From Amaranthus tricolor (lineage: Eukaryota > Streptophyta > Magnoliopsida > Caryophyllales > Amaranthaceae): a stretch of DNA of 64,000 nt. Both the position numbers and the translations under genes were made by a program. The DNA is taken from NCBI RefSeq assembly GCF_026212465.1, contig NC_080057.1, forward strand, positions 25,787,647 to 25,851,646. The letters are read 5' to 3'. Under the pieces are notes generated by a model. That model saw only the letters and a list, made by a program, of their open reading frames with translations, was not told where the DNA came from and did no database searches. Position 1 is the first letter of the stretch; every line of letters begins with the position of its first letter. Shown piece by piece: positions 1-64,000 of the stretch.

Positions 1-1047
1 GTGCAGCAATATATGTAATTAATATTGTTCTTGATAAATTTATTGAGATTAAATTAGTTTTTGTTCAGTTAGCCGGCTGTCGGATCGTAAAGTAAAGCCA
101 TTATATTGATCTGAAGAAGAGAGACGCAATACAAACGAAGATAAGTAAAAGTTTTCTCGTTTTTGAAGCTAGAATTTGCCAATACTTGGTTATAACAAGA
201 AACAACACCTAATACTCTTTTTGCCTAAGGTAGCTTGGGTTTCTCTCTATAGCTAGACTTATTAGTTATACTATACATACATAGTTTTCATTTCGATTTG
301 CTATAATCATTTTTAGTTTTCGTTTCGATTTGCTATAATCATTTTCTATTTTGTTAAATACCCGTAAATACCAATATAATATTGGAGTACTTTTCTAATA
401 AACATATACTACTTGTATACTTAAGTGTAGTTTATTTTTCAAATAGACATAATATTCTTGAAAGGGATTCAAAAAATTGGTATATTCTTATGGGTGTAAA
501 GAAATTGCTATAATCTTTATTCGTGAGAGCTTTCAAATATGACATTGAAGGATGTTATGTCATGACCCAGATTAAAAATCTATTAATGTTGACTATTATA
601 ACATATAATATAAAAGAATGTATATCAATCGAGTTGGTTCAGCATAAATACATAGATTGGACGTGTGGTTAGCCCATTTTATATTAATATTCTAGATTCG
701 CCAATAAAATTATTTAACTTAAATAAATTGAGATATGGACAAAAGTTTGGCAAAAATATCAAAAGGGCAACTATTTGTTGTTTATCTATAATGGGTTTTT
801 AGAGTTAGCAATATAGACAAAACGGAAAGAATTTTCTTTTTTTTTAGTCTTTTCTTTCCCTATTTTGTCCTTTTACTCAAGTTGGAACTTATGCCAACAT
901 TGCTGTGCTTTACTCTACTGCGTCATCATACCCCAAAATCTGGTTTACAATTCCAAAACCATCAAACCAAATTCAAGGGCGGACCTGGGGGTGGACCCAG
1001 GTTCCCTGCGCTCGCACTTGAGGGCACAAAATGCAAAAAATAAAATA
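1..1047. other. AT-rich upstream region of the bZIP gene
   Basis: Apart from the short duplication at 282-345, no gene or clear regulatory motif is seen. Around 966-1020 there is a GC-richer patch (GGGCGGACC, GGTGGACCC) that resembles ends of degenerate plant transposons, but I could not define its borders. Confidence 0.4.
282..345. repeat. 32-bp tandem duplication
   Basis: Two adjacent 32-bp units (282-313 and 314-345) that differ at one base, each ending in a CTATAATCATTTT run. It lies about 1 kb upstream of the bZIP start codon. No function is evident. Confidence 0.8.
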
Positions 1048-1300
1048 CTCAGTCCCATTTGACTTTTTACATATTTTAAGGAGAGTCAAAAGTGGGACCC
1101 TAAGGGTAGAAAAAAAAGTGGTATTATGGGTTTTTAATGTAAGAGAGGAAAATTAGTATGGTAATGGAGGATATAATTGAAAATAAGATAAAGCTACTAA
1201 GGGCATAAAAGTCAAAAACCCATACCAAAAATAAAAATGGGACAATTAAGATGACTTGACTATAAAAGAAAATAGGACATATAAGCTGAATAGGAGGGAG
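1048..1300. mobile_element. Stowaway-like MITE, degraded
   Basis: Flanked by TA on both sides (1046-1047 and 1301-1302). The right end reads AGGAGGGAG followed by TA, and the left end reads CTCAGTCCCATTT, which pairs imperfectly with the right end. This is the terminal signature of Tc1/mariner-type MITEs. It has no coding capacity. It ends about 100 bp before the bZIP start codon, so it may contribute leader or promoter sequence. Confidence 0.55.
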
Positions 1301-1400
1301 TATATTTTTTGTTAAATTTATATGATAATTTTGTATATGCTCTCACTAACTTTTTTCCGGGTATGCCACTTTATTCAGCTATCAGGATTGCAATTTGCAA

Positions 1401-3183
1401 ATGGTGGCGGCCGAATCAGATATGATGGCTCAATCGGAAGTTAATTCACCCGCGATGACGAGCAACTTAGATCCTCATAACAATACCAAAACCAATCAGA
1501 CTACACAAGAACATAATCAAAATCACAATGACGGAAATAGCAATTATGTGTTCCCGAATTTGGGGCGACAGTCTTCGATATATTCCCTTACGTTGGACGA
1601 GTTTCAGCACACTCTTAGCGAGAACGGAAAGAATTTCGGGTCGATGAATATGGATGAGTTTCTGAACAGTATTTGGACCGCAGAGGAAAATCAAGCACAT
1701 CATCATCATCATGATAATACGAATGGAATTCATGTGCAGCCAAATCAAGCTCATAATAATGTCGGTGTGGACCGTGTGATAACCTCTTCAGTTAGTAGAG
1801 GGACAATATCTAAGCAGCCGAGTTTGCCTAGGCAAGGTTCGCTTACGTTACCGGCTCCGCTATGCAGCAAGACTGTCGATGAAGTTTGGACCGAGATTCA
1901 GAGGAGTCATCGGCCTGATGAGGATGAGCAGCAGCCGAATCAGCAGCAACCGCCGGTAGGGACTTCTACGTCGACTCAACGACAACCAACATTCGGAGAG
2001 ATGACTCTAGAGGATTTTTTGATTAAGGCCGGTGTGGTACGAGAACAATGTGGGTCCGGGACAGCGATGCCATTGGCATCGATTACCCCTGCGCCATCCG
2101 CTCAGCACGCGCCTCCTCATCAGTACGGGTTTAGTACTCCACAGATTGGTCCTGCATTTGTCACCCGGCCCATGATGGGGATTGCTCCAGGAGGGCCCTA
2201 CCAAACTATACCGCCGACTGCAGGAGAGGGATCCGGGTATACAACGAATGGGAAGAGAAATAATGGGTATCCAGCTCCGGTGGTGGGGCCCTCAGTGGCA
2301 TGTTATGGCGGTAGGATGACTAATGGAGGGGCTTCTGGAGGAGGATTTGCCCCTGGGCCTGGGTTGTCCCCGGTTAGTCCGGTTTTGCCCGAAGGTATGT
2401 GTGGACCTGGCCAGGTGGATAATTCGGGTTGTCAGTTTGGGCTCGACATGTCGACGTTGCGTGGGCGGAAGAGGATTATTGATGGACCGGTTGAGAAGGT
2501 CGTAGAACGAAGGCAAAGGAGGATGATCAAGAATCGGGAGTCCGCCGCAAGGTCTAGAGCAAGGAAACAGGTATCATTTTATCATCCTAGTGATCATACA
2601 ACTCATCGAATTAATTTATTATCGGAGTTGTCTTGCACCGATTCTAGCGATTTATAGTATTTACATATTCGTCTGTCCCAATTAGATTGCTACTAATGGA
2701 ACATAATTCGCTAGTTAGTTTGCCTTTTGGATTCGTGATTCGCTCAAAATGGTTCAAAAGTAGCCTAAAATCGATCATAATTCGCTTTTTTTTTATTCGC
2801 GATTCGTAAGGCAATTAGCGAACCATGTAACACTGATTGCTACAGTCTTCTAAACAAAATCACGTTCTTGATCCACAGGCGTATACGGTAGAATTGGAAG
2901 CAGAACTAAACCAATTAAGAGAGGAAAATGCACAATTAAAGCAGGCCTTGGTAATTTTATACTATACTCGTTTGTTCTTTCGAGAACATATATACTCCCC
3001 AGGTCCTTTTTAATTTGCTACAAAACATCAAAAAGCTCTCATTTCGATTTGTTGATTTGTATAATGTAGCAAATTCAAAAGATCGAGGAGTATTGTTATG
3101 TTTTAGAAGCACCCAAGTATGAATTAGGCCTCACAATTAGCACTCATCATTGCAGGCAGAAATCGAGGCACAAAGGAAGCAGC

Positions 3184-3253
<70 letters not shown>

Positions 3254-3668
3254 CCTTTTCTCTTGACCAGAGGTGTTCAACGGGTCGGGTGGGGGCTGGT
3301 CGGGTCAAATTTAAACGGAGCGGGTTGGGGTGGGTCATGTCAAATGTAAACGGGCCAAGGCGGTTAAAATCCGTTTAAATCCGACCCACTTTGACTCAGT
3401 TTTTAAAATTCATGTAATAGTTATTTATTCTACTTTATGGCTAGTTGGGTCTACCCGCCCCATTAAACACCTCTACTCTCAACTCTAAGAAAACTCGATT
3501 ACCTTAGCGAGTTATGATCAGTTCAATTGTTGTTTTCCGTCATTGTGCTTATTTGCTATTAATCTGCAGTGTAACGAGGAGCAGAACGTACAGATAGCAC
3601 TTAGCAGGGCGCAACGAGCTCAAGGAAAATTGAGAGCGATGAGAAGGAGCGGGAGCTGCAATCTTTAG
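1401..3668 (+). CDS. ABI5-like: ABI5/AREB/ABF-type bZIP transcription factor (group A)
   Basis: Nuclear DNA-binding factor of the abscisic-acid response family; members bind ABRE elements. Coding exons: 1401-2570, 2879-2950, 3156-3185, 3570-3668, all with GT-AG borders and frames that join, giving 456 residues (ABI5 is about 440). I use the ATG at 1401; the N-terminus then starts MVAAES. Conserved block C1 (about 50-98) holds LGRQSSIYSLTLDEF, C2 (about 141-170) holds LPRQGSLTLP and VDEVWTEIQ, C3 (about 197-213) holds MTLEDFLIKAGVV; LxRxxS sites are kinase targets of SnRK2 type. The basic region (about 367-390) contains NRESAARSR, followed by a leucine heptad segment in exon 2, and the C-terminus ends RRSGSCNL, matching the C4 block. 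An HHHHH run lies after C1. Intron 3 starts directly with a (TA)n array and carries a small hAT-like insert. Confidence 0.9.
3187..3251. repeat. (TA)n microsatellite at a 5' splice site
   Basis: About 32 TA units begin at the donor of bZIP intron 3, so the donor GT is effectively the start of the array (CAG then GTATATAT). Length changes would alter intron sequence immediately beside the splice site. Confidence 0.95.
3268..3475. mobile_element. Small hAT-like MITE in bZIP intron 3
   Basis: Ends are AGAGGTGTTCAAC on the left and, in reverse complement, TAGAGGTGTTTAAT on the right. Flanks CTCTTGAC and CTCTCAAC look like a diverged 8-bp target duplication. The interior is rich in GGGTCGGGTC-type motifs, as in the larger element at 22394-23770. 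Confidence 0.6.
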
Positions 3669-6244
3669 GTTAGTACACGAGAAACCCGAGTCCGGATAAG
3701 TGACTAGTATTTCAATGTATGCTTATCTTTGGAGATTAATAACTAGTTATCGTTTCGTTTAGATTACATTATACACAGCAAAACGACATACTTCATTCCG
3801 AGCACTGCTCTTCGGTTGTTATATTTGATCTTTGAGACGATGTAAATATTTCTTTCTGCCAATAATCGTAAAAATTTGTGTACGATGTTCGTTGCTAGTC
3901 CTTGTTATAAAGGTCTTAATGTGAACTATGCAATGTAACTATTTGACAGGAATAAGATGAAGATGCAAGTCAAGTTATAAAGTGATTGCTACTGTTTTTA
4001 TCATTTTGTGTTGAATGCACAAGTTAATCTATTCAAATTAGTATTATGGCCGAGAAGTTTGAAGCAATAACAAGTTTGATAATTGGTTTCGTTTGTTAGG
4101 AAGAATCTATGTTCGGCCTTTTTAGGTCATAATTTTGGTCATTTGTTCAAATATCTTATCGATATATATTGAGTGCACTTGTGGTGGATAAGTGTTCGGT
4201 TCGAACACTCTATACTAGTATTTTCAATTTACGTTTGTTTGTCGTGATGTACAACTTTTTTGTTCAACGACGGGTGGTTGCTTCGTATAGAAGCTCGTAT
4301 AGAAGCTGGGGGAATTGTTGAATATGCTTGGTCTATTATATAGAAAAACACAAGCCTAATGAGGTTATATCTTAAAATCAATTGATAATAAAAGAATCAA
4401 CCCATTAAATTTATATGTCAGTTAGCTTCTACTCTAATTTTTCCACACTACATTCACATGTGAGCTTTTTTAATCGGAGGAAACGTTATTTTTTTCGAAT
4501 TCACATCGATAGACCAAGATATTTTTTGAAAATTTTCGGCTCACATACCATGATAAATTTTTTCATTGGTTTAACAACAAAGACGTGCACAAGTGGAGAG
4601 TTGACAGTACACAAGATTGAGATTTTTAAGTTTTTAATGGAATCGGATTTTGTCTTAATTGAAAAATAATTACTATTTTTTAGAAATGTTAATGTATTTG
4701 ATTCTTAATCTAATTATTTTCATATTCAAAGTAATAGTTAAAATGAAAGCGTAGGTATATGACGAGTATAGCAGAAAATCAATTGGTTCACGTCGCACCA
4801 AAAGGTGTTGCAAGAAGACTTCAAAATAAGATTCACGTCTCCTAATCTTGACAACTTCTACATGCAATTCGCGTGGACTTTGGTAGCCAAAACCTACTCC
4901 TGGTCCGATTTTATAGTTTCCCTCCTTTGACTCAATTTTTTTTATTTTATTAATGTAAAACCTACAATTACTAGAGTCAATTTATGATGACTTTCTTAAA
5001 ATTGTTTTTTAAAATTATGTTATATACAAGAGTTTTTTGTTATATATATTCATATTCAGATTGAAATAATAGTAAATGATAACAAAAATTAAGAAAATGA
5101 TTACCGAGAATATTAATGTTTTGTGGAAAAAATTAAAAAAAAGATAAAAAAAAATATGAACAGAAAAAAATGCCGCAAAAATTACTCAAAATAAAAAAAT
5201 TATAAAATAAAAAAAATATCTAAATAGAAATATGGAATAATTCATAAAGACATATAATATAGTTAGTTTTAAAAAGGTATCCTTTCCAAATGTAGTGCTC
5301 TCATATAATTTTTCCAAACAATCATAATGACAAGAGTATCCACATCCAACTTATTTTTAATTTTTGACCCAAGTACTACTATTGAATTATTTTCTTAAAA
5401 CCTTACTCTAGAATAGAGTTGTAGTTTGTGCTCTCCATTTTACTATAAAGTTATATTCAAAATTGTTTCTTTTGGTTTTCACATAAATACTCCAAATTTA
5501 AAATTGGACATTCAAAATTTGAAATTTCATTTGTACATAAAGAAACATATTAGAAGATTATCCAAGTATAAAATTATACATATATTAATTTGTAATTATC
5601 CAAAGTATAAAGAACAAAACAAATGATAATCACCTTGTTTTTACTTGCAATATTTTTGCTTTTTCACGCAATTTAATTCTTAATATCTTCAATTATGTTT
5701 AATAAAAAAATTATAAAAATTTGATATTAATAATCTTTGCAATAAGACGAATCAAACAAAATATCACTTGACTATATTTTAACTTATAGATTAAAAATTA
5801 ATCACAAATCAAGAGTGATGAATGAATAGTATTATTTTTCCTAATATTGCAACTAATATGAAACAGAGAAAGTATTTCATTAACCCTTTTCACTGCTTAT
5901 TAAAATAATTAATTTTTTTATGGATTTTATAAACAATTTATACTTAATTAACAAATTTCATGCGTTTATATGGTAAGAATTAAATCTTAATACAAGATTA
6001 AAAAGTAAAAGAAAAAGACCTCAACAACTTGAAAAAAGTGAGATAGAGATGATGGCGTATAGGACCCAACCCTAACAAAGAAAGCATAGAATGATTAAAT
6101 AAAGACAAGAGGGAAGTGCGTCTACACTTGGGTCATATTAATTCATTTTTACATAAAATAATACCTTTGAATAATTTTCATTTTTTATTATTCACATTTT
6201 GATTATTTCTTCTAGCGTTTCTAAATTTTGATAAAGAAAAGCAA
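3669..6244. other. Intergenic, bZIP 3' side to GDSL promoter
   Basis: AT-rich sequence with no convincing gene. Short ORFs at 4415-4669 and 5426-5626 have no recognisable domain and composition like the surrounding DNA. A 13-bp direct repeat (TCGTATAGAAGCT) lies near 4285-4310. Confidence 0.5.
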
Positions 6245-6252
6245 TATATATA
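6245..6252 (+). promoter_or_regulatory. TATA-box candidate for the GDSL gene
   Basis: TATATATA lies 96 bp upstream of the start codon at 6348, at a spacing that would give a leader of roughly 65-75 bases. The leader downstream is pyrimidine-rich. This is positional inference only. Confidence 0.45.
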
Positions 6253-6347
6253 GAGAGTCACCTCTAAAGATTTCAAAGTATTTTACAACCAACACATCTC
6301 AAGGATCCTCCTTCTTCTAATAGATTATTCATAGCTTTACTATTTTA

Positions 6348-9300
6348 ATGGGGCAAATTCAAAACCTCTTATTCACCTTCTTCTTTGTATGCTCCTTCAT
6401 TTTTCTTCTCATAGGTATGTATTATATCAACTATTTATCTATATATTTTTTAAGTGTTATTAAGTAGGTTTAATCTGAGAATTAAGTATTGTCTTAGTTG
6501 AAGAGTAAATATCATCTTTTAAAAAAATTTCAGAGTTTGATTCTTATAAAGCCCTTTTCACAGCCTACCCGCGAATTAAAAAATAGGAGTAACCTTATTA
6601 ATCTTAATTTAAAATTATTTCTAAATCATAAAGTTTAAACTGATAGTTTCCATGAGTTTATCAAATATCTTTTCCAAGAATTCTACTAATTTACAAAGAG
6701 TTGTGCCATTGAAAGTTGAAACATCTTAGATTGTAGAAAACTATCAAAAATTACGAATTAAGGGTTGGCCTGATTGATTATCATCAATCTGTTAAGTAAT
6801 CAACTCAACCAAAATTTTAAGCTTATGGTTGAAGTTTCAGAATATGTTATATACTCTAACACACCCCTCACACGAGAACCTTTTCTAGAAGTGAGCATGC
6901 AATACAGGCCCTCCTCAAACCTAGCGCTGAATATTCCACTTTAATGATGAGGGGTGGTTGAGACTCGAACTCGTGACTCTTGTTTCACTGACTTCTGATT
7001 CCATGTCAAGGAATCAACTCAACTAAAAGTTTAAGCTTATGGTTGAAGTCTCAGAATATGTTATATACTCTAACACAATTCAATATCCCGCTCGAAAATA
7101 GAGTGTAGGTAAGGAAAGGTAATGAACAATTTATACCTGCACTCCTTCAAATAAAGGACTAAAGAAATGTGGTAAGGGTTGGCCTGATTGTAGTAAGTAA
7201 TAAGAGTTTAATCTGTCATGCCCCTAATTCCCTTTTCTTTTGGGGATTCTCCGGGTTACTCCCAATTAAAAAATGTTAAAAAACCGACTCAAACAAATTA
7301 ATCATAATTATCATATAGTTGTAACTGCAGAATATATATATATATATTATACTCCTGTACTTTATAAAAACAAATTAAATTTGTTGGTTGATCATGCAAA
7401 TTAAACAAAATTCTAAAATAGCTAATTATTAATTTATTTTTTTTAAATTTCTAGGGACAAAAGTAGTAGAATGTGGAGCACATCAGCATGATGATCATGA
7501 TCAAACGGTGAAAAAGCTGTTTGTATTTGGAGATTCATATGCGGACACAGGGAATACAAGAATAGCAATTGGACAAGCATGGAAAGAGCCTTATGGTATC
7601 ACTTTTCCCGGGAAACCCTCTGGCCGTTTTTCTGATGGTCGTGTTTTAACTGATTTCTTAGGTATGTTTTTCCTTTTATTATTTTTCGATTCCCTCCATT
7701 TCAATTTGATGTTTTCATTTGCTTTTTGCATAGTCTTTAAATTATTACAAATTGTTGTGAGAGACGATTTCTTCGAGAGACGCATTAAATATATGGGCTA
7801 AATAGTCCAATTCATAAAAATCAAAGAGAAAATAAGAATATAGACTTCTTAATTTGAATTTGAGAGACAATTACACATTAGTTATTAGCGTTTTAAATTT
7901 TTTTTTAAAGATAGTATATAATAAGATTTTATATGTGGAGACGCCAGATGAATATCTTTTAACTTTGGAGTTATCCATAAAAAATAACATACATGTTCCT
8001 CTTTGTTTAAATAGTAGAATTTTTCTTGTATAAATATCAAATAAGTTATAGATATATATCTATGAAAATACGTTTCTGTTTCTTTAAATAGTAGGATTTT
8101 CCTTGGAAGCATATAATGAAAGGAAGGAAGTGTTTTTATACTTCCCATGCTTGTTTAATTGTACCATCTACATTTGCATACAAATTAAGATATATAAAAA
8201 TTGATGAAAATTTTCAATATTGTCTTTGATTTAAAATGGAGCAAAACGGAATAATTTAAAGGTTATTACATATGTAAGTGTAAGAATTGAGATTAAATGT
8301 AAGAATTGATTGTCTTGCCGATTCTCATTAGATGAATATTGTTTAAATAAAGATAGGAAATTAAATAATTACATGATATTCTCCATAATAGTATTAATTA
8401 CACAATATTCGAAATATATTTTTCTATCAAAAATATATAATTCTATCAGTAAGGTATCATTAGTTTTGTTTTATCGAGAGTGAAGAAAATATCAATATGA
8501 TCCTTGTTTAATAATTTAATAGTTGATTTTTATAAAAACAAGATAGACTATGCAAGTCAATAGTAAAAGAAATTTATTGAAAAATAATGCTAAGTGAAAA
8601 AATTATAAGTTATTTTCTTCGTTCTTTTTTATTAACTATAAATAAAAAATTTATAAAAAATAATTTCTATATATCTAGACTTAATTTAGGTAGGATACTC
8701 TTTAGCATGTCCATTTTACTTCTATCAAATATGTCATATGATTTAATCTCTTTAAGGCTGCAAAATATGGCATTATTGGCGGCCTTTTAATTTGTATACT
8801 TTAGGAGTACATCTTTACAGGTGGTATACGTATACTCACTTTAGTACTTTTTCTCCACTTATAGATAATTTTTTATAATAAATATATTTATTTTATCAAT
8901 AAAATTTAATATATTTATTTTTTTATTAATTTTTTTATATACGGAAAAAAGAAGAGGGCCGACCTGTACGGTCAATCACCTCCCACATCCTCAAAAGACC
9001 CAGTTCAATAAAAGTCTTGGGCTAAATTTAAAAAAAAAAAATCTTAGGTCAATTTGGAGGGCTATTGGTTATCAACTCTCACAAAATATAAATTTTTTAA
9101 TCAGAATATTAATATTCAGTCATAATCAATATTGAGAGTTGGTATTAATTTCCGCCATTATTAATGCACTAGTGACCTTGTCAATTTCTTACATCCGATC
9201 GGTATAATAGTTGTAAAATGTCATTGTGTATATGCATAAGATAATAATGTTTGGTAAGTTAATAAGATATGATAATATATGTTTTTATACAGTCACTTTT

Positions 9301-10792
9301 ACCAAAAATTTTCTTTTGAGATAAATAGGTTAATAACACATTAATAACATGATTGATTAAAATTTTTACAAATTTAACTTAATAGTAAAGGTCTAGTAAA
9401 TGTCTCAATTAAAATATATATTATTTTTTTAGGAAGAATCTGATTTTAATTTTCACTACCCGTAATTTAATTAAATTAAAAAATACTTTAAAAGAAGATC
9501 CCTTTGAAAAAGAGAGTTCATATTATGATCTCTTTCACTCCATAATGGTTATTGGTCTATCTATTCCCTTATAGGTGTCCGTGTTCCTATGTAAAGTTTT
9601 TATTTCTTTTAAGTTCATCTACTTTGAGTTTTTCGCACTTTAAAAAAAAGAAAATTTTTGATTGTAGTGGGTATTATTTTAATTAAATAGTAGTGTGAAG
9701 TAATGATTGTATTAAAAGTATGAGAGATAAAATAATTATAAATAAAAGAAAAGGGGGGTTTTACGGGGTAAAAGTGGGATAAAAACTTTCCAAAAATAGA
9801 AAGTATTCTAAAGTGAAAAACTTATAAAACTACCCGTTATAGTAAGGTGGAAGAAATTAAAAGAAGCGAGCGAGTATTTTGGTGTGGTATGAATATGATA
9901 TGTTTCATGATAAGCTAGCTAGGTTTCAATCTCATGCAAAAGTTAAAGCAAAAGAAATATTCGAATTCCCTATTAATTTATTCTTTCAATGCACTTTTTT
10001 ATGAGGTTATTTCTATAATGAGCTCTAAAGTATTTGTCGTTTTTCTTTGTTTGCAAGAAAAGTTAGTGAGGTTTGTTAAAGTTATAGTAAATTCAACTAA
10101 CTAATATCGACTAAATAAAGCCAGTTTATTAAGCTGTGTTATCAATGTCATGATTTGAATTTAGTTATTATAAGTTCAATATCTTCAACTCGATCAGGGG
10201 TGAATTTAAAAGTAGTCAAACTAACAACATTCAACTTATGTTTAAAATTATATAACTATAATACTAATATATGTGTTGGTTAAGTTGGTAAAAAATTTGC
10301 TACGTGAATGCATTGAGCTCCTTAAACATATTTATTTTAAATATTATTGACATTATATGATTTTTTTTCTATTTAGTTTAACTCTATTTAGTTTGAATAA
10401 GTTTGAAAGAATGAATATGCACTAAATTAATTTTGATTAATAATGTTTGTGATTAGATTTTTATTGTACATGGTATGCATGCAGCTAGATCTTTGGGAAC
10501 AAGAACACCATTAGTATACAAATTTAGAAAATTTGCAAGACAAAATTTAAAATATGGAATGAACTTTGCATATGGAGGGACAGGAGTGTTTGATACAAAA
10601 GCACCATACCCAAACATCACTACACAAATTGATCTCTTCCAAACCCTTCTCCATCAAAATGCTTTTGATCTTCATAACTCCATTGCTCATTTCAGTCTTG
10701 TAGGCAATGACTACTCATTTTACCTTGCTAAGGGTGGTTCTGCGCAGGTACTTAACTCAAATTATCGCTAATATATTTCCCTTTTCTTATTA

Positions 10793-10847
<55 letters not shown>

Positions 10848-13001
10848 CGCATATCATAGCTCCAACTATCATGTATCTTGTCGTTGAGTTGATTTAGTAA
10901 TTTGGTATCAGAGCTAATGCTTTCTAATAAAAACTTTGTTAATTAAAAAGTTTTTCATTAGTCAATATTTACAATGCAGTCTCAACAAGCTTGATTGAAA
11001 CTTAAGTCATATATTAACACAATATTTTACCCTAAAAGGATTAAAGAATATTTCGAATATTTTGACTTATCATTAATCATTTCGAGATAAAAACTTACTT
11101 TTCTTAATATAGATTCTCAAAATAGAAAACTTGGTCCTATTTGATTTTTAATTCGTTGTAATTTGGAATAGATTCTCAAAATAAGGTGACCAAATAAAAT
11201 TTGAAAAAAGAACTTTTTTATTAAGTTTATTAAATTACTATTTAGAAAAGGAAATATTACCTAGAATAATCCAATCTTTTCATATTCTCTTATAATAATC
11301 TCACTTATTGATTAACCATGAATAACCCCAATTTTGGAGGGTAATTTCCTAAAGAAACCTGGTAACCAAATGACTTGTAATAGCAAGTTTTTTTAAAAAA
11401 TAAAATAAATTAAAATAAAATGTCAAAAAATTGTGAAAAAAATGTTTAAAAAAATTTCTGACTTTTTAAATTATTTTTTATGTAAATTTTTAAAATTTTT
11501 CTCTAATTTTACATTAATTTTCATTTTATTTTTTGATGAATTACCTATTATAGTAGGCCATCGAACTACCTAAGTTTACTTTAAACAAATACCCCTAAAG
11601 TTGAAATTATACATACTTGTGACAAGAACTCAATTCACACCACTTAAAAAAAATAATTTCTCATTCCTTATACGAATTTTGCGGTCTTATCACAACCTTA
11701 TTAAAAACAAAGTTTATTATATTGTGTATATGTTGAAGTAACCAATGCTCTTTAAAATTGAAATTAGGGTTTGCAAACATTTATCCCAAAAGTGGTAAAT
11801 GAGCTTGTGGTGGATATCGTACGTGTATATAATTTAGGAGTGAAGAAAATATCAGTAACATCCTTACAACCATTGGGATGCGTACCAAGCATTGTACATT
11901 TTCCATTCCAACAATGCAATGACACTTACAACCAAGCTGTTGCTTTCCATAATCTCTTATTACAACAAGCAATTTCAAACTTCAACAATCAAACTGCCTC
12001 TTCAATTCTTCTTATTGATTTATATAACTCCTTTTTCTCTGTCTTTCGTGACAAAGGTTCTCAATCAGGTGAGTCAATCATGTTTTTTTTTTTTTTTTTT
12101 AAATATATTTTATATAATATAATTATGTATAATATAATGTATTTCAATTGTTAATACCGTATTTGACATATGATTTTTTTAGTTGGCATTTGTGATTTGT
12201 TGTTGTTAGTGAAACAAAAAAAAAAACATGCTTATTAGTAAGCAATTTTAAAGCTACCTGAAAAATTATTTTGTTAGTCGAAACCAAAGACTTTACCGCT
12301 AGATAATTTGTCGGTATTTCCGGCTAGTCAATCAACCAACAATGCCGGTCAACAACCATTTGTCAAATAAATTTACTATCTAAATTCATAAAATGCAGAA
12401 AATTATGTCTTATTCTAGATGGATTGGAGTATATACCGTTATTCCCAAGAGCAACGCTAACATTTTTCCTTTCTCAGCCTACATACAACCCAAACTACAT
12501 TTTAATGTAGATAGAGTGTTCGGAGGTTGTAAAATTTGACATGTAAGCCTAATTCTGATAAAAAAAAACCGACCTAAATAAACCATAAAGATCTGGTATA
12601 AACAAGTGTAAAAATGGTATGTTATGTATAAAAACGAAAGAAGGTCATACATAACACGTATGATACGTATCGGTTGTTGTTGAAGTTGTTATATATATAA
12701 TACGTATCGACTGTTATTAAAGTTGACATATTGATGAAGTTTTTTTATTGTTTAATTAATTTCCTTGTTTGTTATTAATGTAGGAAATATAAAATTTGAG
12801 AATCCATTGGAGCCATGTTGCACAGGTATAAACCAAACATACCATTGTGGAAGTGTAGATGAAATGGGTAACAAAATGTATAAAGTATGCCAAGATCCCA
12901 ACTCTTATTTCTTTTGGGATGAAGTACACCCTACTCAAGCTGGTTGGAAAGCTGTTATCTCTAATTTAAAAAATAACCTTCAACAACTTCAATTTAATTA
13001 G
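6348..13001 (+). CDS. GDSL esterase/lipase, secreted (At5g03610-like)
   Basis: Serine hydrolase of the plant GDSL/SGNH family, expected to be secreted; substrate unknown. Coding exons 6348-6414, 7455-7661, 10485-10747, 11768-12068 and 12784-13001 have GT-AG borders and compatible phases and give 351 residues, the usual family size. Residues 1-23 are a hydrophobic signal peptide. Block I is FGDSYADTG with Ser50, a Tyr replacing the Leu of the GDSL name; GMNFAYGGTG carries the oxyanion Gly (about 123), VGNDYS the block III Asn166, and FFWDEVHPT the catalytic Asp325 and His328. Intron 2 is 2.8 kb. Introns contain a retroposon-like insert (6777-7172), a MITE (about 9598-9874) and a (TA)n array. 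No damage to the frame is seen. Confidence 0.9.
6777..7172 (-). mobile_element. SINE-like retroposon candidate in GDSL intron 1
   Basis: A 396-bp stretch bounded by an exact 18-bp direct repeat (TAAGGGTTGGCCTGATTG at 6759-6776 and 7173-7190), the length expected for a retroposon target duplication. On the minus strand it holds GAGTTCGAGTCTC, similar to a Pol III box B. A segment ending in GTTATATACTCTAACAC occurs twice inside (about 6793-6863 and 7005-7075). No poly(A) tail is obvious, so class assignment is tentative. Confidence 0.5.
9598..9874. mobile_element. MITE copy 1 of the ACGGAGGGAG family
   Basis: In GDSL intron 2. The interior (GTAGTGGGTATTATTTTAAT, GGGGTAAAAGTGGGATAAAA, ACTACCCGTTATAGTAA) matches the elements at 19493 and 25743. 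The right end GCGAGCGAG then TA is diverged. Unlike the other two copies the internal unit occurs only once. The left border is approximate. Confidence 0.65.
10797..10846. repeat. (TA)n microsatellite
   Basis: About 25 uninterrupted TA units in GDSL intron 3, roughly 50 bp after the splice donor. Confidence 0.95.
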
Positions 13002-13674
13002 TTAATATTGGTTGATTTGGAATTATAATTAAAAAGATCAATATTTTTTTAAGAATAAAATTGTTTAGTTAAGCTATTGTTTGTTCTTTGATTTTTGTAT
13101 TTACATTTATTACATTGTTGTACTGGGTCAAAAACAGAATATACTACTTCAGTAGTTCAAATCTGAAATATTTGCTACAGAAGAAGTTTTGTTATTATCT
13201 ATCAATCGAGCTTATTTTATGAATTATACTGTTACTTTCTTTCAATTGAACTTATTAGAGTGAGAATGGAGTTAAAAAAAAAATTTGGTCTTCATCATTT
13301 TATAATAATATATCTTAAAATTTTTATGACTAAGTAATTTAAAATAAAATTTTAGCCTCCTTAATTAAAAAGGTTTTGTATAATGGTTTCGCTATAAAGA
13401 TATAATAATTTAAAATTGACGAGATTATCGTAATTTTTTGTTGGTGTACGGAAACATTACAAAATCTCAAATATTATTATTCAAGAAAATTTTAAAATAT
13501 ACAAATCTAAATACACAAATTGACCACAATCATATACTATGGCTAAAAAATTTGCAATTACGTAATTGAATGATAGACAAGTTTCCTAACTGAATGATCC
13601 CTAAAAATGACATTAGATTGAGAGAACTAAAACTGCACTACAGAAGAATTTCCTTCTACAAATATTTCACTTAC
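13002..13674. other. GDSL 3' side, no gene seen
   Basis: AT-rich sequence holding the 3' untranslated region of the GDSL gene and intergenic DNA. No further coding or repeat structure was recognised. Confidence 0.5.
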
Positions 13675-13841
13675 CAGGGTTAGTCCTACGCCCCGGGCCT
13701 ATCCCAAAAAACTAGAACAAGTTTAACCCAAATTCATATTTGTCTAATCTTGATACTCTTACTCTTTCACTTCTATATAATAATTAAAGGCCTGCGATTG
13801 TTATCTTGCCTTGGGCCTCTCAAAATTCAGGGCCAACCCTG
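13675..13841. mobile_element. hAT-type MITE
   Basis: Ends are CAGGGTTAGTCC on the left and, in reverse complement, CAGGGTTGGCCC on the right. Flanks TCACTTAC (13667-13674) and ACACCTAC (13842-13849) look like an 8-bp target duplication with two changes. It has no coding capacity. Confidence 0.6.
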
Positions 13842-14027
13842 ACACCTACCAAGTTAAACAAAGTTTTCCTTTTTCTTCGCTTGTTGAAGTTAATCAGCAC
13901 ATTATATAGAAAACAAGTTATGTACACGACAACTTGAAGTCGAGACTTCTTTTCCCGTCCCAGCTTGTTGCTTCAACCTTTTCGTAGCAATCATAACTGT
14001 GGCCTAACACGCTTCATTCTCCTACGC

Positions 14028-17000
14028 TCATGCTATTAATGTGCCATCTCTCGGTATTGAGTTATCTTCACCTAGGGCTTTATACGGTATGCCTGCGTGC
14101 TCATCCACAACAGTTGGCACTGGTGCGGGTTTTGTCTCGCTATGAAACAAAACACAAGTAACATTGTACTTCATTAGGGTTATGTGCTTCGATGTATGTA
14201 AGGATAAATATGATCTTTTACGTGCATTGAGATCCATGGGGGTGTTTGGATCATCGGATTGCAGATTCGTAAGGACTGAAACTGAAAAAAATGATTCAAG
14301 AGAGGTCAGAGCATACTTTTTGAATATATGACAAGTCCCGCAACCACAATTGCAAAGGAAACATAGTATAACCGTCAAGCTGTACAACACAATTGCGTCC
14401 CAACCATCACCTCGACAAAGCAAATGAAAGAACAGAAGTTTTATCCATACATAAAGTGTGGAAACGATACCTTGTGATGATAGAATAGTACGCGAGCGAG
14501 AACAGCCCACATATCAAACGTGAGAAGCGATAGATTAAGCAATGCGGCTCCACTTAGCTACACCCAAAAGTGTGTCAGTTTTGGGTTATTTATGGGTCAT
14601 TTTGAGCGACTCGCGAATTGTAAATTATGTTACACCAGAGTTTAAAAAACAAACACCTAGAGATAGGTTACTCCCGATACCTTTACGAGAAAAGGAACGA
14701 GGGTGTAGAGTAAACAAGCTGCCACGGCATATCCAACGAATCCTAGTATCTGAAAATAATACACAGAGTCGATCACACATGATCAAATAGAACAAACTGA
14801 AGACAGACAGACCCGAATAAATAAACCAAGCTGCATTATCAGCAGTCTCAACCTGCTTGTATAGGACATGGATTTGAGCCATTACATCGACATCTGAATA
14901 AACTTTACGAGTTGTGTAAAAAAGTTATACTCACAACATCAGAAGACCACTCAATTGCCTCCAGGTTGTGTCGTTCTAGCAGAGCACTGATATAAAGTTA
15001 CGGAATAGATCAATATCAAAGACTATTGGTATGTAACTAGATGTTTGAAAGGCATCATATAGTCATCGAATGGAATAGTACTATCAACTAGTAAAAGGAT
15101 ACATCTCACATAGGGTCATCATTAATCCGAAAACACCTATCATCGAGATAAATTCAACGAGATCCTTTTGTTTGACACAGAACTCCTGAATGCAAACTCA
15201 ACAATATTGGTATGAATCAGGAAACTCAGCTCCAACCACAGATTCACCACTTTGCACCATGCATAGCTAAATTTAGTAATCACCTATTGTTGGACTAATG
15301 GACTATGATGACTTGGGAATGACAAATGAACTCATATCTGACATGGGTCCGAATGTCCGTATAAATTATGAAAACTACAACATTTTAGTTCCAAAATAAA
15401 GTGTCCAAGTGTCATATCCATGTCTAAGTGTCGAAGATCCTGATAAATCTGTTATTGGGATTTGGGTTTATACACAGCAAGACCAGCATAGAGGAGAATT
15501 GACTGCACACATACCCGATAAGCTTCCATGCTAAAACCAAATTGGTTTTAGGATGGAACCTGATCAGGTTTATGTGCGGCCAACTCTCCTCTTATGCGGG
15601 TTTTGTTGAGATCCAAGAGCATAGTTAGTAACTTACTTCACCAACGTTTGTTACGGCATAGAACATAGTTCCAACAATTACAAGAAAATCGCCGAGAAGA
15701 GGTCTAGATCCACCTGAAATATAGTAAGTGAGACTATATTTGTATGCCTTGTACAAAAATGAGATCATATAGCTAAAAGTGAATAATGAATTCTTGTTGT
15801 TCAGCATAGAGGCCAAAGAAACTCTAACCTCCTCCACTATCAATCCCAGCATCAGAGAGGAGGACCAAGCCAAGGCCAAATATACATATGGTAGCGCCAA
15901 TATACTGCCGTACGGTTTATCTTGTGCCTATGAAGAACCACGTCAAAACAATCACCCATGGTGTACTCCAGCAGTCTAATAGGGTCACACTCGTGATGGA
16001 TGTAAATTGAAAAGCCTTAGTAACTGCATAGAATGATATACATTGTCAAAACTCGCAAGAATCGTGAAAAACAAAACTAGAACCTCAACGGTAATCAGTG
16101 TCTCGTCTGCACAAGCTTACGTTATACTATAGGATATAACCAAGAAAGTACATAAGAACTGTATTGAAGAAACAACTCGTCTTATATCAGACCGTTTCAT
16201 TGTGGGACGAAATAATATAATTAGCCGTTTTCTTTAATTGATGACTTTAACACAATAAATGCACATGGGTCAGGTCAATAGAGATGTTGCTACCCTCTGC
16301 CAATGATATCTATAAAAACAATTGGAATATACTAGTTTACAATCCATCATGTTTTCAGATCCTTTATAACCTAACGTATGCAACATCAAGAACCCAAAAC
16401 CACAAAAGACTACAATTTTAAGGAATCCAAGTTAAGACATGCCAACAAGAATCAATCAACCCAAGTATAGTAATCACTCAAAACTAAAAAAAAAAAAATA
16501 AATGTCTTTTTGAAGGTTATACTAAAATCCAAAACTATAGTACATTCATGATTTGATAATCTCCTTGCAATCGCCAAACGGAAGAGCAAAGTATTGTCAT
16601 AGGGAGCAAAACGAGAATTCAAAGGGCGAATTAGAAATTCGCCCCATTGAGTAAAACTCCCCAAGGTAACTCCCTTGTAGATCAACAAAGGCTAGAACAG
16701 GATAATAATACCAAGGAACCTACAAATTATGAATATTATCCACATTAATCAATCATCCAAAAAATTGTTAATCCAATAACAAAACCCAAAAAATAAAAAA
16801 CACCAGCAATTTCCTACGCCTAAACAGCATTATAGTCCCATAAATCGAAGCTAACCCAAAATAACTGAAAAAAGACTGTGCTATTGGGGCATTTACACCT
16901 GCCACAAATCAAAACCGATAAAGAAAACCCAGATTGAAGTAACTGTTGATTAATGTTTAAGATGATAATTGAAGAAAAGGGCAGAAAATTAGGGATTAGA

Positions 17001-17153
17001 TTGATTACCACGACCGGCCAAATAAGAAGATGAAAAGCTGGTAATTGACAAGATGAATGAAACAAGTTGACCCAGAAACAACATGATGAAAACTCGATAC
17101 AAAGATCTATGGCTTTTGAACCAATTACAGATACCTTTGCCTTCCATAACCAT
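14028..17153 (-). pseudogene. SLC35F-type (DUF914) transporter, decayed copy
   Basis: Multi-pass membrane protein of the nucleotide-sugar-transporter-like SLC35F group. Minus-strand exons: 17009-17153 (ATG at 17153), 16804-16898, 16662-16719, 15829-16022, 15637-15713, 15103-15185, 14935-14986, 14681-14749, 14471-14557, 14317-14379 and 14028-14139. Family blocks are clear: GVNAPIAQSFFSY, VTLLDCW, RPLLGDFLVIVGTMFYA, TNVGE then EFCVK, LSGAALLNLSLLT, DMWAVL. Damage: exon 16662-16719 lacks a donor GT (GG instead), TAA at 15917-15919 replaces an expected Tyr codon, and the exon at 14317-14379 seems to miss one base near each end (the VDW motif region and the last A run). Other splice sites and phases are kept, so loss of function looks recent. 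Assembly error could explain the single-base gaps but less easily the stop and donor loss. Confidence 0.8.
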
Positions 17154-19413
17154 TTCAGAGGTTGGAATCTGTAAAGTTCAACTGTTAAAATTGTTTCTGT
17201 TGACTGAGTAAGGAAGGTTTTGACTTCTTCATCAGTTCAAATCATGTTCCTTCTACTGCAAGAACAACGCTATAGTGGCCGTGGGTCGACATCGGTTAGA
17301 GTAGATTTGGGTTAGGAAGGGAAGGCACTGGATCATTGGATGGGAAATGGTCAAATGGGTCGGAACTACTCGTACAAATTTCTAACCGTCCCTTTGATTT
17401 GCATCATTGTGCGTTGGAATTGCCAAATAGGCCGACAATATGGATATTCCATCCTCCATAATTAGACACTAACGCCCTATCTGATAGGGGTAATACGGTA
17501 TCAATGAGAATGAAAAATTAGTATAAATTTAGTTGAAAAATATCTTGGCTACCTTAATAATCATACTCATCCAACTTCAATATTTCATTTTCAACATAAA
17601 ATTTAATCCAATGCATTACCATCAGTAGAGATACACAGATAGTATTAGGTGGTAATGAAAATTTGTAAACAAAAAAACTTTTTTGTGATCAAAGGTTCAT
17701 TACCATGGGAATGATATGTATCTTTTGATGAAATTTACAATATAAATCATTCTCATTACCATAATTTAATATCACTAACTAAACGGGCCGTTAAAGTCAT
17801 AACACACATAAAATTGTACGGCGCGGAGCAAAGATTATAGAAATTCTTTTTTTTTTTTTTAATTTATTTCGGAATGGGCCCTTATATAATTTACGGATGA
17901 TTAAAAAAATTGCATAAATTGTAAATATAATTAAACCAAAATGTATAACTACATTCTATAATGAAATAATTGATTCATATTTGCTCATAAACAACAATAA
18001 CATAAACAATTCATCTCATAATCAAACAAATTTATTAAAAGCAAAAAATTAAGTATCAATTGCAAAACTTGATACAAAAAAATGCATCTTAAACCTATTT
18101 TGAGGCCTCTAATTTTTGGGGGCCCTGAGCGGTTTGACACCCTAAATATGCCTAGAACCACCCATAAAATTTAAGATCCAACTACCTTTGCCTAAATTTA
18201 TCAAAGTTTTACACCAATAACTACTCACCTATGTACGTATTAAACTCATTCCCACCATTATAGTCAATTAGATATATTCATCACAATTATAAGCTTTCTG
18301 CAATGAGTTCATGTTTAGATTGGATTTGAGCTGTGTGGGCTTAATTTTGGGTGGCCAAGCATGCCATGATACGACAATACATTGTTTACAGATTATATAA
18401 TGTAACATATTCATAAAATATACGAAATGTTTACTTAAAGATAATCAATTTCTTTGGGCACGTGAACTTGTTTATTTTTTTAAGTGAATGAAACTGCTCC
18501 TCTGAATTCATATTTAAGATTTGAAAAGTTTTTTAAAAGTTAAATTAAAAACTCTAAAAATAGTGAAAATATATTTATGTAAATCCAAAATTCATGTCAC
18601 AATCTATTATATGGCAATTGTTTTTCTCAAATGAGTTTTTTTTAATTGTTTGATAGTTGATTGATTTTGGTACTTATGTATTGATTTTTGTTTCAAAAAA
18701 AAATATTTTTTGGGTGAATAATCACAGTTGATTATAATTTTGTTTTTATTTTGGTTCTTTTTCATATTAGTTTAAATTTTATATTGATTTATAAAAGGTG
18801 TTTATAAGTGGTGTTTATGGAATGTGTTTCTTGGTACTCGATCGTAAAATTGCTATTAAATTTGGGGTTTTTCATAGGCGTGCTTTATGATGATTGATTA
18901 AGTTCCTAAAAAAGGATTTTTTTTTTTTTTGTTTTACAAATTTAATTTTTCCCACTAATTTGCTAAATATGCTTTGTGTTATTAAAGTATAAATTTTATA
19001 AGTTTTCATTGTTGTTGTTTACATCGGGTATAATAATGATGAATTTTTGTTGTTTACAATTTACAACCAAAAGGCGATAATATAGTTTCATCATAAAGTA
19101 GTTTTTGAGTCCTTTTTTTATTTAATTTGCTTGTATGTATCATTATCTCTTATAAGTGTCACTGTCTAATTTTTATGCTTATGAGTGTAATTTTTACCCA
19201 ATTAACTTTCGGATCACCATTTTAGCATCACTCAATCACTCTTGTGAGTAATTAAAAAAGGTGGCCGATGTGAATTTTAGTTTAAATGAATTCATGATGA
19301 TCACTATAACATCTTACCACCTAACCCCAAAAAAGTTGATGGGCATATTTAGACCACTTGTAAGTTGTAAGTTGTAAGTAAGTTGTAGGTTTTAATTCTA
19401 ATTTCTAAAGTAC

Positions 19414-19416
<3 letters not shown>
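17154..19416. other. Intergenic, no gene seen
   Basis: Upstream side of the transporter pseudogene followed by AT-rich DNA. Around 17770-17800 a GGCCCGTTTAGTTAGTG-type end (minus strand) hints at an old DNA transposon whose partner end I could not place. A GGGGGCCCTGAGCGG patch near 18116 resembles hAT debris. Confidence 0.4.

Positions 19417-19478
<62 letters not shown>
19417..19478. repeat. (TA)n microsatellite
   Basis: About 31 TA units, ending 14 bp before the MITE at 19493. Confidence 0.95.
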
Positions 19479-19483
<5 letters not shown>

Positions 19484-19492
19484 TGTTTATTA

Positions 19493-19867
19493 TTTCCTCT
19501 GTTCTTTTTTGATCTTCCACTTTGAGTTTTTCACACATATTAAAAAAGATAGAATTTTTGAGTTGTAGTGGGTATTATTTTAATGAAATAGTAGTGTGAA
19601 GTAATGATTGTATTGGAAGTATGAGGTTGTGGTGGGTATTAATGTATTATTTAATTAAATAGTAGTGTGAAGTAATGATTGTATTGAAAGTATGAGAGAG
19701 AAAATAATTATAAATAAAAGAAAAGGGGTACATTAAAAGAAAAGGGGGTGTTTTAAGGGGTAAAAGTGGGATAAAAACTTTCTAAAAATAGAAAGTTTTC
19801 TAAAGTGGAAGAACTTTTGAAACTACCCGTTATAGTAATGTGGAAAATCAAAAAAGAACGGAGGGAG
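19493..19867. mobile_element. MITE copy 2 of the ACGGAGGGAG family, complete
   Basis: Bounded by TA (19491-19492, 19868-19869). The left end contains CTGTTCTTTTTTGAT and the right end ATCAAAAAAGAACGGAGGG, which pair as terminal inverted repeats of Stowaway type. An internal unit of about 65-70 bp (GTAGTGGGTATT to GGAAGTATGAG) is present twice in tandem. It is non-coding. Confidence 0.8.
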
Positions 19868-21000
19868 TAGAATTTTCGGGTTGATTTCAAATTAGATATT
19901 ACGATATGTATAAATTCAGTATTGAGTTTAGGTTGGATTTTACATAATTTTAAATTCATTTTAACTGTTGTGTGAATTAAATTCTATTAAAAAGTCAGAT
20001 AAATATCAGATTGTTGAACTATTTTAAACACATTAGTTCCACGTCAAACCACAATAATAATACCGCGTGTCCCCAAACATAATCCTCTTCGTCGGCTATA
20101 ATCACCCAATCCAATCCAAACACATTCCCCCTTTTTTAATGTTTCTTTCCATTTGCTTTCTTTTCCCATTTCCAGCCTGTTTTTTCTTTTTTACCCACAA
20201 ATATTCATTAGAAATACAAATCCATAATAGTACTATTTCATTTAATCTACTAATTTTTTTCCTGCTTTTTAATTTGCATAATTTTTTTATTTTAAGTTGA
20301 ATTATTTATTTTGCTTTACTTCCCTAATTGGAAATAGATTCTTTATTTTTTAAGTCATTCATATTTTTTAAGTCTTTTTTAATATCTTCTCCATAATTTA
20401 AGCTATGTCTTTATTTATCACCAAATATCTACTTTTTTCTTAAAATCAATTCATTTTCTTTCAAATAGTACAAGTATACAACAAAAAAATTAATCTTACG
20501 CCTAAAAAATTACTTTCTCCGTTGCATTATACTTGCTATTGATAATACATCTATCTAATAAAAATGTCACTATCAATTACAAGGATTTCAGAACTGATAC
20601 TTCTCCTATTCTAGAAGACTTAATTATGACTTGTTTTATGGGTAAATGTCGCTATCAATAACAAATATTTTATAAGGAGTTGTATTAATATGAAGTATTT
20701 CATGAGGTGTTCAGGAATAGAGTAATAATTACAATTTAATTTACTAAATATATATTTTTACATTATTTAGCTTTTCATTTATTTTAAAATTCATTTTTCT
20801 TTTATTCATTGATTAATTCAATCCCATCATCAATTTCTCTCTCCCATTTCCTCGTTGTTTCTCCATTTTCTATCTCTTTATCTTCCCCACCACCTTCTTT
20901 CTCTATTATTTCTTCCATTTTTCTTCTCTCTCTATTAATCTCCCCTTCTCTGACACATCTCTTCTCCAGATTTATTCTTCCTCAACCCCCTTTTTACAAT
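19868..21000. other. Upstream region and leader of the A20/AN1 gene
   Basis: No gene is seen before the leader. CCACGTCA at 20039-20046 is an ACGT-core element of the kind found in stress promoters, but it lies 1.1 kb upstream. From about 20815 to 21000 the plus strand is strongly pyrimidine-rich (TTCTCTCTCCCATTTCC style), which I take as 5' untranslated exon. Confidence 0.45.
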
Positions 21001-21150
21001 TCAGGTATACTTTTTTTTTTTCTATAATAATAATTTTTTCATATTGTTTTGATTAATTCTTACATAATATCAAAAACCCATTTCAATTTTATTTTCTAAT
21101 CTGTTTGTAAACTTGTAGATCTGTTGAAAATTTGTAATTAAATCAAAAAA

Positions 21151-21642
21151 ATGGCTGAAGAACATGAATTTCAAGCCCAAGATCAAGGTCACAGATTATG
21201 TGCAAATAATTGTGGATTTTTTGGAAGCCCAGCAACTTTAAATTTATGCTCAAAATGTTTCAGAGATTTACGTTTGAAAGAAGAACAAGGAGCTCTTGCG
21301 AAAGCCGCTTTAGATAACACCAAAATCCCCGTTTACCCGAGCCCGGGTTCATCTACCCAGTTAAAGATACCCGTATCGGTGGAAGTGGGTTTGATCTCAA
21401 CCGTTGAGGGTTCAATCATTGAAGCCCAAGTTGCTACACCCTCAACCCGACCCAATAGGTGTTTAACATGTAACAAACGGGTCGGGTTGACGGGCTTTAA
21501 GTGTCGGTGCGGGTTGATGTTTTGTGGGTCCCATAGATACCCAGAACATCATGGGTGTACGTTTGATTACAAATCGGCTGGTAAAGAAGCAATTGCAAAG
21601 GCTAATCCAGTGATTAAGGCAGAGAAATTGGAGAAAATTTAA
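21151..21642 (+). CDS. A20/AN1 zinc-finger stress-associated protein (SAP)
   Basis: Plant SAP protein of 163 residues in one coding exon, typical for this family; members modulate abiotic stress responses and several bind ubiquitin or act as E3 ligases. The A20 finger has Cys17, Cys21, Cys33 and Cys36 in the sequence GHRLCANNCGFFGSPA onwards. The AN1 finger has Cys104, Cys107, Cys118, Cys120, Cys125, His128, His134 and Cys136, including CGSHRYPEHHGC and the conserved FDYK tail. The start at 21151 gives MAEEHE. A likely 5' leader intron runs 21005-21118 (CAG then GTATAC; acceptor CTTGTAG), common in SAP genes. No damage is seen. Confidence 0.93.
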   Translation: MAEEHEFQAQDQGHRLCANNCGFFGSPATLNLCSKCFRDLRLKEEQGALAKAALDNTKIPVYPSPGSSTQLKIPVSVEVGLISTVEGSIIEAQVATPSTRPNRCLTCNKRVGLTGFKCRCGLMFCGSHRYPEHHGCTFDYKSAGKEAIAKANPVIKAEKLEKI

Positions 21643-22393
21643 TGGGTTTTATTTTTAGAATTGTATTATGAATTTGTACTCCTTTTATAAAAATTGTCAT
21701 TTTAATGAATGTATTTTAATGAATATTTGTGGGTTATGAAAGGATTTGTGATGGTGGTTAATTATCAAATCAAAAAAAAAAAAATTGGGAACGTATTTTT
21801 TTCTTCCCTTTTTAGCATTAATTATTGTTAATAATTACATACTTCTACTTTTCATCCTTTAGAGGTTCTCTTATAAGATGAACTCAACCAAAAAGTTTTA
21901 ATTTCGTATCAAATAGACTATTTAATTTATATATAAATAATGTTTTATTTATGAATTAATTTGAAGGTTTTGAGTTTGATTTTCATTTTTAATGATTGAA
22001 AAGAAAAAAAAGTTTTTATATTATAGTAAAAATATTTGAAGTTCTAATAATTTATATTCCTTTTGCTTATGTATAAAGAAAATTTTTATTTTATAATTAC
22101 ATGGAGATAAAGAATTGATTCTAGCTTAAGTATAAAGAAATTAGATGTTAATTTAATGGTTGATTAGAAAACACGAATGTTTATCATCTTTAGCGTGTTG
22201 ACGTTAGTTAATTTTATTTAATTAAAGTGTATTTTTGTCAGGCTAAAAATCAACTGCTCATTAGTTTTAGAAAGAATTAAAAAGAAAAAAGAGTTCCGTA
22301 AGTACATGCGTATGCGAAAGTGCCAAGACAAGTTGATTTGGATTAGCTGACGGAATTGAAATACTAGATGTTGACTTTTGGGATTGCTATAAT
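21643..22393. other. Intergenic, SAP 3' side to hAT element
   Basis: Contains the SAP 3' untranslated region and AT-rich DNA; no other gene seen. The last 8 bases (GCTATAAT, 22386-22393) are the left target duplication of the next element. Confidence 0.5.
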
Positions 22394-23770
22394 TAAGGGT
22401 GTCAAACAGGTCGGGTTGGGTCGTTTTCAGGTTCGGGTCATATATAAATGGGTCAATAGACCCTTGACCTGAACCTGACCCATTTAATTAAATGGGTCAA
22501 AAATTAAAACCCCGACCTGATCTATTGCAGGTCGGGTCAACCTGCTAATGACCCATTTAACTTGCTTTTTTTTTTTCAGGTCATTGAACCCATATATTTC
22601 AGGTCATTTGACCCATTTGACCCAAAAATTACAATATTACAAAATTACAATATAAAAACTAATTTATGGCTAACACTGTAAAACATTACAAGCTTCATCC
22701 ATTAATGGAACACAGTATAACATACTTTCATCCATTAATGGAGTTGAAAATCGAACACAGTACAAGCTTGAATTGAAGATCAGGAAGATTGAACTGCAAA
22801 ATCTGAAAAATCAGAAAAATCGAACACAATCCAAATCAGAAAAAATCGATCAAAAAAAAAATCAGAAAAATGGGAAACAAAGAAATAAATCAATAATTCT
22901 TACCTAGGTGCCGCCACAGAGAAGAGGAAGGAGAAGGCACACTCTGAAGTCGCACAGAGAAGCAGCAAGCAGGAGTAAAAATGAAGCAGGATTAAACACA
23001 ATCTTGCAAAACATAAAGAAAAATGGAGTAAACATAACACAAACTGAAAAATCGAAAAAATCAAAAAAATCGATAAAAATGAAACAGAAAAATGAAATAA
23101 AAAACAAGATGCAAATTACCAATTTAGTAAAAATGAAACCCCAACAAATTCGAAAAAATCGAACCGTAAATAACACAAACACGAACCAAATTATTATGAA
23201 GAATTAAAGAGAGAAGGGAGAAGAGCAGCCTCCACAGCAGAAAAGGGAGAAGAGCAGGCTGGGGTCGTGGCTGCAGCAGACGCGAGCAGAGGCAGCCTAG
23301 ATGTTGGTCGTTGCTGTTTGGGGAAGGTGACGCAGCCCCCTGCTGCTGCTTGTGAGGGCGGCTGCTGGTCGGGGAAAATGGGAAGGAGGCGCACGGGAAG
23401 AGAGAGGAAGAAGGAGAGAAAGAAGAGGGAGAAGACGGCTTGGTCTTTGAGCGTTTAGGGTTTCGTGGGTCTTTTATACCGTTTTTTTTTTAATTATTAT
23501 TATTATTATTACTATTATTATTATGCTTATTTTATTTATTTTTAAATGGGTTAAATATGGGTCGACCTGACCTGATTGACCCATTTAATAAATGGGTTAA
23601 ACAGGTTTTTTCGGGTTCAAATATTCAACCTGAACCTAACCCATTAAATAAACAGATCAGGTCGGGTTGACCCATTTAATTAATTGGGTCAAAAATCTAA
23701 ACCCAAACCCGCTAATTTCGGATCGGTTTCAGATCAGGTTAGCAGGTCGGGTCAACTTTTGCCAACCCTA
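22394..23770. mobile_element. hAT-like element, 1.4 kb, non-autonomous
   Basis: Exact 8-bp duplication GCTATAAT at 22386-22393 and 23771-23778. Ends are TAAGGGTGTCAAAC on the left and, in reverse complement, TAGGGTTGGCAAAA on the right, matching the hAT pattern. Both subterminal regions are packed with GACCCATTTA, TAAATGGGTC and GGTCGGGTC motifs in both orientations, likely transposase-binding repeats. The middle (about 22900-23460) is much GC-richer; read on minus it starts AAACCCTAAACG, runs into a CT-rich leader-like stretch and ends with a donor-like CAGGTAAGA-type site near 22901-22910. No transposase domain was recognised. Confidence 0.75.
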
Positions 23771-23778
23771 GCTATAAT

Positions 23779-24584
23779 ACATTTATTAAAATTTAATCTC
23801 ACTCAAAAACTGATATATGATTAATTGGTTAGGAAAATTTTGACTAATAATTTGAAAATGATATGATATAAAATATATCGAAAAAATAAGGTGAAATCAG
23901 ACTGAAAATTTGAATCTGACCCTTTTGAGTTTTTACTCATTTTTGGTTTTTTGTCGTCATTTTTAATCACATGTCATCATTTTCAATTTCACGTCAATAT
24001 TTAGTCGCGATCCGTTATATTTCTAATAACTTTTTATATTTTAAGTTAAAATTATTTTTTTATCTTAAAAATAGGTATATTGATTATTTTTATAAAAAAC
24101 ATGCCGTCAAAAAAATATATTTCTTGAACAAAAATAGATAAAATATATATAATTTAAAATTCCTGACTTGTTGGGTTGACCAAAACCCGGCAAGATTTGA
24201 CCTAGAAGTGCCTATATGCATCCACCTCTTATTTAGTTGAAATATTTAAAGTCAGTTATAAGAGGATCTAAGCTGCACCTACACTTCTAACATAATTGAT
24301 TATCGTGTGAAGGGCCATACACCACTAGGCTTGTAGATTCAGCTTCACTCATCCTCTCTCATTGCAGGTATGTGCAACTTTCTCGAGTTGAACGTTTCTT
24401 GGCCACATTTTCTTTTATGAATATGTGTTGTCTTCCCCCTATCTATACAATTTGATTATAGTTTCTATATTGAATACCATGAAATATATGATCTTGTATA
24501 GATTTAATTCAACCATTAATTCTAGACCCTTGATTTACTTTACCTCTTGACAAAGAGTGCATTACCAATTTGGAATGTTTTTTT

Positions 24585-24639
<55 letters not shown>

Positions 24640-25105
24640 ATTATTGATTCATTGCATTTCACAACTATTCGTGTTTGGCACACTAGAATAATAATCATAT
24701 CTAGAGGTTTTTATATTTTTTTGTCAAGAAAACGATGGATGAACTTATTATATGTTGAAAATGATAGCTTAATTAGCTAAATAAAACGCATAAAATTAAA
24801 ACTTGAAAGTATTTGGAAGTTAATTATCATATACTTTACTTAGCGTTTACTTCTCTTTTTGGTTGTTTAATTGGTTGGTATGATAAATTATTTATTTAAT
24901 TAATTTAGCTATTTTAGTCATAAAAATACACCTAATTAATTATATTTGTCCATTTGATAACAATAGCCACGCCTTTTGAAATACTAACCAAAAAGTCTTT
25001 CAATACATTTTCAACCAATTATACTAATATTATGAATAAAAGATACCCAAAAAAACCACAACTTGCTGGGGTATGCCCAAAAACAATATAAATTGCTCTT
25101 CCATC
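23779..25105. other. Intergenic, no gene seen
   Basis: AT-rich DNA with a long AT array at 24589-24637. A weakly exon-like stretch at 24290-24366 ending CATTGCAG then GTATGTG was noted but has no coding support. Confidence 0.4.
24589..24637. repeat. (AT)n microsatellite
   Basis: About 24 uninterrupted AT units. Confidence 0.95.
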
Positions 25106-25269
25106 CAGGGATCGCCATGAGATTTATGAGGTACAAGATAAAATATTAATTATAGATTTATAATAACTAAATTTATTATTATAGATCTTTAATTATTTTC
25201 GTTTTTTCTAATATTTTTGGATGGGGCTGACATGCTTATCCCTTTTGTCCCCTTACAGAGTCGGCCCTG
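25106..25269. mobile_element. hAT-type MITE, 164 bp
   Basis: Left end CAGGGATCGCC, right end in reverse complement CAGGGCCGACTC. The flanks CTTCCATC (25098-25105) and TTTCCATC (25270-25277) form an 8-bp target duplication with one change. Non-coding. Confidence 0.65.
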
Positions 25270-26071
25270 TTTCCATCCCTTTTAATTTGTATCACTTTTC
25301 ATTTTATTTTGTCTCACTGATTTTCTTTTTTTTTTTTGGATTGGTTTTACTCTCCTTTTAATTTCATTTACAAACATATACAATTATATCATTTCTTCAT
25401 CTTAACCATTTATTTCTATCATCTAATAATTTTAAATCTCATTTATCAACTCAATTTTTATTTTCATTAAATTTCACTTATTTTTAACTTGTGCAAATTG
25501 AGAAGAATAAAGAGAATATAAAATTATAAATTTAATATAATTTGAATAATAATAAAAGTTGGAATAAGTCTCTTTCTTAAAATGAATGACATAAAATGAT
25601 TATATAATCTTTTGTTCTTGTTTTATATTTTTGCTGAAATGCCATGACCTTGTTACGCATGATTTACGTTCAGCTCGGCTCTGCCGTTCGAGTTATATGA
25701 TTAAATATTCTATGATTTGTATATTGTGTAACATATAATATATTCCCTCCGTTCTCTTTTATCTTTCACTTTGGGTTTTTCACACATATTAAGGAAGATA
25801 GAATCTTTGGGTTGTAGTGGGTATTATTTTAATTAAATAGTAGTGTGAAGTAATGATTGTATTGGAAGTATGAGGTTGTAGTGGGTATTATTTTAATTAA
25901 ATAGTAGTGTGAAATAATGATTGTATTGAAAGTATGAGAGAGAAAATAATTATAAATAAAAGAAAATTGGTACATTAAAAGAAAATGGGGGGTTTAAGGG
26001 GTAAAAGTGGGATAAAAACTTTCTAAAAATAGAAAGTATTCTAAAGTGGAAGAACTTTTGAAACTACCCGT

Positions 26072-26076
26072 TATAG
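26072..26076. other. Left target-site duplication of the copia element (TATAG)
   Basis: TATAG here and at 30819-30823. Five bases is the standard duplication for Ty1/copia integrases. Confidence 0.9.
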
Positions 26077-26358
26077 TGTTAAAATAATCTAGAAAAATCT
26101 AGGATTTTAATTAAATATAAAAATATCTAAACTAAAGAATTAAAAAATAATAATATCTAAGATAATATAACGGAAGATCCTAGAAAAGTAATTAAAAAAA
26201 TAAAAATATCTAAGATATTTTAGTAAACTTGCACTATAAATACCCATTGATGTAATCAATTTTTTGTGCAATGAAGAACAATATTCATTCTACATATTCA
26301 CTCATCTTCCTTTCCAAATAAATCCATTCACTATTTTACCATCTAAATTTTTCCTACA
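26077..26358 (+). repeat. 5' LTR of the copia element
   Basis: 282 bp. TATAAATA at 26235-26242 is a probable promoter TATA box, placing transcription start roughly 30 bp downstream within the LTR. Confidence 0.93.
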
Positions 26359-26360
26359 TT

Positions 26361-26373
26361 TGGTATTAAGAGC
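26361..26373 (+). other. Primer-binding site of the copia element
   Basis: TGGTATTAAGAGC begins two bases after the LTR end. The common copia site is TGGTATCAGAGC, so this is one substitution plus one insertion away. Confidence 0.7.
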
Positions 26374-26459
26374 TAATTAAAACCAAGACCTCCAAACAAC
26401 CTAAACACATTAACCAACATACCCCACAATAAAATAAACCTCTAACCACAAAATAAAAA

Positions 26460-29400
26460 ATGACCTCAACCACTAATTACCCCCAAGTTAATTGGGTTCC
26501 CACATTTAAGGGAGAAAAATATGAACAATGGGCTATGCAAATGAGGTCAATATTTATCTCCCAAGATTTATGGGAATTAGTACAAGAAGGTTACGAGCAA
26601 CCACCCAAAGATGACACTAAAGAGTCATCTTGGGATGAAACAAAAATAAAACAATATAAACAAAATAGGATAAGGGATAACTATGCCCTATCTCTATTAT
26701 ATCGTGGAGTCGACGAGGCAATACTTACAACGATCATGTCTGCAAAAACAGCTACGGAGGCTTGGAGGATCCTGGAGACAAAATACAGAGGTTCCGAAGA
26801 GGTAATTCTTTTTAAACTCCAATCACTATGGAGAGAATTTGATAATCTATTAATGGCAGAAAATGAAACAATACATTCATTTTTTGACCGAGCCACTAAT
26901 ATAGTTTATCAAATAAGATCAAATGGTGGTAAAATAGAAGATGAAAATGTGATTCGAAAAATATTAAGGAGTCTTTCACAAAAATATAACATTATTGCCA
27001 CAACAATAGAAGAAGTTAACAAGAAAAATTTATCTCAATTAAGTATGCCCGAATTAATGGGATCACTACTTGCACATGAAGATAGATTAAAAAGATTTAA
27101 CGAAGAACCACTAGAACAAGCATTTCAAGCTAAATTAAAATTTTCTAATGGTGAAAATAAAAATAGTCATTGTAAAAATTATGAAAAAGGACAAACATCA
27201 ACTAATTGTAGCAAGGGGAGAGGAAATTTTAAAAATCAAAGGAGTCGATTAAATAATCAAACTGACCTTTATTGTAAATTATGTAAGAAAACTAACCACA
27301 ATACTAATGATTGTCGGTACAAATGTAAGAGGTGTAAAAAACACTCTCACCTCGAAAAAGATTGTTGGTATCGACAAAAAGAAGCAAACTATTCCGAAAA
27401 TAATAATTCCGGAGAACAAATATTTTACACTGGATTAAATGCACAAGAAAAAGTAAGTGACATATGGTATATTGATAGTGGTTGTTCAAACCACATGACC
27501 GACAATAAAAATTATTTTGTCACTCTTGACGAAAATGTTAAAACACACATCACACTTGGCGAGGGTAAAAAAGAAGATGTCGCCAGAAAAGGAACAATTG
27601 CCGTTAAAACAAAAAATGGATCATCAAAATTAATTCATGAAGTTTTTTATGTTCCCGGACTTGCACAAAATTTATTAAGTGTAGGCCAATTAATTAAAAA
27701 AGGATATATGGTTAAATTTGAGAATAACAAATGTCAAATCTATGATAAAAATAAGGGTCAGATAATAACAACTGTTGAAATGGCTCCTAACAAAATATTC
27801 CCATTAAAATTGCCATTTGAAGAAAAATTGGCTTTAAGCTCAATAAATGATGAATCCACCTTATGGCATTTGAGATTCGGGCATCTAAATTTTAACAGTC
27901 TAAAACTATTAAAACAAAAAGAAATGGTAATTGGACTACCATCAATAAAAAATGAAAGAAAAATTTGTGAAGGCTGTATATATGGCAAGATGCACAGATT
28001 GCCATTTCCTACTGCACCTTGGAGGGCCAAGGCTCCTCTAGAGCTTGTTCATGCAGATATCTGGGGTCCTACCAAGAATCCGTCTCTTGGCGGAAAACGA
28101 TATTTTCTTCTGTTCGTAGATGACTACTCCCGCATAATGTGGGTATATTTCCTGGAGAAAAAATCAGAAGCTTTTTCCCACTTCATGGAATTCAAAGCCC
28201 TCACAGAAAATCAAAGTGGGCATTCTCTTAAGATTCTTAGAACAGATCGTGGCGGAGAATTTACAAGCAACGAATTAAACAACTTCTGTAAGAAGCATGA
28301 GATTAAAAGAGAACTTACAGCAAGGCGTACACCACAACAAAATGGTGTCGCGGAAAGGAAAAACCGCACTATAGCAGAGATGGCCCGCAGCATGATGCAG
28401 GGTAAACATCTACCCAAAGGATACTGGGCCGAAGCTGTTCACACGGCAGTATATATCCTCAATAGATCTCCCACAAAAGCAGTTAGGGATTTAACGTCAT
28501 ATGAAGCCTAGCACAAGAGAAAGCCAAGAGTAGAATACCTCAAAGTGTTCGGATGCGTAGCTTATGCCCACATCCCAAAGGAGAATCGGGAAAAGCTCGA
28601 CGAGAAGGGAGAAAAATGCATATTCATTGGATACAGTCACGAAACAAAAGGATATCGCCTTTACAAGCCTGAATCTAAACAATTAATCATCTCTAGAGAC
28701 GTAATTTTCGACGAAGCAGCCGAATGGACGTGGAAAGAAAAAGAAACTGAAGCTCGCGAAGGAGATACTCTCCTAAGAGATCCAAGTGAAGAAGACGGAG
28801 CAGACCAACCAACAAACCCATCATCTCCGAGTCCAAGTACACCTGAAAGTACAAGATCATTCCCAAGCTCAAGAAGCCAAACATCACGTTCAACTCCTCA
28901 ACCTCAAGAAGCCCGAAGATCAACACGAGATCGGCAACCGCCATCATGGTTACAAGATTACCATTGTGACCAAGCAATGATGGCTCTCTTCTCTAGTGAG
29001 CCACAAACATTTCAAGAAGCAGCACAAGAAGAAACCTGGATTGAGGCTATGAACAAAGAAATGAAAATGATCGAGAAGAATCACACATGGAAACTTGTAG
29101 ACAAACCACAAGACAAGGAAGTCATCGGACTCAAGTGGGTCTACAAGGTGAAACATAATGATGATGGCTCCATCAACAAGTACAAAGCAAGGCTCGTAGC
29201 AAAGGGATATGCGCAACAACCAGGAATCGACTTCAACGAAACATATGCACCAGTTGTCCGCATGGAGACAATCAGAACAGTCCTGGCATTAGCAGCACAG
29301 CATCAGCTACCAGTCTTTCAACTCGATGTCAAATCAGCATTTCTAAATGGAGAACTTGAAGAAGAAGTGTACGTCGAGCAACCGCAGGGATACGTCATCA

Positions 29401-30530
29401 AAGGCCAAGAAGACAAAGTATACCGCCTTCGAAAAGCTCTGTACGGACTCAAACAAGCACCCCGAGCGTGGAACAGCAACATCGACAATTATCTTCTCCA
29501 GCATGGTTTCATCAAGAGTCCAAGTGAACCTTCACTATACATCAAGACACAAGGTAACAACTTTCTCATTTTATGCTTGTATGTGGATGATCTAATCTTT
29601 ACAGGCACACACCCAACGATGATCGAAGAATTTAAAAAGGCTATGATGAAGGAGTACGAGATAACAGACCTTAGTACAATGAAATACTTCCTTGGCATAC
29701 AAATCAAACAAAGCCCAGGAAGAATATTTCTATCACAAGAGAAATATGCAGAAGACCTTCTCAAGAAAATCAACATGGGTGAATGTAAACCGCTGGCTAC
29801 ACCAATGGCAATCAACGAGAAGTTATCAAAGTACGATGGCAAACCAAAAGTCGACGGAGCAATGTATCGAAGCTTGGTCGGCTCTCTTATTTATCTCACA
29901 CATACAAGACCAGATATAGTCAACGCTGTCAGCATCGTATCCAGGTTCATGAGTGAACCGAGCAAGGATCATCTAACAGCAGCAAAGAGGATTCTCAGAT
30001 ACATTAAGGGAACAAAAAGCTATGGGATCATGTACGAAACTGAAAAAGATTTCAAGCTCACAGGATACACCGATAGCGACTGGGCTGGAAGCGTGGATGA
30101 TAGAAAAAGTACAAGCGGGTACGTATTTCAGCTTGGAAACAAGGTGGTCTCATGGTCATCAAAAAAACAGGCGACAGTAGCTTTATCATCAGCAGAAGCA
30201 GAGTACATTGCAGCAATAAGTGCAGCACGTGAAGCAGTCTGGCTGAGAAGGATATTAATCGATCTACAACATAAGCAAGAGACACCAACAACAATGTTCT
30301 GCGACAACATGTCAACAATAGCAATGACGAAGAATCCAGTGTTTCATAGTAGATCAAAACACATCGAGATACGACATCACTACATTCGTGAGTTAGTAGA
30401 CAAGAAAGAGATCGAACTACAATTCTGCAAGACGGGGGAGCAGCTCGCAGACATTTTCACAAAACCCATATCAACTGATAAATTTATCGAGTTCAGACCA
30501 CAATTTAGAATTCAAGATTTTTCAGATTAG
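26460..30530 (+). pseudogene. gag-pol: copia gag-pol polyprotein with one internal stop
   Basis: Single frame of 1356 codons including an in-frame TAG at 28509-28511 (codon 684), between integrase and reverse transcriptase; both sides stay in the same frame. The upstream part has the gag domain, two CCHC zinc knuckles (from Cys272 and about 288, CKLCKKTNHNTNDC and CKRCKKHSHLEKDC), protease motif DSG (339-341, then CSNHM), the pre-integrase LWHLRFGH and the integrase core with RTDRGGEF and TPQQNGVAERKN. Downstream are reverse transcriptase (LDVKSAFLNG, YVDDL at 1041-1045), RNase H (TDSDWAGS from 1204) and ADIFTKP near the C-terminus. The stop falls where family members usually have Trp, consistent with a single G-to-A change. 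The element could still be mobilised in trans. Confidence 0.93.
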
Positions 30531-30536
30531 GGGGAG
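30529..30536 (+). other. Polypurine tract
   Basis: AGGGGGAG directly abuts the right LTR and overlaps no coding sequence; it is the expected plus-strand primer of reverse transcription. Confidence 0.85.
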
Positions 30537-30818
30537 TGTTAAAATAATCTAGAAAAATCTAGGATTTTAATTAAATATAAAAATATCTAAACTAAAGAAT
30601 TAAAAAATAAAAATATCTAAGATAATATAATGGAAGATCCTAGAAAAGTAATTAAAAAAATAAAAATATTTAAGATATTTTAGTAAACTTGCACTATAAA
30701 TACCCACTGATGTAATCAATTTTTTGTGCAATGAAGAACAATATTCATTCTACATATTCACTCATTTTCCTCTCCAAATAAATCCATTCACTATTTTACC
30801 ATCTAAATTTTTCCTACA
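30537..30818 (+). repeat. 3' LTR of the copia element
   Basis: 282 bp, same length as the left LTR and about 98% identical by eye. Followed by TATAG at 30819-30823. Confidence 0.93.
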
Positions 30819-30857
30819 TATAGTAATGTGGAAGATCAAAAAAGAACGGAGGGAGTA

Positions 30858-32187
30858 AAAAAAAAATAGTTGAGTTGCATCACTTCATTTGTAGAGATGA
30901 GTGGTTATTTCATGTTATGCTAATATTCTAAATTCACTCTTAATTAATTCATTCGAGAAAATGAAATTATTTTATATGAATATGGAATTTTAGATGGAGG
31001 TTATCAGAACATGGTAATATAAGCTTGTTTTTTTAAAGCATCTTTTCATTTAGGTCAGATAGAATTTAAAATTGAGAGGTTCTCAAAATAGAAATGAAGT
31101 TTCTATTTAGAATCTTATGAAAAGCTTACATTAACTTAAAGCTCATTGATTTTTGCTATCTATACAATCTCTCAATATATCTATAAATGTCTATTTTATT
31201 TGGTAAAACACTTTATTTGATACGCAATTTCTGTTCTTAATAGCTCTAATTGATTATAAATTAAAAATTGTAAAAAGTTAATATTAATAAAAAAAATTAC
31301 ATGAAAACAATTTATATTTAATCGCATCCAACTATATTTCATTGATTAAGATTAAATACAGTTAAAGATCAATAAATAAATAAATAATGACAAAATTATA
31401 ATGTAACAAATTGAAAATTAAGGGGAGTTTTAATTAGTGATACCATGTTAACTGTTAAGTATATTTAACTCTATATGCCAAATTTACTTAAATTTATAGG
31501 TCCAAAATTCAAGAGAACTTATAGATAAAGGTGAGATATTAACATCTTAGGGTTTGAAGCTGAAATTTGTAAAAATATTTTCCTAATTTTTTTGTTAATT
31601 ATTTTTTGTTCTCAAAATGGGTGTGTTAATTCGATACTCCCTCCTTATCGACACTAAATTTCGTTTACATTCTATTCAATATAATTCAATAATTTTTTGA
31701 TTGTAGGTTAGACTGATGAAAGGAAAAGACTAGATAAAAATAAAATTTATGATTTTTGCGCAGAATCTTATGTGAGAAAAGCGGTACTTACTACAATGAG
31801 ACAACTCAATTTTCAATAATTTTACCTTCAATAAATATCCGTTCCCATTATGCATATTTAAAAATTATATTGATAAATTTTATATTGAGATGAATAAAAC
31901 ATAATTTTATTTAATTATTTTTTAGCTTATAAATTATAAATAAAAAATAATATAAGATTGATCAATAAATATTATAAAAAAATAAAAATAAATGAGCTCT
32001 TTTTTAGTGGTGAAAGGGAGGGGTACCTTTCTTTGGGCCTTACCCTCACCCCTAAGTGAACATGGTAGCAGTATTGGGATCCCGATATGCAAATATTCCT
32101 CTATTGGGCCATAAGAGGTTACTTCACCCTTATATGTAAATTTTGTACGAGATCGTGTCATTGTGTGATTAGATGTGGTAGTTGGCC
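30858..32187. other. Intergenic, no gene seen
   Basis: AT-rich DNA. A CTCCCTCCTTATCGACACTAA stretch near 31634 resembles one end of a Stowaway-like MITE, but no matching right end was found. Confidence 0.4.
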
Positions 32188-32617
32188 ACAATTGAACAAT
32201 TTTTTCCCAAAATAAGCTCCGTAAAAATTTAATTTTTAAAATAAGCGTCCGTACATCCAAGCTTAGCCTGGGGATCATTCGTTGTTACTAACAACGACTT
32301 TAAAAAAAAAAAAAAATTTTTTTTTAAGTCGCTGTTAGTAACAATGACTTAATGCGTTTTAAGTTTTCAGTTCTCAGTTACTTCCTTATTCCAGCTGACG
32401 AGGTGAAGGAGTTACCAGTTAACCTTAAAGTCGCTGTTAGTTCCTCTTTCGCTGTTACTAACAGCGACTCTTGCCAAACCTAGGTTTGGATGTACGGACG
32501 CTTATTTTGGAAAATAAATTTTCACGGAGCTTATTTTGGGAAATAAGTTTTCACGGAGCTTATTTTAGAAAATAAGTTTTCACGGAGCTTATTTTGGAAA
32601 ATAAGTTGTTTAATTGT
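32188..32617. mobile_element. Foldback element with tandem arms and internal hairpins
   Basis: Left arm from 32188 (ACAATTGAACAATTTTTTC, then AAAATAAGCTCCGT and AAATAAGCGTCCGTACATCC) matches in reverse complement the right arm ending near 32617. The right arm contains the unit CACGGAGCTTATTTTGGAAA at about 29-bp spacing (ACGGAG at 32524, 32553 and 32582, preceded by ACGGACG at 32494). The interior has near-palindromes such as CGCTGTTACTAACAGCG (about 32450) and CGTTGTTACTAACAACG (about 32281), with partial copies at about 32331 and 32429. No ORF and no clear target duplication. Class unknown. Confidence 0.7.
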
Positions 32618-33062
32618 CTTATTTTTTTTCAAATTTTCAAATTTTTTGCAGGTGCGGGGTGGGCCACGGGTCAAATATTTTTAAAGCGGATTGTTATGAA
32701 ATTATTTATTATAATTATTATTTTACCTAGTTAATTGATGTTATAACATTATTATACTACTATTTTAATATTATTATACCTTGTTAATCGAGTCCGGAGG
32801 ATAATCTTACCTTATCCATTGATGACAATATATAAAATAAAATACAAGCTTTGTGTCTATTACACAAAATCAATCATACAACATAGGCATATATAGCTCT
32901 CTCTCCATGTGTTTGATAACTTATTAAGGAACATAAGTCCTAGAATCTCCGATTCTCCATCAAAAAAGATGGTTGGAAGGGTTAAAAATTTGAGATAACT
33001 AAGACTCCCACAAAACATCTCAAAGATTCATATCTCACATTCTACAATTCACTTCAAATTAG

Positions 33063-36000
33063 TTAAAGTTCATTATGGTGAGCTTTTCTTGAGAATTTTT
33101 TGCAAGTGCAAAGCTCCATACATGTCTCCGATAACATTAAACTTGTAATCCAAACTTCGTCACTAGGGTTTCCATAATCAGAGTCATCTTCGGTCCTATA
33201 CCATGCAAAATGAGCCTTTTTGTCGTCATATATTCTCAAACGTCCGTGTCCAAATGATAGTTCTCTATGCAATGAGGTTGAAAGAGCGTTTTGCTCAAAC
33301 CTGTAAATCACAATGTTATGTGATTAATAAATGTCGGTAACAAATTCTTTGTTAGTGTTATAAACTAACAAAGATATATGAGGTTGTGCACATCAGACTT
33401 TCAAACTACATCTGGGTTATATTAATATATTTTGAAATTTTTACTTACTCGAAGGTGGGTTTGAAGCCTGCATCCCCTAGAGTTATGTAGATTGGTGCAC
33501 AAGGGTCAGGGTTATTGTCATATGTCCTTGCCTGTTGCCACAAAAAACTAATAATGTCATCTCAACAATTACATTAATAAAATATGCGCTTATCCATCAA
33601 ATGATGCTTTCTCAAACGAACAAAGAGAGAATAACTTACGAATCGTTCATAAGCACCAACACGAGAGGCAAAAACAACATCAACTCTAGCCATATATAGA
33701 AGCTTTTCCATGGCTTTCCTCATAGATTCACCTTCACCTTTGTAAGCAACATTAGAAGTATACCAAGGAGTATTAACCACGACGATAACCCAAGGGGTCT
33801 TAACCCTATCGATGCTAGCCAAATCGGCCTTAAGCCACTCGTATTGATCAGAGCTACAATCGAAGTCAGCATACGAGCCTAAACTTATAAAATGTGCACC
33901 CGCGACATCATACGAGTAGTAAAGGTTAGATATTGAGCCACTTTCATGATAAGGCATGAGCCATCTAGCATTAAAAGCCTTAAAAGGTTGAGGTCCTTTA
34001 GGAAGTGTACAAACACCCTCAATTTCATATTTCCCAGCAGTGACCATCCATGGTCTTTTGCTAGCATATGGCTCGATTAGTCGCCCAAATGAGTCCCACA
34101 ATGATTGGTGGCCGTCTGCGTATGATAGCCCTCCAACTACTATTAGTGTGTCATAGCATTTTTCATTGATGCGAGCTAGTGTTGCTTTGGTCCATTGTGT
34201 TTGTCCAAGTCCACCTGTTTAAGATTAGATCATTAGAATTGTTACAAGGATAGATGCATAATGTAATAACGGTAGTTTAGCAAAATAGCTTATTAGAATA
34301 TTCTAGCTTTATTTAGATATAGATAGAAGGTTAAGTGGTCAAACTATCTAATATTAGTGTTTGGTAAATTAGCCGGTTAAAACAATTTATTGTTATGAAT
34401 TAGTTGTTTTTGAATAAGTTGCTTAAAGCAGCGGGTTTAAAATCAGCTGGTCAAACCAATCAATAAAATCAGCTAGTCAAATTAATTATTTTAATCAACT
34501 AAAAACTGTTAGCTATTTGCCAAACACAGGAGAATATTTAGTCACTCAAAATTCATCTAATGCGAGTAGTTTTGACTTTTTGCCCTTAAATAAGCCCAAA
34601 AAATAAAGAGATAAAAGGGTTGGCTAACAATAGTCATTATTCTTGGCTCATTTCACAAAATTTTTCCGTGTTTGATATGACTTTTTGGCTAATTTATTGA
34701 TTTATTTTTAGCTTGTAATTTTTGGCGTATTATCAGTCAAACAAACAAATAAATGATTTTTAGCTAATAGAATTATTATTTGTATTTTAAGTCCTGAAAA
34801 TAAACACAACCTTTCTTTTGAGAGACCGTCTATTTGAGAGACGTTTTGTCAAGCTTAGCCCATTAAAGCTATATTAAATTTACCAAATTAGTGATGTCTC
34901 TCAAAGAAACCGTCTCTCACAAGAATGTGTGAAATAAAAATTTATTATGGGCAACTAGTTACATTGATTTTAGGCTTGTTATTAAACAACTTTTCTCTAA
35001 TAAATATTTATTACTAATGACTAATTTTTCCACACATCTCAATTATCTATTGACATATACATCTAGCATACAACATTCGCAACTTTATTAGCTGATCAAA
35101 TAAGCTAACTGAACTAGCTAACAATAAACAACTAATTGTAAAAACCCACAAAAGACGGAGAATAATAATAATAAAGTATATAAATATCAGCTAGTTAAGT
35201 AGGTAAAGTCGGGATATATGTAATGTAAGTATAAAAACTTACCAACAAAGACAAATTCAGCAGAGAAGGAAGCAGGAGGAGTACGAAAAGAGAATTCTTG
35301 AGAAGCACCACCAACGCGATAGTAATAAGTAGTACTAGGTGTTAATGGACCCACCGTAACATAATGGATTTTACCAGAAATATATGAATAGTAATGGTAG
35401 CTAAAATTATCACCAAGTACATATTCATTGTAGCTTCCTGATTTTGTTCCATACTCCACTACTGATGTTGCCATTTTGTATGTTGTTATCCATGATATTC
35501 TCATGTACCCATCTCCAGCTAATGATATATGTACCTGCACACACATATTTATGGTCATATTATTGGACTTGTACATAACAATATAATACCGACACATATT
35601 ATAGAAGAGTTGATTGCACACAAATCTAACAAGGTCACTTCCCGAAACCAATTGGTAATAGGAGTAAACCATCAAACTTATATATTAGTCGATCTCATAC
35701 TCAATTCAAGTGAAATATTTTGTATCAGGTCGTCATCATCATCATACCCAGTGTATCCCGTTCATAGAAAACTATAGTCAGGGTCTGGGGAGGGAAGACA
35801 GACGGCAGCTCATAACCATAGAGGAGAGTGCGGTCTAAGAATCCCTCGGCTCGAGAAAGGTCTTTAAAGAGAGAGAAACCTGCAACTTACAAATAGATTA
35901 AGTAGAATACATAGAAATAACTAAAAATAAAAATAAAGTAAAGAAGGAGGTAAAGAGCGATAATTAAAGGCAATGAACAAAAACAAACGATGGGTAAAAG

Positions 36001-39000
36001 AGGCGGGTTTAGTAATTTAAAACATGGAAAAGGCGTCGCCAACTGCCCCTATCCCTGGTCAGGTCCTTGGAGAAGTGAAGTTCATACATGTCATTTTTAA
36101 TATGTTCCTCCCACTTTTAGCATAATAAGTTTTCATGTAAATAGGGCAGGCCCGAAGATTTTAGAGGCCCGGATAATTTAGCCCTTCGAACTTATACTCG
36201 TATAAACCCTTAATTTCTAAAAGCGTTGCTTTTCTAACTTTTTGAATTGGGTCAGGGCACAGGCCCCTCTTACCTCTTATAGGGTCGGCCCTGCATGTGA
36301 TAAAATGTGTTAAAAGTATTATTATATACTCCATAAGTCCATATATCTATGTATAAATAACCATCACTTTAAATTTTTATTGAGTTTCTCTCTTGATACT
36401 TAATTAACTTGGTATTCTTGACTCTTGAGCAAGGACAAATTACAATAAACCTATTCTTATTTGATTCTACTTAAGGTAATTCAAAGTCATCATCTATTAC
36501 TATTTTTAACCTTAAATATATTACTATATACTCTATTTAAATATAATTATCAATTAGTAACAAAGTTTGTTTAGAAAATTTTTGTGGGTTACCAATTTAA
36601 TATAAAATTAAATAATTTTAAAAATAAGAGCATGAGTAAGAATTATAAATTATAAATAATACAAAAATATCTAAATTTCTTTTAATTTGAATTCTTTGGC
36701 TTTTCTTTTTGTCTATTCTCGACATTATCCTACTTTGCCGATTTTGAGCCATCATTCATGAGTCATGTTCCGGATGGCTAAGGGCAAAAAGATACTTCTA
36801 TATTAACTGCCAAGTTGAGCCTAACCAATATGCTATGAAAACTTCCTTTTATGGGAATAGTTGTACTTCTTGTAGTCCCATGTGAAGAGTTTAAAGATCA
36901 TTATCATACAAATATCATACAAATATCATTAGGTGGAAGTATTAGATGATAAGTCGGCAGTCACTAAATTAATTGGTAAAAATTATTAGAAAAATTAAGC
37001 GTCAATAAGTCAAAATTCAACGAAAAAATTATCATTTGTATCCTTTTAATTTTGGCTAAAAGATTGGCTAGCTAAAACTCCAAAAGCTAAATACTAGTCA
37101 ACCAAAAAGCCAAGAAAAAAATAATTTGTCAAACACTCTTAATCCTAACAATATAAATAGACTATATTACCAAAAATAACCTGTCATTTAAAATAATCGT
37201 TAATAGTGTCAAAACCTCAATCTTAACCTTTTCTCTTGATCCTTAATAACCATAAACCAAATAAGTCACTATTTTACACATGATATATTTTTCCGTCCAT
37301 TTTTAACTAGGGCTATTAATAATCTATAATGAAGCTAATTGGTAGGATAAATATATTCTATATTATTAATTATGTTAGCTAATGTGAAACAAAAATTACT
37401 ACTAAAAGATAAATATCAAAAAAAATATATCAAATAGATTATTAAATTAATTAGAAGAAAAAGAGAACGAAAATCAAAATTATATTCATACAAAAAAATA
37501 ATATATATTTCAACGATTCACTTCAATTTAAATGCTTAGATAGTTAGATTTAGAGTTTGGTATTGGCTTGATGACAAAAAGGACAATGCATAAACCCTTT
37601 TTTATTGGCAGTGGGCCCATGGGCCTTATACAGTCTTGACCAGCTGGCAATTATTTGACCTTTTAGTGGTAGTCTTCATTACCATTAGTACTATTACAGA
37701 GATTCCATCTCCCTCATTAATTTATTTTTTAAAAAAAGGCCCTTTCACATGTTTAAGGTTTTCATAAAACAATTTTTTTTTCCTCGACCTATCCTATAAT
37801 CTAAAACATTTTTTCTCGAACTCAAATAGTTTTGATTAGTATCTAATATATTTTAATTGACTTTTTATTTTGAGATACAGTAGAAATTTCTAATAGTAAA
37901 GGCAAAATAGAATTAATCTTCTATGTAGATGGTGAGAATTAAACCTTTATTATAAAGAAAAAAAAAATACTTTAACTACTAAACTAACATATAATTTGTG
38001 AATATAATTGTATGTAATTTAGCAAAAGCTTTTCTATTATAACGTGGGTCCAACACTTATTTATGTAAGTATAATAAATCAATGGTTGCTAATTTATTGT
38101 TTTATGCTATGCTACACAATTCAATGTTATTAGAATTATATCAATTGACAAATTTATACAAATAATAATCTTAAGGCTATAAAAATAATTTTTCTAAATT
38201 ATAAAATTATCTTTTGATTATAAATTAAGATCTTTTTGATATTTGAGATTCTTAAATTAGCCTAATAATTAAAAGTTTTTCTTTTAATTTTATAATAAAA
38301 ATTCAATTTTCATCACCTATATAAACTATAAATTTGATTTTCCTCAGCTTGGTTATAGAAATTTTCTAGCCTAATTAACGCAATTTTTTTTTTGATAATT
38401 TATATGAATAATTAGTCAATGACCAAAAGTCCATTTCAAATGGCATTAATGATTTCAAGTTCATACCTTTAAATAAAGTATATTTTATTGCACTAATGCT
38501 ACTTGATGAACTAATTGTTTAATGCTTATAGTTTTAGTCCATCATACTTACAATCTAGTGGTACTTTTCATTATTGTCCACTATTTATAGTAGGCAAAAG
38601 ATCGGTGCCTTTTTTAACTTTTTACAAAAATTATTATCAATACACAAATTGAAATATTTCATTACTTTTTGAAATAAAATGAAATTTTGAATATATAATT
38701 TTAAGGAGCTTATTTGGAGGCATTAGCTGTATTGCGTTATGTTTAGATTTATCCAACAAACAAACTATTACTTCCTTCCCATATTTGTCGTCACACATAT
38801 TATTTACTTAGATTGATTGACATTCATTTGTTTTGCTACATCAATAATTAATGATAAACCAATTTTAATTTTTTGACATTAAAAATCTAAAATTGTTATT
38901 GTTTTTAAACTATAGATGATGAATTGACGTGTTTGCTAATATGACTGTTTAAAATACATTATTATTTACCTGTAATTAATCTATTATCAAATAATCTGTT

Positions 39001-40231
39001 TCTATGATATTTAAAGAGTTGAACATATGAGCCTTATCCTTGTCATAATGATCTTGTTCCCCAAGATCCACAAGAAAAAAATAAAAAATAAAAAATTTCA
39101 TATTTAAAAAATAATGTAACATAAAAACAATGACAAAAGTAATGGCGACCACGATCAAACTACATTATTGCACAAAAAAATCAATAAGATCATTCAATCT
39201 TTCTAAAACAAAATAAAAAAAGACATCATGATATGTCGAAATGATATATTCATAAAATTAATTTTAGTGTATACACTATATAAGTTTTTGGAGCCTTTCT
39301 ATTTTAGAGTATATCTCATTGGTCTTATAAAGTATGTGCAAATAACTTTATGTAGTGTTTGGGAATAAGTATTTCATTTTAAATTATGGATTTCAATTAT
39401 GAAATCATAAATGAAGAATTTAAGAATGACAAGGTTTGGATAGTTATTTTCAAATTCTCAACTTTAACTACTTTAAAAATAATGGTAGAATTTGATTCAA
39501 ATTCAAATTTGAAAATTTTTAATTTACCAAACAATAAATTTGAGACATTCCAAATTTCTAAATAAAATCATAGTTCCCAAACATGACATTAATTAATTCA
39601 TTGATATGAGACAAATCATCCGATCCCAGCATAACAATTCAGAATTCAAATACTATGTATTGATTAGGAGTATATAATTGATCACCTTGAGTTGATATTA
39701 GCAGTAATAACAATAAATACCATGCATACATTTCAAATCAACAATGTTATTTCAATCTTAAAAATCTAAGATTTACATCATCATATCTCACTCACATTTT
39801 ATGGGAAGTGTTTTTCTAAAAATGGTTCTTATTTAAAATAAAAAAATATTTTATTAATTAACAATGTATGATTAAACATAGAAGAATTTAGGATGTTAAT
39901 ATAAAGTGAATCGAATACTTATCTACATGTGTATTGAATAACTTCGACTGTCATTTTTTATATGTTGCGCAATTTAATATAGATATATTAATAGACTTGT
40001 AAATCAATTAATTGGGATTTCGGGATTATTGCCTAAGCAGACTCAAATCTAAATCCTCTGCTATGATAGAAAAAAAGAGAGGAGGAGAAAGATGAAAACC
40101 TGTTGGGGAAGAGAATCACAGGTGGACTGTTTAGGATGAGAAAGACTTCCATTAGATGCAATTACTTGCTGTAGTAATAACAGCAATTGTGGGAGAACTA
40201 ACAAAACAACAAAACAACCAGATTTACTCAT
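33063..40231 (-). CDS. Purple acid phosphatase-like protein, active site lost (PAP-a)
   Basis: Secreted metallophosphatase family (AtPAP20-22-like size and exon plan). Minus-strand exons 40100-40231, 35243-35534, 33640-34214, 33449-33531 and 33063-33300 join in frame with GT-AG borders: 439 residues. Residues 1-26 form a signal peptide; exon 2 is the PAP N-terminal fibronectin-like domain (VHISLAGDGYMRISWIT); the C-terminal RELSFGHGRL block is present. The catalytic motifs are altered: GDxG is GGLG (143), GDxxY is GGLSY (170; Tyr173 kept), GNHE is GKYE (203-204), VxxHAPW is VVVNTPW (289) and GHVH is SRVG (326, 328). Six of seven metal ligands are therefore gone, while the fold-forming sequence and frame are kept. 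I infer a non-enzymatic protein or a gene just beginning to decay. Intron 1 is 4.6 kb. An alternative in-frame Met lies upstream, but 40231 fits the signal peptide best. Confidence 0.85.
34820..34918. mobile_element. Foldback MITE, GAGACC family copy A
   Basis: In PAP-a intron 2. Ends GAGAGACCGTCTATTTGAG and, in reverse complement, GAGAGACGGTTTCTTTGAG, with a short core containing CCCATTAAAGCT. It matches copies at 40412, 44220 and 57399. Confidence 0.65.
36142..36293. mobile_element. hAT-type MITE
   Basis: Left end TAGGGCAGGCCCG, right end in reverse complement CAGGGCCGACCCTA; flanks CATGTAAA and CATGTGAT resemble a diverged 8-bp duplication. Related to the MITEs at 13675 and 25106. Confidence 0.5.
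39351..39588. mobile_element. MITE-like inverted-repeat element
   Basis: TGTAGTGTTTGGGAATAAG on the left pairs with TAGTTCCCAAACATGACA on the right (imperfect terminal inverted repeat of about 18 bp). The interior is AT-rich. No target duplication was confirmed. Confidence 0.45.
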
Positions 40232-40287
40232 TTTTTTTTTATGATGGGAAGTGTTTTTTTGTTTAGCCAAGTGTTTCATCTCATGTA

Positions 40288-40296
40288 TTATATATA
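40288..40296 (-). promoter_or_regulatory. TATA-box candidate for PAP-a
   Basis: Minus-strand TATATATAA, about 57 bp upstream of the start codon at 40231. It suggests a short leader of about 25-30 bases. Its presence fits a gene that may still be transcribed. Confidence 0.4.
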
Positions 40297-40411
40297 GTGT
40301 ATAGATCATGAGATATTATGGCTAACAAATCATGGCTGTACAGTTTTCTGTCCTACTTATTTTACATCATTTAAATAAAAAAACTTGCATATTATAATCA
40401 CTCGGTTTTCT

Positions 40412-40527
40412 GAGAGATCGTCTTTTTTAGAAACGTCTTTCATACCCAACCCATTAAAGCTTAATTAAACTAAAAAGTGATAATGAGTTCACTATATTAA
40501 GGATGGTCTCTCAAAGAGACCGTCTCT
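40412..40527. mobile_element. Foldback MITE, GAGACC family copy B
   Basis: Ends GAGAGATCGTCTTTTTTAG and, in reverse complement, AGAGACGGTCTCTTTGAG. The core contains ACCCATTAAAGCTTAATT. It lies about 180 bp upstream of the PAP-a start. Confidence 0.65.
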
Positions 40528-43035
40528 TTACAAAAATTTGTGTATTATAATTGGTAATGATACAAACTGAGTAAGTTTGAGCGCCATATATATTATTACT
40601 ATTTACATGTGTTTGTTCTTTTAATTTGATTAATTTTAATAATTTTTTTATTATAATTTATAGGTTTTTCACTATATACAAAGTTAACTTATTTTTCTCA
40701 AATTGAACTAAATTTTTATAAGTACTATAATCACATTATACAAAAGTGGATCTACTTATACTACGCATTCCTTTTTATTTAATAACTACAATTTGACCCT
40801 ATATTTTCAAATTATTTTGAATTTTGTTAGTTAAATACGTAAGAAAAATATAGTCATGTAAATCTTGTTAAATTCATTATAAAATGTATTTATATTATAA
40901 TTTTTACACATAAATAGTTCAAGGAAATTAATGATTTAAATTGTGCATTGGCTGGTGTAACTGTGTAAGTGTGTAAAACGGAGGATAATAGATTTATTTG
41001 GACAATGTTGAATAATAAAATTATGAATTTTGTTATTTTAAGAGATGATTATAAATTTTAAATGACGCATATATATAGTCTTATTCAACGAAATTAAGCC
41101 TTCAAGTTTCTCCATATCTTGTCACATTATTGCATGTGTGGACAAATGTCATTCATATGCACTAAATATTTTTTTTGATTGGGTGGTTAATTATTAATTA
41201 GTGGAATAATAATAGTATGTGGAGTATAGATCATGTATACCTTTTTCCAAATGAAATTTGTCCAATTTTTTGTTTTTAGCTCATCCTAATAAATTTAACA
41301 CTTTTTTATTTTTTTTTTTGCCATGAACCACGGTCTTTCTTTAATGTTTATCAACATAATTAACTTATATTTTTATCATATTTACAGATTATATTCACTT
41401 TCCGTAAAAATATAAGAGTATCTTTTTAGTTTTTACACTACTTTCTTCAATTGGTTTGCTCACTAAATATACATAGAGAAAATTTGATGGAACACAAGAG
41501 TATATATACTTTTTAATTGCTAAAAATTCACTATAAACAAAAAGAAAAAGAAGATTAATTTTTTTGTAAGCGGTCAAAATCAAAATCAAAATCATGTAAC
41601 AAAAGTTCTCATGATTATCCATGTATATGTATTTAATGTTTTATTAATTTGAAATGTATATGTATTTAATTGTAATATTTTATATAGTAGATTATAATAT
41701 TTTTAAAAAAAGTTATAGAAATATATATTTTATTAAGTGCTAATTACCAGCTCCAAATTGTCATTTTCTGTTCAGACTTTTATTCTTATTCTCTAATTTC
41801 AGATTAGATATAATTAATGAGGTATTGAATCAGTGGTCTTATTAATTAATTTCATGTTTGTACCATACTGTCATCTAATTAACAAATACTTTTTTTATTT
41901 GATATTTTCATTTTTCATTTTAGACAATTTTATTTGTTGTCCACCAGAAAAATTGTTTGTTTTATATTATATTTTTTTAACATAATTAGCCTTAGTCACC
42001 TTAATTTTAATATTTTTAATACTTATGTTTTCCATGTATTTTCTACTAATTTTTATTTTAACATTTTTATAATTCTTATTGTCCTATGTTACTTTTAAAT
42101 GTTTGTAATCCTTATATGTGTACCACTAACTTTATTTTATATATTTTTTAGTTCTTATAGTCTTCGTTTTTTCTCTGTTAAATTTATTATTCAATAAAAT
42201 AATATTTTTGTCATTTAAAGAATTAAACTTTTCTTGTTTTTCATTTCTAGTGAAAACATCAAATAGAAATGAAGGAAAGTAACGAATTGTAATTGTCTTC
42301 GTCAATCAATGTTGTACTCCTACAAGTTGAAAATATATCTACATATAATAATTCATATATATTGAATGAAAACACTAAACAAAAAGAAAGTTGGTATATT
42401 TGGCTCTTCGAACATTTTTATGGGTTGTCAACGTAATATTAATTCGATTAAATATTATTGAACAAATTCAAGGTATTCCGCTTTGTAACTTAAAACATTA
42501 AATTATATTTTGATGGCCAAAAGTATATTTTAATGTTGCATCTACAAAAATATATCTCAAATTCAAATCTATATGATAATCAAACATTATTTTAAATTTA
42601 ATTAATAAATATATAATTCTGCTAGCTATATCCTCTATTTTTGTGTATTGAATTATTTAATGCGTTAGTTTGATTATTTATATATTTAATTATTTTTAAT
42701 TATAAATATAATAAATTTATATTTATAAAAAATATATAATTAAATGATTCAATTAAAAACCTATTTAATTATATATTTTCTTACATACTATCTATAATAT
42801 ATAAAATAAATTTAAATAATAAATTATATTGATAATTATAATGTAACTAGTGTTTCAAAATGAGTAAATGTCGACTAATGAATCCGAAGATTATGCAGAA
42901 ATTGATGTAGGATTCCTGACCAAAGGAAATAAGAATTAATATGTCCACAGTCCACTGTCTCGTCACTATTGTCTACTAATACTAGTGGAATTTATTTACT
43001 TCTATTTATGTAATTATGCTAGACAAAGTTAGAAG

Positions 43036-43040
<5 letters not shown>
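40528..43040. other. Intergenic between PAP-a and PAP-b, first part
   Basis: Very AT-rich; no gene, RNA gene or defined element was recognised. Short ORFs here show only local base composition. Confidence 0.45.

Positions 43041-43075
<35 letters not shown>
43041..43075. repeat. (AT)n microsatellite
   Basis: About 17 AT units. Confidence 0.95.
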
Positions 43076-43079
<4 letters not shown>

Positions 43080-43811
43080 ATAGTATTTTAAAAAAAAGTT
43101 ATATAGACAATAGATTGAATTATTTCGCTTTTTTTAGGATAAGTATTATATTAATGAATATTTTTTTATTTAAAAATATATTTTTTTGGGCTATTTTTAT
43201 ATTTTAAAAGTTAAAAATAATTTAAATATGATTGGACCCAAAAATACAAATATTAACATTTTCTAAAGTTAAAATATTAAGTTTTCTATATTTTTCCGCA
43301 ATTTGTAAATAGTTGATTTTGAATGGTAGTTTTTTTTAAATTAAAACAAATTCATCGATAAAAAAGTAATCCAACCTCTATATCAAAATTAACATGTAAA
43401 TGCATAAAATTTTAATCAAATAACAATCTATACGAACGTTGTAGATAATATTTGACATTTTTATATCCTCTTTTACATTATTATTTGATATATTTTTAAT
43501 TTACGAGGGAATCTTTCGATATATCAATTTTTAAGATTTAAATTTGATACGGCAAAAGTCTTCATCAATAAAATAACTTTGAGCATCAAATTAAAGTCAT
43601 TATCATGATTCTTGACCAAAAGATTTTACATAGAGAGACTTAAATATCTAATAAATAGATCGAAATAACTTATTAAATGAGTAAATCGTTTAACTAAATG
43701 AGACATTTAATTAAATATAAATAGTGTTTTCTTCATGTCAATCTCTAATTTATTCCAACAATACGCTTGAAACATGTTGATTTTGATTGGTTGTTATAAA
43801 CGTTATTAGTA

Positions 43812-44064
43812 CTCTCTCTATCTTTAAATGTTCTTATTTATTTTTTTTCACAAATCTCAATGTAAATTTTAAAATCAAATAGATTTTATTGTAAGTTTTA
43901 AAATTTTTAAAAAGTTGATATTTAAAAAGTATATGTTGAGATGAATCAAATAAAATCCCATATGAATACGTTTTTTCTATAATTGATGAGAAATTATAGT
44001 CAAAGTTTGACACTAAAATTCGTAAATTCTATTTGAGAAGAACATATGAAAACGAATAGGAGTG
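43812..44064. mobile_element. Stowaway-like MITE
   Basis: Flanked by TA on both sides. The left end CTCTCTCTATCTTTAAATG and right end AAACGAATAGGAGTG pair imperfectly, and the interior is inverted-repeat rich. Non-coding. Confidence 0.5.
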
Positions 44065-44219
44065 TATCAGCATAATTTGATATTTCAGCATGCCCACTTG
44101 TAAATTGACAAAGTCCTGGGATGAAACTTATTAGAAATATATATTTTCTTCATCTTTTAGCTTAAAATTATATAATGTAAAAATCTCGATCAATTGATCT
44201 AAACAAAAAGACAATTTAT

Positions 44220-44461
44220 GAGAGACGGTCTCTTTGAATGACTATTTTTAATTGGGTTAACTTATTTATATATTTTTTTAAAATTTTATAAGTAGGCATT
44301 AAGAACGATGTAAGTAGATATTTAAGATATTGAAAGTAGGCATTAAGTATACGGTAAGTAAGCATTAAGGGTAATGTAAATAGCCATTAAGAACATGGTA
44401 AATAGGTATAAATCTTTAATGGGTTGAGCATGAGTTACTTCTTTCAAAGAGACGGTCTCTC
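44220..44461. mobile_element. Foldback MITE, GAGACC family copy C with 22-bp repeats
   Basis: Ends GAGAGACGGTCTCTTTGAA and, in reverse complement, GAGAGACCGTCTCTTTGAA. Between about 44290 and 44405 the interior repeats a unit of about 22 bp (GTAAGTAGGCATTAAG core). The same unit occurs in reverse orientation in copy D at 57399. Confidence 0.75.
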
Positions 44462-44514
44462 AAAAAACTAGCCGAAAAGCTTATGTATTAAAACTTAGAC
44501 AAATGGTTGAGCTC

Positions 44515-44517
<3 letters not shown>

Positions 44518-44595
<78 letters not shown>
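44518..44595. repeat. (TA)n microsatellite
   Basis: About 39 TA units, the longest simple repeat in the window, 57 bp after foldback copy C. Confidence 0.95.
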
Positions 44596-44598
<3 letters not shown>

Positions 44599-45381
44599 AT
44601 AGATAATAACTCTTATCATTCTACATTACACGAGTGAGATAGACGAGATAGAAGTTCGTTACCATGACTTTTAGTTGAGGCCCAAATATATTTTATATAT
44701 ATAATTATCTCTTATTATTATATTTTTATTGAGCTGACTTATGTATATTTAGTCTATTAAAATAATTAGTTATAATTTTAAAGTAATTAATTAGAAAAAT
44801 GAGTTAATTATATGAATTTGTCTTATAATACGACAGTTTCATACAAAGACGAGTTATTAATCTCTTATACAATATAATTTTTAAAAGTTCACAGCGTTTT
44901 TTTATATATCTTTTTATGTTGATACCTTCCATTGTTATTGCCTCTTGACTCTTGAGAGGGCTTTCTATCTATGCATCTTAGCTTTTCAAAACAACATGAT
45001 GTTCTCCTAACTTTCTTGGATCATTCTCAATTTTGCTTGCTAGCTGTTACATATGCTCTTTTTAAAAATATTGTAATTTATGACCATTCTATATCCTGAA
45101 GTTTCTCTCAAGGAAGATGGAAATGTTGGCTAATGATGTTACCCTAGGTTCTTTTTTGTTTGTATATTTTAATTTTGTTTATTTTAAGAAAGAGAAATTT
45201 AATTTATACTTTTGAAGTATGTATTGAAAATAAAATATATTCATGTAAGATCTTGTTAGATTTGTCTTGATGTTAAATTTTTTAATATATAATTTTTATA
45301 ATTTTTTGTGATGCGTACTTAAAAATATTGAGGCTTAAAATTTACTAAAAAATGTATGCAAAAGGTAAAATTGACAAAGAA

Positions 45382-45400
45382 AAAAGAACGGAGGGAGTAG
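45382..45400. mobile_element. Right end of a truncated Stowaway-like MITE
   Basis: AAAAGAACGGAGGGAG followed by TA, the same terminus as copies at 19493 and 25743, but without that interior. The matching left end was not found, so only the terminus is annotated. Confidence 0.5.
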
Positions 45401-45926
45401 ATAATGTCGATTAAAGAATAAAGATGATGATAATTATTATTAAAACTTAATTAATTAAATTATGATAGTATATGATGGATTAGAAGGGCCCAATAAAGAT
45501 AGTACTTGGGATTGACCATTTGTGAAATATCTCATGATTTGGAATAGTACACACATTTAAATTTAGTGCCAAACATGTATGAATAAATGGATGGAACACT
45601 CCTTGAGTAAGTGAAATTCGTATTTCATTATGTTGGAGCAAGTGCTAACTTGCTTGTTCGAGCATATAAAATGCTTGAACGAGCAGGCTGCACTTTTTGA
45701 TATTCGTCTGTTTCTAACATTGTTGTTGTGCTTTCTGATTGTGTTCCAACTTTACCTATATATTCTATGCACTCTAACAATTGTAGAGTAAGTGAAGTTC
45801 GTTATTAAATATGTTGGAGTACGTGTTATGTTAAATTACTTATGCTCGGAGGTAATGTTGATCACCAAATGACTCAAGCCAAGACACACCATGTTGTGAG
45901 CAATGATAGGGTGGAATGTGAGAAAA

Positions 45927-46169
45927 CAATATAGTAAGACCATTTTTATTCTATGCGACCGTATCACCAAGAAATGGGCTCATATAATTAGCTTATTTTT
46001 CTGATTGATCACTTTAAGATTGTAAGTGATCATGTTAAATTTATAAGTGATCACTCTAAGTTTATAAAAGGTTATCACTTTAAAACTATAATTATAACTG
46101 ATCACTTTAAGACCATAAGTGTATATTCAAGCCAGTCTAATAAAGAATAAAAATGGTCTTACTATATTG
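45927..46169. mobile_element. MITE with about 26-bp perfect terminal inverted repeats
   Basis: The left end CAATATAGTAAGACCATTTT (continuing TATTCT) is exactly inverted at the right end. The 243-bp element has an interior with four TGATCA palindromes in AGTGATCACTTTAAG-like units. No ORF. No target duplication is obvious. Confidence 0.75.
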
Positions 46170-46546
46170 ATAGACAATACTATATTTCTTTATGAACTAG
46201 ATAAACAATATTAAATATCATTTGGTATTTTCTTAGTATTTCAAATATATTTGGTTATATAGCATTTCCCGATACATATGTGTTAAAAAAATCACGGAGT
46301 ATAGTTCTACGGAAATCAAAACTTCATTTCCTCAATTCCTCCTATAAATCTAAAGTATTGTTCATAAATTTTCTAAATACATGAGAAGCTAAGGGAAGAA
46401 AAAAGCTATGCGAGAATATAATTAAATTTAATATCTTATCTTGAGACAGCAGTCTTTACTCCGACCAAGAGTCCAAGACAAGACATTAATTCTAGTTATT
46501 CTTACAATTAGCTACGTACATATTTGATGTTACATACAAACAATTT

Positions 46547-49500
46547 TCAAAATTCATCGTGGGAAAATTTTGAGCCGTTTGATGAACATGAGGAGGTCGT
46601 ACTTAAGTTTTCTAGCCATACTTCATCGGCAAATGTTGTGGCATTTGAGTCTTTGTTACGGTGCCATGACCAATGAGCTTTTTTACCATCAACCAATCTC
46701 AACCGTCCATGTCCAAAACTCGGCTCTCTATACATTGAAATCGATGGAGCTGGATCTTCGAACCTTCAATCAAATTAGTGAATATATTTTATTTAGGATA
46801 GTAGATAAAAAATAAATGAAGAAGAACGGAAAATAATTGCTCCTCACAAAATAAAGTCATTTATTTCTTCATGTATTCTACAACAAGAATGATCTCTCGT
46901 ATTAATGTATTTTGATTCATATAGCTGAACCTATATTCTTCAGATTAAGAATTTGACTTTTTTATCAAGTAAGCGAGGAAGATTTTATCCACTTATATTA
47001 AAATATCTTTAGAAAATAAAAATTAAATTTGAATCAATTCGGATATATTATTTTTATTTAGCAATATTTTTAATCAATTACAATTATGAATTAAATTGAG
47101 AAAAGACATTGTTAATTAACATACATATTAGTGAACATAATTAAGAAAATAAACAAGATAAATGCATGCATAAGAATACTTACATCAAAGCAAGACCTTC
47201 TCTATTCCCTCCATCACCAATGGTAATGTAAAGAGGTCCACATGGATCAACTTGATTATTATAAACTCTTGTCTGGCATTTAAAAAAAAAAAAAAAAAGT
47301 TATAGCTAAGTTTCATGAGATTTATGGATATGTATTAAATGAAAAATTATTCAAAAATAAATCAACATTTACTTTATCCACTAAAAATAAACTTACATAT
47401 ATTGTTTATATTAAAAAAACTCACGTATTGTTTGTAATTATTTTCAAAGTTTCATTATTGTAAGTCTATAAATTAAGAGTAAACCAAAGTTTGGTATATA
47501 TTTTCTGCAATTATACCGAATAATTGAGTTTATCTAAAAAAAATAATTTTGAGTTTATTTTCAACCAATCAAGTAAAAGTTGCTTTATATATAAGTGAAC
47601 TTACAAATCGCTCATATGCATGAACATGACCAGCAAATACCACATCAACTCTAGCGTTATACAACATATCTTCCATTGCGCGTCTCATACTTTCCCCTTC
47701 GCCCTTGTGAGCAGTATTCGAGTTATACCATGGTGCATGTAACAACACTATGATCCAAGGAGTCTTTGACCTATCGATTTTTGCCAAATCATTTTGAAGC
47801 CATGTATACTGAGCTGAATCAACATCATGGTCAGTGTAGGACCCAAGCATTATGATGTGGGCCCCATACACATCAAATGAGTAATAGAGGTTTGAAGTTG
47901 ACCCACTTTCCTCATAGGGCATGCCCCATCTTGCATTGTATGCCCTAAAAGAGTCACTAACAAAGGGAAGGAACTCAACCTCATGGTTACCTTGTGTAAC
48001 CATCCATGGTCTTCGGCTTGCATATGGCTCAACTAAACGACCAAAACTATCCCAAAGTGGTTGTTGGGTATCCGCATAAGAAAGGTCTCCGGGTAGTAGG
48101 AATACATCATAATTTCTTTGTCCAACATGCTCTAAGGTTGATTTAGTCCATTCTGTTTGGCCTAAATCCCCTATTTACATTAAAAAAAAGTTTAAATTTC
48201 AATTAAAAATTGGTATAATTTTATAAATAGATACTTTGACAATCTAAAATCACAAAAAAGTTCATCACAATGATAATTTATCGATTTTTTATAGGCCATA
48301 TCGACGAAATTTAGATTTTAGTCTTCCTTTGTAATCATTTTTACAAACAACTCATCAATCTACATCATTAGCGATAGATTGATTCAACATAAATATTTTA
48401 GAAAAAGTTTACAATTAAAAGGAAATGACTTTTGGTTAACTTTTAGCTTTTAAATTTTTAATTAGTCATTTCAGTCAAAAAAGTGAGGGTAAATGATATT
48501 TTAAGTCTAACATATGAGTAACAGTTTCATTAGTCGTTGATTTATTTTCTCTAATAAATAACACACAATGAACAACTAGTTTTTATCAAACATTTTAATA
48601 ACAAACTTAAATGCTGGCAAAATAGCCAATATTACATACCAGTCAAACAAGCTAATTGAACCAATTATCAATTAATAACCAAAATCTAATTGCCAAATAC
48701 TATTTCTTATTAGTCATTTTGGTTTCAAATTGTTCATATTGGGTTAGCTGTTTAGATATGTTTTAGCTAATAATCTAGTAGAAAGTTTCATATACTGTTA
48801 TATGAGACAATCTTACAGCGAGACTACCATATACATGAGCTAAATAACCCAACTTATATAGATTATTAAAATATAAATTTTTTTTAGATCATCTTATTAT
48901 GATACAGTGTGTGAGAAAGTTTTGGTGATAAACAAAGAAAGCCTACAATTTTCATAGTGGGCCGATACGTTCACAATTGGTCGGGCCTCAAGAGAATAGA
49001 CAACAACTTTTGGGCTTTTACTACTTAACTTCATCTTAAAGACAATAATAACACGTAAAAGTATTTATTGTTGTCCCAAGCTTACCAAATACAAAAGCTA
49101 AGCTTTAACGAATTTGCTAACGTACATACGAAATACGAATCATTAACGTATGAACTTCACCAAAGACCTACGTCTATACACGCGCTGGATAATCTTCCTA
49201 CGGTCGGACCACCCTAGATTTTTTGGGTTATTTTATACTTCATCCTATTCATTTTAAGTGTCTCATTTCTTATTTGGTTAACAGGTTAAATCATCTTAAA
49301 TGTCTTATTTTAATTTTAATTATGTTAATTTTATTAATTTACCCTTACTAAATCTAACTTTTTCACACTTTTACACATACTACACTTTATCCTATTAAAA
49401 TTTAAAAACACTATAATTTTTTCTTTCATATGTGGTTTCATTTGACCTCCTAAAAAATAGAAAAATTCAAATGCGACACATTGTGTGAATATGAGTGAGT

Positions 49501-51996
49501 AATATTTAAATATTTTCTAACTGCTTCAGTAAAAATATGTGATTCAGTAGTTAAGCGTAATAACAAAAGAGGTTAAAAAGTCTATATCTTAGCCCACCTA
49601 ATTTTAAGAATAATTTGCGAATTTTAACCATAAAGTTTACGACTTTTACGAATTACAACCTCAATATTTATTTTTTGTGAATTACAGCAATCAAAGTATA
49701 AGAGTCTAGAACATACAGATCACATCATAGAATTACAACTACTTAATCTAAAATGCGACCGCTAAAATGGACGGAATCATAAAATTGGTTTAATCGCTGT
49801 AGACTTTAATACTTTAATAGTTGTAATTTGCAAAACATAAATATTAAATCTAATAATCGCAAAATTTCTTAACTTTTAAGACTATAATTTATTTTCTATT
49901 TGAATAAAAATTTTAACTATATCTTAAGATCCAAACTCTAATAACCTAACATTCTTCAAAAGCTTTTTTTGACATGAAAATAAACACGTAACGTGCCGTC
50001 TCCACAACTAAATTCATTTTAATTTTTATGGAGTAGACGAAATCAAAAATTTATTATGCTTTAAGCTTTAACTCCAAATTGGTGGTTCAGCTTGTATTCT
50101 AAGTAACGACCCTAATACATAAAATAACAATAACAAAAAAATTTGGATTAGATCACGTGGTTTAAAAGGTCCCTTACTTTTTAATTTTTATTTAGTATAT
50201 CTTGGCCAAGATTCAAATCATATGATTAAAATCTTATATTATATAACACGTAAAAATTGTGGTTGAATCAATTTAATATACATATAGAAATAAGTATTCG
50301 ACCCATCTTACTCCATTACATAAGATGCACATACATTTTTCTCTATCGATAACTCCTCTTATTCTGGTAGCACATTAAGATTGGTGCATACTATTTTATT
50401 ATGCACTTAACAAGAGTTAGATCTCCTAGATGAAAACGGCAGAAGTAATGATGTTAAAGAATGTGTTGAAAAATAACCCACATGTAATCTCACATCGAAA
50501 AATTAGAGAGATGTTGACTAACATATAAACTTGACTACTACTCTTATTACTAATTGGTTTTAGGATGAAACCTCGTCAAATTTATTTGCAGCCAATTTTA
50601 CATTTATGCAGATTTTATTATGTATAAGTTCAATAATAAATTTACCAGTAAAGTGTGAAATTTAAAAAGTAAAAGCAAAAAATTAATAAATGACTTACCA
50701 ACAATGGCAAATTCAATTGGAAAAGAAGGAGGAGGTGTTCTCAAGGAAAATTGAGGGCCTTTGTTGCTACATCGATAATAATACGTAGTGTTTGGCTTCA
50801 AAGGTCCTATCACAACATTATGTATTCGTCCCGAACTATACATAAAATAATGGTACGTCTTGTGATCACCTTTTGCAAATGTATCATACTCTCCTGAATT
50901 TGTCCCATACTCTACTATTGAGGGTGCCATTCCTTGGGTAATCCATGTTATTCTCATTTGATCCTTTCCCACTAAGGATACATGTACCTATATTATAACC
51001 AATGTAATCATGCATCTTAAATAAGAAATGGGTAATAAATGATCATTTTAAGTTGGGTCAAGTCACATCATCATTGATTGTAGAGTATATAGTTCAATCT
51101 CGGCTCAATCAAAAGTTTAACCATAATATGTTTGAAGTGACTATAGATTATATTATATATACTGTATCATGACACCTCTTCACGCATGTGAGCTGAAATT
51201 GTAAATGTAACACATACGCTCTTTACATTTGTTACAAAATTTCACTAACTCAAAGGAGGTGGATTAGGTTTGAATCTGTGATATTATGTTACTTTGACTT
51301 CTAATTTCATGATGCCAAAAAACCAACTACTACAAATTGAAAATTTTGGGCATCAAAAAATATGAGTTTTGAGCAACACTAAAAACATACAGATTTATCA
51401 TATATGTCCGTCTTTTTTCTCTTCTCTCCTCCCCTTTCCTCTCCTTCTTGCTCGTCACTAAATTTGGCGAAAATTTTAGATTTTTATTTTTGTCGTCTAT
51501 ACTATTAACTATATTTGTAGGGTAAATATATACCAAACTAAAATTGAAGTACGTAATTAAATATAGCCTTTAAATATTTAAATGCTCTATCAAAATTAAT
51601 ATATGTTTGAGGCTCTAAGCCGCTAACTATGACTCCGACTATATTAGACTTGCATTAAGTTTTATAATCGCTAAGTAATAAGTTTAAATTTTTAATTTAT
51701 TTTAAAAATTTAAATTTATTATTAGAACCATACAATATATTTTATATACCAACTTATTATCTATATAGGATCAAGCTATTTATGATCAACACTCTTATTC
51801 AAACAAGAAAAGGGTGTGATACCTGTTGAGGATCAGAAGCGGAACGGTTGTGCGGCGTGACAATGACACTCCGAGCCGGTGGCCGGACAAAATCGACGGA
51901 GGATGAAGCACGTGATTGAGAAGGAAATGTAGTGAAAATCAAAGAGTTGATGAGGAATATCATGAGTAAATTTGCACAAGTCTTGGGTTTTGCCAT
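46547..51996 (-). CDS. Purple acid phosphatase, active-site motifs intact (PAP-b)
   Basis: Secreted binuclear Fe-metal acid phosphatase, hydrolysing phosphate monoesters in wall or vacuole. Minus-strand exons 51823-51996, 50699-50987, 47605-48170, 47184-47272 and 46547-46763, all GT-AG, give 444 residues. Residues 1-43 include a hydrophobic signal segment (LLMIFLINSLIFTTF). The N-terminal domain starts VHVSLVGKDQMRITWIT. All metal ligands are present: Asp156 (GDLGQT), Asp183 and Tyr186 (GDLSY), Asn216 (GNHE), His299 (LLHAPWYNSN), His336 and His338 (GHVH). The C-terminal REPSFGHGRL block is followed by a Ser-rich tail. Exon phases equal those of PAP-a and PAP-c, so the three are local paralogues. 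Closest known group: AtPAP20-22 type. Confidence 0.93.
49238..49499. mobile_element. Stowaway-like MITE in PAP-b intron 2
   Basis: TA-flanked. The left end TTCATCCTATTCATTTTAAG and right end TGTGTGAATATGAGTGAG pair imperfectly over about 25 bp including GTGTCTCATTT against AAATGCGACAC. Confidence 0.5.
49605..49910. mobile_element. Foldback-like repeat in PAP-b intron 2
   Basis: Arms contain ATTTGCGAATTTTAACCATA and, inverted, TTTAATAGTTGTAATTTGC-like sequence. It resembles the element filling PAP-c intron 2 (59461-59690). Borders are approximate. Confidence 0.4.
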
Positions 51997-52101
51997 TTTT
52001 TCTATCAAACTAAAATAACAAGAGAAATATAACATTAGATGAGCAAATATATGTATATATGTTAGTTGATTGATTCTTGTAACTTTGAAGGAATGTGTTT
52101 G

Positions 52102-52111
52102 TTTATATAAA
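52102..52111 (-). promoter_or_regulatory. TATA-box candidate for PAP-b
   Basis: TTTATATAAA about 106 bp upstream of the start codon at 51996. Inference from position and sequence only. Confidence 0.4.
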
Positions 52112-53752
52112 TATTTACTACTTTTAATATATTTGTGGTGGGATTTTATTGGCGTGAAGCAAGTCTAAGTATGTGTATATGAAAATGATGTTGTGCATGC
52201 TTTTCATCATATGAACATGTATATGAATGGCGAATTTAGAATATTGGTATAAGATAGACCAAACACCCATCTGATCGATTAGCATGATTATCGCATCAGT
52301 TTGATTGTTATTTTGATGTGTTATAATTTTTTAGTCGACTAATCCAGATTCAAGGCCATTCCTGACCATACGCAAGGTAGGCATTTGTCTAGGGCCTAGA
52401 GTTAAAAGGGCCCTAAAATTAGAAAATGCTAGTTCATGGAAATACACACTTAAAAATTTGCAATTTATGAGTAGTTTTTTTTATCATTTAAGAATTACAT
52501 GATACGTCTACATTTTTAATGCTAATTATAATATATAGGATCCATTTTTATTATTTTTTCAAACACCCGTTTAAGTTCAAAATCGACTATTCATAAAAAG
52601 GGCCCACTTCTTTCAGTTTGCTTATGGCCCATACATTGTTAGAAACGACACTTTCCAGATCATGGCATAGAAAGACCCCAATTTAAATTCTTCCATGATA
52701 ATAACTAGAAATTGGCTTTTTAATGTGTTTGATCATTTTGTATAAGCTTTTTAAAGATGTGTATTTCAACATCAAGCAAAAGAAGACTAAACTTAAAGAT
52801 AATGATAAGCATTGTATATTGTATAGTATACATCAAATAAAGTGTTCAATACATGGAGAATATAGTACTTTTAATTTGTTGCTTGGTTTAATCTCAACAA
52901 TTATATAATTTTGAATGAAGAAAACTATAAAGATTGTATATATTCCTCTACATATGAGTTTTCAAAAATAAAAATTATGTAAGAATTGTTCATGAGCTAA
53001 AATTTTACATGGACTGAAAGTTCAAACATGAGTTAACTAAAATCTCAAAGATAAGCTATTGGATGTCATATCATTATATTTTATTAACTTATTGTCATTA
53101 CATATACATTTTTCATCTGGACTCCCAGCAAAACAAAATTTAATGCATATATATAACTTTATCAGTTAAAATTAAATAATTTATTTTCAATGCACTTAAT
53201 CTTGCTACAAATATAAAAAAAAAGGAGATGTTAAAAATATTTAGATTTTTTATTGAAAATTCTATCATCAATTTTATATATTTAATATTATTATTAAAAA
53301 AACAATAAAAGCATATTCTCATTTAAATACTACTAAGAAAATGGAATATTCCTCATGTACTTGGGGCAAATTTTGGTTTATCCTATCAAACTTTCCATGT
53401 TACTTTTAATACTCAAAGATAGATTGCTTAACAAACCAAATTGCCTCTGAATAATTGGTTGTACTATTATGAATATTTACTCTAATTAAATTCAACTATT
53501 ATCTATTTAATGTTTGTTAATTCATTTAAATTTGTTACATTCTATATTATGGACCTAAAAACCTACTCTTTCAAATCATTATCCACAAACTCATGGGCAA
53601 ATCTGGCCAATTTACTAGATTTGTATATATATTGAATCATTTTTGCTGTTATTTTCTATGTTATATTTCTATGTTGTATATATATATATATAATATTTAA
53701 TCAAATGACTGATAAACTCAAATCAAAATTATCTTATGCATAAAAAATGTGT

Positions 53753-54134
53753 TCATACGTAAAAATGTACCAAATTAAGTAAAACATACCTTTTATAGGA
53801 TGGCATAAGAAATATGTTGCCAAATGTGGAAAGCCAATGGCAGCTAAAATACTGCCATCTACAATGTTGGTAACCAAAATACTGACTATATGAATGATAT
53901 TCCTCAGAGACTACTCCTAGTATTTTAACCAAAGACCGATTCCGACCGATCCAAAAACCAAGCCACTTCACCTAAACACGGCTCCAAACCGGACCACTCA
54001 ACAGATTTACGTATTAATTTCCAAGAACAAACTAGGCTTCCTTGTAATCTATATGAGCTGGTGGCTGTTTTGTGGCTAGATAGTGTAAATGGGCTGCCCA
54101 ATTTTGGTATAGTATTGGAATTTGTAGCCTTCAT
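53753..54134 (-). other. Unidentified coding-like fragment
   Basis: The minus strand opens at 54134 with a Ser/Thr-rich N-terminus (MKATNSNTIPKLGS) that resembles an organelle-targeting peptide and continues for 69 codons to a stop at 53925. A second frame covers 53753-53971, and a third reads LVTNIVDGSILAAIGFPHLA near 53790-53870. The base composition is clearly less AT-rich than its flanks. A donor-like AAAAG then GTATGTT lies at 53792 or nearby. I do not recognise the family; it may be a decayed gene or part of one. Confidence 0.3.
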
Positions 54135-55600
54135 TTTTGTTTATTTATTGATTTTTTGGATTATAAATATGCCGAGGGAATGAAAGAGCTAGATAAAATT
54201 AAACCTGAAATATTATCAAAATAAAATATAATTTTACTCTATTTGAGATAAGACTTGATAATCTCATTGTTGTAGTAGTCTTTGTTACCATTTTGCTCCT
54301 CTTTAAACTCTTGCTTTGCTCGTTATGTATCAATTTGTTCGTTATGAATTCAAGATACAAAATATCATACACTTTCCTTGATATTTTTGGTCTTTTAGAT
54401 ATTATCTTTGTTTCATTTATTTCTGTTACATTTTACTTGTAACCTCACACATAAAAGATACTAAAAATAGTGATTCAAATGATAAGAATCAACCGAAAAT
54501 AGAGAGTTATAATTTAAACAAAAATATAGTATAATTCCAAAAAATATAATAAATTCTAGAAAAATGGGTTGAATCAGTAATTAGTCGGTTTTCAAGATTA
54601 TAAGAGCAATTTGACAAGAAAATGTCATTAATTTTATTTTTTTTCAAGATGATAGATGTTATTATATTTAGTTTTTGAAACGATGATAAGAAAATGTTAT
54701 AATCTTATTCTTAAGTTGGAAATCTTGAATATCATTAAATATATATGTAAAGTCAAACATATTGGCATTTTTAGGGTAAATATTTAAATAGTTTAAAATG
54801 ATGTTAAAATTTAACGTGGTGTCAAATATCAAATCCATAAGATTTGTAAATTAAATATAATTTTCTTTTAAAAAATTGTAAGGACATTTAGTCAATTTTG
54901 CAAAATCAAATCATCTCAAAATACACATGATAGTTTAAAACCCCTTTGACATTAGGGCTACATATGAGAAAAGTTTTTTTCATATTGCATCTATATTCGA
55001 AATTTAAGAGTTTTTGTGTAAAAGAGCAATGAGTGAATGAGATAAAAGAGCAAATTCAAAATAAAATTTATATTAAATTAAATAAAAAAATCACTTAAAT
55101 ATGTTTTTATTTAAAATTAATTATAAATAATATTAAAAATATAAATATGTAATTAGAATAAAATAAATATTATTAATAAATTTTTTAATCAAATAACCTG
55201 AGACTTAACCTTAAATTCTAGAATTTAAGATGTGACACATGCAAACACCACCGTAGATTGCTGCGTAAAGAAGTTGCCAAACATGTAGCAAACTGAAAAA
55301 CTATAATAGTCTGTCTCCGTCCATAACAAATTAACAACCATTTATTACATTTGCATCATACACATTCCATACATTGTACCCAAATTCCTTCTCTCAAAAA
55401 ACATTGTTATTGTAATATTTCTATGTTTTTTTATTATTATCATTTCAAATATTTGTATTCATACGTATAATACTATATACAGTTTTATTTACTTCTATAT
55501 ACATATATACATATATATTATACACATTAATTTCCCATATCTTATTAATCAACCAAATAAAATCGGAGCACATTTTGTTGATATATATATTATAAATATA

Positions 55601-58600
55601 ATGATGCATTATAGTAGAAAAATAGTATCTTTATTTATGATGGTGAATTCTAGTCTTGTGTTACTTATATTGGCTGTTATTTGGGCGGCATTTCCTGCAA
55701 AAATGGCGTTGCACCACCGTGCACCACCACTAGGATCAACCGTTCCTCAGCAGGTAACTACTAATTCTAGCTTTTCATTTTCATATTAGGAGTAGTATAA
55801 ATAATTTATTTTTGTTTTAATTCTTGGAATCGAAAGAGTAGAAGAAAATTAATTAAATAATAAAAATTTTATGTAATTTTTATCAAACTATAAAATTGAG
55901 AAATAAGAAAAAGATATATAAAAAAACATTTTCTCCAAAACAAAAAATGCCAAAATGCACCCAAAAGTTGTTTAATATATATACTTCGAAATACTTGTAC
56001 AATTATGGAGAATTACTAACCTCTAATGCCCTAGAAAAATTTCAAACATGATAAATCTTAAAATTAGTAATAGTACTTTAAAATAAACAAATCATAAATA
56101 ATTAATTTGATAAATTTATTTTAATTAATCGCAAAAAATTATTTTTTTATAATAAATTAATTCACTCAAAATAAGTGGTTTTTTTAGTACAAGTTAGGTT
56201 GAGAGGAGAGGATGGACTGACAGCGAAAATAGAACTCAGATCGTTCATAAGAAAAGTAATAAATGTTCCAATAGAGATAAAATTCGATTCTCTAAACTTA
56301 ATGATTCGAAAGTTGAAATATTTATAAATGAAGTTAATTTTAGAATGCTAAATTCTTTTTAAAATTATCATACATTCTATTAATTTTACTGTATAATAGC
56401 AAAAAAGAAGTTTGATTGTGAACATGTAATTTGTCTTTTTTTCATTGGATAGTATTAATGGAATTTGACTGATTTGTATTTTTTTACACTTGCCATATTT
56501 ACAAATGTATATTTTCAGTAAAACTCACACATTAATGGATGTCATAAATCACAATTATTCCAATTACAAGTTGTATAAAAATGCACTGTTTATTATAATG
56601 GAAATATATAATATACTATGTTGAACATTATATATTGTCTGATAAAATTCTAAAAAACTACACTGTGTAGAAATTATACTATAGAATAAATTACATTTAT
56701 TCCAATGTAATTGAAATTACACTATTTAGAAATTTATACTACAAAATTACACTTTGCATAAAATTATACAGCAATTTAGGAAATTACTTGAAGTACATAA
56801 TAGCTCTGTTTCCATCAATTGCTATTTAAAACTAAAATGACATAAAATTCAATTAATTGATCATTAAAATCAGTCATTTACATTGTTACACTACCATAAT
56901 TATAATTTTGAATTTTAAAAAAAATATAAAGTATGATTTGCAATCTAAAATTTCATTAAAATATTAATGTATTGAAAAATCCGTGCGTTGTAAGGATTTC
57001 TATCTTAGTAAAATAATATTTTTAGTTGAGCGTAGGAACATGAAATAGAAAAAATCCCTATTTTGGAATTAAGCTTATGAATAAATTAATAACAGGCTCA
57101 AAATATTAAACCTAGGAGAATATGGGAGAATCATTTCTAAGCATATGCTTTGTAGCTCACATGAGGCTTTTTGTTTAATTTAATTTAGTGCTACATTGAA
57201 TTTAATTCCTTGAAGTTAATGCCAAATGCGTATTTTTCGCCATTTGCATGTTGTAATTTGTATTATTCTTTGTCACGTAATAGTTCTTCTGTCTCACAAT
57301 TTTTGCTCAATTTTTTTAGTTTGTTCTATACGTTTTGCTCCATTGTCTTTTTCATTTTAATCATATATTTTTCATATATTTTTTTCAGTTAGTGTCATGA
57401 GAGACCGTCTTTTTGAAAGACGTCTCTCAGGTCTAATCTATTAAATCTTAATATCCGCATACTGTATTCTTAATGTCTACTTACATTATTCTTAATAACT
57501 ACTTATATTATACTTAATGTCCTTCGAAAAAGTACTTAAAATGGCTATTTACAATATTCTTAATGCCCACTGAAAAACTTTAATGCCTACTTACAATATC
57601 CTTAATGCCAACTTATAATATCTTTAATACCTACTTACAATATTCTTAATGCTAACTTACAATTTCTTTAATGTCTACTTACAACATACTTAATGTCCAC
57701 CGGTTAAATACTTAACTACTTACAATAATGTAAATGTATACTTACAATATACTTAATACATACCGAGAAACTTATTCTATAATTTTCATTTTGGACCAAT
57801 CCAATTAAAAATAGTCTCTCTAAGAGATCGTTTCTTACAAAAAATTTTAATTTTTTTTAAAATTCTTTATAAATGAATCTTTTACAGGCAGTTTTATTAT
57901 TTTTGATTTGCCAAATTTTATCTGTTTTTTGATTTGTGAAATTTTATCTGTATAGTAAATGCTAAAAGATAGAGGGGATTATTGGATATGCCAAGACATG
58001 TTCATATATAAGTATATGACATTAATTTGGCAAATTCTATTTGGAATCTTTATTGCTTATTTGAAATAAAAGATTAATTTATATTAAGTATATTACCATG
58101 ATAAGGACTAATAAAGAACAACACCAAGTGGTTTTGATGGTGTAGTTTGTACGCAAGAATCAACCATGTCATTTGCTAAAAACTCTAACATTTATGTCAT
58201 GGTGTGTGTTTGTTCAACAGATGTATTTAAGACATGGAATACATCTATAATATAATAAAAAAGAAAATCAATATTGTATTTGACTTCTAATCTTGTATAG
58301 CTAATTTAAAAGCCAATAAAAATTATTAATACTTTCACCCGAACATATAAATCAACTAAAAAAGTCAAATAGTTAATTATATAACTAGTTTAATCGGTAG
58401 TTAATGAAGTATGTTTATATATTGGTTTACTTTTCTTTATATACGGAAATATAGTTTAACTTATACTACTTACGTATAGAAATGCTAGCACTATTTTGAC
58501 TTATGGTATTATTCACACACAAGTAATTTTGATCTTATATATGAATCTGTAAACCAAAATATTGACAAGTGTTCATCTTAGGCGAGTGTTCATCTTAGGG

Positions 58601-60820
58601 AGTACTCCGTAAATGAATTTATAGGTTGATTTTTTAGCTTTTAGCTTATTTGCTGTTCAACAATCAAAAATAATTTATTCAGTAAATAACTTTTCAGTTA
58701 GCTAAAAATGGTTTTAGAGTTTAAATGAGAAAGCTACTCAAATTAGATTTTTTTTTTATTGCCTTTTGGCTTGATGGCCCTATTTTCTATAGTAAACGAC
58801 CACTAGTCAAAATTTAGTTTTACCAAACATCTCCGCAACAACTTATTTATCCAACTAACTTAAACGACAAGAAAAACAATCAACATTTTCAGACAACAAC
58901 AAACATCAAAACACCTCTCCCTTAAGTTACTTTTTTCAGAAACACAACGACATATAGAGGTGTTTAAAATAAACCTTTCAATTCGACATTTATCCAATCG
59001 ACTTTATTATGAACTTATAATTATGTAAAAATCAATAAGGAGACAAATCATTTTTAAACCAACCCAAAACAAATCCGAAATACCCAATGACCCAAATAAA
59101 CACCTGTATCTACGTGTTAACTTTGTATTCTTTATGAAATAATAGGTGCATATTTCAATGGTGGGAAATGATCGAATGAGAATATCATGGATCACTCAAG
59201 ATCCAGCTCCTTCTATAATAGAGTATGGTTTGTCATCAACAACATATGATACTACAAATAATGGAAGTTCTACAACTTATAAGTATGTCTTGTACAAATC
59301 GGGCCAAATTCATGAGGTAGTCATTGGGCCTCTTAAGCCCAATACTATTTATTACTACCGTTGTGGTGGAGATACTTCTCGTGAGTTCACTTTCAAGACT
59401 ACACCATCTCAATTGCCCATTAAATTTGCTGTCATAGGTAACACTTTTTATTGAATAATTTGCAAATTACGGTCTTAAAATTTAGGATTTTTGTAAATTA
59501 CAACTGTAGTATATTATTTTTATAAATTACAGTTACCAAAGTATTAAAGTCTACAGCGTTCAGACTAGATTAAAGTTTAAGACTTTTATGATTTGGCCCG
59601 AATGTTGTAAACTTTGATACTTTAATGGTTGTAATTCAAAAACAAAAAAATCATTTAGACTATAATTCACAAAAATCCTAAAATTATTTTGTCTATAAGT
59701 ATGAAGGTTAATAAAATTAGTGAGGAATATAGGTGATTTAGGTCAAACAAATTGGACGAATTCAACACTCGAACATATCCCACAAGCCAACTATGACATG
59801 TTGTTACTACCAGGAGACTTGTCCTATGCGGATTATTGGCAGCCGAGTTGGGACTCATTTGGTCGCCTTGTAGAACCCTTGGCTAGCCGAAGGCCTTGGA
59901 TGGTGACTCAAGGGAACCATGAGGTTGAAAAGATACCGATCGTTCATAATACACCGTTTACTTCTTACAATGCTCGATGGCACATGCCTTTCGAGGAGAG
60001 TGGTTCTCAATCTAACCTATATTACTCCTTCGATGTGGCTAGTCAAGTTCACGTCATTATGCTTGGTTCCTACACCGACTTTAGCCTAGGCTCAAGCCAG
60101 TATAGTTGGCTCGAGCGTGATCTAAAGAAGATTGATAGGGCGAAGACTCCATGGGTTGTGGTCGTATTCCATGCACCTTGGTACAATTCTAACATAGCTC
60201 ATGTAGGCGAGTTTGAATCCATCGGTATGAAACAATCCATGGAGAAATTATTGTTTGACGCAAAAGTTGATGTGATTTTTACTGGCCATGTCCATGCTTA
60301 TGAACGTTTCGTAAGTCAATATTCATCATTTTATTAATTAAAATTCATACGACATATTGATTATTGATCTAATACAAATACAAAATTCAATTTGAATTAC
60401 TGAACAGACTCGAGTATATGATGGAAAACCTAACAAGTGTGGCGCTGTACATATCACCATTGGGGACGGAGGCAATCGTGAAGGCCTAGCTACAAGGTAT
60501 ACCTTTTTATGATTTTTCAAACAAAATAGAACAAACAAAAGAAAACTGATTAGTCATTTACTTCCCATTTTTTCAAGATCTTGGGTTAACTCATATAGTA
60601 ATTCGAAATGATTTTTCGATCCAGTTTTGTCGATCCAAAACCAGAGATCTCTATATTTAGAGAAGCAAGTTTTGGGCATGGACAATTTGAAGTTGTAAAC
60701 TCAACTCATGCTCAATGGACATGGCACAAGAATGTAGATGATATATCTGTAGCAGGGGATTCAGTTTGGTTAACTACCCTTATTTCTGATCCAGATTGTA
60801 AGCCACAATACTTGGACTAG
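55601..60820 (+). CDS. Purple acid phosphatase, active-site motifs intact (PAP-c)
   Basis: Secreted acid phosphatase of the same group as PAP-b. Exons 55601-55753, 59146-59437, 59733-60310, 60408-60496 and 60625-60820 are GT-AG and in frame: 435 residues. The first exon encodes a signal peptide (SSLVLLILAVIWAAF) and ends VPQQ, as in the other PAPs. Exon 2 is the N-terminal domain (VHISMVGNDRMRISWIT). Ligands present: Asp150 (GDLGQT), Asp177 and Tyr180 (GDLSYAD), Asn210 (GNHE), His295 (FHAPWYNSN), His334 and His336 (GHVHAYERF). A small insertion (FESIGMKQ) separates the last two motifs compared with PAP-b. The C-terminus has REASFGHGQF. Intron 1 is 3.4 kb and contains foldback copy D. Confidence 0.93.
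57399..57835. mobile_element. Foldback MITE, GAGACC family copy D with 22-bp repeats
   Basis: In PAP-c intron 1. The left end GAGAGACCGTCTTTTTGAA pairs with a degraded right end. The interior holds at least five tandem 22-bp units from about 57581 (TAATGCCTACTTACAATAT core at 57581, 57603, 57625, 57647, 57669) and looser copies before and after. It is longer than copies A-C because of these repeats. Confidence 0.75.
59461..59690. mobile_element. Foldback-like repeat filling PAP-c intron 2
   Basis: AATTTAGGATTTTTGTAAAT on the left is inverted as TTCACAAAAATCCTAAAATT on the right, with inner arms AGTATTAAAGTCTACA and TTTGATACTTTAATGG. It occupies most of the 295-bp intron. A related sequence lies at 49605-49910. 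Confidence 0.55.
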
Positions 60821-63800
60821 GCCAAGCATTCTGGACAATTATGTTAGTACACATTTGATTATTGTAAATATATTACCATTTGATGGAAAATTTAATTTGT
60901 GTACTTGTTGGTAGAGTTGTTTAAATGTGATTTGGTTAATGGAAATCGAGAATCATTCCATCTGATTCGAAATTAACTTATATAAAAAGCAAAAATTAGA
61001 TTCTCTATATATTTTTATAACTGAAATCGAAATGACCTGCGATATCATATTCGAAACCCTCCGAACATTCAAATAGACATCTCTTGTTAATATTTTTGAA
61101 ACAAAGAAAGACATATCATTGTTTAAATCTTTTCTCCAAGATTTAGTTCTCTTGAATCATCTTTGAAGTTGTAATATTTAGATGCCAAAATTTTGATGAG
61201 AGTTAAAAGAAATTAATTACAGAGTAGGAGTTGTAGTCAAAATTAGAAATAGAATAAATTTGACGAAACATATTAAAAAGGAAAGTGATTAGACAAATTT
61301 TATGGGGCGGAGTGAATAGTATTAAGGAACGAACACAACCTAAAGCTTTAGCTGATAGTTAAGACCCTAAAATATGTTATACACTCTAACACGTTATAGT
61401 ACATGAGAGTCCTTCCAATCCTCATCCTTGGCACGAAACAATCTATTTTGAAATATGATGTGGATGAAATTCGAACATGCAACCTTACATTATATTAACA
61501 TTTGATACTATATCAAAAAAACAAACTCTAATTAAAAATTTAAATTAATAATTGAGACATTAGAATTTATTATATAATCTAATTAGATACCAAAATATGA
61601 AAGCAAATGGGTAACAAAAGGTCACAAAATGGGGCACTAATGGATGGAAATGGCATTGGATTGTTGAAGTATAACACGGTGCTCCGTAAAGTAAAACTCC
61701 ATAAAATCTACTTTGATGGTTTATCAATCATGAATCGGGAAGCCTACATTCACGTGTATAGGTCTTAATTACTATACTACTAACATCATTAGCCATGCAA
61801 TCCACACATTGGAAATTATTTTTATTTTTTTATTATTATTTTTATTTTTTTGAAATCATTGTACTATTTGACAAAATAGAATTCATTTGAAAATAAAAAA
61901 TTTAATTTCGATATTTAAATTTAAAAATTGTAAATGACACCAATATATTTGAAATTTAGAAATTTTAATATTGGACCCAATTATATGGAATTTTATGAAA
62001 TTCACCCAATTCCACATTTTCAAATTCAAGATTTGTCAAATATAGTATTTAAACCAATTTAACATTGAAAATAAATTTTAAATTGGCAACTATGGCAAGC
62101 ATATCATTAAAGTATTTCTCATAATTTCTTCCACGATAGTAATATCAAACATTACTAAAGTGCAAAAAGTAAATACTTTTCTTTGTTAAAAGTTAATTAT
62201 ACTCTCTCTGTTTTATAATTTTTATTATATTTATTTTTTAAATATTTTTAAATATATTTATATACAGTCTTAATATCTATAAATACATTTTACGTCAAAT
62301 AAATATAATAATAAAAGTTAAAGAGTTTTTCAATACGAGAAAAAAAAAATTTTACAACGAACAGGATTGAGTAAAACTAAAGTGATGTTTTCTCCTTGTT
62401 CCTTAGGAAAAGATTAAGATTATTGCGTACTAGAATAATATTTGGTATTGCACTATTGTTGTTCTAGACCCAATCATAAATCATTAGACATACACCAATA
62501 AATAAATTCAAAGACATGCCAACTCACATGTCTCATAAAGGAATGGCCAAGTAAAAAGGTTGTGTAAACTTGGTCATTATCAAATTAAGAATATTTAAGA
62601 TGTTAACTTAGTAACATTAGTAAGGGATTGATAAGGTTTTTTTTTTTTTTTTCCTTTTGGGTAAATTTACACGAAATTTTTTAAAATAATATATAGTAAG
62701 TTTAAAGGAAAAAAGTGATAAGTGAATAAGATGAAAATTTTTTACACCTTAACTAACAAGATATAACATTGTCATCAGCCACAGTTGTTTTTTAACTTGA
62801 CCAGATATCATAGTGTTGTTGTGTTGATCGCGTGCGTCTATAGAAGCTTCTTTTAAGGTTGTTCCTAAGAGCGGCCTTAAAGATAAAGGTTCTTAAACTG
62901 CATACTAGTATACATAATGTAATAAGACATGAAATTAGACTGGATAAACTTTACTTACGATTCTAATCTCGTGATAATATTATTTTACTTGATGGAGTTT
63001 TACGCTACAACTCATATATGCTATAAATGTGTAAAATCTTATCCGTCATTTTATTGTTTCATTTTGTGTCATTTTTAAATTATGCAGCGTTATGAGTTCA
63101 ACCCACTAATGTCCGAGTTTCACCCACTGATCTTAATTTTCGAATTTATAATCTAATAATTTCCGATCAAATTTCTAGTCAATTTTAGATGGGACTAAAA
63201 TTAAAATCGAGAGGTCAAATTATATGTATACCCCAACAAGTGAAGGAATGATGACCTTTTCCATGTTCTTTATGGTGGCTATTTAAATTGGTAGAGGAAA
63301 ATGAGTGGCTACATTATATTAGCCAGTTTGCTGAGGTATAAACATAATGGTCATCAGTGGGTAAATGCAAGATGATCATGAATCATGATGATGATGATGA
63401 AGGGGTACTCAATTGAGTTGAATTAATGTTCTTCCTGTCCCTATATAATCAATTTAATCCTTCTACATTATTTTAATTTCTTGACTATTCTCAACTACAT
63501 TTATGATTTGTGTAAAAAAGGCACCTTTCCCAACTAATTTAATCATGAAAAACCTTCTATCTAATTTATTAGTTATTTATTTATATATTTATTAGAGGGT
63601 CAGCATGTAGTAAATTGTCACAAACTATATATATATATATATATAAATTTTTTCATCTAATTTTTTGATGTTTTTTATTATAAGATATACTGGAGAAAGG
63701 AAAGGACTAGTTGAGAATCAAACTTAAAACCTTGTATGAGGAAGGTGATACTTTCCACAACAAAGATAAAGTCTTTTTGTTGTAAATTATGGAATAAATG

Positions 63801-64000
63801 ATGATTTATGTACTTGCTCAGTTCCTTAGAATTTGACCTATTTAATTAAAAAAGCACTCAACTTTGAGAAAAAGTTTGGAGTATAAGATCTAAGATGGAT
63901 TTTGTGTATGACAATCAAGTCTAGAAGCAAGTCAACTTGCTTAAAGGTTCTCAAATAATTTAGTGGAAACAAATCCTAAGATCAAAGCTGACATTTATAT
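60821..64000. other. Intergenic, PAP-c 3' side to window end
   Basis: AT-rich, no gene recognised. 61370-61480 contains AATATGTTATACACTCTAAC, related to the retroposon-like repeat in GDSL intron 1. 62201-62375 may be a degraded TA-flanked MITE (CTCTCTCTG left, GGATTGAG right). A short (AT)n run lies near 63629-63645. Confidence 0.45.

What the first reader, a model, noticed from the sequence alone, without database searches (positions are those of the whole stretch)
33063..40231. Purple acid phosphatase paralogue with its metal site erased but frame intact
Seen: five exons join in frame with GT-AG splice sites into a 439-residue PAP with signal peptide, N-terminal domain and C-terminal block. 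The motif positions read GGLG, GGLSY, GKYE, VVVNTPW and SRVG, where the two neighbours read GDLG, GDLSY, GNHE, HAPW and GHVH. Known: PAPs need Asp, Asp, Tyr, Asn and three His to hold two metals (kidney-bean PAP is the structural reference). Six of seven are changed here, only Tyr is kept, and the His of GNHE is gone too. Random decay would be expected to break the frame or splice sites before hitting precisely these residues, so selective loss of catalysis with retained fold (a secreted pseudoenzyme, decoy or binding protein) is a real possibility.
Basis: partly seen in the sequence, partly recalled or inferred. Interest (0 to 1): 0.87.

Follow-up and report, generated by a model that had tools for sequence, protein, structure and literature searches.

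The report
Conserved metal-less plant acid phosphatase relative
An amaranth gene keeps the shape of a purple acid phosphatase but has replaced nearly every amino acid that would hold its metals, and relatives from quinoa to campion carry the same changes, so it is probably a long-kept non-enzyme with an unknown new job rather than a decaying copy.

Summary
Five exons at 40231-33063 (minus strand; probably Amaranthus tricolor) join by GT-AG sites into a 439-residue PAP22-like protein with six of seven metal ligands replaced, plus two further active-site histidines; only Tyr stays. It is neither assembly fault nor random decay. Ten relatives share the signature (A. hypochondriacus, quinoa, Bienertia, spinach, Silene, Gypsophila, four unnamed assemblies) and form one fully supported clade; the 152 other PAP22-like rows examined keep every ligand. 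A long stem (0.98 changes/site) is followed by a crown as slow as the active paralogue's in the one species pair compared (path 0.34 each). No gaps occur in residues 44-401 of the 11. Of 153 columns nearly fixed in active-type relatives, 13 are lost in all 11; seven of those are ligand/His columns. New cysteines are fixed. 'Secreted' is probably wrong: the subfamily mostly ends in an ER-retrieval-type tetrapeptide (HDEL in six of 11; HNEL in Amaranthus). Best reading: a conserved, probably ER-lumen pseudophosphatase acting by binding. Partner or ligand unknown; expression in this species, metal content, localisation and dN/dS untested; protein databases would not show broken orthologues.

The parts
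40100..40231 (-). Gene A exon 1: start codon and hydrophobic N-terminus (signal-peptide-like by eye), ends ...PQQ
   Evidence: residues 1-50 of the A. hypochondriacus protein match here at 88%
35535..40099 (-). Intron 1 (4565 bases), GT-AG
35243..35534 (-). Gene A exon 2: PAP N-terminal domain (PF16656)
33640..34214 (-). Gene A exon 3: metallophosphatase core carrying all five altered motifs (GGLG, GGLSY, GKYE, NTPW, SRVG)
33449..33531 (-). Gene A exon 4: C-terminal block (start)
33063..33300 (-). Gene A exon 5: C-terminal block (PF14008), CxxxCxC tail of which the last two Cys are clade-specific, ends HNEL, stop
46547..51996 (-). Paralogue B, five exons, 444 aa, all ligands intact, ends HDEF; 100% identical over its length to the A. 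tricolor 'purple acid phosphatase 22-like' record P0067 (457 aa, longer at the N-terminus)
55601..60820 (+). Paralogue C, five exons, 435 aa, ligands intact, ends QYLD

Best explanation
Gene A encodes a PAP22-like pseudophosphatase. After a duplication, probably within Caryophyllales, one copy passed through a fast phase in which the di-metal site was dismantled, while the two-domain PAP fold, a signal-peptide-like N-terminus and (in most members) an ER-retrieval-type tail were kept and new cysteines were gained. It has since been held by purifying selection. It most likely works in the ER lumen without catalysis, as a binding or scaffold protein: the PAP fold presents a surface, or the emptied and rebuilt pocket (Tyr173, Asn289, Thr290, Thr294, Tyr299, Ser325, Arg326), to a partner or ligand. 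SHOWN: the gene model, the substitutions, their sharing by 11 members, slow protein evolution in the crown, the predicted fold. INFERRED: no metal, no catalysis, ER residence, a binding role. UNKNOWN: the partner.
Against: No transcript or protein was seen for A. tricolor. The relatives come from a protein database, which lists intact predictions only, so broken or lost orthologues are not seen; sugar beet, for one, is not among the names in the capped lists. No codon sequences of orthologues were available, so dN/dS across the clade is not measured; against paralogue B synonymous sites are saturated (NG86 dN 0.38, dS 1.60; 4-fold p-distance 0.66; YN00 failed). The ER tail is not uniform: HNEL in Amaranthus, KTEL in quinoa, and the spinach record is labelled partial; the Bienertia model lacks the N-terminus. 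The former ligand positions are not more conserved than the rest of the protein within the clade (6 of 9 invariant against 216 of 430 overall, p = 0.50), so a rebuilt pocket is not shown by conservation. The model has mean pLDDT 76.7 and weak active-site loops. Nothing identifies a partner or ligand.
Confidence: 0.7

Rival explanations
1. A regulatory subunit: the dead protein pairs with an active PAP22 sibling (known plant high-molecular-weight PAPs are dimers, recalled) and tunes its stability, location or substrate access.
For: Active and dead paralogues lie side by side in this window and both occur in quinoa; both are predicted to share the PAP fold; PAP22-like sequences share the ER-type tail.
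Against: No interaction evidence; the dimer interface was not examined; no active PAP22-like protein of Silene or Gypsophila was among the 120 listed of 3379 matches to paralogue B, a capped list.
Confidence: 0.25
2. A secreted decoy or binding protein in the apoplast.
For: Hydrophobic N-terminus; the tails HNEL (Amaranthus) and KTEL (quinoa) depart from HDEL and might be weak retrieval signals.
Against: HDEL in 6 of 11 and NDEL in 1 of 11 clade members, and [HKRN][DE]EL in 124 of 151 active-type relatives.
Confidence: 0.15
3. The protein is still catalytic through a different or single-metal chemistry, with the replaced residues forming a new active site.
For: Tyr and the Glu of GEGE are kept, and new polar residues (Asn, Arg, Tyr, Thr) are fixed in the pocket.
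Against: Both ligand Asp, the Asn and all three ligand His are gone; no PAP is recalled to work so; positions 203 and 204 vary within the clade.
Confidence: 0.06
4. A pseudogene on its way out, or an annotation or assembly artefact.
For: Loss of function motifs; 4.6-kb first intron; no transcript seen for this species; broken orthologues would not show in a protein database.
Against: Ten relatives with the same changes and intact frames; path length equal to the active pair; intact splice sites.
Confidence: 0.02

Closest known systems
PAP22-like subfamily of plant purple acid phosphatases (Pfam PF16656 + PF00149 + PF14008)
   Same: Domain order, predicted fold, five-exon layout shared with paralogues B and C, signal-peptide-like N-terminus, ER-retrieval-like C-terminus
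   Different: Six of seven ligands replaced; Metallophos domain score falls from 74.9 (B) to 28.1 bits, and 5 of the 10 relatives carry no precomputed PF00149 match; clade-specific cysteines
Red kidney bean purple acid phosphatase (1KBP, 6HWR)
   Different: The di-metal ligands of the reference enzyme are absent except Tyr
[quoted passage not shown] passages seen)
   Same: PAP homologues with imperfect metal motifs
   Different: In the passages seen the changes are to single residues or whole blocks; none describes a clade with nearly all ligands replaced one by one in an intact frame. The maize survey removed 11 of 46 candidates for absence of conserved residues, so such proteins may have been set aside unread elsewhere
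Plasmodium GAP50
   Different: Unrelated lineage, and an earlier study cited there described it as an active acid phosphatase
VPS29, POLD2 and POLE2 (recalled, no call)
   Same: Calcineurin-like phosphoesterase folds that lost catalysis and serve as protein scaffolds
   Different: Different families, cytosolic or nuclear

Membership tests
Plant PAP fold family (homology) | PF16656, PF00149 and PF14008 in order | tested here: met
   70.9, 28.1 and 35.6 bits, each above its cut-off
Plant PAP fold family (homology) | Predicted structure matching a solved plant PAP | tested here: met
Purple acid phosphatase (enzyme) | Seven ligands Asp, Asp, Tyr, Asn, His, His, His | tested here: not met
   Only Tyr kept
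Purple acid phosphatase (enzyme) | Bound di-metal centre and phosphatase activity | not testable with these tools
   Needs purified protein
PAP22-like subfamily | Closest relatives are PAP22-like proteins | tested here: met
   The 110 listed matches outside the clade are 51-59% identical; those with a specific family number are mostly called PAP 22 or 22-like. In the tree, made of PAP22-like rows only, the clade groups with active Caryophyllales rows at 66/78
Conserved pseudoenzyme | Same catalytic losses in orthologues with intact frames | tested here: met
   11 of 11 rows; no gaps in residues 44-401
Conserved pseudoenzyme | Purifying selection measured by dN/dS across orthologues | not testable with these tools
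   No plant coding sequences other than this genome; protein path lengths used instead
ER-retained lumenal protein | Signal peptide and C-terminal K/HDEL-type tetrapeptide | tested here: inconclusive
   Hydrophobic N-terminus seen (no signal-peptide predictor was run); HDEL in 6 of 11 members, HNEL in this one

The most novel reading that the evidence does not exclude
Core Caryophyllales share an ER-lumen pseudophosphatase in which a purple acid phosphatase traded its di-metal site for a new non-hydrolytic ligand or partner site (Tyr, Asn, Thr, Thr, Tyr, Ser, Arg) and new disulphides (Cys161/Cys210 and a Cys-x3-Cys-x-Cys tail before the retrieval signal): a sensor, chaperone-like or regulatory protein of the plant ER not described so far.
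Probability: 0.3. Interest if true: 0.85.

Novelty: new variant of a known kind. Interest (0 to 1): 0.72.

Why it matters
Several database records of these proteins are named 'purple acid phosphatase 22' or '22-like' (quinoa, Silene, Bienertia), so expression or proteome hits would be read as phosphate scavenging by a protein that should not hold the metals. It offers a clean natural case of a metalloenzyme turned non-enzyme: one fast stem branch, then slow evolution, with active paralogues beside it as controls. The ER-type tail common in the subfamily also asks what PAP22-like proteins do in the ER. The seven ligand columns give a simple screen for further pseudoenzymes in annotated PAP families.

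Tried and rejected
Assembly error or pseudogene: rejected because ten relatives carry the same changes with intact frames, with the limit that a protein database shows no broken copies. An intact alternative exon 3 for gene A: the motif scan (open frames over 45 codons) found GDLG/GNHE only in B and C. A second copy with these changes in the genome: the four other strong exon-3 matches, read as L010 to L013, keep GDLG, GDLSYA and GNHE (L010 and L012 are B and C; the L011 match ends before the later motifs); weaker matches were not read. dN/dS against B and C: synonymous sites saturated and YN00 failed, so only 'NG86 dN well below dS' can be said. Phosphate-starvation element P1BS in 2 kb upstream: the scan printed none. 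Special conservation of the former ligand positions inside the clade: not found, 6 of 9 invariant, p = 0.50. Placement of the dead clade next to Caryophyllales actives: best tree, but support 66/78, neither shown nor rejected. Literature: 'purple acid phosphatase' with 'pseudoenzyme' gave 0 papers and HNEL as a retrieval signal 0. The other eight searches listed no title or abstract start about such a clade, but the lists were capped: 20 of 263, 20 of 21, 15 of 16, 12 of 318. Only open-licence papers are held, so absence is not proof. Papers opened for peptides, transcripts or family notes gave passages on PAP26, PAP29, unspecified PAP, or only a reference; two opened for ER tails spoke of an ER marker and of MINPP, not of PAP22.

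Full report
WHAT WAS CHECKED. The gene lies on the minus strand, 40231 to 33063. Its five exons (40231-40100, 35534-35243, 34214-33640, 33531-33449, 33300-33063) all have GT-AG borders and give 439 residues and a stop. The motif readings in the finding are correct. Paralogue B (51996-46547, minus) and paralogue C (55601-60820, plus) have the same five-exon layout and intact motifs. B is 100% identical over its length to a database protein of Amaranthus tricolor (P0067), so the window is most likely from that species; the genome that holds it is 519.85 Mb in 45 contigs.

THE GENE MODEL HOLDS. A. hypochondriacus has a 439-residue protein 97% identical over its full length (P0001). Used as a query, it finds each of the five exons in this genome, including the far-off first exon (88-97% per exon). 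The four other strong exon-3 matches, read as L010 to L013, keep the Asp and GNHE motifs (L011 ends before the later motifs), so no second copy with these changes was seen; weaker matches were not read.

THE CLADE. Searches with gene A and with the alignment of the clade both show ten relatives and then a sharp drop: 864 bits for the tenth, 608 for the next (120 of 1344 matches listed, 120 of 1328). Named sources are A. hypochondriacus, Chenopodium quinoa, Bienertia sinuspersici (model without the N-terminus), Gypsophila vaccaria, Silene latifolia and Spinacia oleracea (labelled partial); four have no name. Amaranthus and Bienertia are filed in Amaranthaceae and Silene in Caryophyllaceae, both in Caryophyllales. 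At the positions Asp, Asp, Tyr, Asn, His202, His286, His296, His323, His325 (kidney-bean numbers, recalled) the 11 rows read G, G, Y, K/F/I/Y, variable (His kept in 4 of 11), N, Y, R, N (G in the two Amaranthus rows). The 152 other rows examined all keep D, D, Y, N, H, H, H, H, H (163 rows = 161 database proteins plus gene A and gene C). These rows are the best matches of three searches, not the whole PAP family. Because they come from a protein database, broken orthologues would not be seen.

TARGETED LOSS. Of 417 aligned columns, 153 are at least 97% uniform in 151 active-type rows (gene C left out). In 13 of them no dead-clade row keeps the residue. Seven of the nine ligand/His columns are among the 13, against six of the other 144 (Fisher p = 1.7e-7); the two exceptions are the Tyr, kept in 11 of 11, and His202, kept in 4 of 11. 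Two of those six (Leu167, Pro168) sit just before the second Asp and one (Gly325) next to His323. The rest of the highly conserved columns were largely spared.

HISTORY AND CONSTRAINT. In the careful tree (54 rows: 53 of the 161 database proteins and gene A; gene C dropped because its end branch of 1.41 was long) the clade has support 100/100 and a stem of 0.98 changes per column, the longest inner branch in the tree once rooted on Magnolia. It groups with active Caryophyllales PAP22-like proteins at 66/78 only. Nepenthes, Dionaea, Drosera and Ancistrocladus proteins fall with the active group. After the stem, evolution is ordinary: the A. tricolor-quinoa path is 0.336 for the dead pair and 0.337 for the active pair, with identities of 80% and 79%. 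This is the only species pair that was compared. There is no gap column in residues 44-401 in any of the 11 rows. In a neutral simulation of gene A, 0.10 changes per site already brings identity to 80% with 5.3 stops on average and 0.5% of 200 runs free of stops. dN/dS between orthologues could not be measured, because no other plant coding sequence was available; against paralogue B it is dN 0.38 and dS 1.60 by NG86 with saturated synonymous sites.

GAINED FEATURES. Cysteines 161 and 210 are present in 11 of 11 clade rows and in none of 151 active-type rows; 425 and 427 in 10 of 10, and in none of 144 and 111; Cys38 in 9 of 10, and in none of 144. Around the former metal site Thr290, Thr294 and Ser325 are also fixed. 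Within the clade the former ligand positions are no more conserved than the average column (6 of 9 against 216 of 430, p = 0.50), so a rebuilt pocket is a hypothesis only.

WHERE IT ACTS. The C-termini of 124 of 151 active-type rows are [HKRN][DE]EL. In the dead clade HDEL stands in six of 11, NDEL in one, HNEL in two (both Amaranthus) and KTEL in one; the spinach record is partial. K/HDEL is the standard ER-retrieval signal (established knowledge, recalled); how well HNEL or KTEL works in plants is not known to me, and a search for HNEL found nothing. The ER lumen is therefore the likeliest site, less surely in Amaranthus and quinoa than in the others.

EXPRESSION. No transcript of A. tricolor was seen. 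Four relatives (P0002, P0008, P0009, P0010) come from source 'lgn', with longest contigs of 1505, 1773, 1470 and 1377 bases that hold proteins of 427-441 residues. Since the window gene spans 7.2 kb, these look like assembled spliced transcripts; that is an inference, as is reading 'lgn' as an assembly collection of public reads.

HOW IT PROBABLY WORKS. Without both Asp, the Asn and the three His a di-metal centre is not expected, so hydrolysis by the PAP mechanism is not expected. Dead phosphoesterase folds elsewhere serve as scaffolds (VPS29, POLD2, POLE2: recalled), and Plasmodium GAP50 shows the PAP fold used as an anchor, although an earlier study cited in PMC8949495 described it as an acid phosphatase with a broad substrate profile (passages seen). 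The best account is a non-catalytic binding protein, probably in the ER lumen. A regulatory pairing with an active PAP22 is the most testable special case.

KNOWN OR NEW. Plant PAPs with imperfect motifs are known. In maize six proteins lack one or more blocks, and 11 of 46 candidates were removed from the survey for absence of conserved residues (PMC4436580, passages). Some B. napus PAPs have absent or displaced residues (PMC11819708, passages). In ten vegetable species two clades have the Tyr changed and one lacks the first block (PMC6119273, passages). [quoted passage not shown] None of the ten searches listed a paper on a conserved PAP pseudoenzyme clade in Caryophyllales (titles and starts of abstracts seen, some lists capped, open-licence papers only). 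It is a new variant of a known kind: a conserved pseudoenzyme inside a known enzyme family.

Noticed in passing
26075-30825: A Ty1/copia-type element: two 291-base direct repeats, 97% alike, flank two same-frame ORFs (gag/integrase and reverse transcriptase) separated by a single stop codon.
   Followed up: partly
46547-51996 and related proteins: The PAP22-like subfamily mostly carries ER-retrieval-like C-termini: 124 of 151 active-type rows end in [HKRN][DE]EL, while paralogue B ends in HDEF. The searches with HDEL, KDEL and PAP22 listed no title or abstract start on this.
   Followed up: partly
55601-60820: Paralogue C keeps all ligands but sits on a very long branch (1.41) and lacks the DEL-type tail (ends QYLD); a similar gene lies at G000:C5:30182845 (L013).
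   Followed up: no
1350-2657: ORF with a partial bZIP match below the curated cut-off (24 bits against 27.6), probably the first exon of a bZIP transcription factor gene.
   Followed up: no
7433-12154: ORFs matching GDSL lipase (19.8 bits, below the cut-off of 23.6, at 7433; 28.5 bits at 11768), probably exons of one gene.
   Followed up: no
21142-21642: ORF of 166 residues with A20 and AN1 zinc fingers.
   Followed up: no
25810-25937: Two adjacent 64-base direct repeats, 97% alike, just before the copia element.
   Followed up: no
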